A stretch of 64,000 nucleotides of DNA. Source: Hygrophila difformis (Eukaryota; Streptophyta; Magnoliopsida; Lamiales; Acanthaceae). The stretch spans positions 585,858 to 649,857 of the forward strand of contig JAOANR010000012.1 in assembly GCA_030278955.1 (NCBI GenBank), given 5' to 3'. Shown one piece after another: positions 1 to 64,000 of this stretch. The notes beneath the pieces are model-generated. The model saw only the letters and a program-made list of their open reading frames with translations, did not search any database and had not been told where the DNA came from. Within the stretch, counting starts at the first letter, position 1. The number at the start of each line of letters is the position of its first letter. The position numbers were made by a program, and so were the translations under genes.

Positions 1-2
1 GA

Positions 3-275
3 TACCGCCTGGAGATCAGAGTATACCGTTCATTTGCAGGAGTCGTTGAGAGAACTGCAGCATCAGATCACCGTTTTTTCTTTTTTTTTTCTCGCCTTGG
101 GATGGGGTCAATAGCTTCGCTCATGTTCCTGTATCAGAATGAATCCTTGTCTGAGGAGGAGTGTATCCATCCGACACTTGTTTTCTTTCACGTATTGCAC
201 GCTGCTGCTTGCAAATCCGTGTGCGGGATGTCCCCCTTTCTGGTGGCAGGACTTATTTTCAACTCTAAGCTCTAA
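3..275 (+). other. Open reading frame running in from the left edge, possible 3' exon
   Basis: The frame starting at base 3 stays open for about 90 codons and ends at TAA 273-275. It contains a run of five Phe from a T-rich stretch at 74-90. I do not recognise the product and see no domain. The sequence after it looks like 3' UTR or intergenic DNA. It may be a terminal exon of a plus-strand gene lying to the left, or untranslated sequence that happens to be open. Confidence 0.2.
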
Positions 276-1907
276 CCTCAGATGTCTGTGTGGATTGTTT
301 TAGTATGCAGCTGTTGTAGCAAAGTACCGCAAAAGGCCGATGATAGGGCAGGTTCTGTTTTCAACATTGTTGATTATCATGTACTTCTAAACTTCAGCTG
401 GATCTTTCATTACGGAATAATAACAATTTCCCCTAAAAAAAAGACTAATTCCTTGAGATTTGTAAGGCACATCTCCCAAAGCAGTTTTTTTTGCATACAC
501 AAGCAGTTTAATTTAATTTAATTTAATATATTTTTTTATAACTACTAAAAAATTATATGAAAAATAATTCTATTGCATCAAATCAATATAATTACAATTG
601 TTTTACCAATAGCATTTGACTTGAGTTAATTGGATTCTAGTCACTGAAGCGAGGTCTCGGATTCGAGTCTTCTATATGCAAAAAACTGTTTTGGGAGATG
701 CCATTAATTGCCCATGCAGATCCTGCAAGGGATTAGTCTTGGGTCCAATATGTGACCTGGGGTATACCTGGTTATTCACCAAAAAGATAATTACAATGGA
801 TTACAACGAGTTCACATATTTTGCTATCATTATACTATAGCATCAATAATAATCTTCATTAACAAATCTTATTTTATGAAAGCAACCTAACAATCATTCA
901 ACAATTGATCTCCTATGTTATTGTTATTCCTACAGGAAGAAGTAGTATTAACTTCGAATTAGAACTAAATACACTTGCAAATACGTTTTATGCTTCTTTA
1001 TCTCAAAAAATTTGATAGAAGTTTATTAAATGCTTCACATCCCATAATTGAATTTAAAATCGAGTTCAAAATGTACATCCAAAATCAAAATAGAAAAATT
1101 TTGCCATCCCTGCAAAGAAATGCTAAATTTATTTCATATAAATTAGTACAATTCATTTCATTTAAATTGATTGGGCTAAATTTACTTATTAAGTAGTATT
1201 AATTAGTGTATTTTTTACCTTGAACAGAGGTGGATCCACCCATGCGTACCGGAGCTTAATTATACTGATTTCTCTTAGTCTTCTAGTAATTTAATGAGCA
1301 CTTTGAGAGATCGTTCATTGAGGGGCTACTTTAGTAATGATGTAGTTGTGGGCCCCATTCTAATTGAGAGATACCCTTTGTTTTTAAAATATGTAACATT
1401 TGAATAGTTGATACAACGTTCAAGGCATCAATATAGTACTTATAAGAAATGCATAATCATAAATTTCAACCGGGAAAATAATACACCCTTTTCGACCAAG
1501 TTAATCAAAGTAACAGCAAAGAATACCAGCTAACAACATGACTCGTAAAAAGTCACCTCACTCACTCCAATTATTGTAAACAACATCATAAACAAATGAA
1601 ATGTTATGCTGAAGAAGAAGAAGAAGAAGATGAAGAAATTACCAAAGACAGTTGTCACTGTCAGCCATATTGCTTGTATAGAAAGGTGCATGAAGTGGTT
1701 TCTAATCATTAAAATTAGTTTTCCCAATAGATTTCCTCTGTTATTTGGTCAGATACAGCACTAGCACTTCCATCTTTCACTATGAAATGGTACAGTTAAC
1801 TGTAACTTGAGGAGGAATCATATTTTCCTGTTACAACACAATTACTCCTAAGCGTGTTGCTGCCACATTACTGCAATTAAATTCTGATGCATCATGTAAC
1901 TAATAAC
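276..1907. other. Stretch without a recognisable gene
   Basis: AT-rich sequence with only short open frames that resemble nothing I know. It probably includes the 3' flank of whatever ends at the left edge, and on the minus strand the region downstream of the last visible RRP5-like exon. No transposon end was recognised. Confidence 0.5.
1611..1637 (+). repeat. GAA/AAG trinucleotide microsatellite
   Basis: About eight GAA units with one GAT interruption, visible directly. It lies in non-coding sequence. Confidence 0.8.
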
Positions 1908-2970
1908 CTGGGGGCAAATCCGTGAACCCCATTATAGAACCGAACAAAAGCATCCATGCCTTTCAATCTTTGTAATCCAACCATGAGCAGTTGCATCGGT
2001 ATAAGAACTAAGAATCTCTAGCTTTGACTTTACCTGAAATTGTACCCAAAGGAACTTACTATTAGGGAAATGGTAACAAAATCCAGAGGAAATAAGATTA
2101 AAAAAAATGTTAAGATGTGCAAAGTTACGAATAAGGCCCTCTCTCTCTCCTAGAATTAAAATTCGTTTGTTTCAGAGTTTCAGTTTGAGAAGAACGAAAT
2201 CAATTGTTGTCAGTTACTGAAACTGATGTTGGGAAAGGTTCTACTTATACTAGTAAGTATGAATGTAGATTATGCATCTAAAACTGCATACCATGCCTCC
2301 AACAAATTGCTCGAATGTGATGCCTTTGGTCCCGCTCCGGACATCAACTATTTTTAACATTTAACACCTTCTTCCGATAAGATTATGTATGAACAACATT
2401 CATCAGCACAAGACATCAACATCATCATCACAATTCAAACAAGACATGTTACACAAATTTTCCATATCGTCTTTTAACCGCCTCACGCCCAACTATTGTG
2501 TTTGAATGAGGTCAGTCATTTAGATCAATGACAAACAAATGCTAAAGTAACATCGCCGTAGAGGATTAAACAAACAAAAAATCAGAAAATCTTGGAAATT
2601 TCACATACAAGGGTTTTCTTGTGTGTCACTGTGATTCTATTAGATTTGCAACCAAGGACAAGAAAAACTAACTCAATTCCATAATTTATGGAAATTATAA
2701 CAATTTGAATGAAAACACTGCCAACCATGCATTTTATCCAAGCAAATGCAGAAATAGTATTGCAAGACATTATAACCTGAAATTTTTTTCTCGGCTTTGT
2801 AATTTCAAACTCCGACATGTGGCGGAGAGGACATAGGGCTTTCATACCACTGGCAAATTGCACAATAGCTGAATAGCATCAAATGTATCAAGAGCAATGA
2901 CTTTACCTTTCACCACCATCCCAGGCTTCACATCTGAGTGAGTAAAAACTAAAACTTCAAAGGCACTAGC
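1908..2970 (-). pseudogene. RRP5: RRP5-like (PDCD11-type) rRNA biogenesis gene fragment, three downstream exons
   Basis: RRP5 is a nucleolar protein with many S1 RNA-binding repeats, needed for pre-rRNA processing. Three minus-strand exons match the middle of plant RRP5. Exon 2777-2970 encodes an S1 segment with THSDVKPGMVVKGKVIA and then ALCPLRHMSEFEI. Exon about 2609-2690 has ELVFLVLGCK and RITVTHKKTL. Exon 1908-2033 starts VKSKLEILSSY and has HGWITKIERHGCF. Introns have GT donors and AG acceptors at most junctions; the acceptor of the middle exon is unclear. The copy is broken. An 8-bp partial duplication near 2860-2870 shifts the frame before the VQF motif. An extra T near 1958 shifts it after HGCF. 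The preceding exons are at 47472-47767, beyond the transposon nest. Family identity comes from remembered RRP5 motifs and is fairly sure; non-functionality is inferred. Confidence 0.75.
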
Positions 2971-3165
2971 CTGCTTAGGAAGCAGAGGAATAATCACATG
3001 TCAAGGGTGTTTGCACTAATCTGTTTCATAGTCTTAGTTCAAGAAACTGTGTAAAATTTAAAAACATTAACCCATGCATCAAACTTCCATCTGTTTTTCT
3101 TTTGAGCCCTTCAATTGATCAAATGCCCAGAATTTGCATGTAAGTAGCATACTAGCACATATAAT
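2971..3165 (-). other. Remainder of RRP5-like intron next to the Copia-1 insertion
   Basis: Intron sequence upstream (on the minus strand) of the exon at 2970, with a CTAAGCAG-type acceptor. It ends in the target-site duplicate ataat (3161-3165), whose partner is at 47403-47407. Nothing else is recognised. Confidence 0.6.
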
Positions 3166-3550
3166 TGTTGTAACAGTAGCAAAAATAAGAGAAAGAAAAA
3201 CAAACACACAAGAATTACGTGGTTCGATCAAGATGATCTACATCCACGGGAGTGCAATCAATCCACTAATACACAAGAACAAATGATTACAATACAGATC
3301 ATCCCTCAAGAACATTCAATGTTCTATCACCAAAGTAATCTCACAACAATTCTTGTGTAAAACTCCCCACAAAAACTGAAAACCTGAATCAGCTAAGAAC
3401 TCAAAATTTTCTTCACAAATTGGTGATGATCTGTTAACCCCAGAATCAGTTGATCAAAAATAGAGCTGAAAACTGACCTCTAACTACTACCCCAAACTAA
3501 CTGCTGTCAGTTGAGGCATTTAAGACACATGAGCAGACACACACTTTACA
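3166..3550 (-). repeat. Copia-1 3' LTR
   Basis: 385 bp, TG...CA ended, matching the split 5' LTR (7652-7665 plus 47032-47402, also 385 bp). It is next to a minus-strand polypurine tract at 3551-3562 (AAGGAGGAGAT), as expected for a 3' LTR. Confidence 0.92.
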
Positions 3551-3562
3551 ATCTCCTCCTTG
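3551..3562 (-). promoter_or_regulatory. Copia-1 polypurine tract
   Basis: On the minus strand AAGGAGGAGAT directly precedes the 3' LTR; it is the expected primer site for plus-strand DNA synthesis. Confidence 0.75.
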
Positions 3563-3589
3563 TCTGCAAATGTGTATACAACCAGGTCA

Positions 3590-6500
3590 TCAAGTATCAA
3601 TACTATCTGCTCCAGAGGTACTTGCATGTGATCCAAATGAAATCAACTCTAAACAATGCTTGAACTTGACTGAGGATAAGGGCTTTGTCAACATGTCTGC
3701 TGCATTCTCTTCAGTGGAGACCTTCTCCACACTTGATGCACCTTTATTCACTTCATCCCTCACAAAATGATGTCTAACATCAATGTGTTTTGATCTCTCA
3801 TGGAACACTTGATGCTTTGCCAAACATAAGGCACTTTGACTATCACAATATATGTTGACACAGCCCTGACAAACACCTAGCTCGGAAATAATTCCCTGCA
3901 ACCAAATGCCCTCCTTAACAGCTTCTGTCAAAGCCATATACTCTGCTTCAGTGGTTGATAATGCTACAACAGATTGTAGCATAGACTTGCAGCTTATAGC
4001 AGCACCAAACAAGGTAAAAACATAACCAGTTTGTGACTTCCTATTATCAAGATTTGCAGCACAGTCTGAGTCCACAAATCCTTTCAGAAAATTACCTTCA
4101 TTTGATGCCATTCTACTGTACTTAATCCCAACATCCATAGATCCTTTAAGATACCTGAGTAACCACTTCAATGCTTCCCAATGAGTCTTTCCAGGATCGG
4201 CCATAAACCTGCTTATTACACTCACTGCATAAGCAATGTCAGACCTAGTGCATATCATCAAATACATAATACTCCCAAGGGCACTAGCATAAGGAACCTT
4301 TTCCATATAATTCATTTCCTCTTCATCTGCAGGTTTCTGAGATTCAGACAACTTAAATTGTTGTCCCAATGGTGTGGATACACTTTTAGACAGATGCATG
4401 TTGAATCTCTTCAACACTTGTTGGGCATAGGTTTCCTGGTGCAGCCACAGACAACCATTATTTCTGTCTCTGATTATTTCCATGCCTAGGATCCTTTTAG
4501 CACTTCCAAGGAATTTCATCTCAAACCTTTCTTGTAGTTGAAACTTAACCTGTTGTATCTCTTCAAGGGACTTGCTGGCTAATAACATATCGTCAACATA
4601 TACCAGCAAATACATAGCATCATGTTTTCCCTTGTTTTTCAAATAGACACAATCATCATATGAGCATCTTTCAAAACCAATTTTAGTCATATACTCATCA
4701 AACTTCAAGTACCATTGTCTAGGACTTTGCTTTAAACCATATAAGGATTTCTTCAAAAGACAAGCTTTACCTTGCAGGTTGTGATCTGCAAGTCCTTGTG
4801 GCAGCTCCATGTAAATGGATTCATTAAGATCTCCATGTAGAAAAGCTGTCTTTACATCAAGTTGCTCCAATTCCATGTCAAAATGAGCAACCATAGCCAA
4901 GATAATTCTAATAGAGGCATGCTTCACCACTGGGGAGAATATTTCATGGAAATCAATTCCATCTCTATGAGTGAAACCACTAGCCACCAATCTAGCTTTA
5001 AATCTAATGTGTTCACCTTTCTCAGAAATCTCAAATTTCTTCTTGAAAAACCACTTGCAACTGACTGTCTTTTGATCTGGAGGTTTATCAACAACAATCC
5101 AAGTTTGATTCTTTTCAAGTGAATCAAGTTCTTCTTGCATAGCTATTTTCCATTCCTTGCTCTCTGGACATTGAATGGCTTCCTCATAAGATGTTGGTTC
5201 TGCTACATCAATTTCCTCAGCAGTATACAATGCATAATGAACCTCATCTGCCTCTCCATATCTCACAGGTGGTCTTATAGCCCTTCTAACTCTGTCCCTT
5301 GCAAGTTGATAGTCATATAAACCATGCTGATTTTCTGAGATACTTTTATCAACAACCGGAGAATCTGTTGTTATGACACTGTATCTGTCATCACTCTGCT
5401 CCACCTCAACCTGTGTACCATCTTCAGTGTTAAACTCTGGACAAGGCACTTTAAGCAACTTCTGGAGTAATGGCATAACATCCTCATCAAAAATGACATC
5501 TCTACTGATGATGATCCTTTCTTTACCAGATTCAAAACACCATAGTCTATACCCCTTTACTCTTTTTGGATATCCTAGCATGATACATTTTAAAGCTCTA
5601 GGCTGCAACTTATCTTGTTTGATATGAACATAAGCCATGCAACCGAATACTCTAAGATGTGAATATGTACTGGTGGATCCATGCCAAACTTCATCTGGTA
5701 CTTTAAAATCAATTGCTGCAGAAGGTGACTTGTTGATGAGATAAGCTGCTGTCATAGCTGCTTCACCCCAAAACCTTTTAGGCAAACCTGCTCCCAACAA
5801 CATACACCTTATTCTCTCAAGGATGGTTCTATTCATCCTTTCGGCCACCCCATTTTGTTGAGGATTACCTGGGACAGATAGGTGTCTCTTAATGCCTTTA
5901 CTCTTGCAGAAATCAATAAACTCCTTGGACAGGAACTCCAAACCATTGTCAGTTCTTAGACACTTCAAAGTAGTGCCCTTTTCCAACTCCACTTCTTTGC
6001 ACCAATTTTGAAAATTGGTGAATGCTTCATCCTTGCTCTTAAGAATGAAAATCCATAATTTCCTGGAGAAATCATCAATAATGCTTAAGAAATATTTTCC
6101 ACCTCCATTAGTTTCAGTCCCTGTTGGACCCCAAAGATCAGCATGACAGTAATCTAATGGTGCTTTGGATGTGTGTCTACCCACTGGAAAGCTTTGCTTT
6201 TAGCTCTTCCCAAGAATACATTCTTCACAAGTCTGTAGGTCTGTTACATCCCCTGTGCCAACACCAGGCAGCACACCCTTCTTTATCAACTCTAGTAGCC
6301 CTTTCTGTCCAACATGAGCCAACCTCTTGTGCCACTTTTCAGCATCATACTTCAGTGTAATATCAACATTACCAACAATAGTTTCAGCACTTAAATGATA
6401 AAGACTATTTCTCCTGACACCTTTAAGAATAATCTGAGATCCCCTCTTAACATGCAAAAAACCATCGTCAGATTCAAATTTATATCCCTTTGCTTCTAAC

Positions 6501-6967
6501 ATACTAAGTGATATAAGATTTCGTTTGAGTTGAGGGATATACCTGACTCTAGTGATGATCTTAATGGAGTTATCATGCAGCTTCAATCGAATATTTCCTA
6601 TACCCTTGATGATGCATTTTTTATTCCCAAGCATCACAACCCCTTGATCTTGAAGCTCCAAATCTGTGAACCAATCTTTGAAAGGGCACATGTGGAAGCT
6701 ACATCCAGAATCCATAATCCAAGCATTTTGGATTGATGTTAAAGTAACATTTAACATCTCTGCTTCACAATACTCAACACAGTCAGCTGTTTCTGGAGGT
6801 TTTATTGGTCCTTTTGCTTGATTCTTCTTCTTGAGAATGAAGCAATCCTTCATAAGATGACCGGGCTTCTTGCAGTAATAACATGTCCTGGTTTCCTTTT
6901 CTTTCTCTTTCTGTACAGGGGCATATTTTCCCGTTGACTGATTTTGCATTTGGAAGAATTTTTCCAA
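3590..6967 (-). pseudogene. Copia-1 pol: zinc knuckle, protease, integrase, RT, RNase H
   Basis: Reading from 6967 downwards: zinc knuckle CYYCKKPGHLMKDC, protease DSGCSFHM, the GAG-pre-integrase region with WHKRLAH and CEECILGK, integrase core with HADLWGP, RTDNGLEF and QQNGVAERMN, RT with LYGLKQSPRQW and the YVDDMLLA catalytic box, and RNase H with STTEAEYMA, ending near KHIDVRHHFVRDEV. One in-frame TAA (about 6197-6199) separates the pre-integrase from the integrase core; the frame is the same on both sides. RT and RNase H are otherwise open. The motifs fit the Tork/Tnt1 lineage. Confidence 0.9.
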
Positions 6968-6985
6968 TTTTTCTTGTACTTCTTG

Positions 6986-7599
6986 ATCATCAATCCCTCA
7001 TCTGATTGATCTGTTTTTCCCTTAGGCCTACCTTCATTTCTTTTCTTCAGTTCTTTAGCCCTCAAAGCAGACTCCACCTCTTCTAATGTGATGGTGGATT
7101 CCCTTCCAAATAGCATAGCATCTTTAAGATGCTCATAAGACTTTGGCAATGCATGTAACAGAATGATTGCCTTGTCTTCATCATCTAATTTCACATCAAT
7201 ATCTTCAAGGTCATCCAATGATTTATTAAACTCATCAAGCTGCTCTTCAATCCCTTTTCCTTCTGTAAATTTGGTGGAATACAACCTTTGCTTCATGTAC
7301 AATCTATTTGCAAAGGATTTTGACATGTATAAAGATTTCAACTTCGTCCAAACTCCAGCTGCAGTGGATTCTTTGGCAACTTCTCGAAGGACCTTATCAG
7401 TAAGGCTCAAGATCAGTAATGAATGAGCTTTGTCCAGAATTTCCTCCTTCCTTGATTGAGTCATTGTATCTGGCAGTTTTTCTGCACCCTTCAAGGCTTC
7501 CACAACTCCATGTTGTACCAGCAAGGCCCTCATTTTGATCCTCCACAGGCCAAAGTCATTTTTCCCAGAAAACTTCTCAATCTCCAATCTTGATCCCAT
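6986..7599 (-). pseudogene. Copia-1 gag
   Basis: Starts at ATG 7599 with the MGSRLEIEKFSGKNDF type of N terminus typical of Tnt1/Tork gag, followed by a UBN2-like gag domain with an LHALPKSYEHL segment. Near 6990-7005 the frame shifts by one base: the gag frame runs into unrelated sequence while the DDQEVQEKLEKFFQ region continues in the pol frame. This looks like a mutation, because the lineage normally has gag and pol in one frame. Confidence 0.85.
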
Positions 7600-7633
7600 G
7601 ATGGAAGCGTACGTTCAGGCCTTGATTCGGTTT

Positions 7634-7649
7634 CCCACAGACGGCGCCA
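7634..7649 (-). promoter_or_regulatory. Copia-1 primer binding site
   Basis: Two bases inside the 5' LTR end, the minus strand reads TGGCGCCGTCTGTGGG. It begins with TGG as expected for a tRNA 3' CCA complement. Confidence 0.65.
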
Positions 7650-7651
7650 CT

Positions 7652-7665
7652 TGTTGTAACAGTAG
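7652..7665 (-). repeat. Copia-1 5' LTR, inner 14 bp
   Basis: tgttgtaacagtag equals the first bases of the LTR copy at 3166. It is cut after agtag by the Tat insertion; the rest of this LTR resumes at 47032. Confidence 0.9.
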
Positions 7666-8346
7666 TGTAAACACGAGAAATTTATTCGCCACTGAAAATG
7701 TGACACGTGTAATTTTAAATATTAATTTAATTATTTTTAAGCATTTTAAATAAATTAAATGCTTGAAATAATTATTAATATTTATTGAGCTATTTGGATT
7801 AATAATCCAAATAGACCTATGTTGGGCCAATGTGGACAAGTCCAAATGAAAGACCCACAAGCTTATGATCCAATGGACATTTGAAGTAGGCCAGTCCATG
7901 GAAATTAGTTAATGTGCACAAGCCCAGATGAAAGGCTCACATGTTTCATGACCCGATGGATACGTGGATTGGACCAGCCCATTAAAATGGCCCACCGTCC
8001 ACCATTTTTCCTCTATAAATAGAGGTGTCCCTGCACACATTAGGGTTACTTCTTCACTTCCAGAGATACATCTTCATACCCTAATCACTCTCAAGACTCA
8101 AACACTTGAGATCTACAGCAACAAAACGCTGCAGAAATTCCAAGAAGCCGAAGAAGAAGCACCAAAAAGCATCTCGACGTCTTCAAGGTTGGAGGAATCA
8201 AAGGAGTAACAGAAGTCGAACACTCATATCGTTTGATCTTCACATATTTCTTTTAAATTCATTGAAATTCTCTATAATTGTAGACATTTCTTGTGAAATT
8301 AATAAAATTATTTTGCAGTTTCTGTCTACGCATTTTTGCACCTACA
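7666..8346 (+). repeat. Tat 5' LTR with TATA box
   Basis: 681 bp from tgtaaacacg to cacctaca. A plausible core promoter is ctctataaat at 8011-8020. It lies between 7-bp inverted arms (cctctat / atagagg, 8010-8025), so the TATA box forms the centre of a small hairpin. The same structure is present in the 3' LTR near 46690. Confidence 0.9.
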
Positions 8347-8351
8347 GATTT

Positions 8352-8369
8352 TGGCACGCCCAGTGGGAC
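8352..8369 (+). promoter_or_regulatory. Tat primer binding site
   Basis: TGGCACGCCCAGTGGGAC follows the LTR end after five bases and begins with the required TGG. I did not identify the priming tRNA with confidence. Confidence 0.7.
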
Positions 8370-8412
8370 ACTTCTGCCTTTCATCTCCTCCAGACGTCGT
8401 CAACAAAATCCA

Positions 8413-10356
8413 ATGGCTTCAAGGAACACCTCCAAGAGCAACTCTTCGACATCCGGTGCCGCTATGCCCAACGTCACCACAAGAAACATGAAGAAAGCAA
8501 TGGTGGCCGTCGATGCTGCGCGCGGAAAGGAAGTTGATGCGAATATGCCGCTGCTGGAAGAAGGAAACGACCATAGATCGGGATCCTCCACGCCGTTGTC
8601 AAGCCCGCATGGAGATCAAGAAGAGACATCCGCCCTGCGTCATGCTGCTGCAACGACAACCCAAGCGAGCACTCTTGAAGAGCAAATGGCCAACCTGACA
8701 AAGATCGTGGAAATGCTTGCGAAGAGATCCGAGTTGCAAGATGCACGTATGGAGCAAATGATGAACAGACTAGACGGCTCTAACGGCGGCCAAGCGGTGA
8801 ACAAGCCCGTGGAGATTCGCGACGATGGGGAGACTTCCCGACCGGATGCTTCGGCAAAAGGAAAAGCAACTGCTGACGTCCAAGTCACCCCTGATGGCTT
8901 CATCTCGGCTGATCAACTGAAAGAGTTCATCACGGGAACGCTAAAGGAAGAGGTCTCGGCAGGATCAAAATCCTCCTTGACGTATCTCAAGCCATACAGC
9001 GCCCGCATCGACTCATTGAGGATGCCAGTAGGCTATCAACCACCCAAGTTCCAACAGTTCGACGGCAAAGGGAATCCCAAGCAACATATCGCCCATTTCG
9101 TAGAGACATGCAACGAAGCGGGTACATTTGGAGATCACCTCGTCAAGCAGTTCATCCGTTCACTAAAGGGGAATGCGTTCGAATGGTATACTGACTTGGA
9201 ACAAGGCAGCATCGACAGCTGGGATCAACTTGAGCAAGAGTTTCTGAACCGTTTTTACAGCACACGGCGTACCGTCAGCATGATAGAATTGACGAACATG
9301 CAACAATCAAAGGGCGAGCCGGTGATTGACTACATCAACCGCTGGAGAAGCCTGAGCCTCAACTGCAAGGATCGCTTGTCTGAGACGTCGGCGATTGAGA
9401 TGTGCATCCAAGGCATGCAATGGGGTCTACGATACATCCTGCAAGGCATTCGTCCCCGGACATTCAAGGAGCTTGCAACTCGTGCTCATGACATGGAGCT
9501 AAGTTTGGCATCAAGTGGAGCCTATGGTCCGCCCGTTCAAAAAACTCGTACAAACAACCGAGTCGAATGCAAGAAGGGAGGCAAGCCACAGTCGAAGCCA
9601 CCCACAAAGGATGCAATGGCAACAAGCGCCGCTCTCGTGAAGGTACGTGGGAAGGAGCCGGTGACGAGCGACAAGCCGAAGCCACCACAAGCTCAACGTC
9701 AAAAGTCGTTGTTGGAAGATAGACGGGCTAAGACGTACCCATTCCTCGATTCCGATCTACCAGGCATCTTCGATGACTTGATGAAAGAAAACCTCATCGA
9801 GCTACCAAGGATGAAGCGACCCGAGCAAGCTGGGATGACCAACGACCCGCTATACTGCAAGTACCACCGTTTGGTGAGCCACGCGATCCAAGATTGCTTC
9901 GTTTTCAAAGACAAAGTCATGGATCTCGTCAAACAAGGCAAAATTACCTTGGCAGACGAAGCAGAGACGGCCAACACCGTTTCCATCCAAGTTGGATCGA
10001 TCGAGATCAAAGTTCCTCACAAGTCCACCACCTGCAACACCGTCTTCGAAGTTGGGAGCACGTCGAAGCAAAACCACACCAAACAAGTTGTGGATTATTC
10101 ACATCTCAACGAATGCATGCTTTCCATCACGTTCAATGACGACGACATGCCGATGGAGCTGGAAAATTCGAAGGCTCATAACCGACCATTGTTCGTCGTT
10201 GGATACGTGGACAACAAGCGAGTAAACCGCGTCCTGATAGATGGAGGTTCTGCCGTCAACATCATGCCACTTCACACCCTGAAGGAATTGGGCATCTCGG
10301 AGGAAGAACTATCCAACAGCAGGATGTTGATCCAAGGCTTCAATCAAGGGGGGTAA
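8413..10356 (+). pseudogene. Tat gag and start of protease
   Basis: The ATG at 8413 ([12 protein letters not shown]) lies just after the PBS and is the likely start; upstream in-frame ATG codons fall inside the LTR. Residues roughly 205-365 form the retrotransposon gag domain ([35 protein letters not shown]). A spacer with [17 protein letters not shown] follows, the usual Tat zinc-finger-like motif. The aspartic protease then begins, with active site [10 protein letters not shown] near residue 608. The frame ends at TAA 10354-10356 because a run of six G at about 10348-10353 is one base too long; the protease continues in another frame. Confidence 0.85.
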
Positions 10357-11640
10357 AAATCCCTTGGCGCAATCCGAGTCCGTCTGCAAATTGATGAGAT
10401 GGTCGCAAACACATACTTCCACGTCATTGACGCAAGAACATCATACAACATGCTTCTTGGCCGGACATGGATCCATGAAAACGGCGTTGTTCCTTCAACA
10501 TGGCACCAGTGCTTCAAGTACGTGCACAACGGCGTCGTCAAGAGAGTTATCGCCGATGACAAACCATTTGCGGTGGCTGAGTCCTACTATGGAGACGCTA
10601 AATACTACCTTGATTTGCCCAAATCTATGGCACTTTCGCACGAAGAAGAACGTAAAGAAGGTCAACCAACCCGTGAAGACAAAGGAAAATCCATCCTGGA
10701 AGAAGCATTCGAAGGACTTACACTCCCGCTAACGCCCATTGATCCCGGCACATCGCAGAAAGTGTTGAAGATTCAACTCAAAAGCAGTGAGGCACGTCAA
10801 CTGAAGAATGACAAAGAATTCGGTCTGAAGGCATTCAAGTTGCTCACCAAGTCTGGCTTCAACCCAAATGAGCCATCGCCGTTGGGAAAGCTCCCAGACA
10901 ATAATCGGGGAAAAGGTGACCGGAGTGGACTTGGGTATGTTGCGGAATTTGACACGGAGCCCCAAGCATCGAAAACGCCCATATTCGTCAAGGCAGAACA
11001 AAAAGGCGCTGGTTCGTATCGTCATAAAACGAGCCACAGCCAATTACATCACTGAAGAAGCCAATCAAGGAGATGGCACCTCAAAGGACCAGCATGGACG
11101 AAAGTCGGTGTTTGATCGTATTGGTAGCCCGTCGAAAGAAGAGCATAAACGGAGTGTCCACGATAGGCTTGGGTCAACGGAGACAACCGAATGCAAAGAA
11201 TCCGTCTTTCGCCGGCTTGGAGCAAACGAAGAAGTGAAGCCAACTGTTTTCAATAGGCTCGGGGCTGTTGCCAAAGAAGACCCCGCAAAATCCGTCTTCA
11301 AAAGGCTAGGTTCTACAAAAAGCCAATCACAAAACAGAGCATCGGCAAGCAAAGAGCGGTCTCCAGTAAAGCAAGGAATATTGGACGACCCGAACTACGG
11401 CAACGATGGGAGAAGTACGGTACCTTCCCGCATGAAGCGCCAAGTTGATGGACTGTCTCATCCGACGAATGGCTAAAGCTCAAGAAACAGACCATCATCT
11501 TCACAAAGCATGACGAAGATGACCAAGCTGACGGAGTTGAGTCCATCAATCATATCACTGTTGGACATGGTGAGCCAAATGAAGAAGACGCCAACGCAGC
11601 ACCAACGCAACTTGAAGAAGATATCAAGATCACGGTGGAT
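10354..11640 (+). pseudogene. Tat protease remainder and RLG-repeat linker
   Basis: After the frameshift the protease continues with YNMLLGRTWIHENG. Then comes a linker with five (S/T)V(F/H).R(L/I)G repeats between about 11100 and 11315, a known feature of Tat polyproteins. At least two more frame changes occur, near 11000-11040 and near 11455, so no single frame links gag to RT. The segment SSDEWLKLKK, typical just before Tat RT, is readable in the new frame from about 11458. Confidence 0.75.
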
Positions 11641-12946
11641 GAACTCCGTGAAGTGAACTTAGGAGATGAGAAAGATCATCGCCCGACGTTTATCAGTGCC
11701 TTACTGACCGTAGATGAGGCGGAAAGGTACGTAGCACTACTCCAAGAATTCAAAGACGTCTTTGCATGGTCTTACAAGGAAATGCCCGGTCTGGACCCCA
11801 AGATAGCCGTCCACCGCCTTGCAGTGAAGAAAGACGCACGACCCGTGAAGCAAGCACAGCGTCGATTCCGGCTCGAACTTCTGCCACAAATTGAAGCTGA
11901 GGTGAACAAGTTGATTGACGTTGGCTTCATTCGTGAAGTGCAATATCCAACCTGGATCTCAAGCATCGTCCCGATGAGGAAGAAGAATGGACAAATCCGG
12001 GTATGCGTGGACTTTCGTGATCTGAACGAGGCTTGCCCAAAAGACGAGTTCCCGTTGCCGATCACCGAGCTGATGATTGATGCCACCACGGGACATGAGG
12101 CATTGTCGTTTATGGATGGGTCTTCCGGCTACAACCAAATAAAGATGGCGCCCGCAGACGAAGAGATGACCGCGTTCCGGACTCCAAAAGGCATATACTA
12201 TTATAAAGTTATGCCCTTCAGCCTGAAGAATGCAGGGGCAACATATCAACGTGCCATGCAAAAGATCTTCGATGACATGCTGCACAACTTGGTTGAATGC
12301 TACGTCGACGATCTCGTGGTAAAGACAAAGGAACGAGTCAATCACCTGCAAGACTTGAGGAACGTGTTCGAACGCCTTCGCAAGCATCAACTGAAGATGA
12401 ATCCGTTGAAGTGCGCGTTTGGCGTGTCCTCTGGAAAGTTCCTCGGCTTCGTTGTACGGAATCACGGCATTGAAATCGAGCAAGCCAAAAATGACGCAAT
12501 CTTGAGGATGCCGGAACCACGGGATATCCATGAATTGAAGAGCCTTCAAGGCAAGGTCGCATACATCCGGAGGTTCATTTCCAATCTTGCTGGAAGATGC
12601 CAACCGTTCAGCAAGCTCATGAAGAAAGGTATTCCGTTCGAGTGGGATGAATCCTGCAAGAAAGCATTCGACAACATCAAAGCTTATCTGATGAAGCCGC
12701 CAGTGCTAGCAGCTCCAGTGATCGAACGACCATTGATCCTATACGTAGCTGCCCAAGAAAACTCTGTTGGCGCCTTGCTGGCTCAAGAAAATGATGGGGG
12801 CAAGGAAAACGCACTATACTATCTGAGTCGGATGATGACGTCGAACGAGTTCAAGTTCCGCCCAATCGAAAAGCTTTGTCTAGCATTAGTTTTCGCCATC
12901 CGCAAATTGAAGCATTACTTCCAAGCTCACACGGTACATCTCGTAT
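11635..12946 (+). pseudogene. Tat reverse transcriptase and partial RNase H
   Basis: Contains VFAWSYKEMPGLDP, the RT core with RVCVDFRDLNEACPKDEFPLP, the YVDDLVVK catalytic box near 12300, and FGVSSGKFLGFVV, followed by the early RNase H region (RPLILYVAAQE, LYYLSRMM, EKLCLALVFAIRKLKHYF). The Tat frame ends at 12946 where the Athila LTR begins. The integrase that should follow is absent from the window. Confidence 0.9.
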
Positions 12947-13233
12947 TGAAACTTTTGACAATTTCGTCAACACGAGCTTTTTCTAAAATATCCCAATTTG
13001 AATTTATTAAATGAAAAGAGTTATGATTCGTGGGAAAGGGGTTTAAGGATATGTTCCACTTTTTATTACTCCTGTGGGAGACTATGATTTCAAACGGCGC
13101 TGTGGAACTCCCTGGCATGAAACTTTTGACAAATTTCTTGGTGCAGCCGGGGTAGACAGTTCAATCTTAACAGACATCAGCGCTCAATACTTAATATAGT
13201 ATCATTTATTACATCTGTCTGCCATACTGAAGG

Positions 13234-13251
13234 TCCCCGGCAACGGCGCCA
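13234..13251 (-). promoter_or_regulatory. Fossil tRNA-Asp primer binding site inside the LTR
   Basis: The minus strand reads TGGCGCCGTTGCCGGGGA, a perfect complement of the plant tRNA-Asp(GUC) 3' end, immediately next to another TGAAACTTTT copy of the LTR terminus. The same arrangement is in the right LTR at 32746-32763. It lies about 300 bp inside the present LTR end. Confidence 0.7.
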
Positions 13252-15690
13252 TGAAACTTTTCACAATTTCATGTCATGAAGTTCCTTGCCATGAAACTTT
13301 TGACAAGTTCCCACTATATGAGTATTTTCTGAAACATAATAATCCTGGTTTTATTTTATTTAATGAAACCAATTTATGAAGATGGAGTTGGAGTTAGGGA
13401 TATATTTATAGGTTGTCACGTTTTTATTACTCGTGTTAAGAAATTGTGCCCCCGAAAGCGCACGGTGTCAAAAATTGCAGTAATTTATAGTAAGACCGGA
13501 TCGTTCACTGGAGGATGTGCGATAGAAGTAGGGCCCACGTCGTTTACTAAGATTTTCCCCTCGGTTACTCGATTCAAGTTTTGCAATTATTTCTAACAAC
13601 TACTTGACAATAATTTAAACTAGATTATGAAAGCAGTGAAATATTATTCTACAAAGCATGGTAAATTTAGTCTAAAAAACGATTAAATTCTATTCTAAGA
13701 AAGCAATGAGAATTATGCAAAGAAAGCAAATAAAATTATTCTACGAAAGCAGATTTAAAATGTGACAGAAGGGACAGGGAGAAGATAATAAGGATTGGAC
13801 AAGATTCAGATAAAACATAAGTAAACTTCCATTTTAATACACAGATCTTTGTTTGGGGTAGTTCGTCAGTTAGCTAACTCTCATGCTCTCTATACCATGT
13901 TCCCTTTAACAGACAGGTACTTATAGTGAGAGTTTACATGCTCTTAAGACAGCAAATTCTAAGATACCACAGACGCATAACTACCCTTGCAATGCACTGC
14001 TGAGGTATATTATTTATCTGTGGTGGACAAGCAACACCTGACAAATCATTAGTTGACATGCCAAGTACTCCTATCATCCCCCTTGTCACACCCAAAGTCC
14101 AAATCTAACCCCGAACTAATCCATAACTCTTAAACCTTACAACCGGTGGCCAACCTCTAATTCTTCCGAGTGACCTCTATGAAAGCATTTAAAAGAAAGC
14201 GATAAAGAAAGCAGTAAAGAAAGCATTTAAAATCTATCACTCGGAAGTCTTAAAAGATCATCACATTCCGTTAGTATAAAAGAGCCTCTGGTCTTGGTGA
14301 CCAGATGCAGATTTAGAACTTCCCAAATATCAGTAAGCCATAGGGCTTATAACATCCGGTTAGTTATGAGATACAAACATGAGTGGAACAGACCTATAAA
14401 GATCTATTCTGAATGTACTCACTCGAGACTCAATTTTAGGCTTTGGCGGGAGAAGATAGTAGTTGAAAGAATACTCAACCCTACCTTAGAAATTAACCAA
14501 GGCCTATATATTGTTCCTCTAATATTAATTATCACATCTTATCCGAGTCTAAGTGGACACTGATTCGATGCAACACTTAATAAAAGATTTCCAACACACA
14601 GGAATTTTGAGAAACAATTAGATATTTGAAAATCATTCCCTAAACAGGTACTAAACTCCCAATTTAAACACAGATCCTTTTAGTCTAGGTGAGACCTAAT
14701 CGCTGACTCTGCTTCTATGTTCTCAAAATCAACCCCCAGTAGGATATGAGTTAGTCATAACTGTTGAATTTATCCCTTACTCAGATCCGGTTTTGATAAA
14801 GTGATTTTTATGAAAATTTATTATGCAACATTTGATTTAAATCAAGACTTCTATGTCCAAGGAGAAGGATCTCCAAAATATTATAGACCACACTATCTAC
14901 ATAATAATAGCATGCATACATGTATATGAGAAGCAAAATAAAGTACCCCAAAATATAGAGTGGGGTTAGACAGAATTTGATACATAAAGATGAATTAGCT
15001 TGAGATAAGAAGAAAATGGCTAAAGAGATGACAAAATAATTAGGGTTAATTGGATTGCAGTTATATGTGGTCCAGTTAACCTAATTATTAAGGTGAGATG
15101 ATTTTAGACAGCAAAAGACCTTAGACGACGGTTGCCACCGTCATCTTAGACTTCACTATCTGTGAATCTGGATGAAAACCCACATGTTCTATTACTGTAA
15201 TAATTATTAGATAACATTGGCATATATCATCTATCATTACTACTACTCTAGATTCAGGTTCGAAATTAAGATAAAGAAAAGAAAACTGTATCCGGATAGG
15301 AGTCAGCTGAGCAGCTGTTATAATCCCGGATGGACGAACCGCCAAGGCTTCCACCGACCACTATCCGGACCATGCAAAATAACAACTAGTAATTAATACT
15401 CAGAATACGAGCTAGTTATCTGTGTGGGAATACCCGCCAACATTAGTCTGATATATTTCTTACTAGTTGTTCATACACACAATGAAAGAGAAAATAATCA
15501 AAATTAAGAAAACGTTTTTGGTATTGTGTGAGTGTTAATCACGCAATAATTAAGACACTAATGAGTTGAGATGTGTAATGGATAAAATTAGGTGTGATGG
15601 GCCTAGGCCCAATACACCCATGCAACTTACACAACACAAGAAATAAAATATTTTTGGAGTTTTGAAAGTAGAAGGAAGAAAGCAACTCGG

Positions 15691-18600
15691 TGTAACACCC
15701 CGGATTTGATAACCCAGACCGGGATGCCACCGCCACACCTCCCTAGCCAGACACGGTTTCTCCGAGCTTGCTAAAGAGATGCAAGGCTATGGTTTTTCAG
15801 AATTTAAAATATTCAAACAGCCCATTATAATATAATTTAAAAAAATCATAATATCAAAGTTGCAGCGGAAAGTAATATTTACATATGTATAATGCAGCGG
15901 AATTTAAGTATAGGGCCGACATGGCCAAAACACGGGTTAAACAGGCCCGTTCATGCAAGTTGTAATTAAATGCAGGAATTTAAAAATAGAGTTTCCCCGA
16001 ATGTTCCCATGTATGCATATGATGATGCATAATCCTCATACTCTGAAAGAAAAAGGAAAAAGAAATATGGTTTGGTCAGCAAAACGTGCTGAGTAAGTTA
16101 ACACCTACTATGATCAAGGGGTTTCAAAATCTTTAATTAGATTTAAGAAAACATGTGCATACAAGACATGATTTAAATTTTATTCATCTAATAATAATTT
16201 TAATCACATATTTGAAAAGACAAGGATTTCCACACGATCATAATTTAACACACGTATAAAGAGGCTTAATTAAATAATTAAATTGTTACTCCGAGGCATG
16301 CATACAAACAACTCATCTATTAATTTAAAATTAATAATTTAATTGTGTAATTGAACATGCATTTAATCCATAATAACAATTTAATAAGATATGCAAATTT
16401 AAAGACAATTTTAAATGCATAATTTAAAGACGGGCATAAATAATAAATACTTAAAAACATTAAATCTTTTATTTCCTCGTTACGTAACCATTTCTCAATA
16501 TTTTGTATAGCCGGTGATCCGGCGGCCGCAGCCGTGTCGTAAGTATCTTGTATAGCCGGTGATCCGGCGGCCGCAGCCATGTCGTATTTCAAGTATTTCA
16601 TTGGCCGTTTTGGCACAGTTTCTCATAACATTCACCCTCGGTCGTTTTGGCACGAAGCGAAAAGCTAGGGGGCGTTCTATTGAGCATTTCCCCCTACGTC
16701 GGTCACTCTCGGCCGTTTTGGCACGAAGCGAAAAGCTAGAAGGGCACTCCATCGAGCACTCACCCCCTACATAGGTCACACTCGTCCGTCTAGGCACGAT
16801 GCGAAAAGCTAGAGGGGCACTCTATCGAGCACTCACCCCCTACATAGCCAAGTATCTCATAGGTTTTAATTTAGTGTAATGGGATTTTTCAAAAGTATAG
16901 ATATATCGTATTTCAAGGTCTCGACCGTTTGTTTCGATATTTCAAAATCTCTTCGATTTAAAATTATTTGACGTCACAGTTTACGCCTTTTTAATTCAAA
17001 AATTCATTTCAAGTCGGAAAAAAATCTGAAATTTTCACAGTAAATCAAAAACGTCCTAACGAACAACTTTCGTGTTTTAACGTTTTCGAAATAAGTTGAG
17101 GAGACATGTCAAAAATCGAGTTTATTACGCAAGCAGAATTCTGTCCGGACTCAGGTTTGTCACAGTTCAAAGTTTCGACTTTTTAACATATCAAATGGAC
17201 TCCAAAAATTCTGAAATTTTATATACACATACTAGACATGATTATCTACAACTTTCATTTAGATTGCAAAGATCAAATCGGACTAGAAAATATAGAAACA
17301 TTCTCATCAAGTTCGGATATGTTCACAGTCAGATTTCGAAAAGTCTTATCAAGGCAGTTTATGTTTGATGCGATTTGAAATAGCAAACATCGACGAAAAT
17401 GTCTGAAATTTTTACACAACCTAGATTTATGTGTTAGGATTAAAAGTCTAGTTTTGAGTTTTTCGGTTTGAACTCTCGAAATAGGGGTTTTGGTTCGATT
17501 TCAAACCTGTCACAGTTTCAAGTTCGAATCTCAAGGCAGGTTGGTTCTCAGCCGTTTCCGGATTTCAAAACTCAATGAAAAATTATGAAAATTTTACACA
17601 AACTAGATCTATGTCTTTGAAACGTTTTTCATGTTTTAAGTTTTTCCGTTTGAGCAGTTTTAAGGGTTCAAAAAATTCACACAAAATTGTTGCGCCGAGG
17701 GTTTTTCGTGTTGACAGATTTTAGAGTTATTAAATCCATATGTTTGGTTGCATTTTAAGTCACCCAAAACCAAGTAAGTATTAACTTACAGTGGTAAGGT
17801 GTTTGGTCGTCCTCGGGTCGCTTGGCTCGTCCAAATCCACTACGAACGGATCTCCTCAACGCCAAGCTTCCAACTTTGGCCACGATTTCAACTCGGAAGA
17901 ATAAATCCAATGTTAGATCGAGTTTTCGGGTTCGAAAACTTAAATGAAAATCTATAAATGACTTACCCAAGTCTGGAGTACTAGAGACCTTGTGTTCTAC
18001 GCCTCCTCCGTCGGTTTTCGTCGCCGGAAAGTGATCGGAAAGTTCGAAGTTGGTGGTTTTCGGGTGTTGGAAGAACATAGAGAGTTGGAGAGTGTTTTTG
18101 GGGTTGCTAGGGTTAGAGTCTCGAAAATGATCAGCCATATGACCTCCAAAACCGACCATATACACCTTCCATCAACCGGGATTGAGTTTCCAAAGTCGGG
18201 ACACGAAAATATGGTAAGAAAATTGCCAAAACGCGTCATGCCGCAGCTGCTGTCTTGGTGGCGCGGGGTTGGCGCGGTTTCTAGCCAAAAACTGCCAGGA
18301 GGGCGCGCGGCCTTGTCTGGGCCGTGCGTCCGGACTGGGCCGTGCGATCCCGTCGGGCCTTTTCTCCTCTCTTTCGGACTTCTGTCCTCCTACGTTTTCG
18401 GGCTCGATTTTTCGGGTCATTCTTGGATCATAAATTCTTATCTTAAATTTATCTATCTCGACTCAAATGAATTTCATGTTTGAAATCTTAAGTTCGTCGG
18501 TCTCGGGTTCGTCGGCTTCCAATTCGTCGTCTTTTGACTCCCGTGCAATAACTTGTGTAATTAAATTTCTTCCGACTTCACGGGTTCTTGGAATTAAAAT

Positions 18601-18826
18601 ACTTTTCCTTCTTGAAATTAATTCCAATTATTTTGACTCGATTCATGGAATGTCTTCGGGCTTCCTTTCCCTCTTTTATTCCATTTTGAATTTTGAATCT
18701 ATCGGCGTTTCATTTCCGAGCAATAATTTATTGTGATAAATTATTTTCTTCTTCTCGGAGATATTTCGACATTAATCGGAATAAATTTTATTCCTTTGGA
18801 CATTGATAAAAATCTGGGGTATTACA
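15691..18826. mobile_element. Solo-LTR-like insertion with TGTAACACCCC ends (Tekay/Del-like)
   Basis: 3136 bp missing from the right Athila LTR and flanked by TSD ctcgg (15686-15690 and 18827-18831). It starts TGTAACACCCCGGATTT and ends AAATCTGGGGTATTACA, so the termini are extended inverted repeats. No coding domain is seen. TG...CA ends, a 5-bp TSD, the length and these termini fit a solo LTR of a Tekay/Del chromovirus; a non-autonomous element is the alternative. Confidence 0.8.
16503..16850 (+). repeat. Two tandem repeat blocks inside the solo LTR
   Basis: Block one (16503-16588) is two copies of a 45-bp unit containing ccggtgatccggcggccgca. Block two (about 16641-16850) is three diverged copies of a unit of about 72 bp containing ggcacgaagcgaaaagctag and a caccccctac tail. 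Confidence 0.85.
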
Positions 18827-18830
18827 CTCG

Positions 18831-19400
18831 GTCTATTGGGCAAAATGCAAATTAGACCGAATTGAGGATGCATGAGGTATGAAGTGACACCTACCCAATT
18901 AATCCTTGTAAAGTCATGAAGCATCCTCTAATTCGAATTGTCAAAGCAATTCGGTCTAAACCGAATTGGACAATTCGAATTGATTAAGTCATTACTTCAC
19001 TCAAATTTGGCTAAGGCATTTACCCCAGAAAGAGTGTAATTCGAATTACCAATTGAATTCGGTCTAGACCGAATTGGCAATTCGAATTGGTAGGACATAA
19101 AATAAACTAAGGCATGAAGGGATGGAATGCATACAATATGATGTACTAGGTCAATTCGATCTATGGGAGGAATTCGGTCTAAACCGAATTCGCACAAACC
19201 GAATTGCTTGTATACCATATGAGAACAATTTTTGCTATGTAATTCGGTCTCATGGGCAATTCGGTTTAGACCGAATTACCTAGACCGAATTGCATATAGA
19301 TTTTAGATAAGGCATTCAACAAATACATTTGCCATGCAATTCCATTCTCATGGGCAATTCGGTTTAGACCGAATTGCCTCAAATCGAATTGCATGTCTTT
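18831..19400. repeat. Nested palindrome array, left Athila LTR
   Basis: About five cassettes, each with a central dyad of the AATTCGGTCTAGACCGAATT type (perfect at 19056-19075; variants at 18947, about 19160, 19260 and 19355), often flanked by outward half-sites AATTCG(G/A)TCTA and TAGACCGAATT. Cassettes are 90-110 bp apart with unrelated sequence between them. The right LTR has the same array at 35191-35760. Confidence 0.9.
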
Positions 19401-19511
19401 TCTCACTTAAAAGATATTTTGAGCTCACTAGTACAGGTTCGGTTTATACTGTGTGGTTCATGATGGATAAGATTTACCAAATCCTTCATTTCACATCAGT
19501 GTCACCTCACA

Positions 19512-20382
19512 GCCACACTAATGAGTGTTTTAAGGAAAATAGGCATAATAGGTTACGTGGCTAGCAGGTATTGGCATGAGATGCACCTTAATTCTGCAAA
19601 CAAGCAATCAAAGATCAAAGACCTAAACATCTAAGAATAATAAGAACACATGCATAAAAATAAGAACACCTACATTATCTAAGGCAACAATAAGCTAACA
19701 TAAAGAGAACAAAACAGCAACAGAATAAACCTAGAAATAAATTCTAACAAACCTAAAATCATCTAAAACCTAAGAACACTCATTTGAATCACTAAGGTGT
19801 AAGAACAAGCCAAAAACCCACTAAACATGCATTTATTGAGAATGTAAGTCAAATAGGACATAATAAATGTAACCTAGTTGAAACAAACAAACATTCAAAC
19901 ATTTATTGCTAAGGAAATCATTAAATAAGTGCCAAACACTTGAAATAGAAACCCATTTCTGGATTTTTTCTTGTATTGACACTTGAAAACAACAAATAAC
20001 CCTAAAACCATCATTAGCTTGAAGGTAGGGTTCATTATAACTACAAAGCATTTAAAGTTTATGGTAATGACTACACTAAAGGTAGTGACAAGCTTCTATA
20101 AAAAAAAAATAAACTAAGATCAAAAGCATTAAAACTACACTACAAACATGAAAAGTAAACTAACTAACTAAACTACCTACCTAACCCTTAAGGGGTGGAG
20201 AACCTTATGCTCCTTCTTTTTGTCTCCCAGCAATTGTCCAAATGTTAGTGTTCGAATCTTCTTCTTGTGTTGAGGAAGGTCAGCTTTTATACTTCTTCTC
20301 AGAACCCTAGGCCCATCAGGGTCCATCCACAGTGCCATGCATTTCTCACGTGCTCAAAGCTGCAGTTTCGAATGTGGTTCGG
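19512..20382 (-). other. Athila internal non-coding region next to the 3' LTR
   Basis: A-rich on the plus strand, no gene recognised. A clear polypurine tract directly beside 19511 is not seen, consistent with an uncertain LTR limit. On the minus strand a TATA-like TATAAAAG (20284-20291) is followed by about 110 bp that could be a transcript leader, then GT-rich sequence. Confidence 0.5.
20284..20291 (-). promoter_or_regulatory. TATA box downstream of palindrome array A
   Basis: Minus strand TATAAAAG in a GC-richer context, about 90 bp beyond the last palindrome of array A. No coding product is recognised downstream before the LTR. Confidence 0.4.
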
Positions 20383-20785
20383 TCTCCTCAAGCAGTTCGG
20401 TTTAGACCGAATTGGTGAAATGAGGTCTTTCTTCTTGATCTTGAGCATGGAATGTGGTGATTCGGTCTATGGGTAGACCGAATTGGCCTTGTCGAACTAA
20501 TGATGGCTCCTGCTTGGCTTCTTTGTTTTGAGTCAATTCGATCTATGCACTCAATTCGGTCTAGACCGAATTGCATAATATCGAACTCCTTCTTTTCTTT
20601 TCTGCTCAGGGTCTTCTTCTTTCCAAAGTGCAATTCGGTCTAGGGGTCAATTCGGTGTAGACCGAATTGCCACAGACCGAATTGGTTGCTCTTTCTTTCT
20701 TCAACACTTCTCTTTTTCTTCTCTTCAGCAATTCGGTCTAATAAGCAATTCGGTTTAGGTCGAATTGCGTATAGACCGAATTGAT
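20383..20785. repeat. Nested palindrome array A (internal)
   Basis: Five cassettes starting near 20380, 20459, 20534, 20631 and 20729. The perfect 20-bp dyad is at 20553-20572; others vary at the centre (ttta, gtgta). Half-sites flank most centres. Same consensus as the LTR array. Confidence 0.9.
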
Positions 20786-22894
20786 CTTCAACACTTAACC
20801 AAAATTTCAATTTGTGGGATTTTCATTCTGTTTCCCATCTTTTTGATTTTTGTGGGCTATTTTATTCTTTTGCCCATCTTTTCATTCCTTTTTCTTTTCT
20901 TTTTCCTTTTTTCATGTTTTTGGATTTTTCCAACACAAATGCAATTAAAATTGCATATTTTTGTGTCTTTCATTACCAGCTTATTTTTCTTACAAACTTG
21001 CATCAATCTGTCGAATTCAACTGCTTTCTCATTAAAATAAGATGGGAATACGATCAAAATGTCCGTCTCAGACACGGAAATGGATTGGAAATAATGGACA
21101 ATTTTGGCCATTATCAACATCCTCACATTTAATACTGATCGTCCCCGAGCAGTCAGAGTCAGTGCTCCTAAGAGCATGGACTCTGCACATTCAATCCATT
21201 TGCGTGGCTTCAAAAATTTTCATTCTTGTTATATTGGGATAATACAATCAAAATTACAAGTATTAAACTCTCTTGATTGCAGTGTTTAATGAAATGATAC
21301 TTCTCACTTGGATAGGTATACAAATCAATCATTATTGTTAATTTTTCTTGAATATATGTATAGAAAATTTCATTGGTTTAGTTCTTGAATTCAAGCATGA
21401 TATGAACATTAATCAATTACAGCAGAGCCTCACATATAGTAGAATCGGAAAGTTCACTCACTCTCAAAGTTGGCTTTTAGACAATATGCTCATAATCAAA
21501 TTCAAATAAATTCTCCCATAAGCTTGCAATTAGACCAACTCGCCACCTACTCATTTCCTCAAATCGAGATCCCGAGGTCTTATTTAAGGTTATAACGGGA
21601 CCTACGGTTGTGGCATTTGGTTGGGAAGGACATTATTGGGCTAAAAGTGACACGAATCTATTCCACCATGACTTGGCATATTTTTATTTTAAAATCTATG
21701 ATCATCAATAATTCTTTCTTTCTTTTGTTTTTCTTTTCTATTGCATGACATTAGACTATGTCTAATTTGCTTTGTCGATTGTAATTTATTTCTGTTGAAT
21801 GAATCTCAACATTTTTCTCTTTCTCTTTTCTTTTCTTCTCTCTTCTTTTTTTTTTTTTTTGATCGGTTTATGAATACCGATTGACATTTTTGATGATCAT
21901 AAACTATAATGCCTTGATGGAATTGGTTCGTGTACACTTGGGTTTGATTTCTTGGTCTTTTTATAAAGTTGGGGATAATATAGTGGTTTCAAAGAAAAAT
22001 TAGGCTTATAGGCTCAGAGTGGTTAATCCTAAAGGAAAAATATTTTTGGGTTTGGAATTCAAAAGAAGGCCAAAAATTTGGGTTTTTCTAAGTGCCTCGA
22101 TCACATGCTCGATTTCGGGAATATGGCATGGTCTTGAATCGATCCCGATTGCAAGTTCTAGTGTCCTTTAATCGAATTGATTTTCACACAACAAAGAAAT
22201 AATGAGTAAAAATGACTCGGCTCAGATCTCACATGGACGGTTTGATCATGTTATACCCTTATTCTTAAATTTAGCCTTTGAAAAATTCTTGCAAATTATT
22301 CAATCAAATTCTCAACATGAAAATTTTGTTTTTCTTCCAAGCGATCATATCATTGGATTTTTATAGCTCAAACCTCAAGAATTTATATCATGCATATTTT
22401 TAATTGTTTTATCCCAATTTAATAGTTTGAAAATTTCATCCTTAGCCTAAATTCAACATGTGAATTTAGGTGACAGATTTTATGCTCGTTTTGTGCCGGT
22501 TATTTAATTGAAATCAGTAGAGAGATACTGTGAACATGCAAGCATGTTACAGCTTTGTTTTTGGTGTGACAGTCACTTATTCATCTTGGACTGTCACATA
22601 TCTTTTTCAAAAATATTTTTGAGAATTCAAGACGAAATTCTCTTGTGAAAAGCAGTAAAGGATTATTACCAAAATACAGCTTCTAACCACCACATCGAGT
22701 GGCTTCAAGGTTCGTCTTAAAGCTACGACCCTACTTACAGAAACCCATTAATACATTAATTACAGGAGATGCTATACACTTGGGTAAAGTTTTCACAAGG
22801 AGCATTTCAAAAAGATCTCCTAAATGAGGTTTCAGTTTAAATTACTCAAAAATGACTCTATACAGCTGAGTCTGTCTTCCACATCCTTCTTCCC
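20786..22894 (-). other. Athila internal region downstream of the F-box gene
   Basis: T-rich tracts (20870-20930, 21810-21860) and no recognised gene. It contains one copy of the recurring motif atcaacatcctcacattt at 21113-21130; related copies are at 23630 and 26208. The part adjoining 22895 is the probable 3' UTR of the F-box gene. Confidence 0.5.
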
Positions 22895-25075
22895 TTATCC
22901 TTGGAAGAAAATCCTGCTCCAGTGGACAAAGTTTGTCAGGCTGCAGGGCAAGCAGTAATCACCCTCGTCATCCTGATTCTCCAACACTTTCTGGCAGTAG
23001 ATCCTGGGTCCTTGGAATATGAACAAATCAGGGGTCTCCAGACTTTCCATCAGACATGCAAAGACGTTGTTGCCGACGTATGCCATGACTGATTCGTCCG
23101 TCACCATCTTGTTGATCATTGCAATTCCCTGGTCCACCTGTTCCTTCTCCAGCTTGCTAAGCAGCATGAATCCTCTGACAAAGATTGATGCCTTATGATT
23201 GTCATCAATCCCTGGCTTCAGCAGTTCACAGGCCCTTTCCTCATTGCCTGCTCCGAATGCTTGCAGGGCTGGCACGAACTGGAGGTAGTAGTTGCCCGCG
23301 TCGACACACTTCTGCATGAGTTCCTCCTTTTCCGCCTCGACTCCTATCTCCCACATCTTAACGATTGTGGTTTCCAGTTCGCACCTCTTGTACACAATGG
23401 GGAGATCCCCAGCTACCTTGAACATCTTGCACACCCTTCTGGCAGCGAAAACCTTTTTGAGGTCATCCTCTCCTATGCGGGAGAGGATTTCTCCCAGAAG
23501 TTCCATTGGCAGGTCTAGTAGTTCGAGCATGTCCTGTTCTAGAGCTGGTCCTGGCAGGATGATGTCCCTGGCAAAGAGACATTGAAACTATTTTTAACAC
23601 GTTTTTTATACAAATATTCAAATTGAAAAATCAACATCCTTACATTTTGAGTTGTGCTCTAAATGTGAGTTAATTGATTTTACTTGAATTTATTGAGTCA
23701 TACCACGTATTAAAAGACAGGGAGTTAGATTATAGAATCTAACTGTTATTGCAACTAAAAAGTAAAGGAAATAAGAGAAGTAAGGGTCTTGGACCCTTAC
23801 CAATTTTTCTTAGACTAAAAATAGTTTAAAGATTTTTGAATGGTCAAAGGACCAAAATAAAGATTTTTATAGACTATTGAGCCTACAAAAGAAAAGTATA
23901 TATTTTTTATCACTATAAGAGTAATCAAAAGCATATAAAAAGGGAAAATGGATATTTAATAATGAAGAATTCAATACATAAGAAGAGTTATGCAATTACT
24001 AGGGCAAGGTGATGGACTAAGAGAAAAGAATGAATGAAAATAGAAACAAACATACACATGCAAAAAGGTCATTTTTGGATTTTATGGAAAGTGTTGACTT
24101 GTTTATTTAATGAAGTTGAAGGTGTGAGTGGTCCCCATTTGAGTTTTTGTTTTGGGAAATAGGTATTAATGGGTGAGCAAAGTTGCTACCTTGTTTATTC
24201 CCCACATATCCCAATGATAAACATGTCAACCACTTGAGTAAAAACATAATTCTGCCAACTATTGTCTTTTTAGACAAAAGTGCCATGCCAATAGTGTTTG
24301 GAAAATACTTGTCGGGAAAAATTTTGGCATGGTTTCCTTTGTAATACCATGTTTCCAGTGTATGCAAACATCAACTTTTTCAGTTGAGTTTGCAAGTGGT
24401 GGTAACAGGTACCCCACATGAGCATTTATTAAGAGGGTTGCACAATACATTACATGCAAACACAAAACAACAAACGAGAATAGTCCATTCACACCAGTAT
24501 CATGCAAAATTTTGCCAATAAATCATGCTTCAAAAACATAGATTCGGCAACATCATCAACATGCATATTCAACAACATTATCAAATATCCAGTAAACAAA
24601 ATAACACAGTGGTTGCAGGGGAAAATAAACCACTGTGTTTTCCCATTTTCATATCCTCAAAGATTAAACAAGCAACACAGGAACAACACATGATATGCAT
24701 AATCAAAATAATGGCAACAAATATTCACAATAACAGCAAAGATCGAATTTCTATGGGTTTTGAAGCCCAAAATTTTCAAAATAGAAGCATCCCTACACCA
24801 CAGAAAACTCGGACAGTAATAATGGCAGTTCGAACTCAGGCAAGAAAAAGCCCTAGTTTGGACTACTCTGTTATATCCTATTCCGGCCACACCCAACTCA
24901 TTCCGACCATTTCCCGACCACGCTCAACACGAAAACAGGCCTCATTCCCCTCCCCATTATCGATTTCGCAACAACGAAGAAAAACCAAAACTGAAATCGC
25001 AAGAATGAGAGTGCGAAATCGAAAACAGGACACTTACCCGACACTCTCAGTAGGATTAGACAAAGAAGACGCCAT
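22895..25075 (-). CDS. F-box protein, At1g67623-like, two exons, inside the Athila element
   Basis: F-box proteins are substrate-recognition subunits of SCF ubiquitin ligases. Exon 1 is 25038-25075 (ATG, MASSLSNPTESV), ending in a perfect donor GTAAGTG; exon 2 is 22895-23567 after TTTGCCAG. The two join in phase (38 + 673 nt), giving 236 residues with no stop. Residues about 30-70 form an F-box (LDLPMELLGEILSRIGEDDL, then RRVCKMFKVAGD). The rest (MQKCVDAGNYYLQFVPALQAF, and a RGFMLLSKLE segment) resembles the Sel1-like repeats of At1g67623-type plant F-box proteins; the C-terminal Cys/Trp-rich tail also fits. It is on the gag-pol strand, with its own TATA box at 25221-25230 and a pyrimidine-rich 5' leader of about 115 nt. 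The retained 1.47-kb intron argues against simple capture of a spliced mRNA. Family call fairly sure; function unknown. Confidence 0.75.
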
Positions 25076-25220
25076 TTTTGAAAGCTTGGGACGGATTCGA
25101 ACGGGGTAAGGTACTGGTTCGAGCTCTGGTTTCGCGAGGAAGAAGGGTTCGCGAATGGAGGGAATCGGGGAATGTTCTAAGTGTGGAGAGTGAAAGTGAG
25201 GGAAAAGAGGGGGAAAAGAA

Positions 25221-25230
25221 ATATATATAG
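25221..25230 (-). promoter_or_regulatory. TATA box of the F-box gene
   Basis: Minus strand CTATATATAT, about 146 bp upstream of the ATG and directly adjacent to palindrome array B. The sequence between is CT-rich, as plant leaders often are. Confidence 0.6.
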
Positions 25231-25244
25231 GGTGAGGGATATGG

Positions 25245-25855
25245 GGTAATTCGGTCTATTGGATACCGAACCAACAATTCGGTCTAGACCGAATTGATGT
25301 GGTCTCCAATTGTTTGTGAGGGATTCGGTCTATTAGGCCAATTCGGTCTAGACCGAATTGGCATGGAGACCGAATTGAGAGGAAAAACAAACAAACAAAC
25401 ACTTACTGTAATGTGGACTTTTGAAGTCAATTCGGTCTAGACCGAATTGGTCTAGAGACCGAATTACAGCAAGAAGACCGAATTTGGGTACTCAGGAAAA
25501 TAAAAGGGGATATGCTTTTGCGAGGCAATTCGGTCTATATGAGCAATTCGGTCTAGACCGAATTGCCTTATAGATCGAATTGCTCACTTGCAAGAATAAA
25601 ACTAAGGAATCAAAATGCCTTTTGTAGATCAATTCGATCTATTCAAAATCAATTCGGTCTAGACCGAATTGCTATAGACCGAATTGCTACATGGCCAAAT
25701 TTACACAAGGATGGAGCATGTGTCTTGGGAAGCCAATTCGGTCTCTTAGGCCAATTCGGTCTAGACCGAATTTGCTTGGAGATCGAATTGGTTAAAATTC
25801 CCCAGGTACACCTCCATCGTGATCTGTTTCAAACAATTCGATGTAGACCGAATTG
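25245..25855. repeat. Nested palindrome array B, upstream of the F-box gene
   Basis: Seven cassettes. Perfect 20-bp dyads centre near 25285, 25350, 25438, 25555, 25660 and 25762; a partial unit is at 25832-25855. Typical order is half-site, 3-10 bp, full dyad, 2-10 bp, inverted half-site, then 40-50 bp of unrelated sequence. This is the most regular and best conserved of the arrays. Confidence 0.92.
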
Positions 25856-26207
25856 GTTTGAGATACAAAGAAGATCACAATCAACACTTAGAAAAATTTT
25901 GAAAATTTTCAAATTTTCAAATTTACTGAAATTACGGATTTTCTTAAGAAAAAGCATACCGAAAACACACATTTAAACAGAAGTATTACTCTATTATAAA
26001 TTGCTTGCATAAATTAGGTTGGATTAACACCCTCATTTTATGGATTTATTCCGGATTTTAAGTTTCTCTAAATTCCAAAATTACTCTCCATTAAATGTAG
26101 TATTAATCCAACCGGGAACCTGGTTTTTAGAGCTTTATCTTTCTTTTTGTTGGTTCCATGAATTCCTGCAAGGCAAACATAAGAAAATTATTAAATTTTC
26201 TCCAAAT

Positions 26208-26247
26208 ATCAACATCCTCACATTTAGAGTCTTAGTACTCTAAATGT
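26208..26247 (-). repeat. Recurring motif with hairpin after Athila pol
   Basis: atcaacatcctcacattt at 26208-26225 overlaps a perfect inverted repeat (acatttagagt / actctaaatgt, 26220-26247, 6-base loop). Diverged copies of the motif are at 23630-23647 (with a related imperfect hairpin to 23666) and 21113-21130. On the minus strand it reads AAATGTGAGGATGTTGAT; it resembles the conserved GAGGACAATG-type motif seen after pol in Athila elements. Confidence 0.6.
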
Positions 26248-26323
26248 TTAGTTGATTTTTGGATACTTATCGTTCGAGGAGAATAAATATGTAATAAATA
26301 ATTATACAGATATATATATATAT

Positions 26324-29300
26324 TTATTGAGCATAGGCCGGCTCTGATGTCATTTGACTTCTTTTTCGGGGTCGAACTGTCCTAGATACTCCTTCAATCT
26401 GTGTCCATTCACCACCAGCTCCCTTTGTCAGTTCAAATCCTGCTCCACTTTCAAACACGTGCACCACTTCGTATGGCCCTTCCCATCTGGATTTAAGCTT
26501 TCCGGGGAACAGCTTTAACCTAGAATTGAATAACAAGACATTTTGGCCAACATAGAAGTGTTTAGACTTTATACGACGATCGTTTAACTTCTGGGTCCGC
26601 TCTTTGTAAATCCTCGAGCTTTCATAAGCTTGCGCACGTATTTCCTCAATTTCATTGAGATCCAACTTGCGCTTACTCTGAGCAACTCGTGGGTCAAAAT
26701 TAAGCGTTTTTACGGCCCAGTAGGCCTTGTGCTCTAGTTCTACAGGCAAATGACAGGCTTTTCCAAAGACAAGCCTGTATGGGGACATCCCAATGGGAGT
26801 CTTGAATGCGGTGCGGTATGTCCATAGAGCATCATTGAGTTTACGTGCCAGTCTTTGCGGGTTACCCCCACAGTAGCCTCGAGTATGTGTTTAATTTCGC
26901 GGTTAGATACCTCGACTTGGCCATTGGTTTGGGGATGATAAGGCGTGCCGATCTTGTGGAGAATCCCACTTCTGCTCATGAGATTTGCAAAAGCTTTGTT
27001 GACAAAGTGTGTTCTTCCATCAGATATGATTACCCTAGGTACACCAAATCTATTGAAAATGTTATTTTTCAAAAATTTGATGACTTGCTGACCATCGTTG
27101 GTTGGCAGCGCAACCGCCTCGACCCACTTGGACACGTAATCGACAGCTACCAAGATGTAGTGATTCCCATCAGATGTCGGGAATGGTCCCATGAAGTCAA
27201 TACCCCATACATCGAAAATCTCAAGGATGAGAATTCCTTTTTGCGGCATTTCATCCCTCTTGGAGATATTCCCTAATCTTTGGCATCTGTCGCAAGCCTT
27301 AACAAACGCCTTGCAATCCTCGTAAATGGTAGGCCAATAGAAACCACACTCGAGCACCTTGTGAGCTGTTCGAGTGGGGCCACGGTGACCTCCATATTCC
27401 GATTCATGACATTTTTTAGCGATTTGATAAGCCTCATGCTCAGTTACACATCGTCTAATAATCGAATCTGCACAATGCTTAAAGAGATAAGGATATTCCC
27501 AGAAGTAGTCAACTACATCTTGGTTGAACCTTGCTTTTTGTTTCTTGATCTGGAATGGTGGGGTTATTCCACATGCTAAAAAGTTAGCAATGTCGGAAAA
27601 CCATGGACAAGCTTGATCATGAAGGTGCAAGGCAAACAGTTGCTCATCCGGAAAATTTTCATTGACGGCTATCTCATTTTTATCATTTTCTATTCCAGAC
27701 AAATGGTCAGCAGCACCATTGTCTCTGCTTTTTCTATCTTTTATTATGATATCAAATTCCTGAAACAAAAGTACCCACCTGATTAATCGAGGTTTGGCAT
27801 CTTGTTTGCTAAACAAGTATCTCAGTGCAGAGTGATCGGTGTATACTATGGTTTTCGTACCAATGAGGTATTGTCTGAATTTATCAAACGCGAAAACCAC
27901 AGCATACATCTCTTTCTCCGTGGTGGTGTAATTGACTTGGGCTTCAGTCAGGGCATGGCTGGCGTAATGAATCACGCAGTGCCTTCCTTCCTTATGTTGC
28001 CCAAGAACTGCACCCACGGCGAGATCACTTGCATCGCACATTACCTCGAAAGGCATTGACCAATCGGGTGGTTGCACTATTGGAGCAGAAATCAAAATCT
28101 TCTTGAGCGTGTCAAAGGCTTGAACACACGCTTCATTTATTACAAAAGAATTTTCTTTACAAAGCAAATTAGTGAGCGGCTTGGCAATTTTAGAAAAGTC
28201 TTTAATGAATCTCCGGTAAAAACCGGCATGCCCTAAGAAACTCCTAACTGCTTTTATCGAGTTTGGTAAAGGAAGGTTGGATATGACTGAGACTTTGGCC
28301 CTATCGACTTCGATGCCCGCGCGCGAGATGCGGTGACCCAACACTATTCCCTCGGTGACCATGAAATGGCACTTTTCCCAGTTTAAAACTAGGTTAGTGT
28401 CCTCGCATCTTTTTAAAATTTTTGCAAGATTTGTCAAACATTCATCAAAAGTATCTCCATACACAGAGAAGTCATCCATGAAAACTTCAATGTATTTTTT
28501 GATAAATTCTGAGAAGCTAGACATCATGCATCGCTGAAACGTGGCAGGCGCATTGCAAAGTCCAAAAGGCATGTGCCTGTACGCAAAAGTTCCATATGGG
28601 CACGTGAAAGTGGTCTTATCATGATCTTCACTAGCTATTACAATCAGATTGTAACCAGAGTACCCATCCAAAAAGCAGTAGTACTCCCTCCCGGCCAACC
28701 TCTCCAGCATCTGATCAATGAATGGCAAGGGAAAATGATCCTTCCGCGTAGCGGTGTTGAGCTTCCGGTAGTCGATGCAGACTCTCCAACCGGTCACTGG
28801 ACGTGTCGCCACTTCTTCTCCTTGCTCATTAGTCGTTATGCACATCCCCCCACGCTTAGGTACTACCTGCACTGGGCTAACCCATTTACTGTCAGATATA
28901 GGATAGATGATACCAGCATCTAAGAGCTTGATAACTTCTTTCCTTACCACTTCTTGCATATGGGGGTTCAGACGCCTTTGTGGTTGCCTAGAAGGCTTGT
29001 ACTCCTCTTCCATTAAAATTATGTGCATGCAAACAGAGGGGCTTATTCCTTTTATATCAGAAATGGTCCATCCAATTGCATGTACATATTTCTTTAGAAT
29101 GTCTACCAGAGCTTTTTCTTGTTCCTGTGTCAGCTTGGCTGACACAATTACAGGTAACCTTTTATGTTCAGCGAGAAAAATGTACTTAAGATGATCCGGA
29201 AGTATTTTAAGTTCAAGCTCTGGCGGACATTCAATGGAAGGGAGTAATTTGCGAGAAATGGTTGGGGGTGAAAGATCAGATTTACCTTCAGGACCCTGTG

Positions 29301-29736
29301 TCAGTACAGGGTCCACTTCCTCTTCAGTGGTGCTCTCTTCCTCCTCAGGAGTGAATTCAACACCGTCAAACTCTTCAAGATCCCCAGTGATAGGGTCTTC
29401 GAAGTGAACAGCGTTGCAGCTTCTTTGTTGCTCAGCACCTCCAGGTGTCAGTACCTGTTTTGAAACTTTGTCTGTCATCACAGTCATAGAGTCTATGCTC
29501 TCATCCTCACACCTACTTTCTATTACATCAAACATGGAACAAGATCCCTCATTCGGGAATTTCTGCATCTCCTCCATGTCAAAAGAGATTTCTCGATTAT
29601 CTACCCTCAATGTGACTCTTCCAGATGTGGCATCAATCAGTGCACCGCCAATGGCCAAAAACGGGCGTCCCAGGATAAGTGGCATTTCAGAGTCCTCTTC
29701 AATGTCAAGGATGATGAAGTCAACCGGGAAAAGGAC
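26324..29736 (-). pseudogene. Athila pol: protease end, RT, RNase H, integrase
   Basis: Directly continues the gag-protease frame after one stop. Reading downwards: protease end [19 protein letters not shown] with [11 protein letters not shown] and the FMDDFSVYG box (about 28457-28483); RNase H with [13 protein letters not shown] and [10 protein letters not shown]; integrase zinc finger (GGHRGPTRT, then CDRCQRLG); DDE core with [10 protein letters not shown] and IISDGRTHF, then [17 protein letters not shown] frameshift near 26830 moves the C-terminal integrase ([17 protein letters not shown] and onwards, ending at 26324) to another frame. All catalytic motifs are readable. Confidence 0.92.
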
Positions 29737-32313
29737 TTAGCCGGTCTTAACTACCACATCCTTGAGGATTCCTACGGGCTTAGTGATTGATCTGTCTGCC
29801 AGTTGCAGTTTCATCTTGACCGGTTCGATCTCTCCGAGCCTTAGGCGAATTGCCATGGCTAGAGGCATCACGTTGATGCTGGATCCTAGATCACATAAAC
29901 CCATGCTCACTTTGGCCTTTCCAATCTGTACTGGTAGCGTGCAACATCCAGGGTCCTCTTTCTTTTCGGGCAGCTTCCTCTGAACTATGGCACTGCATGT
30001 GCTGTTGAGAATGATCACCTCCTCCTGCTCTACCTGCCTTTTCCCTGAAATCAATTCTTTCAAGAACTTAGCATAGGTGGGCATTTCTGAAATCATTTCC
30101 ACGAGAGGAATGGTTATCTCTACAGACTTTAACCGTTCTAGAAATTTCTTGAATTTAAGGTCATGTTCCTTATTTTTAAGACGTGCAGGGTACGGCACCC
30201 TTGGCATGTACTTATTATTATCAATTTTTGGTGGTAAAGAGAAGGAAGTTGTACCTTCACCCATACCCTTTTCAGCTTCATTTGCAGCTTCAGCCTGCGG
30301 GTTTGCTGTATCTGATTTATCCTTTACCAGCTCAACACTTTCATCTCCTTCAACCTTTTCCTTTTCCTTTTCCACCTCCAATGAAACCTTTACTTTCATA
30401 GTTTTCTTCTTTGCAGATCCAACATTTCCCTTCAGAGTCTTGCCTCCCCGCAATGTGATTGCCTTGCATTGCGAGTTGGCTTGCGTGCTGCTCGGCAGTG
30501 TTCCTTTCCCTCTGTTCTGCAATTCCTTAGCCAACTGGGTGACCTGCGTCTCCACATTTTTGATTGATGACTGCAATTGCCGGTTTATCTCCCTTTGATT
30601 GGAAATAAACTCAGTCATCAAATTCTCCAGGCGAGATGGTGGCTTTTGGTTATATTGCTGATTCTGATCAGGTTGGGCTTGGAAGTTTTGGAAATTCTGG
30701 CCTTGGTTTTGGTTGGGCCTCTGTTGGATATGGGGTTGAAAGTTCTGATTCTGATTCTGGAAGTTCTGAACTCTCTGCTGAACGAATCCTTGGTTCTGAG
30801 GTCTGAAGTTCTGCTGAAGATTCTGGTTTGCGAACTGGTTAGGCTGGTTTGGCTGTGTCAACAAATGCGCATTGAGTGCATTATTGTTGGAATAGGAGAG
30901 GTTGGGGTGGCGGTTCTGGTAGTTCCCTGCGTAATTGCAGCTTTCGGTAGCTAGTTGTTGACATGTGTCAGTTGGATGTGGTCCCTGACATAGCCCACAA
31001 ATTGCTCTCGATTGTTGTGCTTGCACTTGGCTAGATGAGGCTCCTGCCTGAGAAGTACCTGCTCCCTTTCCTTTCTCATGTCCTAGCTATATCGCAGCTA
31101 CCTGTTCCTGCAATTTTTCGAAATCTGTTTTTCCTTCACTCACAGCAAAAACTTTTCTAGGAGGGTCCACCTTCTTGTCACTGCTGTTCAATACAGATCT
31201 ATTGACAGACATTGTCTCAATCTTTTCCCAGGCTTGATCCATGGGCAAATGGAGTAAATGTCTTCCACCTGCAGCGTCCAACATCATTCTCCATGGATGG
31301 GTGAGTCCTCCATAGAATTTCCTCAGTTTCTCCCACGGTTGATATCCGTGTTGGGGGCATCGCCTTAAGAGGCTGGAGAACCTCTCCTTTGCGTCATACA
31401 ATGACTCGTCCGGCTTCATCTTGAACTCTCCAATTTTCTCTCGTCCCTCGTCTATCTTAGATTCAGGAAAGTACTTTAACAGAAAACTCCTCACCAAATC
31501 TGCCCAGGTACTCCTCTGATTTATGGGTAATGATTTATACCAATCCCTGGCACCACTAAACAAAGAAAAGCGAAACAACATTAGTCTTATAGCATCAGGT
31601 GAGACTCCCTGATTTTTTATTGTGTCGCAGAGCTCCAGGAAGGTTTGGAGATGATCATGGGGATCCTCATGATTTGCACCGCAGAATTGATTGTTTTGCA
31701 CCAAATTAATGAGTGCCGGTTTGAGCTCAAAATTGCGTGCAGGAAATTGTGCTCTCCCAGGTCTATCCAGATAGGGCTCCACGATGGGCTGCATAAAATC
31801 AGCTGCTGCTTGCTGCTGTTGATTTCCTTGCTTTGCTTGGTTTTGATACTGCTGGTGGTAGTTGGGATTCTGTTGAAAAATATTATCGGGATCATGAGGG
31901 TTGTTTTGGAACTGGTCCTGATTGAAGGCTTGATTCTGGTATTGCTGGTTTGGTATATTTTGATTTTGTTGGTTATATTGGTTAGGGGGTGGTGGTTGTT
32001 GGTGGAATTGCTGATACTGTTGCTGATATGGATTAGGTAGATTTTCCTCTTCGTTGGCACGATTCGGGTGTTCTACCATACCCCTATCAGCTCCATTACC
32101 AGGATTATTGGGTGGTTGGTCTATTGGTAATATCGGGGGAATGTCCTGGTTCTCTGCCATATCAGATATTTCGCTGCTTGTGGTTTCTGGTGAGGTACGA
32201 GTCCGGGCTTCTTGCTCTTTCCTTCGTCTGGCTTGCGCCCTCAGTTGGCGAGCGGTCCTTTCTATTTCTAGATCGAACGGTAGCTCAGGCAATGTGGCCT
32301 TTCTCCTTTGCAT
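29737..32313 (-). pseudogene. Athila gag and protease start
   Basis: ATG 32313 (MQRRKATLPELPF) follows the PBS. A strongly Gln/Asn-rich segment (about 31800-32040) precedes the gag domain (REKIGEFKMKPDESLYDAKERF). One in-frame TAG interrupts at about 31087; the frame resumes with the Athila-type zinc finger CGLCQGPHPTDTC, a second Q/N-rich stretch, coiled-coil-like sequence and the protease (CDLGSSINVMPL). A second in-frame TAA is at 29737-29739, inside the protease domain. No frameshift is needed from 32313 to 26830, so only two point nonsense changes break this stretch. Confidence 0.9.
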
Positions 32314-32440
32314 AAGCAGTTTGTATCAAGATTTGACAGCACCTGCACAACCCCCAGGTAGTAATGGTTCAAGAATATATACAAAAACTATCTATGAGTA
32401 AATCAGGAGTGTAGTTCTCTTAATAAACGGCACTGCATCC

Positions 32441-32458
32441 TCCCCGGCAACAGCGACA
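32441..32458 (-). promoter_or_regulatory. Athila primer binding site (degenerate tRNA-Asp type)
   Basis: Minus strand TGTCGCTGTTGCCGGGGA begins at the LTR edge. Compared with the canonical tRNA-Asp complement it differs at two positions; the perfect version sits inside the LTR at 32746-32763. Confidence 0.75.
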
Positions 32459-35400
32459 TGAAACTTTTGACAGTTTCGTCAACACGAGCTTTTTCTAAAA
32501 TATCCCAATTTGAATTTATTAAATGAAAAGAGTTATGATTCTTGGGAAAGGGGTTTAAGGATATGTTCCACTTTTTATTACTCCTGTGGGAGACTTTGAT
32601 TTCAAACGGCGCTGTGGAACTCCCTGGCATGAAACTTTTGACAAATTTCTTGGTGCAGCTGGGGTAGACAGTTCAATCTTGACAGACATCAGCGCTCAAT
32701 ACTTAATATAGTATCATTTATTACATCTGTCTGCCATACTGAAGGTCCCCGGCAACGGCGCCATGAAACTTTTCATAATTTCATGTCATGAAGTTCCTTG
32801 CCATGAAACTTTTGACAAGTTCCCACTATATGAGTATTTTCTGAAACATAATAATCCTGGTTTTATTTTATTTAATGAAACCAATTTATGAAGATGGAGT
32901 TGGAGTTAGGGATATATTTATAGGTTGTCACGTTTTTATTACTCGTGTTAAGAAACTGTGCCCCCGAAAGCGCACGGTGTCAAAAATTGCAGTAATTTAT
33001 AGTAAGACTGGATCGTTCACTGGAGGATGTGCGATAGAAGCAGGGCCCACGTCGTTTACTAAGATTTTCCACTCGGTTACTCGATTCAAGTTTTACAATT
33101 ATTTCTAACAACTACTTGACAATAATTTAAACTAGATTATGAAAGCAGTGAAATATTATTCTACAAAGCATGGTAAATTTAGTCTAAAAAGCGATTAAAT
33201 TCTATTCTAAGAAAGCAATGAGAATTATGCTAAGAAAGCGAATAAAATTATTCTACGAAAGCAGATTTAAAATGTGACAGAAGGGACAGGGAGAAGATAA
33301 TAAGGATTGGACAAGATTCAGATGAAATATAAGTAAACTTCCATTTTAATACACAGATCTTTGTTTGGGGTAGTTCGTCAGTTAGCTAACTCTCATGCTC
33401 TCTATACCATGTTCCCTTTAACAGACAGGTACTTATAGTGAGAGTTTACATGCTCTTAAGACAGCAAATTCTAAGATACCACAGACGCATAACTACCCTT
33501 GCAATGCACTGCTGAGGTATATTATTTATCTGTGGTGGACAAGCAACACCTGACAAATCATTAGTTGACATGCCAAGTACTCCTATCATCCCCCTTGTCA
33601 CACCCAAAGTCCAAATCTCACCCCGAACTAATCCATAACTCTTAAACCTTACAACCGGCGGCCAACCTCTAATTCTTCCGAGTGACCTCTATGAAAGCAT
33701 TTTAAAGAAAGCGATAAAGAAAGCAGTAAAGAAAGCATTTAAAACCTATCACTCGGAAGTCTTAAAAGATCATCACACTCCGTTAGTATAAAAGAGCCCC
33801 TGGTCTTGGTGACCAGATGCAGATTTAGAACTTCCCAAATATCAGTAAGCCACAGGGCTTATAACATCCGGTTAGTTACGAGATACAAACATGAGTGGAA
33901 CAGACCTATGAAGATCTATTCCGAATGTACTCATTCGAGACTCAATTTTAGGCATTGGCGGGAGAAGATAGTAGTTGAAAGAATACTCAACCCTACCTTA
34001 GAAATTAACCAAGGCCTATATGTTGTTCCTCTAATATTAATTATCACATCTTATCCGAGTCCAAGTGGACACTGATTCGATGCAACACTTAATAAAAGAT
34101 TTCCAACACACATGAATTTTGAGAAACAATTAGATATTTGAAAATCATTCCCTAAACAGGTACTAAACTCTCAATTTAAACACAGATCCTTTTAGTCTAG
34201 GTGAGACCTAATCGCTGACTCTGCTTCTATGTTCTCAAAATCAACCCCCAGTAGGATATGAGTTAGTCATAACTGTTGAATTTATCCCTTACTCAGATCT
34301 GGTTTTGATAAAGTGATTTTTATGGAAATTTATTATGCAACATCTGATTTAAATCAAGATTTCTATGTCCAAGGAGAAGGATCTCCAAAATATTATAGAC
34401 CACACTATCTACATAATAATAGCATGCATACATGTATATGAGAAGCAAAATAAAGTACCCCAAAATATAGAGTGCGGTTAGACAGAATTTGATACACAAA
34501 GATGAATTAGCCTGAGATAAGAAGAAAATGGCTAAAGAGATGACAAAATAATTAGGGTTAATTGGATTGCAGTTATCTGTGGTCCAGTTAACCTAACTAT
34601 TAAGGTGAGATGATTTTAGACAGCAGAAGACCTTAGACGACGGTTGTCGCCGTCATCTTAGACTTCACTATCTGTGAATCTGGATGAAAACCCACATGTT
34701 CTATTACTGTAATAATTATTAGATAACATTGGCATATATCATCTATCATTACTACAACTCTAGATTCAGGTTCGAAATTAAGATAAATAAAAGAAAACTA
34801 TATCCGGATAGGAGTCAGCTGAGCAGCTGTTATAATCTCGGATGGACGAACCGCCAAGGCTTCCACCGACCACTATCCGGACCATGCAAAATAACAACTA
34901 GTAATTAATACTCAGAATACGAGCTAGTTATCCGTGTGGGAATAACATTATTCTGATATATTTCTTACTAGTTGTTCATACACACAATGAAAGAGAAAAT
35001 AATCAAAATTAAGAAAACGTTTTTGGTATTGTGTGAGTGTTAATCACGCAATAATTAAGACACTAATGAGTTGAGATGTGTAATGGATAAAATTAGGTGC
35101 GATGGGCCTAGGCCCAATACACCCATGCAACTTACACAACTCAAGAAATAAAATATTTTTGGAGTTTTGAAAGTAGAAGGAAGAAAGCAACTCGGTCTAT
35201 TGGGCAAAATGCAAATTAGACCGAATTGAGGATGCATGAGGTATGAAGTGACACCTACCCAATTAATCCTTGTAAAGTCATGAAGCATCCTCTAATTCGA
35301 ATTGTCAAAGCAATTCGGTCTAAACCGAATTGGACAATTCGAATTGATTAAGTCATTACTTCACTCAAATTTGGCTAAGGCATTTACCCCAGAAAGAGGG

Positions 35401-35875
35401 TAAGTCGAATTACCAATTGAATTCGGTCTAGACCGAATTGGCAATTCGAATTGGTAGGACATAAAATAAACTAAGGCATGAAGGGATGGAATGCATACAA
35501 TATGATGTACTAGGTCAATTCGATCTATGGGAGGAATTCGGTCTAAACCGAATTCGCACAAACCGAATTTCTTGTATACCATATGAGAACAATTTTTGCT
35601 ATGTAATTCGGTCTCATGGGCAATTCGTTTTAGACCGAATTACCTAGACCGAATTGCATATAGATTTTAGATAAGGCATTCAACAAATACATTTGCCATG
35701 CAATTCCATTCTCATGGGCAATTCGGTTTAGACCGAATTGCCTCAAATCGAATTGCATGTCTTTTCTCACTTAAAAGATATTTTGAGCTCACTAGTACAG
35801 GTTCGGTTTATACTGTGTGGTTCATGATGGATAAGATTTACCAAATCCTTCATTTCACATCAGTGTCACCTCACA
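32459..35875 (-). repeat. Athila 5' LTR
   Basis: 3417 bp, uninterrupted, aligned throughout to the left copy. Contains the internal fossil PBS (32746-32763) and the palindrome array (35191-35760; perfect dyad at 35420-35439). It stops at 35875 where Mutator-like sequence begins, so the outermost U3 may be lost. Confidence 0.9.
35191..35760. repeat. Nested palindrome array, right Athila LTR
   Basis: Copy of the left-LTR array with the same order of cassettes and a few substitutions, e.g. attcgttttag for the left attcggtttag near 35625. Confidence 0.9.
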
Positions 35876-36208
35876 GTGGGGGTGATAACGAGTCGAGTCG
35901 AGTGGGCTCTTGAAGTAGTTGCAGATTGAGCGAGTGTGGAGATTGAGCGAGTAGATCGTCGCCCCGACTTCAACGTCGACGTCCGCCGCCCGCCGCCCGC
36001 CGCAACGCTAATCATCCAGCTATCACCGTCAAATCGCCCACCACCACCGCCGCAACGCCAGTCTCGCTCAGGCTGTTGGAAGTCCGGCCGCTGCAGCCGA
36101 CGTCACCGCCGAGGCGCCGCATCTCACTGTCGTCGTTTCCCATCGTCACCGCCGCGTCGCCCTGGTTTCTCATCTTTACTACCGTACGGCCGCCGCTGGA
36201 GTGGTGAC

Positions 36209-39200
36209 ATGGAAGGCAACGCCGCCGCCGCTTCCGCATCCGGCGAGGTTAGTGATTTCTTCAGGTGTACATTAGTTTGTTTCCCAATTGCATTTTTGAA
36301 ACTTCTATATCCATATTGTTTTGTTTAGAAAACTGATATAGCCTATTTAAATTCTTAGTCTTTAGGTGTCTTGTAGAATCATTTTTTTATGAGGTTTTGG
36401 TTAGTGATTTCTTCCGCATCCGGCGATTTTTTTTAGTAGAATCATTTTAGAGGTTTTGTTTCAATATTGCCCTATCCATTTCAAACACTTTTGAAAATTG
36501 ACGGGAACTATTCCTGTTAGAAGAAAAATTTGGCATATAAATTAATCTGAATGAGTTAGTATTTAATTGAATTAGGTTGGTTTGATAATAATATTAATCA
36601 CCCTATTTTTGTAGTTAGTGAATCAGAATTATTAGACTGGACATTTAGTTTTATTTGTCCTTAGTGAATCAGAATTATTAGATTTGAAACTGGATTAAGC
36701 ATGCTGCAAATTGTAGAAATACGCATTAGCATCACTAGAGTTTGCAATTGTAATATGTAAATTGTTTATGAATTTGATATTCTTGTGGAACTGTGTATAT
36801 AAATATATATATAAATATGCTTAGGTTGCGTGGAGTTGGAAGCGACCAAGGACTAGGCATGTAGCATGTAATATTAACGGATACATTAGACTATTTATTG
36901 TAGAGATTATTAGGAAGGGGCTAAAGGATGCAGGCGGGGAGGATTTAGTAGCTAGGTTCAGGGATTCGTGCTTCGGTCATTTTTTAAGACCGACATGGGA
37001 CACAGGTGCCCCTGGGTACAAAGCCATTCATTCGTTGTTCACCAACGAAGTTATTATACCTGGTGCGGGCTAGGATTTGTTTACCTTTAGGATAGGGGAA
37101 GAATTTATTACTTTCGGTCATCAGGAGTATGCGTTAATCACGGGCCTCCGATTTGGGACAACCGATTTTGATATAAATAGTAGTAGGGCTCATTCACAGC
37201 AGAGTGTGTACACGCGATATTCCGCCGCTGTATCTGTTACGGGGGATAGACTTAAGGATAATTTTGAGAGTGGAGTATTCAAGGGCAGTGCAGAGGACTC
37301 CCTGAAAGTAGCAAAAGTCCTAGCAGCATATTTTCTCGTTTTGGGGTTGGATGGACAAAAGAAAATCCTTGATCATTGGCTGTGGCATTTAGTGGAGGAT
37401 GAGGAACAGTGGGAGTCATTCCCTTGGGGTGCATACAGTTGGGACCGACTACGGCACTACATTCGGGATATACCCATTGTGATAGAAGGACGCAAACTTT
37501 ACCATGTGTATGGTAATTTGTTGGCAGTGCTGGTACGTGTATATATTTATATGCAATTAAATAATCTAAATTAAAAAATGCAAATCCCTGATCATTTTCG
37601 TACATTTGATGAATTTATAATTTTAAATGTACTAGGTATGTGCGGTTGAGGCTGTACCAGATTTGGAGGGACGTGTTGCTGTGAAGATTGATGGAGCTGA
37701 GCTCATCCCGCGGATGACGCGGTATACATTTCCAAGAGGTCATGGGTACGATTACACCGCCTTTTTCGATTCGAAGGTAACAAAATATACCCAAGTTTAA
37801 TCCTAATTTACTACATAGTATCAATCCCTTCTATTAAGTGGCTATGTTTTATGTTTTATGTTTTATTTATTTATTTTTTTTAGAGAAAGTGTATAGAGAG
37901 GTTGGTTCCACGTCCGGAGGAAGCGGGGGCGGTGTATTTACAGCACTTGGGTGTGCCTCTCCCACCATGTGCTCGTTACGTGCATATAGCCGCACCCAAA
38001 AGGCGAAGTAAAGCTCATAAGAACAATAGTGTTCTTGATTTTCATGATGATGATGATGAGGAGGGCGCCGCGCTAGAGCCTGCACGCAAGAGAGTGCGCA
38101 CCCGAGCACATGCGCCTGAGCATGTCCGACAGGGGACGCAAGGTCAGGTTGGGGAGGTGCCAGTTGGGGGGGTACGTGGGGGGACTAAGGGTGATGTCTC
38201 GGGGACGGGCAAAGTTGATGAACGAGCGGACAAAGAAAGGGTAGATGCGCGCACGGATGAGAATGATGCACCCACTGGGAGGGTAGCTCCTGAGCAGGAG
38301 GCTTTATTGCACCGCATTGCATTGATGCTCACTGAGGAGAGACACCACATTACTGGCGATGTGAGGCGGGAGGGAGACCGTGCGCTACAGGGAACGGATC
38401 GTATGAGGGGAGAGATGCGGTAGAGATGCGGAATGAGTTAAACCGGCTGAGGGCAGATATGAAGGATGAATTGGCTAAGCAGAAGGCAGAGATGCTCGGT
38501 GAATTGGCTAAGCAGAAGGATGAGTTAGTTAAACTAAGGGAGGAGAACAGTTTGCTGAAGGAAGAAATTAGGCGGGGTTTTCGAATACTCGGTACGTTGA
38601 TTTAAATTTTTTGTTTTCCTGTAATTGAAATGATCAATTTTATTTTATTTGATTTTTATACTGAGACGATGCAATATATCTTATAATTATGATTTGGTGT
38701 TGTATGTAACAGCTTCCGAGCACCACGCATGTGATGATACAAATGCCCGGATGACACGACCTTACGATCAGATGGTCACTGGTCTGTGCACTTAATATAT
38801 TTAACTGCAGACTGTTTTTAATAACACTTGATGATACAATTAATATTGTGATTATGGTCTGGTGTTGTTGTATGTAACAGATCCAGAGCATCATTCACGT
38901 GATGATACAAATGCCCGGAGGACACGACATTGCGATCAAACGGCCACTGATAATTGTAATAAATATATTTCTAATTTAAATCATGCACTTGATTTGATTT
39001 TTCCTGCTTTGTCTAATCTTTTTAATAAATTATTTTTGCAATTTTTCAATACATCTAAGCTTATAATCGTGGTATGGTCTTGTATGTAACAGCTGTAGAG
39101 CACCGTTCAGGTGATGACACGGCTGCCCAGACTACACCTGATTACAATCACACGGCCTGGGGTACGTGTAATTAATATATTTTCTTGCCACCGTTTTAGA

Positions 39201-41214
39201 TTTCTAATTTAGGAATTAAGGCTTTGTGCAACATTAAACAGGTACTGATCAGAAGTTCAATGAGCACATTGATCTCAAGGCGACTCCTTTATTATTCGAC
39301 ATGAATACAACTCGTATGTGTTATTTTTTTAGTACAAGAAATTATTTTAATCTACCGGTTCTTTTTTATTCGAATACAATTTTTTTGATTTTGGTGACTG
39401 GATTCGCAAAACTCATAACAGCTGATGAGCATCAATTGCCCGTACTCCAAGATTTTAACTTTGCCGATTTTTTGGAGCCTCTGACCACGCGTACGTATTA
39501 TTAAATTTTATGAATACTTGGATGTTATGGTATTTAAAATAACAATTATTTGTTTTACATATAGCAGGTGTCGATGTGAAACATCAATGGCCGGACCTAC
39601 TGGATCCATCTACTAGTCGGTCTATCGATGCCATGGCGACCAGTAAGCTATTTAATGTTTTGTATTTTATTAAACCTAGATATACAAGTGGGTTTACATT
39701 TATCAATCCATTCATGCATGAAACGACAGCCGAGCATCGATCGGGCGGCCACAATGACACAGACCTACCGATTGATCACTCGGGCGGCATCCTCGGTACC
39801 CTCAATGCAATGGTTATGGACTCGGATTGTGTGGTCACCGACGAATTCCCATGCAAACCATCTGCATTTCTACAGTCCCCGTTCATAAGCAATTTAAATA
39901 GACCCAACCGTACACGTGACGTAAGGGATTTTCAGAAATACCTAGACAGTGGTCCACTTGGTGAAAGGTACTTGTATAAAGGTTGCTCGTTACAATCATG
40001 AATAGCTTTTCCCATAGTGAGTCAGGATCTAATTAATTATTTTAACGCAGGTTGAACGTGGGCACGGGATGGGCGGTTGATCCCGCATGGTTCAAAACTA
40101 TGATTAATCCGCTGTCGTGGTATGAGAATGTGGTATGTTATTTTTTTAACTGACTGCCTGTCTCTTATCGTTCAAAACTATAATTTATGTTCAATATCCT
40201 GGATTGGTAAAACCGTTGTTTTAACTGACTGTCTGTCTCTTATCGATATTTACAGCATATCGATGCATACCTGCGGATTATCCAATCCGACCCTGTTTTT
40301 TTGAATATCACTCGGTGTAAAAAAAAATGGAGAGTTATGGCATTATAGACACCTATTTCATGGTTTGTGCATAATTTTTTTTTTTTTTTTTTTGTAGCAT
40401 GTTGCCTTACAATCATCTTAAATGCTTGAACTTCATAATTTTTACTAACACGTATCTTATGTAACAACAGCTTCTCTGCCACAGTCTGTTTTCAAACAAG
40501 TGGGACAAGGCTTTGTTGACCTCTCACAAGCAGATCCACACAGGCTTCAAGCAGCGATAAACTATGTCAGAGGGGAAAGGCCAGACTGGAAACACCAGAA
40601 GCCATGGTGGGAATGTGAAGGGGTAAATGTCGTATTTTTCCTTACATAATTGATTGGACGAATTGAATAGAAAAGCAGGAGCAATATTTACGAAAAGTAA
40701 ATCAGTTATTTAATGCTATTGACCAATAATGCAGGTACTTTCAGTCTGGAACACCGATAAGAATACAGGTAACCACTGGATTGCTACTCGGATAGAATTT
40801 AACTCATCTACAGTAAAAATGCACGACACTATGAAAGCCATACCTAAGCCTGAGTGGGCTCAGCTGCGGGCAGCCCAATCTTACACACTACGGGCGGTGC
40901 TACCATCTTTACTCCATCATGCGGGTTTCTATCAACATAAGCCCGATATTATTATGAACAAGGATAAATTTGGGAGGATTGTTTTTTCATTGTCCCGGGC
41001 AGACCCAGATTGGTGTTACCCGCAGAAGGATGGTTCGTCATGTGGCCCTTACTCAGTTCATACGATCCATGAGATACTTCAAGGTAGGCTGCATACCGTG
41101 GACGACATAAGACCTATTCGCTTCGCACAAGCTCTGGCCGTGTGGCGCTTTGGTGAGCCTAAAGACAACGTGCCAGAATTTTGGAAGGCACTTATGGTTG
41201 CAGGTTGGTTCTAA
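36209..41214 (+). pseudogene. DUF1985-Ulp1 (C48) protease gene of the MULE, about 15 exons, lightly damaged
   Basis: Ulp1 enzymes are cysteine proteases acting on SUMO; MULE-borne versions have unknown targets. Exon 1 36209-36247 (Ala-rich, GC-rich); exon 2 36825-37532 carries DUF1985 (CFGHFLRPTWD, then ITGLRFG); exon 3 37636-37776; exon 4 37884-38591 is acidic then coiled coil. Next come small exons 38713-38781, 38881-38949, 39093-39161, 39242-39313, 39422-39490, 39568-39642 and 39730-39969. Then come about 40051-40133, about 40255-40320, 40471-40623, and the catalytic exon about 40735-41214. The last has the triad His (GNHWIA), Asp (KMHDTM) and Cys (DGSSCGPYS), plus the upstream Gln of PQKDGSS. 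Damage: in-frame TAG at 37071-37073 in DUF1985, and an 11-bp duplication at about 38411-38432 shifting exon 4. One duplicated exon (38949) lacks a GT donor. Confidence 0.8.
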
Positions 41215-41684
41215 TTTAAATTGGATTTTTATTTCGTTCAAGTGTTGTGCGCTATATTTTAGAGTTTTATGCTTGGTTAGCAGGTGACGATGGAGGTCAA
41301 GGAAAATGAATTCAATTTATCAGGTGTGCATTAGTTTGTTTCCCAATTGCATGGGTGCTCCACCAGTGAGCCTTGTTCCATGTCCTCAGCTCTCAAGAGG
41401 CCTTTGCACCATTAGACAACACACACTGTTGACAACTTTGTGCATACCGGAAGCTAAAATGATGCATGTCATATGGTTGAAAAAAATGTTAAACATTATC
41501 TTTATCAATTGTATATAGGTTGATTATTTTTAATAAATATTGTATGGCCTCAAGTATACTGCATACAGGCAAATACTTCTTTTAGGAGAATTATTTATTT
41601 GGCTATACGAACTGAAGTGTCAAAAAAGGGGCACTTTCATGCAATAAGTGAGGTATCAACTAGAAAATTTTCACCACTTGTAAA
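41215..41684 (+). other. Convergent intergenic spacer of the MULE
   Basis: Between the stops of the Ulp1 and transposase genes. A stretch of about 30 bp at 41317-41351 repeats sequence from intron 1 of the Ulp1 gene (36262-36294). The rest is AT-rich and unremarkable. Confidence 0.6.
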
Positions 41685-44600
41685 TTAAAAAGTAGGTTCT
41701 TCGTTCAAATCAAAATGCCCCCGCATAGGACATTTTGGTGCGGTGTGGCCTTCTATTTTGCAAATCCTACACTTCTTGGGTCTACGTCTTCTTTCACCCA
41801 TGTTCTCCCTAGGCATTTCTTCACGCGGTGGCATCTCGACAGTGCATCTTTTTGTGTTATGGCCTATTGCTCCACACCTGCGACATTTTTGTGTCTTACG
41901 TCCACGGTTTGATTTTTCTGGTCCGCTGGGGTATCTCGACATCTTTGGCCTCCCGGCCTGCCTTGGATTGTCAGGGGGTAAGCATTTCATGTCACTTATT
42001 GCACTTGGCACTGCCCAATCATCCTTGCATGGAACTGGAGTGATAATACCACTCCACATTTCACGTAGGTTCTCCAACTTATAATGTTCATCCACATACA
42101 CGTGTGGTGTATGTTTCAGCTTCCTGCAATATTTGAATGACAATATCATATTTTATAAATGAGCAACAATTTACAATAAACTGTAAATCATACCTAATGA
42201 CTGCAGCAGCGTGGACACATGGGATCAACTCGTGTTGGCAAACATTGCAAGAACACATTTTTTCATCCAAATTAACCTTGTACGTGTTGTACTGATGCTT
42301 TACCCGATATTCTACACTTGAGAGTCGATTAACCTCTAGTTTTGAGCCAGCATTCATAGACGCGCGCAGTTTCACCGTCGTATATTCCGTAAGATAGGTT
42401 TCGCTCCTCATGGCCTGATCGTACCGATAGGCGAACCATTTCTCAACAATACACCTAGCAGCTTCTAGACATGAACATACAGGTAACCGTCTAGCCCACA
42501 GTAATGCACTGTTCATGCTCTCCACAATATTCGTTGTCATGATATCGTATCGACGTACCTAACAAAAAAAGTAATGGGTATAAATAACTGAACTAAAAAA
42601 TGGTGGACTATAAAAAGTTGCACCATTTAAATAATAAAACAATTCAAATAAAAATAATACAATTTAAAAGATATTAAAAGAAAGAAACTTTCAAATAAAA
42701 AATAATAAACTTAACAATTCTAATATAAAAAAAAATACCTAGTAAAAGGATGTAAGATAAAAAATTCTAACTAAAAAAAAAATTAGCAAACTGTTAAAAA
42801 TTAGGTGCTTATAGATAAGCTAGTCAGCTTTAAAAAATAATACTTGATGAAAATAAAAATAATTTAACACTTTTAACGTTAAAAAAGAAAAGAACTAAAA
42901 TAGTGAACTTTTTTCCTTCTGTATGATTTTGAATAGCTTGTTTTTGGTTGATATTATTTTTTATTTTTTTATTTTTAAAAAATAACAGCTTGGATGAAAT
43001 ATAAAATTATTTATAAAAATAATACAATTTAAAGATGTTAAGCTGTGAAAATAGTACCGGACATCTGATGCGAGCAAACCGTTCTTCACCAACTGAAATC
43101 TTTAGGTGTCGTGCTGCTGCTGGACAATATCCTTCCAAATCTGTCATTACTTTGTTGTAATCGGATTCAATGTAGCTTCTCGCAGCACGATTAAACAGTT
43201 CAACCACATGTGTCCCATACTTCGAAAGGTTTTCTGAATGTGATATATGCATAGGGCATGATGCGCATCGGGGAATACCTCCGTAACTGCTCCAGGAATG
43301 GATGCCGATCCATCTGATACTATCAACATCCCTCTGCGGCTGGGCAGTGATAGCTTCAGATGCTGCATGAACCATGTCCACGAATCTAAATCCTCCACGT
43401 CCCCAATACCGAATGCAAGTGGAAATATTTGGTTGTTTGCATCCTTTGTCACGGCCACAAATAGTACTCCCCGATACTTTGATTTCAAGTGTGTTGCATC
43501 TACTGCGATGTATGGCCTGGCACTAGAAAATCCAACAATCGACCCCCCCAGCGCCATAAATGCGTACTTAAACTGATTGGTACTTTTGTCAACCATTAGA
43601 TCCACAATTGTACCAGGATTAGCTTCCCGCAGCACAAAAAGGTACTTAGGCAAATCCTTAAAAGACTGATCCTCAGAACCATATGTGGCTTCAATTCGGT
43701 AGTCCCTTATTCTGCGGCTCATTGCATAGCTAACCTGTAATAAACACATCCCCAAATATTTAATTACTTTTAAAAAAACAAAACAAACTAAATAATAAAC
43801 TTAAAAAATTATTATATATGATGATATTTCTAACCCGTAATCCATGTGTGTTCAAAAGTTCCTTCCGCACTGCTTCTGGGATCATAAATTGCCCTTTCGT
43901 CACTATCTGATTTGCAATAATCTCACCTAACTGTCGGGCTGGTAATGTGTGTGCTGCACCCCTAGTCGGGTTGAACTCGCATGTATGCTCCACGAACTGA
44001 TACACACTCTCCAAGTAGAAGATGATCCGGATGCTCGTACTTTAAAAGCACAATCATCGTGGCGACACTTAATCCAATACCGAGACGGTTCAGATTTCTC
44101 AGTCCGGAATCCTATATTGTTTCCAAGTAGATATTGCACTACTTTATTCTTCAGTTTATCCTTTGTCGGAAAGACTGATCCGATGCCCAAACCTTGTTGC
44201 CTATACGGATCAAATCGTTCGTCCGTAACATCCACCGGAGGTACAAAATCAAGCTGCTCGGGCAGTATCCACCTATCATGTTGGGATCCAACTCCTGCGT
44301 TCTCGTCTGCTCCATCATAGTATCTGCAAGGCTCTACTTCGGGGATTCCTGACGTGTTTTCCAATTGTTTGAACGGAATATTGAGTCCTCTCGATCGACA
44401 TACGAATGGGCACGAATCATAAAAGTCTTCCATCTCCTCCCACATTTTTTCATCGTCCTCCAAATCCTCTATTTCCTCTTCTACATCTTCCCCATTGTCA
44501 TCCTCTTCAGCAACATACTCCGGATCTGGATCACTGTTACTATCATTATCATCACCATAAATAATTTCTTCTCCTCCATCACCACCATCGGCAACAACTT

Positions 44601-44940
44601 CATCATTCTTAAACATATCATTACTACCATCGGCAATAACTTCCTCATCCATAAACATATCAACACTACCATCAGCAACAACTTCATCGTTCTTAAACAT
44701 ATCATCAATGTACTCTCTACTAACATTATCACCACCAAACATTTTTTCTTCCTTATCTCCTACATTGGAAATATTTTTTTCCACACCACCATATTCTCCA
44801 TTGTCAAAAACTCCATCAACATTAATAAAAGGTGTTCCGAAAATACTATCATACAGATTGGATAATGATGATACCTCTGCTCCATGATGGGGGGGCATTT
44901 GTGATGAGGAGGATGACATTTCTTTCTTCCATTGGAACAT
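41685..44940 (-). pseudogene. mudrA-like: MuDR-type MULE transposase, four exons
   Basis: Exon 1 43835-44940: acidic N terminus with three near-copies of a 14-residue unit (DMFKNDEVVADGS type), a longer Asp/Glu stretch, then the MuDR plug domain (FPTKDKLKNKVVQYLLG, DDCAFKVRAS). Exon 2 43058-43734: MULE DDE transposase with YIAVDATHLKSKYRG and LIVSDGSASI. Exon 3 42194-42558: NIVESMNSALLWARRLP and the SWIM zinc finger CSCNVCQHELIPCVHA. Exon 4 41685-42123: two zinc knuckles (CRRCGAIGHNTKRC, CRICKIEGHTAPKC) and a C-terminal FDLNEEP, matching the DLNxxP form of the EAR repression motif. Frame damage: a GT duplication near 44005 (exon 1), and one A missing near 43232 (exon 2). Catalytic residues are readable. 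Confidence 0.85.
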
Positions 44941-45117
44941 ATTTTCTTAATGCAAATATTATAAATTTTTCAGTGTTTTTGATTTCAAAACAGTAAGAAA
45001 AAATGATCTTGATCCATTATTAAACAATTCTTCCGAATTACATATTCACATTAAATGTCTCAACAACAATATTTAATGCCTCAACAACCTTAAAAATTCA
45101 CTACCAGGTAGTTTCAA

Positions 45118-45430
45118 TCGTTCACTCGGTGGTGTTGAGTGGTGTTGAGTGCCACTCGTCCACTCGTAGGGTTGTGAGTGCCACTCTTATGATTATGAGT
45201 GCCACTCCTCCACTCCTAAGGTTGTGAGTGCCACTCGTCCACTCCTAAGGTTGTGAGTGCCACTCATATGATTCTGAGTGCCACTCGTCCACTCGGTGTT
45301 CAAGTCCAAAACTTTGTTCCATTTTTTCACTCGCTCCACCGATCAAGTCCAAAATTTTGCTCCACTCGTCCACTCGTTTGCCCCTCGTTGTTTGTTCGAT
45401 TGCCACTCGGTGTTCTCGATTGCCACTCGG
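45118..45430. repeat. Tandem GAGTG/CACTC repeats near the right MULE end
   Basis: From 45129 to about 45300 a unit of roughly 30 bp (gttgtgagtgccactcgtccactcctaag type, shortened here) recurs about six times, each containing the dyad gagtg-cactc. Further CACTCG motifs follow to 45430. The left MULE end (35887-35950) has CGAGT motifs in the opposite sense. Confidence 0.8.
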
Positions 45431-45548
45431 CTATAGTTCGATTGTCACTCCTAACAACCTATTGTTGGGGGCAAAAAAAGAGTTTTCCTTATCATGTGGG
45501 TGAGGAAGATTTACACTATTTAAATAGGATAGAATTGTCACTCCCCCA

Positions 45549-46356
45549 AAAAAAATAGGAGGACAGAGTATTAAGGCATGGGTGATATTTTTGTTTACCA
45601 AATCGTCTTTGAAAATTGTTTGCTGTTGGTTACTGCCAAAACTTGTCTGCTTGCTTGCTACTTGGGGTGCGGAAATTAGACCGGTCACTTGTTAATGGGG
45701 CAATTTATAGAAGCCAAAGTGAGTCCTAGCAGATTTGTGGAAAAATGCAATCCTTGTTAAATCTTGCTTGGAACAGATTTGAAAATTGGAGGAAAAAATC
45801 TTGGATAAATTAATTTGAGTCAAATTTTAAATCCAAATGTGAAGCTTGTGGGATATGGCAAATATTTGATGATTATTTGCTCTAAGTTTAAAATTGATAT
45901 AAGATCTCGATGCGGATACAGAGTTTGAAGTTTAAGTTTGATTAAACAAATCCACATCAAGGTTCATGCGCATCAAATCAATTTTCAATGAAGTGAAGAT
46001 TCTACCAAATTAGGTGGAGTTAGTTCGAATCTTGCCACATGAAATATTTGGCAAATCTGAAAAACCAAAAGAGCAAAGAGCAAATCCGGAAGAAAAAAAA
46101 ATAAAAAAAAAAGCGAGGCCCAACAAAAAAAAATTGGCCTAGAGGAACAAAAAAAAGGAAAAGGATGAGATAAAAATTCATGAGCCCAACGGGTACCAAC
46201 AATGCTGACAAGGCCCAAGCAGAAGATGGCAACGAGTAAAAAAATATATATTCCAAAGCCAAGCAAAATGGGATAGATATAAAAAAAAAAATATTTCGAG
46301 ACTCGTTCACGTCTCAAATATTTTATTTCGCCCTAAACAAGTCTCGAGGGGGCATC
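45549..46356 (+). other. Tat 3' non-coding region and polypurine tract
   Basis: No coding domain. Ends in cgagggggcatc directly before the 3' LTR, the expected polypurine tract (core 46346-46352). A-rich homopolymers at 46094-46135 and 46280-46292. The junction with the MULE near 45460-45548 is not sharp. Confidence 0.65.
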
Positions 46357-47026
46357 TGTAAACACGTGAAATTTATTCGCCACTGAAAATGCGACACGTG
46401 TAATTTTAAATATTAATGTAATTATTTTTAAGCATTTTAAATAAATTAAATGCTTGAAATAATTATTAATATTTATTGGGCTATTTGATTAATAATCCAA
46501 ATAGACCTATGTTGGGCCAATGTGGACAAGTCTAAATGAAAGACCCACAAGCTTATGATCCAATGGACATTTGAAGTAGGCCAGTCCATGGAAATTAGTT
46601 AATGTGCACAAGAGGCTCACATGTTTCATGACCCGATGGATACGTGGATTGGACCAGCCCATTAAAATGGCCCACCGTCCACCATTTTTCCTCTATAAAT
46701 AGAGGTGTCCCTGCACACATTAGGGTTACTTCTTCACTTCCAGACATACATCTTCATACCCTAATCACTCTCAAGACTCAAACACTTGAGATCTACAGCA
46801 ACAAAACGCTGCAGAAATTCCAAGAAGCCGAAGAAGAAGCACCAAAAAGCATCTCGACGTCTTCAAGGTTGGAGGAATCAAAGGAGTAACAGAAGTCGAA
46901 CACTCATATCGTGTGATCTTCACATATTTCTTTTAAATTCATTGAAATTCTCTGTAATTGTAGACATTTCTTGTGAAATTAATAAAATTATTTTGCAGTT
47001 TCTGTCTACGCATTTTTGCACCTACA
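46357..47026 (+). repeat. Tat 3' LTR
   Basis: 670 bp, aligned to 7666-8346 with about nine substitutions by eye and an approximately 10-bp deletion near 46612. Ends cacctaca followed by TSD agtag. Confidence 0.92.
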
Positions 47027-47402
47027 AGTAGCAAAAATAAAAGAAAGAAAAACAAACACACAAGAATTACGCAGTTCGATCAAGATGATCTACATCCACG
47101 GGAGTGCAATCAATCCACTAATACACAAGAACAAATTATTACAATACAGATCATCCCTCAAGAACATTCAATGTTCTATCACCAAAGTAATTTCACAACA
47201 ATTCTTGTGTAAAACTCCCCACAAAAACTGAAAACCTGAATCAGCTAAGAACTCAAAATTTTCTTCACAAATTGGTGATGATCTGTTAACCCCAGAATCA
47301 GTTGATCAAAAATAGAGCTGAAAACTGACCTCTAACTACTACCCCAAACTAACTGCTGTCAGTTGAGGCATTTAAGACACATGAGCAGACACACACTTTA
47401 CA
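47027..47402 (-). repeat. Copia-1 5' LTR, outer part
   Basis: Resumes the LTR cut at 7665, beginning with the duplicated agtag and ending at tttaca 47402, followed by the TSD ataat. Confidence 0.92.
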
Positions 47403-47471
47403 ATAATCAACATTCTGAAAAAAGAAAAAACAAAAATAACTGTCACGTTTGATCAATGCAGAAACAACAAC

Positions 47472-47767
47472 CTTTAAAGTGCCAGTTGCAATCCCATCCA
47501 AGTGCCGATACCCCAAGTATCCTCACCCGAACATTGTTTCCTTAAAACTCTTATCCAGTTTTCCAATATCCTTTCGGCCACATCAGATATCTTAAAATGC
47601 CGAACAAAAAAATTAGCAAACCAATCAAGTTCAAAAGAAAAATGCCGACACCAAAAAAAACTCACATTTACATATGTTGGGGTGGGAATAGGCACTGTGG
47701 GAACTTCCAAGAGGAGGCCGGAACCCGAATCAATCCGGACTACTTTGGATTGTTCAAAGATATCACC
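47472..47767 (-). pseudogene. RRP5: RRP5-like gene fragment, two upstream exons
   Basis: Exon 47666-47767 (minus) reads GDIFEQSKVVRIDSGSGLLLE and then PTPTYVN, a characteristic RRP5 S1-linker segment, with donor GTGAGT. Exon 47472-47590 starts ISDVAE after an AAG acceptor and ends at GTLK before a GT donor. Inside it the expected GKLDKSFKE, GYRHLDGIATGTLK is split over frames by at least two indels, with a TGA between. The next exons in order are at 2970-1908. Upstream exons are absent: Copia-2 is inserted 63 bp away, and only about 1.2 kb of non-coding sequence separates it from ACS. A truncated pseudogene is the best reading. Confidence 0.75.
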
Positions 47768-47830
47768 AATTTTAAATCACATAAAGAAAATATATACTAT
47801 TAGATTAAATCACATAAAAAATAAGTAGAT

Positions 47831-48222
47831 TGTTATAGAAATAACTATCTTTATTTATGTATGTGTACAATAAAATGGTATATGGCTTATTAGCTTGTGT
47901 TTATAGTGGAAGTATTGTAATGGAAATTGGGATTAAATGGTGAAAGAAAGGAAGTTTAAAGGTGGGATAATAAAATGGATAAAGTGTAATAATTATGGCT
48001 ATGAAATGAAACAAGTATTAAGCTTGCATAATATTTTCTCTAACTTAACTTCTCAATACATTACATAGGCTATTTATAAACTTTTTTATCCTCTCACTAT
48101 TTACTAACCTCATAATCAAGGCATATACATTTCAAGACTTTCACATGTCTAACCTTAAGATCAAGGCATGAACATGGATGTTGAACACTAGACATTCACA
48201 TGTTTTGTTTACATGCATAATA
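47831..48222 (-). repeat. Copia-2 3' LTR
   Basis: 392 bp; the following plus-strand ctccccctt (48223-48231) is the minus-strand polypurine tract AAGGGGGAG. Confidence 0.95.
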
Positions 48223-48358
48223 CTCCCCCTTGAATGTCGTCAATACGAAGAATATGCCTCGTTAAAACCTTACTTGGAAAAAACCCAGTGGGAAAAAATC
48301 CAAGTGAAGGAAAAAGAGTACAGTATTCTTGTATCAGATGCTCCCCCTGATTTGGACA

Positions 48359-51300
48359 TCATTTTAAATCTCGAAGCCGCCGCATTCCAATTTTCTTCAC
48401 GAGCTTCTCGAATGTTGCAGTCGGCAATGCCTTGGTAAATAGATCCGCTAAATTATTTTCTGATCGAATTTGTTGCACATCGACTTCACCATTCTTTTGA
48501 AGATCATGAGTGTAGAAGAATTTTGGTGAAATATGCTTCGTTCTATCTCCTTTGATATAACCCCCTTTCAACTGGGCTACACAAGCCGAATTATCTTCAA
48601 ATAAAATTGTTGGGGGCATTTGTGGTTCAATGATTAAACCACAACTCTTCAATATATGTTGAGTCATTGACCTCAACCAAACACATTCTCGACTTGCTTC
48701 ATGGATTGCTAATATTTCGGCATGATTAGAAGAAGTAGCAGTTAGAGTCTGCTTCATTGACCTCCAAGAGATAGCAGTTCCACCACACGTGAAGATATAG
48801 CCTGTTTGAGATTTGGCTTTGTGTGGGTCTGATAAATAACCTGCATCGGCATAGCCAATTAACTCATGTCGAGAGTCTTTTGGGTAAAATAACCCAAGAT
48901 CAATTGTTCCTTGGAGATAGCGAAAAACATGCTTTATGCCTTTCCAATGTCGTTGAGTAGGGCAAGAGCTGAATCTTGCGAGTAGATTGACTGCAAACGC
49001 GATATCAGGTCGCGTGCTGTTTGCAAGATACATTAACGCACCAATTGCACTTAAATATGGGATTTCTGGGCCAAGTTGCTCTTCATTATCTTCTTTTGGC
49101 CTAAATGGATCCTTTGCAGGATCAAGTGTCCGAACGACCATTGGATTATTTAGCGGATGAGCATAATCCATTCGAAATTGCTTTAATACCTTTTGGGTAT
49201 AAGCTGATTGATGAACAAATATGCCCATTTCCAAATGCTCAATTTGTAGGCCAAGGCAAAATTTCGTTTTCCCGAAATCTTTGATTTCAAACTCCTTTTT
49301 CAGATATTCGACCGCCTTTTTCAACTCTTCAGGAGTTCCAATTAGATTTAAATCGTCAACATAGACTGCGACGATCACAAATTCTGACCCATTTTTCTTT
49401 ATAAATACCCAAGGGCTGATCGGGTCATTTGTATAGCATTCCTTTATCAAACTTTCACTGAGGCGGTTGTACCACATTCGGCCAGATTGCTTGAGCCCAT
49501 ACAACGATTTTTGCAATTTGATGGAATAATTTTCTCTGGGTTTTGAGTTGCAAGACTCAGGTAATTTAAACCCTTCAGGTATTTTCATATAAATATCATT
49601 TTCCAATGAGCCATATAAATATGCAGTAACAACATCCATCAGCCTCATTTCGAGATTTTCTCGTACTGCTAGACTCATTAGATACCTGAATGTTATTCCA
49701 TCCATAACTGGGGAATATGTTTCCTCAAAATCAATTCCCGGTCGTTGTGAAAAACCTTGGGCTACAAGCCTTGCCTTATATTTGGCAATTTCATTATTTT
49801 CATTTCTTTTTCTCACAAACACCCATCTGTAGCCAACAGGCTTCACATTTTTTGGTGTTTGGACAATAGGGCCGAATACTTTTCGTTTATTCAGTGAATC
49901 TAGTTCAGACTGAATCGCATCTTTCCATTTTGGCCAATCATTTCTTTTTCGACATTCTTCAACTGATCTTAGTTCAGGATCTTCGTTATTTTCCATTACA
50001 TCGAGTGCAACGTTGTATGCAAAGGCATTATCAACGTTTGTTTCTTTTCGGTTCCAACATTTCCCAGTATTGATATAATTGAAAGAAGTTTCAATAACTT
50101 CATTTTCTTCTGGGTGAATATTTTCAGGTTCAACCTTTTCGGGGGTTGAATCAATTTCTCCTTCGGGAGTATCATCTGTGATTGATTTATCACCCATATG
50201 GATAATTTTCTTCTTTCGTAGATTTTTATCCTTGGAACCCAAAGGCCTACCACGCTTCAGGCGTGCAGTAGATTCATTTGCACTTGGAATTTGCCCTTCT
50301 GGGACATTTATATTGGCTGGTGCATTTGCTGCATCATTTATATATGATTTTGTGACTTTAGCAGCATCATTAAAAGCATCGGGTAATTGATTTGCAATTC
50401 CCTGCAAATGCACAATTCTTTGAACTTCAAGTTCGCATTGCCTTGTACGAGGATCAAGGAAATCAAATGGACTTTGCCAAGATATTTCCTTTTTCAGTTG
50501 ATCATTTCATCCCCCTAATGTCGGGAATTGAGTTTCATCAAAGTGACAGTCTGCAAATCTTGCAGTAAATAAATCACCCGTTTTTGGCTCAAGATATTTA
50601 ATAATCGAGGGTGATTCATACCCGACATATATGCCCAACCTTCTTTGAGGTCCCATTTTTGTGCGTTGTGGTGGCGCAATCGGTACATAAACCGCACACC
50701 CAAAAATTCGCAAGTGGGATATATTGGGCTCCTTTCCAAACACAATTTGTGTAGGGGAGTAGCTATTATAGTTTGTCGGCCTTATTTTCACAAGTGCGGC
50801 TGCATGCAATATAGCATGTCCCCAAGCAGAAACAGGGAGTTTTGATTTCATTAACAAGGGTCTTGCAATTAATTGCAATCGCTTAATAAATGATTCTGCC
50901 AGACCATTTTGCGTGTGCACATGAGGCACAGGATGTTCAACAGTAATTCCAATCGACATGCAGAAATCATCAAATGCATGTGATGTATATTCTCCAGCAT
51001 TATCAAGGCGTATTTTCTTTATCGGATGATCTGGAAACTGTGCTCGCAATTTTATAATTTGTGCAAGTAATCTTGCGAATGCCAAATTGCGAGTTGATAA
51101 TAAACAAACGTGTGACCAGCGTGATGACGCATCAATTAATACCATAAGGTACTTGAAAGGTCCACACGGTGGATCAATAGGTCCACATATATCGCCTTGA
51201 ATTCTTTCTAGGAATGTAGGGGATTCAATTCCCACTTTTACTGGAGATGGTCTGGTTATCAATTTCCCTTGTGAACAGGCTGCACAATTGAACTCATTTG

Positions 51301-51526
51301 GGTTCAATATCATTTGCCTTTTCAATGTATGGCCATTTGAATTTTCAATAATTCGCCTCAGCATTATACTGCCAGGATGCCCAAGTCTATCGTGCCAGGT
51401 AATAAATTCACTAGTAGCTTTCAAGCCTACTAGGTTATGTATTTCTGCGGCACATATTTTTGTATAGTATAAGCCAGAGGAGTAACATGGCAATTTTTCA
51501 TTCACAAATTTTTTTGCCATTTTCAA
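48359..51526 (-). pseudogene. Copia-2 integrase, RT and RNase H
   Basis: From 51526 downwards: pre-integrase WHDRLGHPG and CAACSQGK, integrase core with GDICGP, LDNAGEYTS and TQNGLAESFIKR, then after a linker RT with SLYGLKQSGRMW and YVDDLNLIG, and RNase H with GYADAGYLSD, SSNHAEILAIHEA and KHISPKFFYTH, ending at 48359. One in-frame TGA (about 50507-50509) lies in the integrase-RT linker; otherwise the frame is open over about 1050 codons. The intactness matches the identical LTRs. Confidence 0.92.
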
Positions 51527-51854
51527 TTCGAGTTATCAAAAGATACTCGTGATCTGCCTCTTTTGAAATTTCAATGTGATATCCATTTTTTCGAATATCA
51601 TTGAAGCTCAGTAAATTTCTTCGAGCTTTGCGTGAGAACAAGGCATTTTCAATTGCCATTTTTGTCCCTTCAGGGAGAAATATAACAGCTCTACCGGAGC
51701 CTTCAATGCATTTTGCATTACCGCTTATAGTTTTCACTGCGGTCTTTTCCAATTTTAAATTGGAGAAATAGCTTTTGCTTTTCAAAATGCTATGCGTTGT
51801 TGCACTGTCAATGAGGCAGATATCATCTCCGACTTTTGAATTTCCAGCATCCAT
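51498..51854 (-). pseudogene. Copia-2 protease
   Basis: Contains the protease active site LIDSATTHSI and the SFNDIRKNGYHIE region. Its frame differs from integrase: the switch is in a run of seven A near 51518-51524, where one base fewer would restore continuity. Upstream, an AT-rich stretch separates it from gag. Confidence 0.85.
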
Positions 51855-52026
51855 TTCTTTACAAGAATATAAGAATGTTATTAAACATCAGCAATATAAA
51901 TATTATTAATGTAAAAGCATATTTATATTATACATGGATAATAAAAGGGAAGTATAAGATATCATTATTTATATTAAACAGGAATTATAAAAGACAAGTA
52001 AAAAATATATATAGCTATATAATATA
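51855..52026 (-). other. AT-rich spacer between Copia-2 gag and protease
   Basis: About 170 bp, extremely AT-rich, with stops in all minus-strand frames. It could be an intron, a recoding or reinitiation region, or an insertion. It lies between the gag stop and the first protease residues. Confidence 0.5.
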
Positions 52027-53064
52027 TTATTTAGTAACAGTATCTGGCTCAACAAAATCATCAGCTTCCAGGTGCGTGATATTATCATTTAATATATCAT
52101 CATAAGTATCATCGTGGGCATTATGGTGTGCTTCAACACCTGGTCTTTCTTTTCGTTTCGAGGCCTGATACAGTTCAGCTAAGTGTTTAGCTGTGTGGCA
52201 TGTTTGAGCCATATGGCCTTTAATTCCACAACGATCACAAATTTCATCATTTTGTTTATGCTTTCTTGCATAATTTCTTTGTTGTGGTTTGTAAGGCCTT
52301 CTGGTATCATATCTGCGATTTTGCTCAAATCGAGGCTTATTTCGATAATTATTTTGATGAGATGATTCACCTCTGCCTCGATTGTGATACCGATTTTGGC
52401 CACGATCATCATTTTGATTTTTAAAGTGCCCACGATCACGCACATATTTCGATGATTGAGCCGCGTTCACCTCAGGGAACGATTTTGCACCTGCGGGCCT
52501 AGATTCATGATTTCTCAACAACAATAGGCTGTTTTGTTCGGCCAATAATAAGCAGGTGATTAGATCAGAATATCTCTGAAAACCTTTTTGACGGTATGTC
52601 TCACTCAATACTGTGTTTTTAGCATGAAACGTAGAATACGTTTTTTCAAGCATTTCTGCTTCAGATATCTTTTGCCCACATAATTGCAATTGGGCCGTAA
52701 TTTTGAACACAGCGGAATTATATTCCCGGACTGTTTTAAAATCCTGAAGTCTCAGGTTTGTCCAGTCATCAAGGGCTTTTGGAAGCACCGTCTTTTTAAG
52801 ATTATCATATCTTTCTTTCAGCTTTTCCCACAATGCCAGTGGGGATTCCACAGTCACGTACTCCATTTTAAGTGCCTCTTCGATATGATGGCACAAGAAA
52901 ATCATGGCTTTTGCCTGATTTTGATGGCTGGGATTTTTGCCTTCAGCAATAGTATCTTCCAGACCCATTGAAGTTAGATGCATTTTTACATCTCGGGCCC
53001 AGGACATATAATTGCTTCCTTCAACGGTTAAGGGAGCAAATTCCTGCTTTGCAAGGTTAGCCAT
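52027..53064 (-). CDS. Copia-2 gag
   Basis: 345 residues from ATG 53064 (MANLAKQEFAPLTVEGSNY), a UBN2-type Copia gag with LWEKLKERYDNLKK, a basic RG/N-rich linker and one zinc knuckle (CDRCGIKGHMAQTC). Open throughout, ending at TAA. The PBS-like GTTATCAGCACGAG (53128-53141, minus) lies upstream next to the 5' LTR. Confidence 0.88.
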   Translation of the reverse strand: MANLAKQEFAPLTVEGSNYMSWARDVKMHLTSMGLEDTIAEGKNPSHQNQAKAMIFLCHHIEEALKMEYVTVESPLALWEKLKERYDNLKKTVLPKALDDWTNLRLQDFKTVREYNSAVFKITAQLQLCGQKISEAEMLEKTYSTFHAKNTVLSETYRQKGFQRYSDLITCLLLAEQNSLLLLRNHESRPAGAKSFPEVNAAQSSKYVRDRGHFKNQNDDRGQNRYHNRGRGESSHQNNYRNKPRFEQNRRYDTRRPYKPQQRNYARKHKQNDEICDRCGIKGHMAQTCHTAKHLAELYQASKRKERPGVEAHHNAHDDTYDDILNDNITHLEADDFVEPDTVTK

Positions 53065-53141
53065 AATCTTATTGAAAATTTAGAAATAAGAGATTATACC
53101 TCAAATGATAATCTGGACAGAGTCTCCTCGTGCTGATAACG

Positions 53142-53533
53142 TGTTATAGAAATAACTATCTTTATTTATGTATGTGTACAATAAAATGGTATATGGCTTA
53201 TTAGCTTGTGTTTATAGTGGAAGTATTGTAATGGAAATTGGGATTAAATGGTGAAAGAAAGGAAGTTTAAAGGTGGGATAATAAAATGGATAAAGTGTAA
53301 TAATTATGGCTATGAAATGAAACAAGTATTAAGCTTGCATAATATTTTCTCTAACTTAACTTCTCAATACATTACATAGGCTATTTATAAACTTTTTTAT
53401 CCTCTCACTATTTACTAACCTCATAATCAAGGCATATACATTTCAAGACTTTCACATGTCTAACCTTAAGATCAAGGCATGAACATGGATGTTGAACACT
53501 AGACATTCACATGTTTTGTTTACATGCATAATA
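53142..53533 (-). repeat. Copia-2 5' LTR
   Basis: Appears identical to 47831-48222; followed by TSD tagat. Confidence 0.95.
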
Positions 53534-53538
53534 TAGAT

Positions 53539-54740
53539 TAAATTAGTTGAGTCAATTATTTTTTTAATCGATTCTATTTGTTTGACCTAATTTGATTTTT
53601 CTACAGTTTCATTCTCAATCGCAATTATTAGTTATTCCCTCACTTCTTTCACTATTTAGGCAATGGCGGATCAAATAGAAAAATTGGTTGGCACTAGAAA
53701 ACCATCACTAGCATGAGCCAAGGTTAAGGGTTCAATAAAATTTCTGCTATTTTTTGGATTAGAGGTTCAAGATTGAGAGATTAGACCAAAAGATTGAGAG
53801 ATTAGAGATTTACTGTTTAAAAGTATATACGTACTACATAAGCTACCCCAATTCAATCTGCAATCTTCTTTTAGGCAATCCATTTGAATTCACAACACGC
53901 TTTTCTTTTATCACTTCCCCCATACAAAGCCCAAACAAGTCTATGTACCCACAACCATTGCAATCACATACTATCTCCGTTTTCATAAAAAATTAATATT
54001 TTAATTTTATAATGAAATGTTATTTTTTTTTATAAAACAAAAGCAGTATATTTTTGAACTTTCACGGTTTGCAGAGATGAGTATCTACATCAAAATGAGG
54101 CACCTAATAAAAGAATCCTCTATTCTAGACCAACCTTATATACAGAATATACTAGCGGGCCACCGGCTACTATTATACTACCTCCGTTTTTGTGAAAATG
54201 AATCGTTTGGCTTTTTGACACTGTTCATTATTCAACTTTGATTCACGTTTCTACAATAGTTATAGAAGAAAAAACATAATCAAGTGAGATCTTGTTAGAA
54301 TCATCTCATCTTCTAGTTTAATAATATCAAAGTTTTATAATTTTTACTTATACACAACGTGAGTTATTAAGTGTTAAAATTGTGTATTGGATTGCGTGCA
54401 CAGATGATATGTTGCATTTTCATGAAAATAGAGGAAGTAATATATTGTCCATAACAAGTAAATATGCAGAAATGGCAATAAATTAAATTAACACAGCCAA
54501 TCAAGCAATCTCTTGTCACCAATCAAAAGTATATTAAATTATTCAGAAGAATCATGTTTTCCAAGCCATTTAAAAGAACAAGCCATGAAGAATGCAATCA
54601 AAAATGTATTTTCCCAACCAAAAAGTGCAAAGTTGATAAGATGATCAAACAGGTCAGATATGGGAATTGTCTACACATCCAAATTTGAAGCAGTTCTCAA
54701 CTGCTATTATTATCTTCTTCTTGGACATCCGAAGTTAATA
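53539..54740. other. Intergenic sequence between Copia-2 and ACS
   Basis: AT-rich, no coding feature recognised. Contains one MITE-like element (54177-54441) and a possible truncated relative near 53968 (tatctccgttttcat). The 3' UTR and poly(A) region of ACS should lie just left of 54741. Confidence 0.6.
54177..54441. mobile_element. MITE with CTACCTCCGTTTTTGTG ends
   Basis: Left end ctacctccgtttttgtgaaaat and the reverse complement of the right end (cttcctctattttcatgaaaat, shown to 20 bases on either side) are imperfect inverted repeats about 265 bp apart, bordered by TA. Stowaway-like size and ends. Confidence 0.6.
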
Positions 54741-57700
54741 TCAACAATCCGCAAGAGCAATAAGCTGATCAACCACACCGGGTTCTGCAAGAGTGCTTAT
54801 ATCACCAAGCTCGTCTAATTGCCTGGAAGCAATTTTCCTCAAAATTCTTCTCATTATCTTTCCGCTTCTCGTCTTTGGTAGACCTGGGGCCCAATGAATT
54901 TTGTCCGGTGCTGCAAATGCTCCAATCTAAAGAACAAAAGCTTTATTAAGATACTACTCCCTGTGTTTCAGTCCAGAATAACTCCCTAAACACTAGCAAG
55001 ATAATTGATGAGAATCAATAATGTACCATTGAGCATTACCACAGAACAATACAAATTACCTAGGCCCAAAGAACAAATAAATGGTTTAAGTAAATTCAAT
55101 TTAACTAGACGATGGATACAAACAATTAGAGGAATGAAAAATATCTGTGACCCCACTCCGCCAGGTCCTCCACTACGTAAGTTGTACTCCCTCCATCCCA
55201 TTTGTGTCTTACTTTTCTCTTTTGTCCGTCCCAACACTTTAGTCTCATTTCCATTTTATGAAATAATAAATATTAATCACTAAATTTACTCCCATCACAT
55301 CACACCAATAAATACATAAATATATTTAAATTTCAAACACACTACCATTAATAAATCCAAACCACAACTATCTCATTACACATAAATAAATCGATTAAAA
55401 ATATTCAAACTCGTTACAATCACATCACTTAAATTCCTAATTTATCCCCACTATTAACACTAATTTTACCCTACATTAAATATTAATTATTCCCACATAA
55501 AATACCGTGCCCAAAAATTTTGCGACACTATAAATGGGACAGAGGGAGTTTAATATTAGATGGTGTGATTATTTTGAGAAATAAAACGAAAGTTCTTGTA
55601 GTCTCTTCAAAAATCTCCAAGCTATCCACCCTAAAACTACAAATTTCAATTAACAATACCAGGCAATTGCACTCTCAAAAGTCCATAAACACTACTAAAA
55701 ATAAGGAATCCAACTATAACTGCAATTTCCACTGAAAATTCTTCCTTTTTATTGCTGCCCACAGAGATTGTAAAAAGACAGGGTGGTAACAGTTTTTTAA
55801 CATATATCAGCACCCTAAAACAGCTCCTTTTGAATAAGATGACAAATGATGTTTCAACGCACCTGATTTCTGACAGTCATTATAAGACTTTTTCGCAGAT
55901 CATCACTGTATGGAACACCTTCAGCCAAAGTAACGAATGCATATATGCCCTGTCCTTTAACCTAACAAAATATATAAAACATATATCACTGAAGCTGAAC
56001 CTTGAGGTTTCGGAATTCATAGTGGAGTAATTGTGCAACAATGTCTATAGCAGCATGCTTATAATAATACAATCATACCTCATGCTCAACACCAACAACA
56101 GCAGCTTCCGAGCACTGGGGATGAGAAACTAAGGCAGATTCCACTTCTGCAGTGCCAATGCGGTGTCCACTATGCAAATGCACATGAAAGAACAAGTAAA
56201 TCCTAGCGAACACCAGTCACTACTTAAATATAGAATCAATCTCCAGTTTGTCACGGCTGGGATCCACGGACATTTTGACTAGTGCATTCCTACTTGGGGT
56301 TTATCCTTGTTATGAAAACCATCTAGACAATGATACATGCTATGTTTTCCTAGTATCATAGTATATATATGCATGAAAACAGAGTCATTATAAAATTTTC
56401 TTAGGCTCTCTACTCATGTCATGGAGTTCGAAATTTAAAATGATTTGTTCAGTTCATAGACTTGCCATGCTGTATTTAATAGGTATACTATTAAGATGCT
56501 ATGTGTTATACACTAGATTTATGTACTTCCTCCGTCCTTGAAAATTCTTGAAAATTCTAACATTTCTGCATTTTACGTAATCCAGTACATATTTTTAACG
56601 AGTAATATCTCACATTGTAAAAAAGTAAAAATTATAAAAATTTAATATTCTAAAACTATGTGATTAGACGGATCTAACATCTCACTTGACTATATTTTAT
56701 CTTACGTAATTGTATTAAAAAGTTGAATCAAAGTTACTTAATGAAAGTGTCAACTATGCAAATGTTAAGAGTTAAAAAAGAATGGAGGGAGTATATAATT
56801 GTTCTAGTTTGTTCATATCTTTTAGGGTTTTTTCAAATCTGTTGTAACCTCTTGATATTCCCTGTAAATGGGATTCTCTGTACTCATTACAATAGAGATC
56901 GTGATATACAGATTTATCAATCCTTTTCTCTGCAATTTATCACTATGCATGTTAAGACACCTTCTGGCAAAGGTATTCTATTTAAGAATCCTGAAGAGTT
57001 GAAGGTAGAGCCTTGTTAGAATAAACTACCATATGAGGTCTCCTAATTACATAGAACTCATTTAGGGTTATTATACTCATGTAGAAAAATATTGCGATTT
57101 GGAACCGCAAGAACCAAACTTTTGCTATATCATGTGATAAAGCTGAATAAAGGGTTGGGGGCAAAGTGTCTTAAAGCTGAGTGTTCATTTTCAAAATTTT
57201 AGTTAATCAATTTTCATGTGAAGACATTTCAAATTTCAAAATTATAATCTGACTAATCCTAGTTTACTATAAAAATATAAAACATAAGCCTTAACATTAA
57301 TCATCTGCACCCAATAAATAAACTACTAAAATATATGTGCTTTATGTTTATATGAACTCAAATTTCCCTCATTTGTGACAAAGATGCCGAGCTGCTTGTT
57401 CAAACCAACATCATCCTTTCATTTACTTAAGAGAGCTTAAACCAGGTGTTCCAACATATGTTCAATAACATAAATTGCAAAAGTTATTCTGCTTGATTGA
57501 ATGAAAGCATTTTTTCTCTTGCAGGAAGAGTAAAAAGTGGAAGGGGGGATTAAAGTTTAAACCATCTGTCTCTGGTGTGTATGCTTTAACTGCTTTTGTA
57601 GTTTCATAGTAGATTTCAAAAGGCCATCACAGTCACGAGCAGGGATCTAACATCTACAATCATAATACTTGGAGTTGAAAAGGATTCTATTTCTATCATG

Positions 57701-60190
57701 CATCAGTAAATAATTTGTGGCATAAAACATCTCAGTTGTATTTTTAACTTTGTTTTTTGGCCAATGAACCCCCCGAAACTCCAGTAAAACAACATATAAA
57801 TTGTTAATCTGGTACAAGAACCAAGGTACCTGACATTGATAACATCATCAACTCTGCCTGTGAGCCAGTGGTAACCATCCTTGTCCCTATTTATATGTGT
57901 AAACGTGCAAGTATAAATTATTACTAATTGCATGTAATGAGATAGAATGAAAAGAGAGAACTCAGAACCATGCATATATTGATTCTAAGGCCTAGAAGGC
58001 AGAACCTTTAATTCCCAGTTCCCACAAAACACTACCTGCTGCAACCATCTCCACTGAAGTAGTAGCCAGGGAAGGCACTAAAATAAGTTGTTTCATATCT
58101 TTCATGATCTCCATAAAGCGTTCGAAATGCCCCAGGCCAAGAGCCCTTTATACACAAATACCCACTGCACTCGCCTTCAATTTCAACACCCTTCTCATCC
58201 ACTATAACAGGCTGCATGGGGGGGGGGGGGACAAATTTCCTCGGGATGAAACTTGTCATGATGAACAATGATTCAATGGCAAACAAGTTCACAGTTGACT
58301 GAATTATGAAATGGAAGATTTTCACCAGGAAACTCCATTGGCCTTTCAGGACTTTTACATTTGGGTTTTGATACAACTAAGAACAAGGTTACTGAAATGA
58401 AGCAACAGAAAAACTACAGAAATAATTTACACTAATCAAGTATCCTGATTTTAATGACCCATTAGCTTAACTAAATGCATGTTATCACTAGCTTACATGA
58501 AATAGAGGTTGTGGTTAAAATCTTAGATAGGGATGTTATCCATAAAATTTTAAAATTTTAAATTTTATTTATAACATCGCTACATAAGCTTTGAACCATA
58601 ACTGTAAGTTTAGAAGGTTAGAATACTGACCATTAAATACTAAACAACAATTCATTCATGTTCTTTTTGCTGTTTTTATTTTATTTTTCACACATGGTCT
58701 GCATTTTTGCTGGAAAATTATACTTTTAGTCCTTTATTTTTCAACTTTCAACGATTTGGTCCTCTATGTTTGAATTGGAAAAATTAGTCCCCTATCTTTG
58801 ACTATTCCGCCGATTTAGTCCTATTGACTTTTCAAAATAATAACTGACCCTATACTTTTCTGTTCTTTCATTTTGACCCCCATACTTTTCAAATAACAGC
58901 CCATCATGCTTCCGGTAATAGAATTAAATTTTAAACTCTATATTCTGAGTGCGACAAACTTTTCTTTAAATCTAAAAATCACATTTTTAGGCTTTGAAAT
59001 AATTTCAAGATATGTATTAGTTGCTTCAGTTTATCTATTTTTCCAACCCTCTTACCCGGTATGTGACCAGATTTTCCAGGCGTTGAAAATAACTTCTCCG
59101 TTTGATTCCATGAAATTTTCAAAATCTTATCCATAAAGAAATTATAAATAATACAATTAATTAATATGTTTTCCAATAAAACCTAGGCTCTAATACCAAT
59201 TCTCAAGCGAATCCAAAGTCATTTGAATAATGAAAAAACTTAACTTTGTAATTGGGACTAGAGTGCATAAACTGAAACTTTGAGCTTTATTTAAATATTT
59301 TCGAAGTTACGGGGTCAAAATTTAATATTTCAAAAATCCACAGAACTAAATTGGCTGAAACCACAAAGGTAGAGGACTATTTTGGCCTACTGAAACGAAG
59401 AGGACCGGTGTAAATTATCCCAAACTTCAGGGACCAGTTTGTACTTTTTTTCTGGATTTTTTCTAGTCTTTAAAAAATGAAATACTTGACTTATAATTGT
59501 GAATAGAGAGCATAATTATTAGGCACCAGCTTACCAGCAGCACCTTAGATTCTCCAAATAATTATGTTGGAATATTTTTTCTCGGATCACAGAAAAAAAT
59601 AAAAAGTTAAAATAAATAAATTAATATTCATACAAAAAATCTAAGCAATAAACATAAATGTAGTTATGGCATTTTAACTTTTAAGCAAGCAATCATAATA
59701 TGACTATGAAATATACGTCAATTTATATTGCACAAAGTATGATAGGTAACAAAATCTGTGTTCTGGTACCTGAACTCCAAAGAAAGGAAAAGTAGCAGAC
59801 CCCGGCTTCTGTGGCCAAGCACCCGGCAAAGGAGTGATCTACAAGATCAGATAAATGAATTCATCAACTATTGAGGTTGTGCTGCATTAAGATCAAATTA
59901 AAACCAAAAAATCTACCATGAAACCCCCAGTTTCTGTCTGCCACCAAGTATCAGAAATGGGGCATCTTGAGTCCCCAATCACATTGAAAAACCACCTGTT
60001 GTGTATAGTGTATACAAAATGGTAACAGATACAAGAATAAATCAGCTTATACTACCCCAACAATAATACCAATAGTAATAATAGCAAGATGAAATAAAGG
60101 TTCAAAGGATAACCTCCATGCACTTGGATTAATTGGTTCGCCCACACTGCCGAGAACTCGCAATGATTTCCGTGAGTATCGGGTGACATG
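54741..60190 (-). CDS. ACS: Acetyl-CoA synthetase (ACS), last nine exons
   Basis: ACS converts acetate, ATP and CoA to acetyl-CoA; the plant enzyme is plastidial or peroxisomal depending on the copy. Exons (minus): 60114-60190 ([15 protein letters not shown]), 59917-59995 (GDSRC...[10 protein letters not shown], core of the adenylate-forming signature), 59770-59838, 58036-58211 ([28 protein letters not shown]), 57830-57886 ([12 protein letters not shown]), 56079-56169 ([10 protein letters not shown]), 55863-55961, and 54741-54926. The last ends [17 protein letters not shown], containing the conserved catalytic lysine of the SGK motif, then LIALADC and TGA. A short ninth junction could alter the count by one. 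All junctions checked have GT/AG sites and no stops. The 5' half of the gene is not in the window; Copia-3 lies in the adjoining intron or upstream region. Introns contain MITEs. Confidence 0.93.
55187..55549. mobile_element. Stowaway-like MITE in the last ACS intron
   Basis: Starts CTCCCTCCATCCCATTTGTG and ends with its imperfect inverted copy (atgggacagagggag), with TA at the left border. About 363 bp; no coding capacity. Confidence 0.8.
56524..56796. mobile_element. Second Stowaway-like MITE in an ACS intron
   Basis: Starts TACTTCCTCCGTCC and ends GGAGGGAGTA, about 270 bp, AT-rich. Confidence 0.7.
58218..58230 (+). repeat. Run of 13 G at an ACS intron-exon border
   Basis: On the ACS strand this is a C13 tract six bases from the CATGCAG acceptor of exon 58036-58211, acting as an unusual pyrimidine tract. 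Confidence 0.9.
58710..59455. mobile_element. Unclassified repeat with inverted GGTCC/TAGTCC-type ends in an ACS intron
   Basis: Left part has several tttagtcc/ttggtcct motifs after gaaaattatacttttagtcc; the right end (gggaccagtttgtac then tttttctgg) is an approximate inverted counterpart. About 740 bp, non-coding. Probably a non-autonomous DNA transposon; ends are approximate. Confidence 0.45.
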
Positions 60191-61534
60191 CTGCAAGATT
60201 AGCACAGTAAAAACAGCATTCTCCACATTCCCTTCACTTATTTTCTCAAAGAAGCTAATGAAAATAATAGACGGGTAGTGAACGGATTAAATGGAGGTGA
60301 GGTTGTATCGGGTTGGCATTATTGAATTGAAGACAAGTGGTTATGTATATTCTCCCAAGCGTTGAGCCATGTTTAATGATGTCCTAGAATATATGATCAT
60401 GTATGTTAACTTACAGTCGAAAATAATTTATCAAGTGGATGAATATAAAACATGCAAGGAAGTTTTGGAAAGCAATTGTCCACCAATGCAAAAACAAAAA
60501 AAACAAAATTTTAAATAAAAAAAAAACACTCAAACAAAAAACTTCTGACTTTCTAAAGTAATATTTTTGTATGATATGTTTTAACTAAATATGTTGTGTT
60601 CTTTGTATTTTAGTTTATTGGTTGAATGACTTTTGTCGTCTCATGTTAAGCTCCAATCAATTGCCTATAGCATACTTGACCTTTGTTGTTCATCTTCCAG
60701 TTGTGAACAATTTAAGCACATTTAAATTTGTACGTGACTAAGTATTACTAACCTTTAATATATTTGTAAATAGGTAAACTTTACATATTTACAATAATTT
60801 TATTTTTAATTTTTTAGATCCACGCCATAAAAGATTGAATGACCAAATGGACATTCGATACAACTACAAGACTGAAACAAGATTTCAAAAAAGGGAATGA
60901 ATTAATCCCTTAATCTTAAAAGAGTTTCGATGGGATAATGAATGGATTACTATTTGATAATGCATGTGATGTAATCCATTTGATAATGCATGTGATGTAG
61001 TCCATCCCATGAAGATCTTATATGTCAATATTTTAATAAAGCTATTGGTGCATCAGCTAATTATAAGAGTCACAATCTTCCTACAACAGATTCAAGTTCC
61101 TTTATAAGTGATGTTAATTTTACGTCAATGATGATAGATGAGGGTGACAAAAATAAGGAGGCTGAACCATTTCAAAACGATGGTAAGGATGTAAAAGATG
61201 ATAATAAAATGGCTGTCATACGTATAGATGACATTAATGACACTACATATAGAGGCGTGATTTCTTAACACTTGATGTGTATGATGATTCTAACTAACTT
61301 TGCTTTGATTGATAACATTTGGTTGTTTGTCCAAGTTTTTGAACTTGGTTGTTATTTATAAAGTTTTACTGTTTGATTGAGCCTTAAATATTTATACTGT
61401 GAAGATATTATCATATCTTTACATCTAGTTTTTTATATCTTGGTAGTAAATTATTAATGATTGTAAAATATTTCACTTTATTTAGGAGATTTTGTGGTCT
61501 TGTATACTCCTATATAATTGTAGGCTGGTGTATA
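60191..61534. other. Sequence upstream of the visible ACS exons
   Basis: Probably ACS intron. No exon recognised. A local duplication tgataatgcatgtgatgta occurs twice at about 60956-61000. An open plus-strand segment lies at 61011-61268. Confidence 0.5.
61011..61268 (+). other. Unrecognised open segment, acidic
   Basis: Open for about 85 codons to TAA 61266-61268, reading LPTTDSSSFISDVNF then an acidic stretch EGDKNKEAEPF and DGKDVKDDNK. No start is evident. It might be a decayed transposase or captured gene exon; I do not recognise it. Confidence 0.25.
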
Positions 61535-61752
61535 TGTTGGAATATGAAATATTTTTTTTTTTTAGGAAAATTGGAATATGAAATATAGAAAACCTTTTTC
61601 CTATCTCTGAACATGGTATCAGAGCATCCCAGGTTAGGGTTCCTATCACCTGACCTGCTAACCTCTTCTCTCTTGTCAATCTCCTTTCCTCTGGAGTGAC
61701 AATTGTGGTCCTTGTTGAATTTTCCTTTTTTCCCTGCCGTTCACTGGTATCT

Positions 61753-62520
61753 ATGGCTTCTCCTGACTCTAAGCCCCTTTATGGCACAACCATCAAGTTG
61801 AATGGCCAAAATTATGTTTTGTGGTCCCAACCCTTCAAATTGTTTTTGGGTTCGCAGAATAAATTGAACCATATTCTTGATGATCCTCCCAACCGAAATG
61901 ACAAGGATTATTCTACTTGGAAACAAGTTGACTATGCAGTCATGACATGGTTGCTAAATAGTATGGATGAATCTGTGAGCAGCAATGTCATGTTTCTGAC
62001 TACAACTAAGGCTGGGATTCTCTTCATGATATGTATTCTCAAGACCACAATATATCCCGAGTGTTTGAATTATATGATAAGCTCTTCTCATTAAAGCAAG
62101 AGGGGCAATCTGTGACAACCTACTTTGCCTCTTTAAAGGGCACCGCTGATGAAATTTTGCTATATCATCCATTTACTGTTGATATCTCTAAGCAGAAAAA
62201 TAATTTGGAAGAGTTTTTGGTAGCCAAATTTCTTTCTGGATTGGATACCTCCCTTCTATCTGTTCGGGATCACCTATTGGCTAGCGATAATGTTCCTACC
62301 CTATCAAATGCTCTTTCTCGGGTTCTTCGTGTTTCTACAGGAAATCCTATTGCTAGTTTTTCCAATGTTGCTGAGAATTCCGCATTAGCAGTTCGTGGCC
62401 GTGGTTCTTCTCGCGGTCATCGTGGTGGTCGAGGCCGCTATCCAGATAAAGATCAAAAGGGCAAAAGGGCAGATATTGTATTCATTGTGGGCGGACCAAT
62501 CACGTTTTGAAAAATGTTGG
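61753..62520 (+). pseudogene. Copia-3 gag
   Basis: Starts MASPDSKPLYGTTIKLNGQN, a UBN2-type Copia gag (YVLWSQPFKLFL), shifts frame near 62010-62040, continues DHNISRVFELYDKLFSLKQ to a Gly/Arg-rich RGGRGRYPD linker. The zinc knuckle (CIHCGRTNHV) is readable only after another frame change near 62465-62510. Confidence 0.85.
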
Positions 62521-63905
62521 CAGAAGTTTGGGAAACCGGAATGGGCTAATGTCAGTGAAACAGTTGTTGATCCCCAATCTCAGGTGCCTGATATGGTTCC
62601 AGTCCCGCGTGAGGAATATGAGAAATTGTTACATCCTCCTATGGCTAGTTCGACGAGTACTACTGCACTAAATGTCTCTCATGGTAAGTCTTGGGTTTTG
62701 GATTCTGGTGCTACCACCCACATCACTGGTATGAAATCCTATTTATCCTCTTTTTCTAAGTCTCAAACTATTATCCCTGTTCGACTCGCTGACGGAATGC
62801 ACTCTCCTGTTAGTGGGTCTGGTACTGTTTGCCCAACCAATAGTCTTAAACTTGATAATGTCCTTTTCGCTCCAAATTTTCCAATAAGCCTTCTGTCTAT
62901 TAGCCAAATCACCAAATCCCATCACTGTTCAGTAACATTTTACCCCTCGTACTGTGTCTTTCAAGACCTGCAGACGAAGAAGATGATTGGTGGCGGGCAT
63001 GAGCGTGGTGGACTCTATTACTTGGATTTGAAAACCCCAATTAACACTACCAATCTTGCAGCCTCTATCTCTCCATTCCAGTGGCATTGTCGTCTTGGTC
63101 ACCCTGGACTTCCTAAGTTGCGTATGGTTTTGCCTTTTGAGTCGTTTGTTCAAAACTTTGATTGTGAGTCATGTGAGGTGGGAAAGCATCATCGTGCCTC
63201 TTATCCCTCCCGTGTCAATAATCGTAGCTCTTGTCTTTTGATCTTGTCCATTGTGATATTTGGGGTCCTAGTCCAGTCTTGTCACATGAGGGGTTTCGAT
63301 ACTTTCTTATTTTTGTCGATGACTACTCTCGTATGACATGGTTCTATTTACTTAAAGAAAGGTCTCAGTTCCCTCATGTATTATCATTATTTTACAATGA
63401 AATACGAACCCAATTTTTTGTTTCCTTTCGTGTTTTACGCACTGATAATGCTCTGGAATTCAACCAACATACTGTCTCCGACTTTTGTGCATCTCGTGGG
63501 ATTATTCATTAAACATCATGTTCTTACACTTCCCAGCAAAATGGAGTTGCTGAGCGCAAACAACGGCACATTCTAGATGTTGCTCGTACCTTAATGACCC
63601 ATACCAATGTTCCAAAGTCTTTTTGGGGGAATGCTGTGCTCACTGCTTGTTTTCTTATCAATCGTATGCCGTCTAGTGTTCTCCATGGTGATATTCCCTT
63701 CTCGTGTCTCTATCCTGATAAACCTCTATTTTCTGTCACACCTTGGGTCTTTGGATGTATTTGTTTTGTCCATAATTCCATGCCTGGTCGTGATAAATTG
63801 TCCCCTCGGTCCATTAAATGTGTTTTTCTGGGGTATTCTCGCACTCAAAAAGGCTATCGATGTTATGACCCATCTACTCGTCGGGTTATGTATCTGCTGA
63901 TGTAA
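62514..63905 (+). pseudogene. Copia-3 protease and integrase
   Basis: Protease SWVLDSGATTHITG, pre-integrase WHCRLGHPGLPKL with CESCEVGKHH, then integrase after a frameshift near 63236 (FDLVHCDIWGPSPV, VDDYSRMTW, LRTDNALEF). A TAA at about 63510-63512 replaces a residue just before the QQNGVAERK motif. The segment ends with VFLGYSRTQKGYRCY and a stop near 63905. RT would lie beyond the window. Confidence 0.88.
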
Positions 63906-64000
63906 CTTTTTTTTGAGAATCAACCCTTTTATCCTGTTCGGTCATCTTCCTCATCTCCCAAGTCCTCTCCTCTTCTTCCACTTCCATTTCCTGTTAATAT
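63906..64000 (+). other. Copia-3 pol continuation, frame unclear
   Basis: Ser/Pro-rich linker between integrase and RT in Copia elements (reads SSSSPKSSPLLPLPFP in one frame). Truncated by the window. Confidence 0.5.

Follow-up and report, generated by a model that had tools for sequence, protein, structure and literature searches.

A palindromic cassette array in an Athila-like Ty3/gypsy retrotransposon of Hygrophila difformis, a probable transcriptional control module

Why should a plant genome carry regularly spaced, nested palindromes directly upstream of a gene? We addressed this question for one such array, A1, in a 64,000-nucleotide stretch of Hygrophila difformis DNA (the window), which is eukaryotic, plant-like and holds nested LTR retrotransposons. 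An earlier note on this DNA described six perfect 20-bp dyads every 64–116 bp. Indeed, copies of AATTCGGTCTAGACCGAATT start at 25276, 25340, 25429, 25545, 25651 and 25753, and a degenerate seventh dyad with two mismatches lies at 25835, giving centre-to-centre distances of 64, 89, 116, 106, 102 and 82 bp. AATTCGGTCTAGACCGAATT is the only palindrome of at least 14 bp that occurs three or more times in the 64 kb (two-letter palindromes excluded). With up to three mismatches, the dyad matches 22 places in the window and none in 100 dinucleotide shuffles.

Lone half-sites accompany the dyads, and here the earlier description required revision. The note had every dyad flanked on both sides. At up to two mismatches this is the case for four of the seven A1 dyads (25340, 25545, 25651 and 25753; 15–20 bp from start to start), whereas dyad 25429 has two half-sites on its right and none on its left, dyad 25276 has a single one, 28 bp off on the left, and none was found beside 25835. 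The half-sites had also been described as facing outward, when each of the 11 that stand alone in A1 is directed at the dyad closest to it, as are 7 of 9 in array A2 and 6 of 7 in array A3, the other arrays of the window (Table 1). Because the lone half-sites face the nearest dyad, the cassette can be written as > >< <. This grammar extends to other loci. Across the window and 34 other loci, 35 sources of which a few overlap so that a few dyads are doubled, 248 of 250 half-sites with at most one mismatch within 20 bp of a dyad edge point inward, 121/122 on the left and 127/128 on the right. Among 212 dyads, 190 of them counted under the window's family and 22 added by other families, the cassette gaps are mostly 4–5 or 7–8 bp, with peaks at 5 and 7–8 bp. 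Such a half-site is absent on the left of 90 and on the right of 84 of these dyads, or ∼40% per side.

The genome search with the 20-mer at two mismatches that the earlier note had proposed returned at least 14,954 places in the plant's own genome (915 Mb, 246 contigs), while the reversed control returned none. Searches of viral contigs and of prokaryote genome contigs gave 0 matches each. We read 39 regions around most of the matches listed, all on one contig (C1) and thus not a random sample; most of these loci, among the matches listed on that contig, belong to the family of the window element. The note had held that an array widespread without link to this element would speak against its reading. 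The array is widespread, but at the loci read it lies in or beside retrotransposon sequence.

A1 itself sits inside a minus-strand, Athila-like Ty3/gypsy retrotransposon, between pol and the TATA promoter of an F-box gene, which agrees with the earlier placement of the array upstream of a gene. The classification as Ty3/gypsy is based on the order of the polymerase domains (reverse transcriptase, RT, at 314–470, RNase H at 534–661 and integrase at 842–935), a Retrotrans_gag domain, TG...CA LTRs and a 5-bp target duplication. The duplication is that of a relative, E1 (loci L029, L013 and L030), which has TGGAC at both LTR ends (TGATAATGG...AGTTTCA); the window copy shows none because its 5′ LTR is truncated. 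In the Sireviruses, which are Ty1/copia elements, integrase precedes RT and the polymerase is of the RVT_2 type. Unlike these, the host of A1 is a Ty3/gypsy element with the RT–RNase H–integrase order and an RVT_1 polymerase. Stops interrupt its gag-pol region at 31087, 29737 and 26740, and an ORF in a different frame (26324–26788) overlaps the third of these.

The two LTRs correspond in two blocks, 12947–15694 with 32459–35199 and 18826–19512 with 35190–35876. Four other copies (L029, L040, L041 and L042) start no more than 6 bp from the position equivalent to 21116, which rules out an LTR start at 21811, where a 49-nt purine run followed by TG had been considered as the polypurine tract (PPT)/LTR junction. 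The run itself (21812–21860, on the element's strand, ∼0.7 kb before the LTR start) is possibly an extra polypurine tract. At the position of the primer binding site, the relative L042 reads TGGCGCCGTTGCCGGGGA, which we take to be the complement of tRNA-Asp. On the basis of this primer site and of RT features, the element is tentatively likened to the Athila lineage. Two primer-site-like sequences on the minus strand each follow GTTTCA, a degenerate one at 32441–32458 and a clean TGGCGCCGTTGCCGGGGA at 32746–32763. The clean copy sits ∼300 bp within the LTR, which looks as though it had expanded beyond a former primer site.

Table 1. Positions of the arrays and of the surrounding parts of the element in the window.
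Feature	Position	Strand	Remarks
Array A1	25245..25855	-	7 dyads (6 perfect) and 11 lone inward-pointing half-sites; upstream of internal promoter
Internal-promoter TATA box CTATATATA	25222..25230	-	∼18 bp beyond last A1 half-site (25248); then pyrimidine-rich leader
Putative exon 1 ATGGCGTCTTCT...GTCGG, then donor GTAAGT	25038..25075	-	splice site judged by eye
F-box + plant TPR ORF, 230 aa	22898..23587	-	occupies the env place of Athila relatives
Array A2, in LTR	20376..20782	-	4 dyads and lone half-sites; begins 334 bp inside LTR; 407 bp
Putative LTR TATA box GAAGTATAAAAGCTG (TATAAAAG at 20291)	20286..20291	-	∼85 bp beyond last A2 half-site
Array A3, 3′ LTR	18825..19390	-	5 dyads and lone half-sites; ∼0.9 kb beyond LTR TATA box
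Array A3, 5′ LTR	35189..35754	-	twin of 18825–19390
5′ LTR	32459..35876	-	5′ end truncated at 35876, ∼1.6 kb missing
3′ LTR TGATAATGG...AGTTTCA	12947..21116	-	5030 bp without ∼3.1-kb insertion 15695–18834
Primer binding site, degenerate TGTCGCTGTTGCCGGGGA	32441..32458	-	directly after LTR
gag-pol region	26324..32325	-	RT–RNase H–integrase order (Ty3/gypsy)

Downstream of A1 the order is TATA (25229), pyrimidine-rich leader, ATG, a short reading frame with a putative splice donor, and the F-box ORF. In the 12 A1 copies inspected, a TATA-like or AT-rich box lies at about the same place, with TATA[AT]A strictly in 2 of the 12 and variants such as TTTATATT and TATTTATT among the others; ATGGC is found at exon 1 in 11 of the 12. 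A position before a TATA box is shared by A1, A2 and the arrays of L034 with its neighbour L043, of L032 and of L037. No TATA box was found after the arrays of L033 and L036 in the stretch scanned, and A3 is not upstream of one.

Five of the loci fall outside the window's family by array or polymerase: L034 (with L043), L032, L036, L037 and L033. L034 carries RT–RNase H and an SH3_Tf2-1 domain, an arrangement that we take to be chromovirus-like, and L032 has the same array as L034. Compared with the RT of L034, those of L036 and L037 are 68.5% and 73.9% alike; L033 is 71% like the window polymerase ORF over 205 aa. Because the window polymerase ORF is only 33–36% identical to those of L034, L036 and L037, and both sides have the array, at least two clades carry it. 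At L034/L043 the pol ORFs lie between the two copies of a direct repeat, 95–98% alike, which were read as the LTRs. In both repeat copies the array precedes CTATAAATA, although only two dyads are left in that of L043. A TATA box thus follows the end of the array of this chromovirus-like family (F2) in L034, in the repeat L043 and in L032, and family F4 (L037) also has one after its array. Sharing between families includes sequence outside the motif, namely an 18-nt stretch common to A3 and L034 and a 54-nt stretch beside the array that is 91% common to L034 and L036. These shared stretches make an exchange of pieces between clades as likely as convergence. Additionally, the 9-mer CTAAGGCAT occurs 35 times within ∼150 bp of dyads (40,003 bases) versus 3 times in the remaining 289,235 bases; most of these occurrences are in homologous copies, and loci that overlap contribute twice. 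It lies between or beside cassettes in three families (window 18825–19390, L034 4200–4850 and L033 3900–4450) and is perhaps a second binding site.

To compare the motif with its surroundings, we set the motif columns on one copy and measured divergence among the remaining copies. Across 16 copies of A1, the window included, the motif diverges by 6.2%, 2.7-fold less than the spacer at 17.0%; the values for motif and spacer are 6.5% and 14.8% in A2 (11 copies, 2.3-fold) and 6.5% and 10.5% in A3 (12 copies, 1.6-fold). A separate comparison of 14 A1 copies gave 5.0% versus 13.9% (Mann-Whitney p 6e-13). Within A1 of the window, mean pairwise identity is 0.97 for the dyad versus 0.26 at 34–45 bp from the dyad centre, and masked blastn gave no match between spacers within or between A1, A2 and A3. 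The earlier note had called the spacers unrelated, had suggested selection or active homogenisation of the dyads and had named spacers as conserved as the dyads as the observation that would argue otherwise; the sequences side with unrelated spacers and with selection on the dyads, the spacers diverging 1.6–2.7-fold more than the motifs in the copies compared.

Changes within the dyads were scored by arm. Of 80 A1 dyads, 51 are perfect, and the changes comprise 50 in one arm and 2 in both; the 16 dyads of the window have 13 one-arm changes and none in both arms. This pattern bears on the possibility that the array has no function and that tandem duplication or gene conversion keeps the motif copies alike. 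Repetition of the motif in arrays and the 54-nt stretch common between families would fit such an origin, but duplication does not account for unrelated spacers within and between the window arrays or for a motif more conserved than its spacer in all three, and one-arm changes usually lack a counterpart in the opposite arm. We regard an array without function as very improbable.

We also considered whether the motif is conserved merely because it mutates slowly. In the spacers 3 CGs occur over 862 bases, against an expectation of ∼39, and nearly all CGs of the arrays are the motif's own. The CpG observed/expected ratio is 1.0–1.08 in the arrays versus 0.21–0.70 elsewhere in the element, with an array GC content of only 38–43%; the nested insertion at 15695–18834 exceeds the arrays in this ratio. 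This ∼3.1-kb insertion reaches ∼1.2–1.6 in its top windows and contains 73-bp and 45-bp tandem repeats, and relatives of it are found again next to or within LTRs that bear palindromes (L022, L028, L029, L035 and L036). Between the two LTRs of the window element, the array has 5 substitutions in 687 bases, none of them a transition, whereas 38 of the 52 substitutions in the 2731 bases outside it are transitions; none of the 23 array CGs is broken, compared with 12 of 60 elsewhere. The array block of this pair thus looked like a cold spot, which counts against a binding-site model and suggested a hypomethylated array. That idea was dropped, since two other LTR pairs did not repeat the pattern: their transitions number 13/975 in the array versus 8/1245 outside and 9/1000 versus 26/3665 (the second pair being L040 with L012/L026, whose membership in one element is inferred), and the CGs broken between LTR twins of the two elements sum to 9/81 in the array versus 8/69 in the other LTR sequence. 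Conservation of the motif is therefore probably not a mutational cold spot. Because inserted copies lose the motif at the usual rate, its conservation must come from copies that transposed.

The same counts bear on a mechanism like that of the VANC proteins, in which the element's own protein would bind the arrays and strip methylation from its copies. The non-coding regions of VANDAL elements hold dense short motifs that are read by a transposon protein (PMC5735166), and the arrays resemble these targets in the density and shortness of their motifs and in their non-coding place within a plant transposable element. The missing transitions of the window LTR pair would agree with such a protein, but the signal is absent from the two other pairs. 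Unlike the inward-facing cassettes, the VANC motifs are described as arrayed in the same orientation (PMC5735166), and no such reading protein was recognised in the window element, whose sole extra ORF with a recognised domain is the F-box + TPR ORF, with no DNA-binding domain. Additionally, a motif common to distant gypsy clades is ill-suited to an element-specific reader. We consider an anti-silencing protein of this kind improbable.

A role as RNA has more in its favor. Transcribed cassettes could fold into two-step hairpins that feed small RNAs, making the array a recognition point for the host, as proposed for the LTR palindromes of maize Sireviruses, on which small RNAs pile up (PMC10760457, PMC5311732). 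A1 is predicted to fold far better than its shuffles (z of -17.0 and -17.7 on the two strands), A2 reaches -8.5 and -9.1 and A3 -9.5 and -10.2, and the seven single A1 cassettes fold to about -20 to -36 kcal/mol. Gaps from one cassette also show greater mutual complementarity than swapped gaps (12 cassettes; P 0.003 for one strand and 0.008 for the other), which counts against a pure protein-site model. However, single-array gap tests are not clear (exact P 0.05 to 0.33), some control regions also beat their shuffles (z from -0.8 down to -6.5), and half-sites often stand alone or in a dyad whose other arm is degenerate. Because changes in one arm are so rarely compensated in the other, protein binding fits better than a conserved RNA stem. 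Thus, of the cruciform or transcribed hairpin offered in the earlier note, the strong predicted fold stands, while hairpin formation as the main function is at odds with the arm changes; overall, we find the RNA role unlikely. Nothing that we came across pointed to the recombination site that the note had offered as a further reading.

We therefore favor as the probable explanation that the array serves an Athila-like Ty3/gypsy retrotransposon as a multi-site module for transcriptional control, bound by a dimeric or tetrameric protein and acting on both an LTR and an internal TATA box. The cassette > >< < would present four half-sites, AATTCGGT(C/T)T, to this DNA-binding protein, which is most likely encoded by the host. 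With arrays before the LTR TATA and the internal TATA, genomic RNA and F-box mRNA would come under the same factor. What we infer is that a protein binds, that the host encodes it, that it activates instead of repressing and that both TATA boxes are used. A dimeric transcription-factor site, one of the readings in the earlier note, thus appears likeliest, given the rare compensation, the lone half-sites, the inward grammar and the proximity to TATA boxes. Several observations count against the model. One array, A3, follows the LTR TATA by ∼0.9 kb instead of preceding a TATA box, and no promoter accounts for its role; the strict TATA[AT]A is found in just 2 of 12 A1 promoters, and the ∼40% of dyads lacking a half-site on a given side also weigh against it. 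We know of no plant factor for the half-site. Heat-shock, auxin and DREB sites were compared by eye, and neither half-site nor spacing appears to match. The presence of the same module in two deeply separated clades suggests one shared DNA-binding factor, and from the sequence comparisons the array appears to be a real, widespread cis-regulatory array of Ty3/gypsy elements, most likely the binding array of a shared host factor.

The earlier note knew of no described family with this unit, but the palindromic repeated motifs (RM) of Sireviruses show the same design (PMC2829016). In these Ty1/copia elements, RM lie before the LTR TATA and before env. Their palindromes have a CGG-CCG core, such as CGGTCAGACCG in Osr8, CGGTCTGACCG in Osr10 and CGGTCGACCG in Vitis, and many LTR copies begin 200–400 bp after the PPT/LTR junction and extend over 300–500 bp to just before the TATA box, with further copies upstream of ENV and CpG-rich clusters (PMC2829016). 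The arrays here share a CGGTCTAGACCG core, with 7 (A1), 4 (A2) and 5 (A3) dyads versus at least 8 RM copies per element; A2 starts 334 bp into the LTR and spans 407 bp with the TATA ∼85 bp on, A3 lies further on, and A1 precedes the gene in the ENV position. They differ from RM in the longer unit (20–22 bp), the four-half-site cassette and the F-box gene in the ENV position. RM are called Sirevirus-specific, within a Ty1/copia comparison, and Bousios and colleagues neither name a binding factor nor conclusively find an internal env promoter (PMC2829016). Judged by sequence features, what we describe is the already known RM design, here in Ty3/gypsy, outside Sirevirus.

Among Ty3/gypsy elements, the window element resembles the lineage of Athila, Calypso and Diaspora (PMC1142308) in what we take to be a tRNA-Asp-type primer binding site and, for Athila and Calypso members, in a gene after pol; its long LTR (5.0 kb) recalls that of Diaspora (2524 bp). 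It differs from this lineage in the palindrome arrays, in an F-box gene instead of an env-like gene and in a primer binding site directly after the LTR instead of 5 bp beyond it (PMC1142308). Grande (gene23) and Retand (aORFs) likewise carry additional genes after pol and before the 3′ LTR, with a promoter of its own in the case of Grande (PMC7264820, PMC11963269). Those genes are antisense and of other types, in contrast to an F-box + TPR ORF in the gag-pol sense. Searching by title and start of abstract in one open-access literature collection, we found no report of such arrays in Athila or other Ty3/gypsy elements, nor of an F-box gene in the env position. The new points are the half-site grammar, the sharing between clades, so that two distant clades appear to have one regulatory module, and the F-box gene (dN/dS 0.11–0.18) in the env position. 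Given ∼15,000 dyads, a clear grammar and two of three arrays of the window element closely followed by a TATA box, the factor should be findable and the internal promoter testable.

The F-box ORF gave no match to any NCBIfam family, and of 161 candidate protein relatives none reached E ≤0.001. Eight A1 copies reach past its place (L005, L006, L011, L012, L013, L016, L038 and L039), and blastn finds the F-box in four of them, L006, L011, L012 and L013. Against three of these copies, third codon positions differ by 41–45% and first and second positions by 14–18%; over the four copies dN/dS is 0.12, 0.13 and 0.18, and 0.11 for the close copy L012. The longest open stretch is 251 aa in L006, 263 aa in L013, 230 aa in L012 and only 161 aa in L011, and the last copy therefore looks broken. 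Synonymous divergence is high (dS 1.0–1.4) while the flanks are 87–95% identical. Thus the gene module has a history different from that of its flanks, by exchange or separate capture. In the high-dS pairs the signal of purifying selection may be older than the capture; the L012 pair argues for selection within the element. From these codon comparisons, the retrotransposon lineage appears to keep its F-box gene under purifying selection.

The P0 protein of poleroviruses is an F-box protein that marks a host silencing factor for degradation. A wider proposal, which we offer tentatively and hold to be possible though doubtful, is that one host factor acts as a switch shared by two or more deeply separated Ty3/gypsy clades, each with a > >< < array before its LTR promoter. 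In one clade the further array would drive an F-box effector under purifying selection, which might, for example, mark a host silencing factor for degradation.

Three further observations concern neighbouring or rearranged elements. Locus L005 (own genome, C1:1213000-1222900) is a rearranged copy in which gag and pol run one way and A1, promoter and post-pol region the opposite way. At 43930–44946 (minus strand) the window holds an ORF with a MuDR transposase DNA-binding domain and a 42-bp tandem repeat inside. A Ty1/copia element lies at 47831–53533, and because its two 392-bp LTRs are 100% identical, it is probably a recent insertion.
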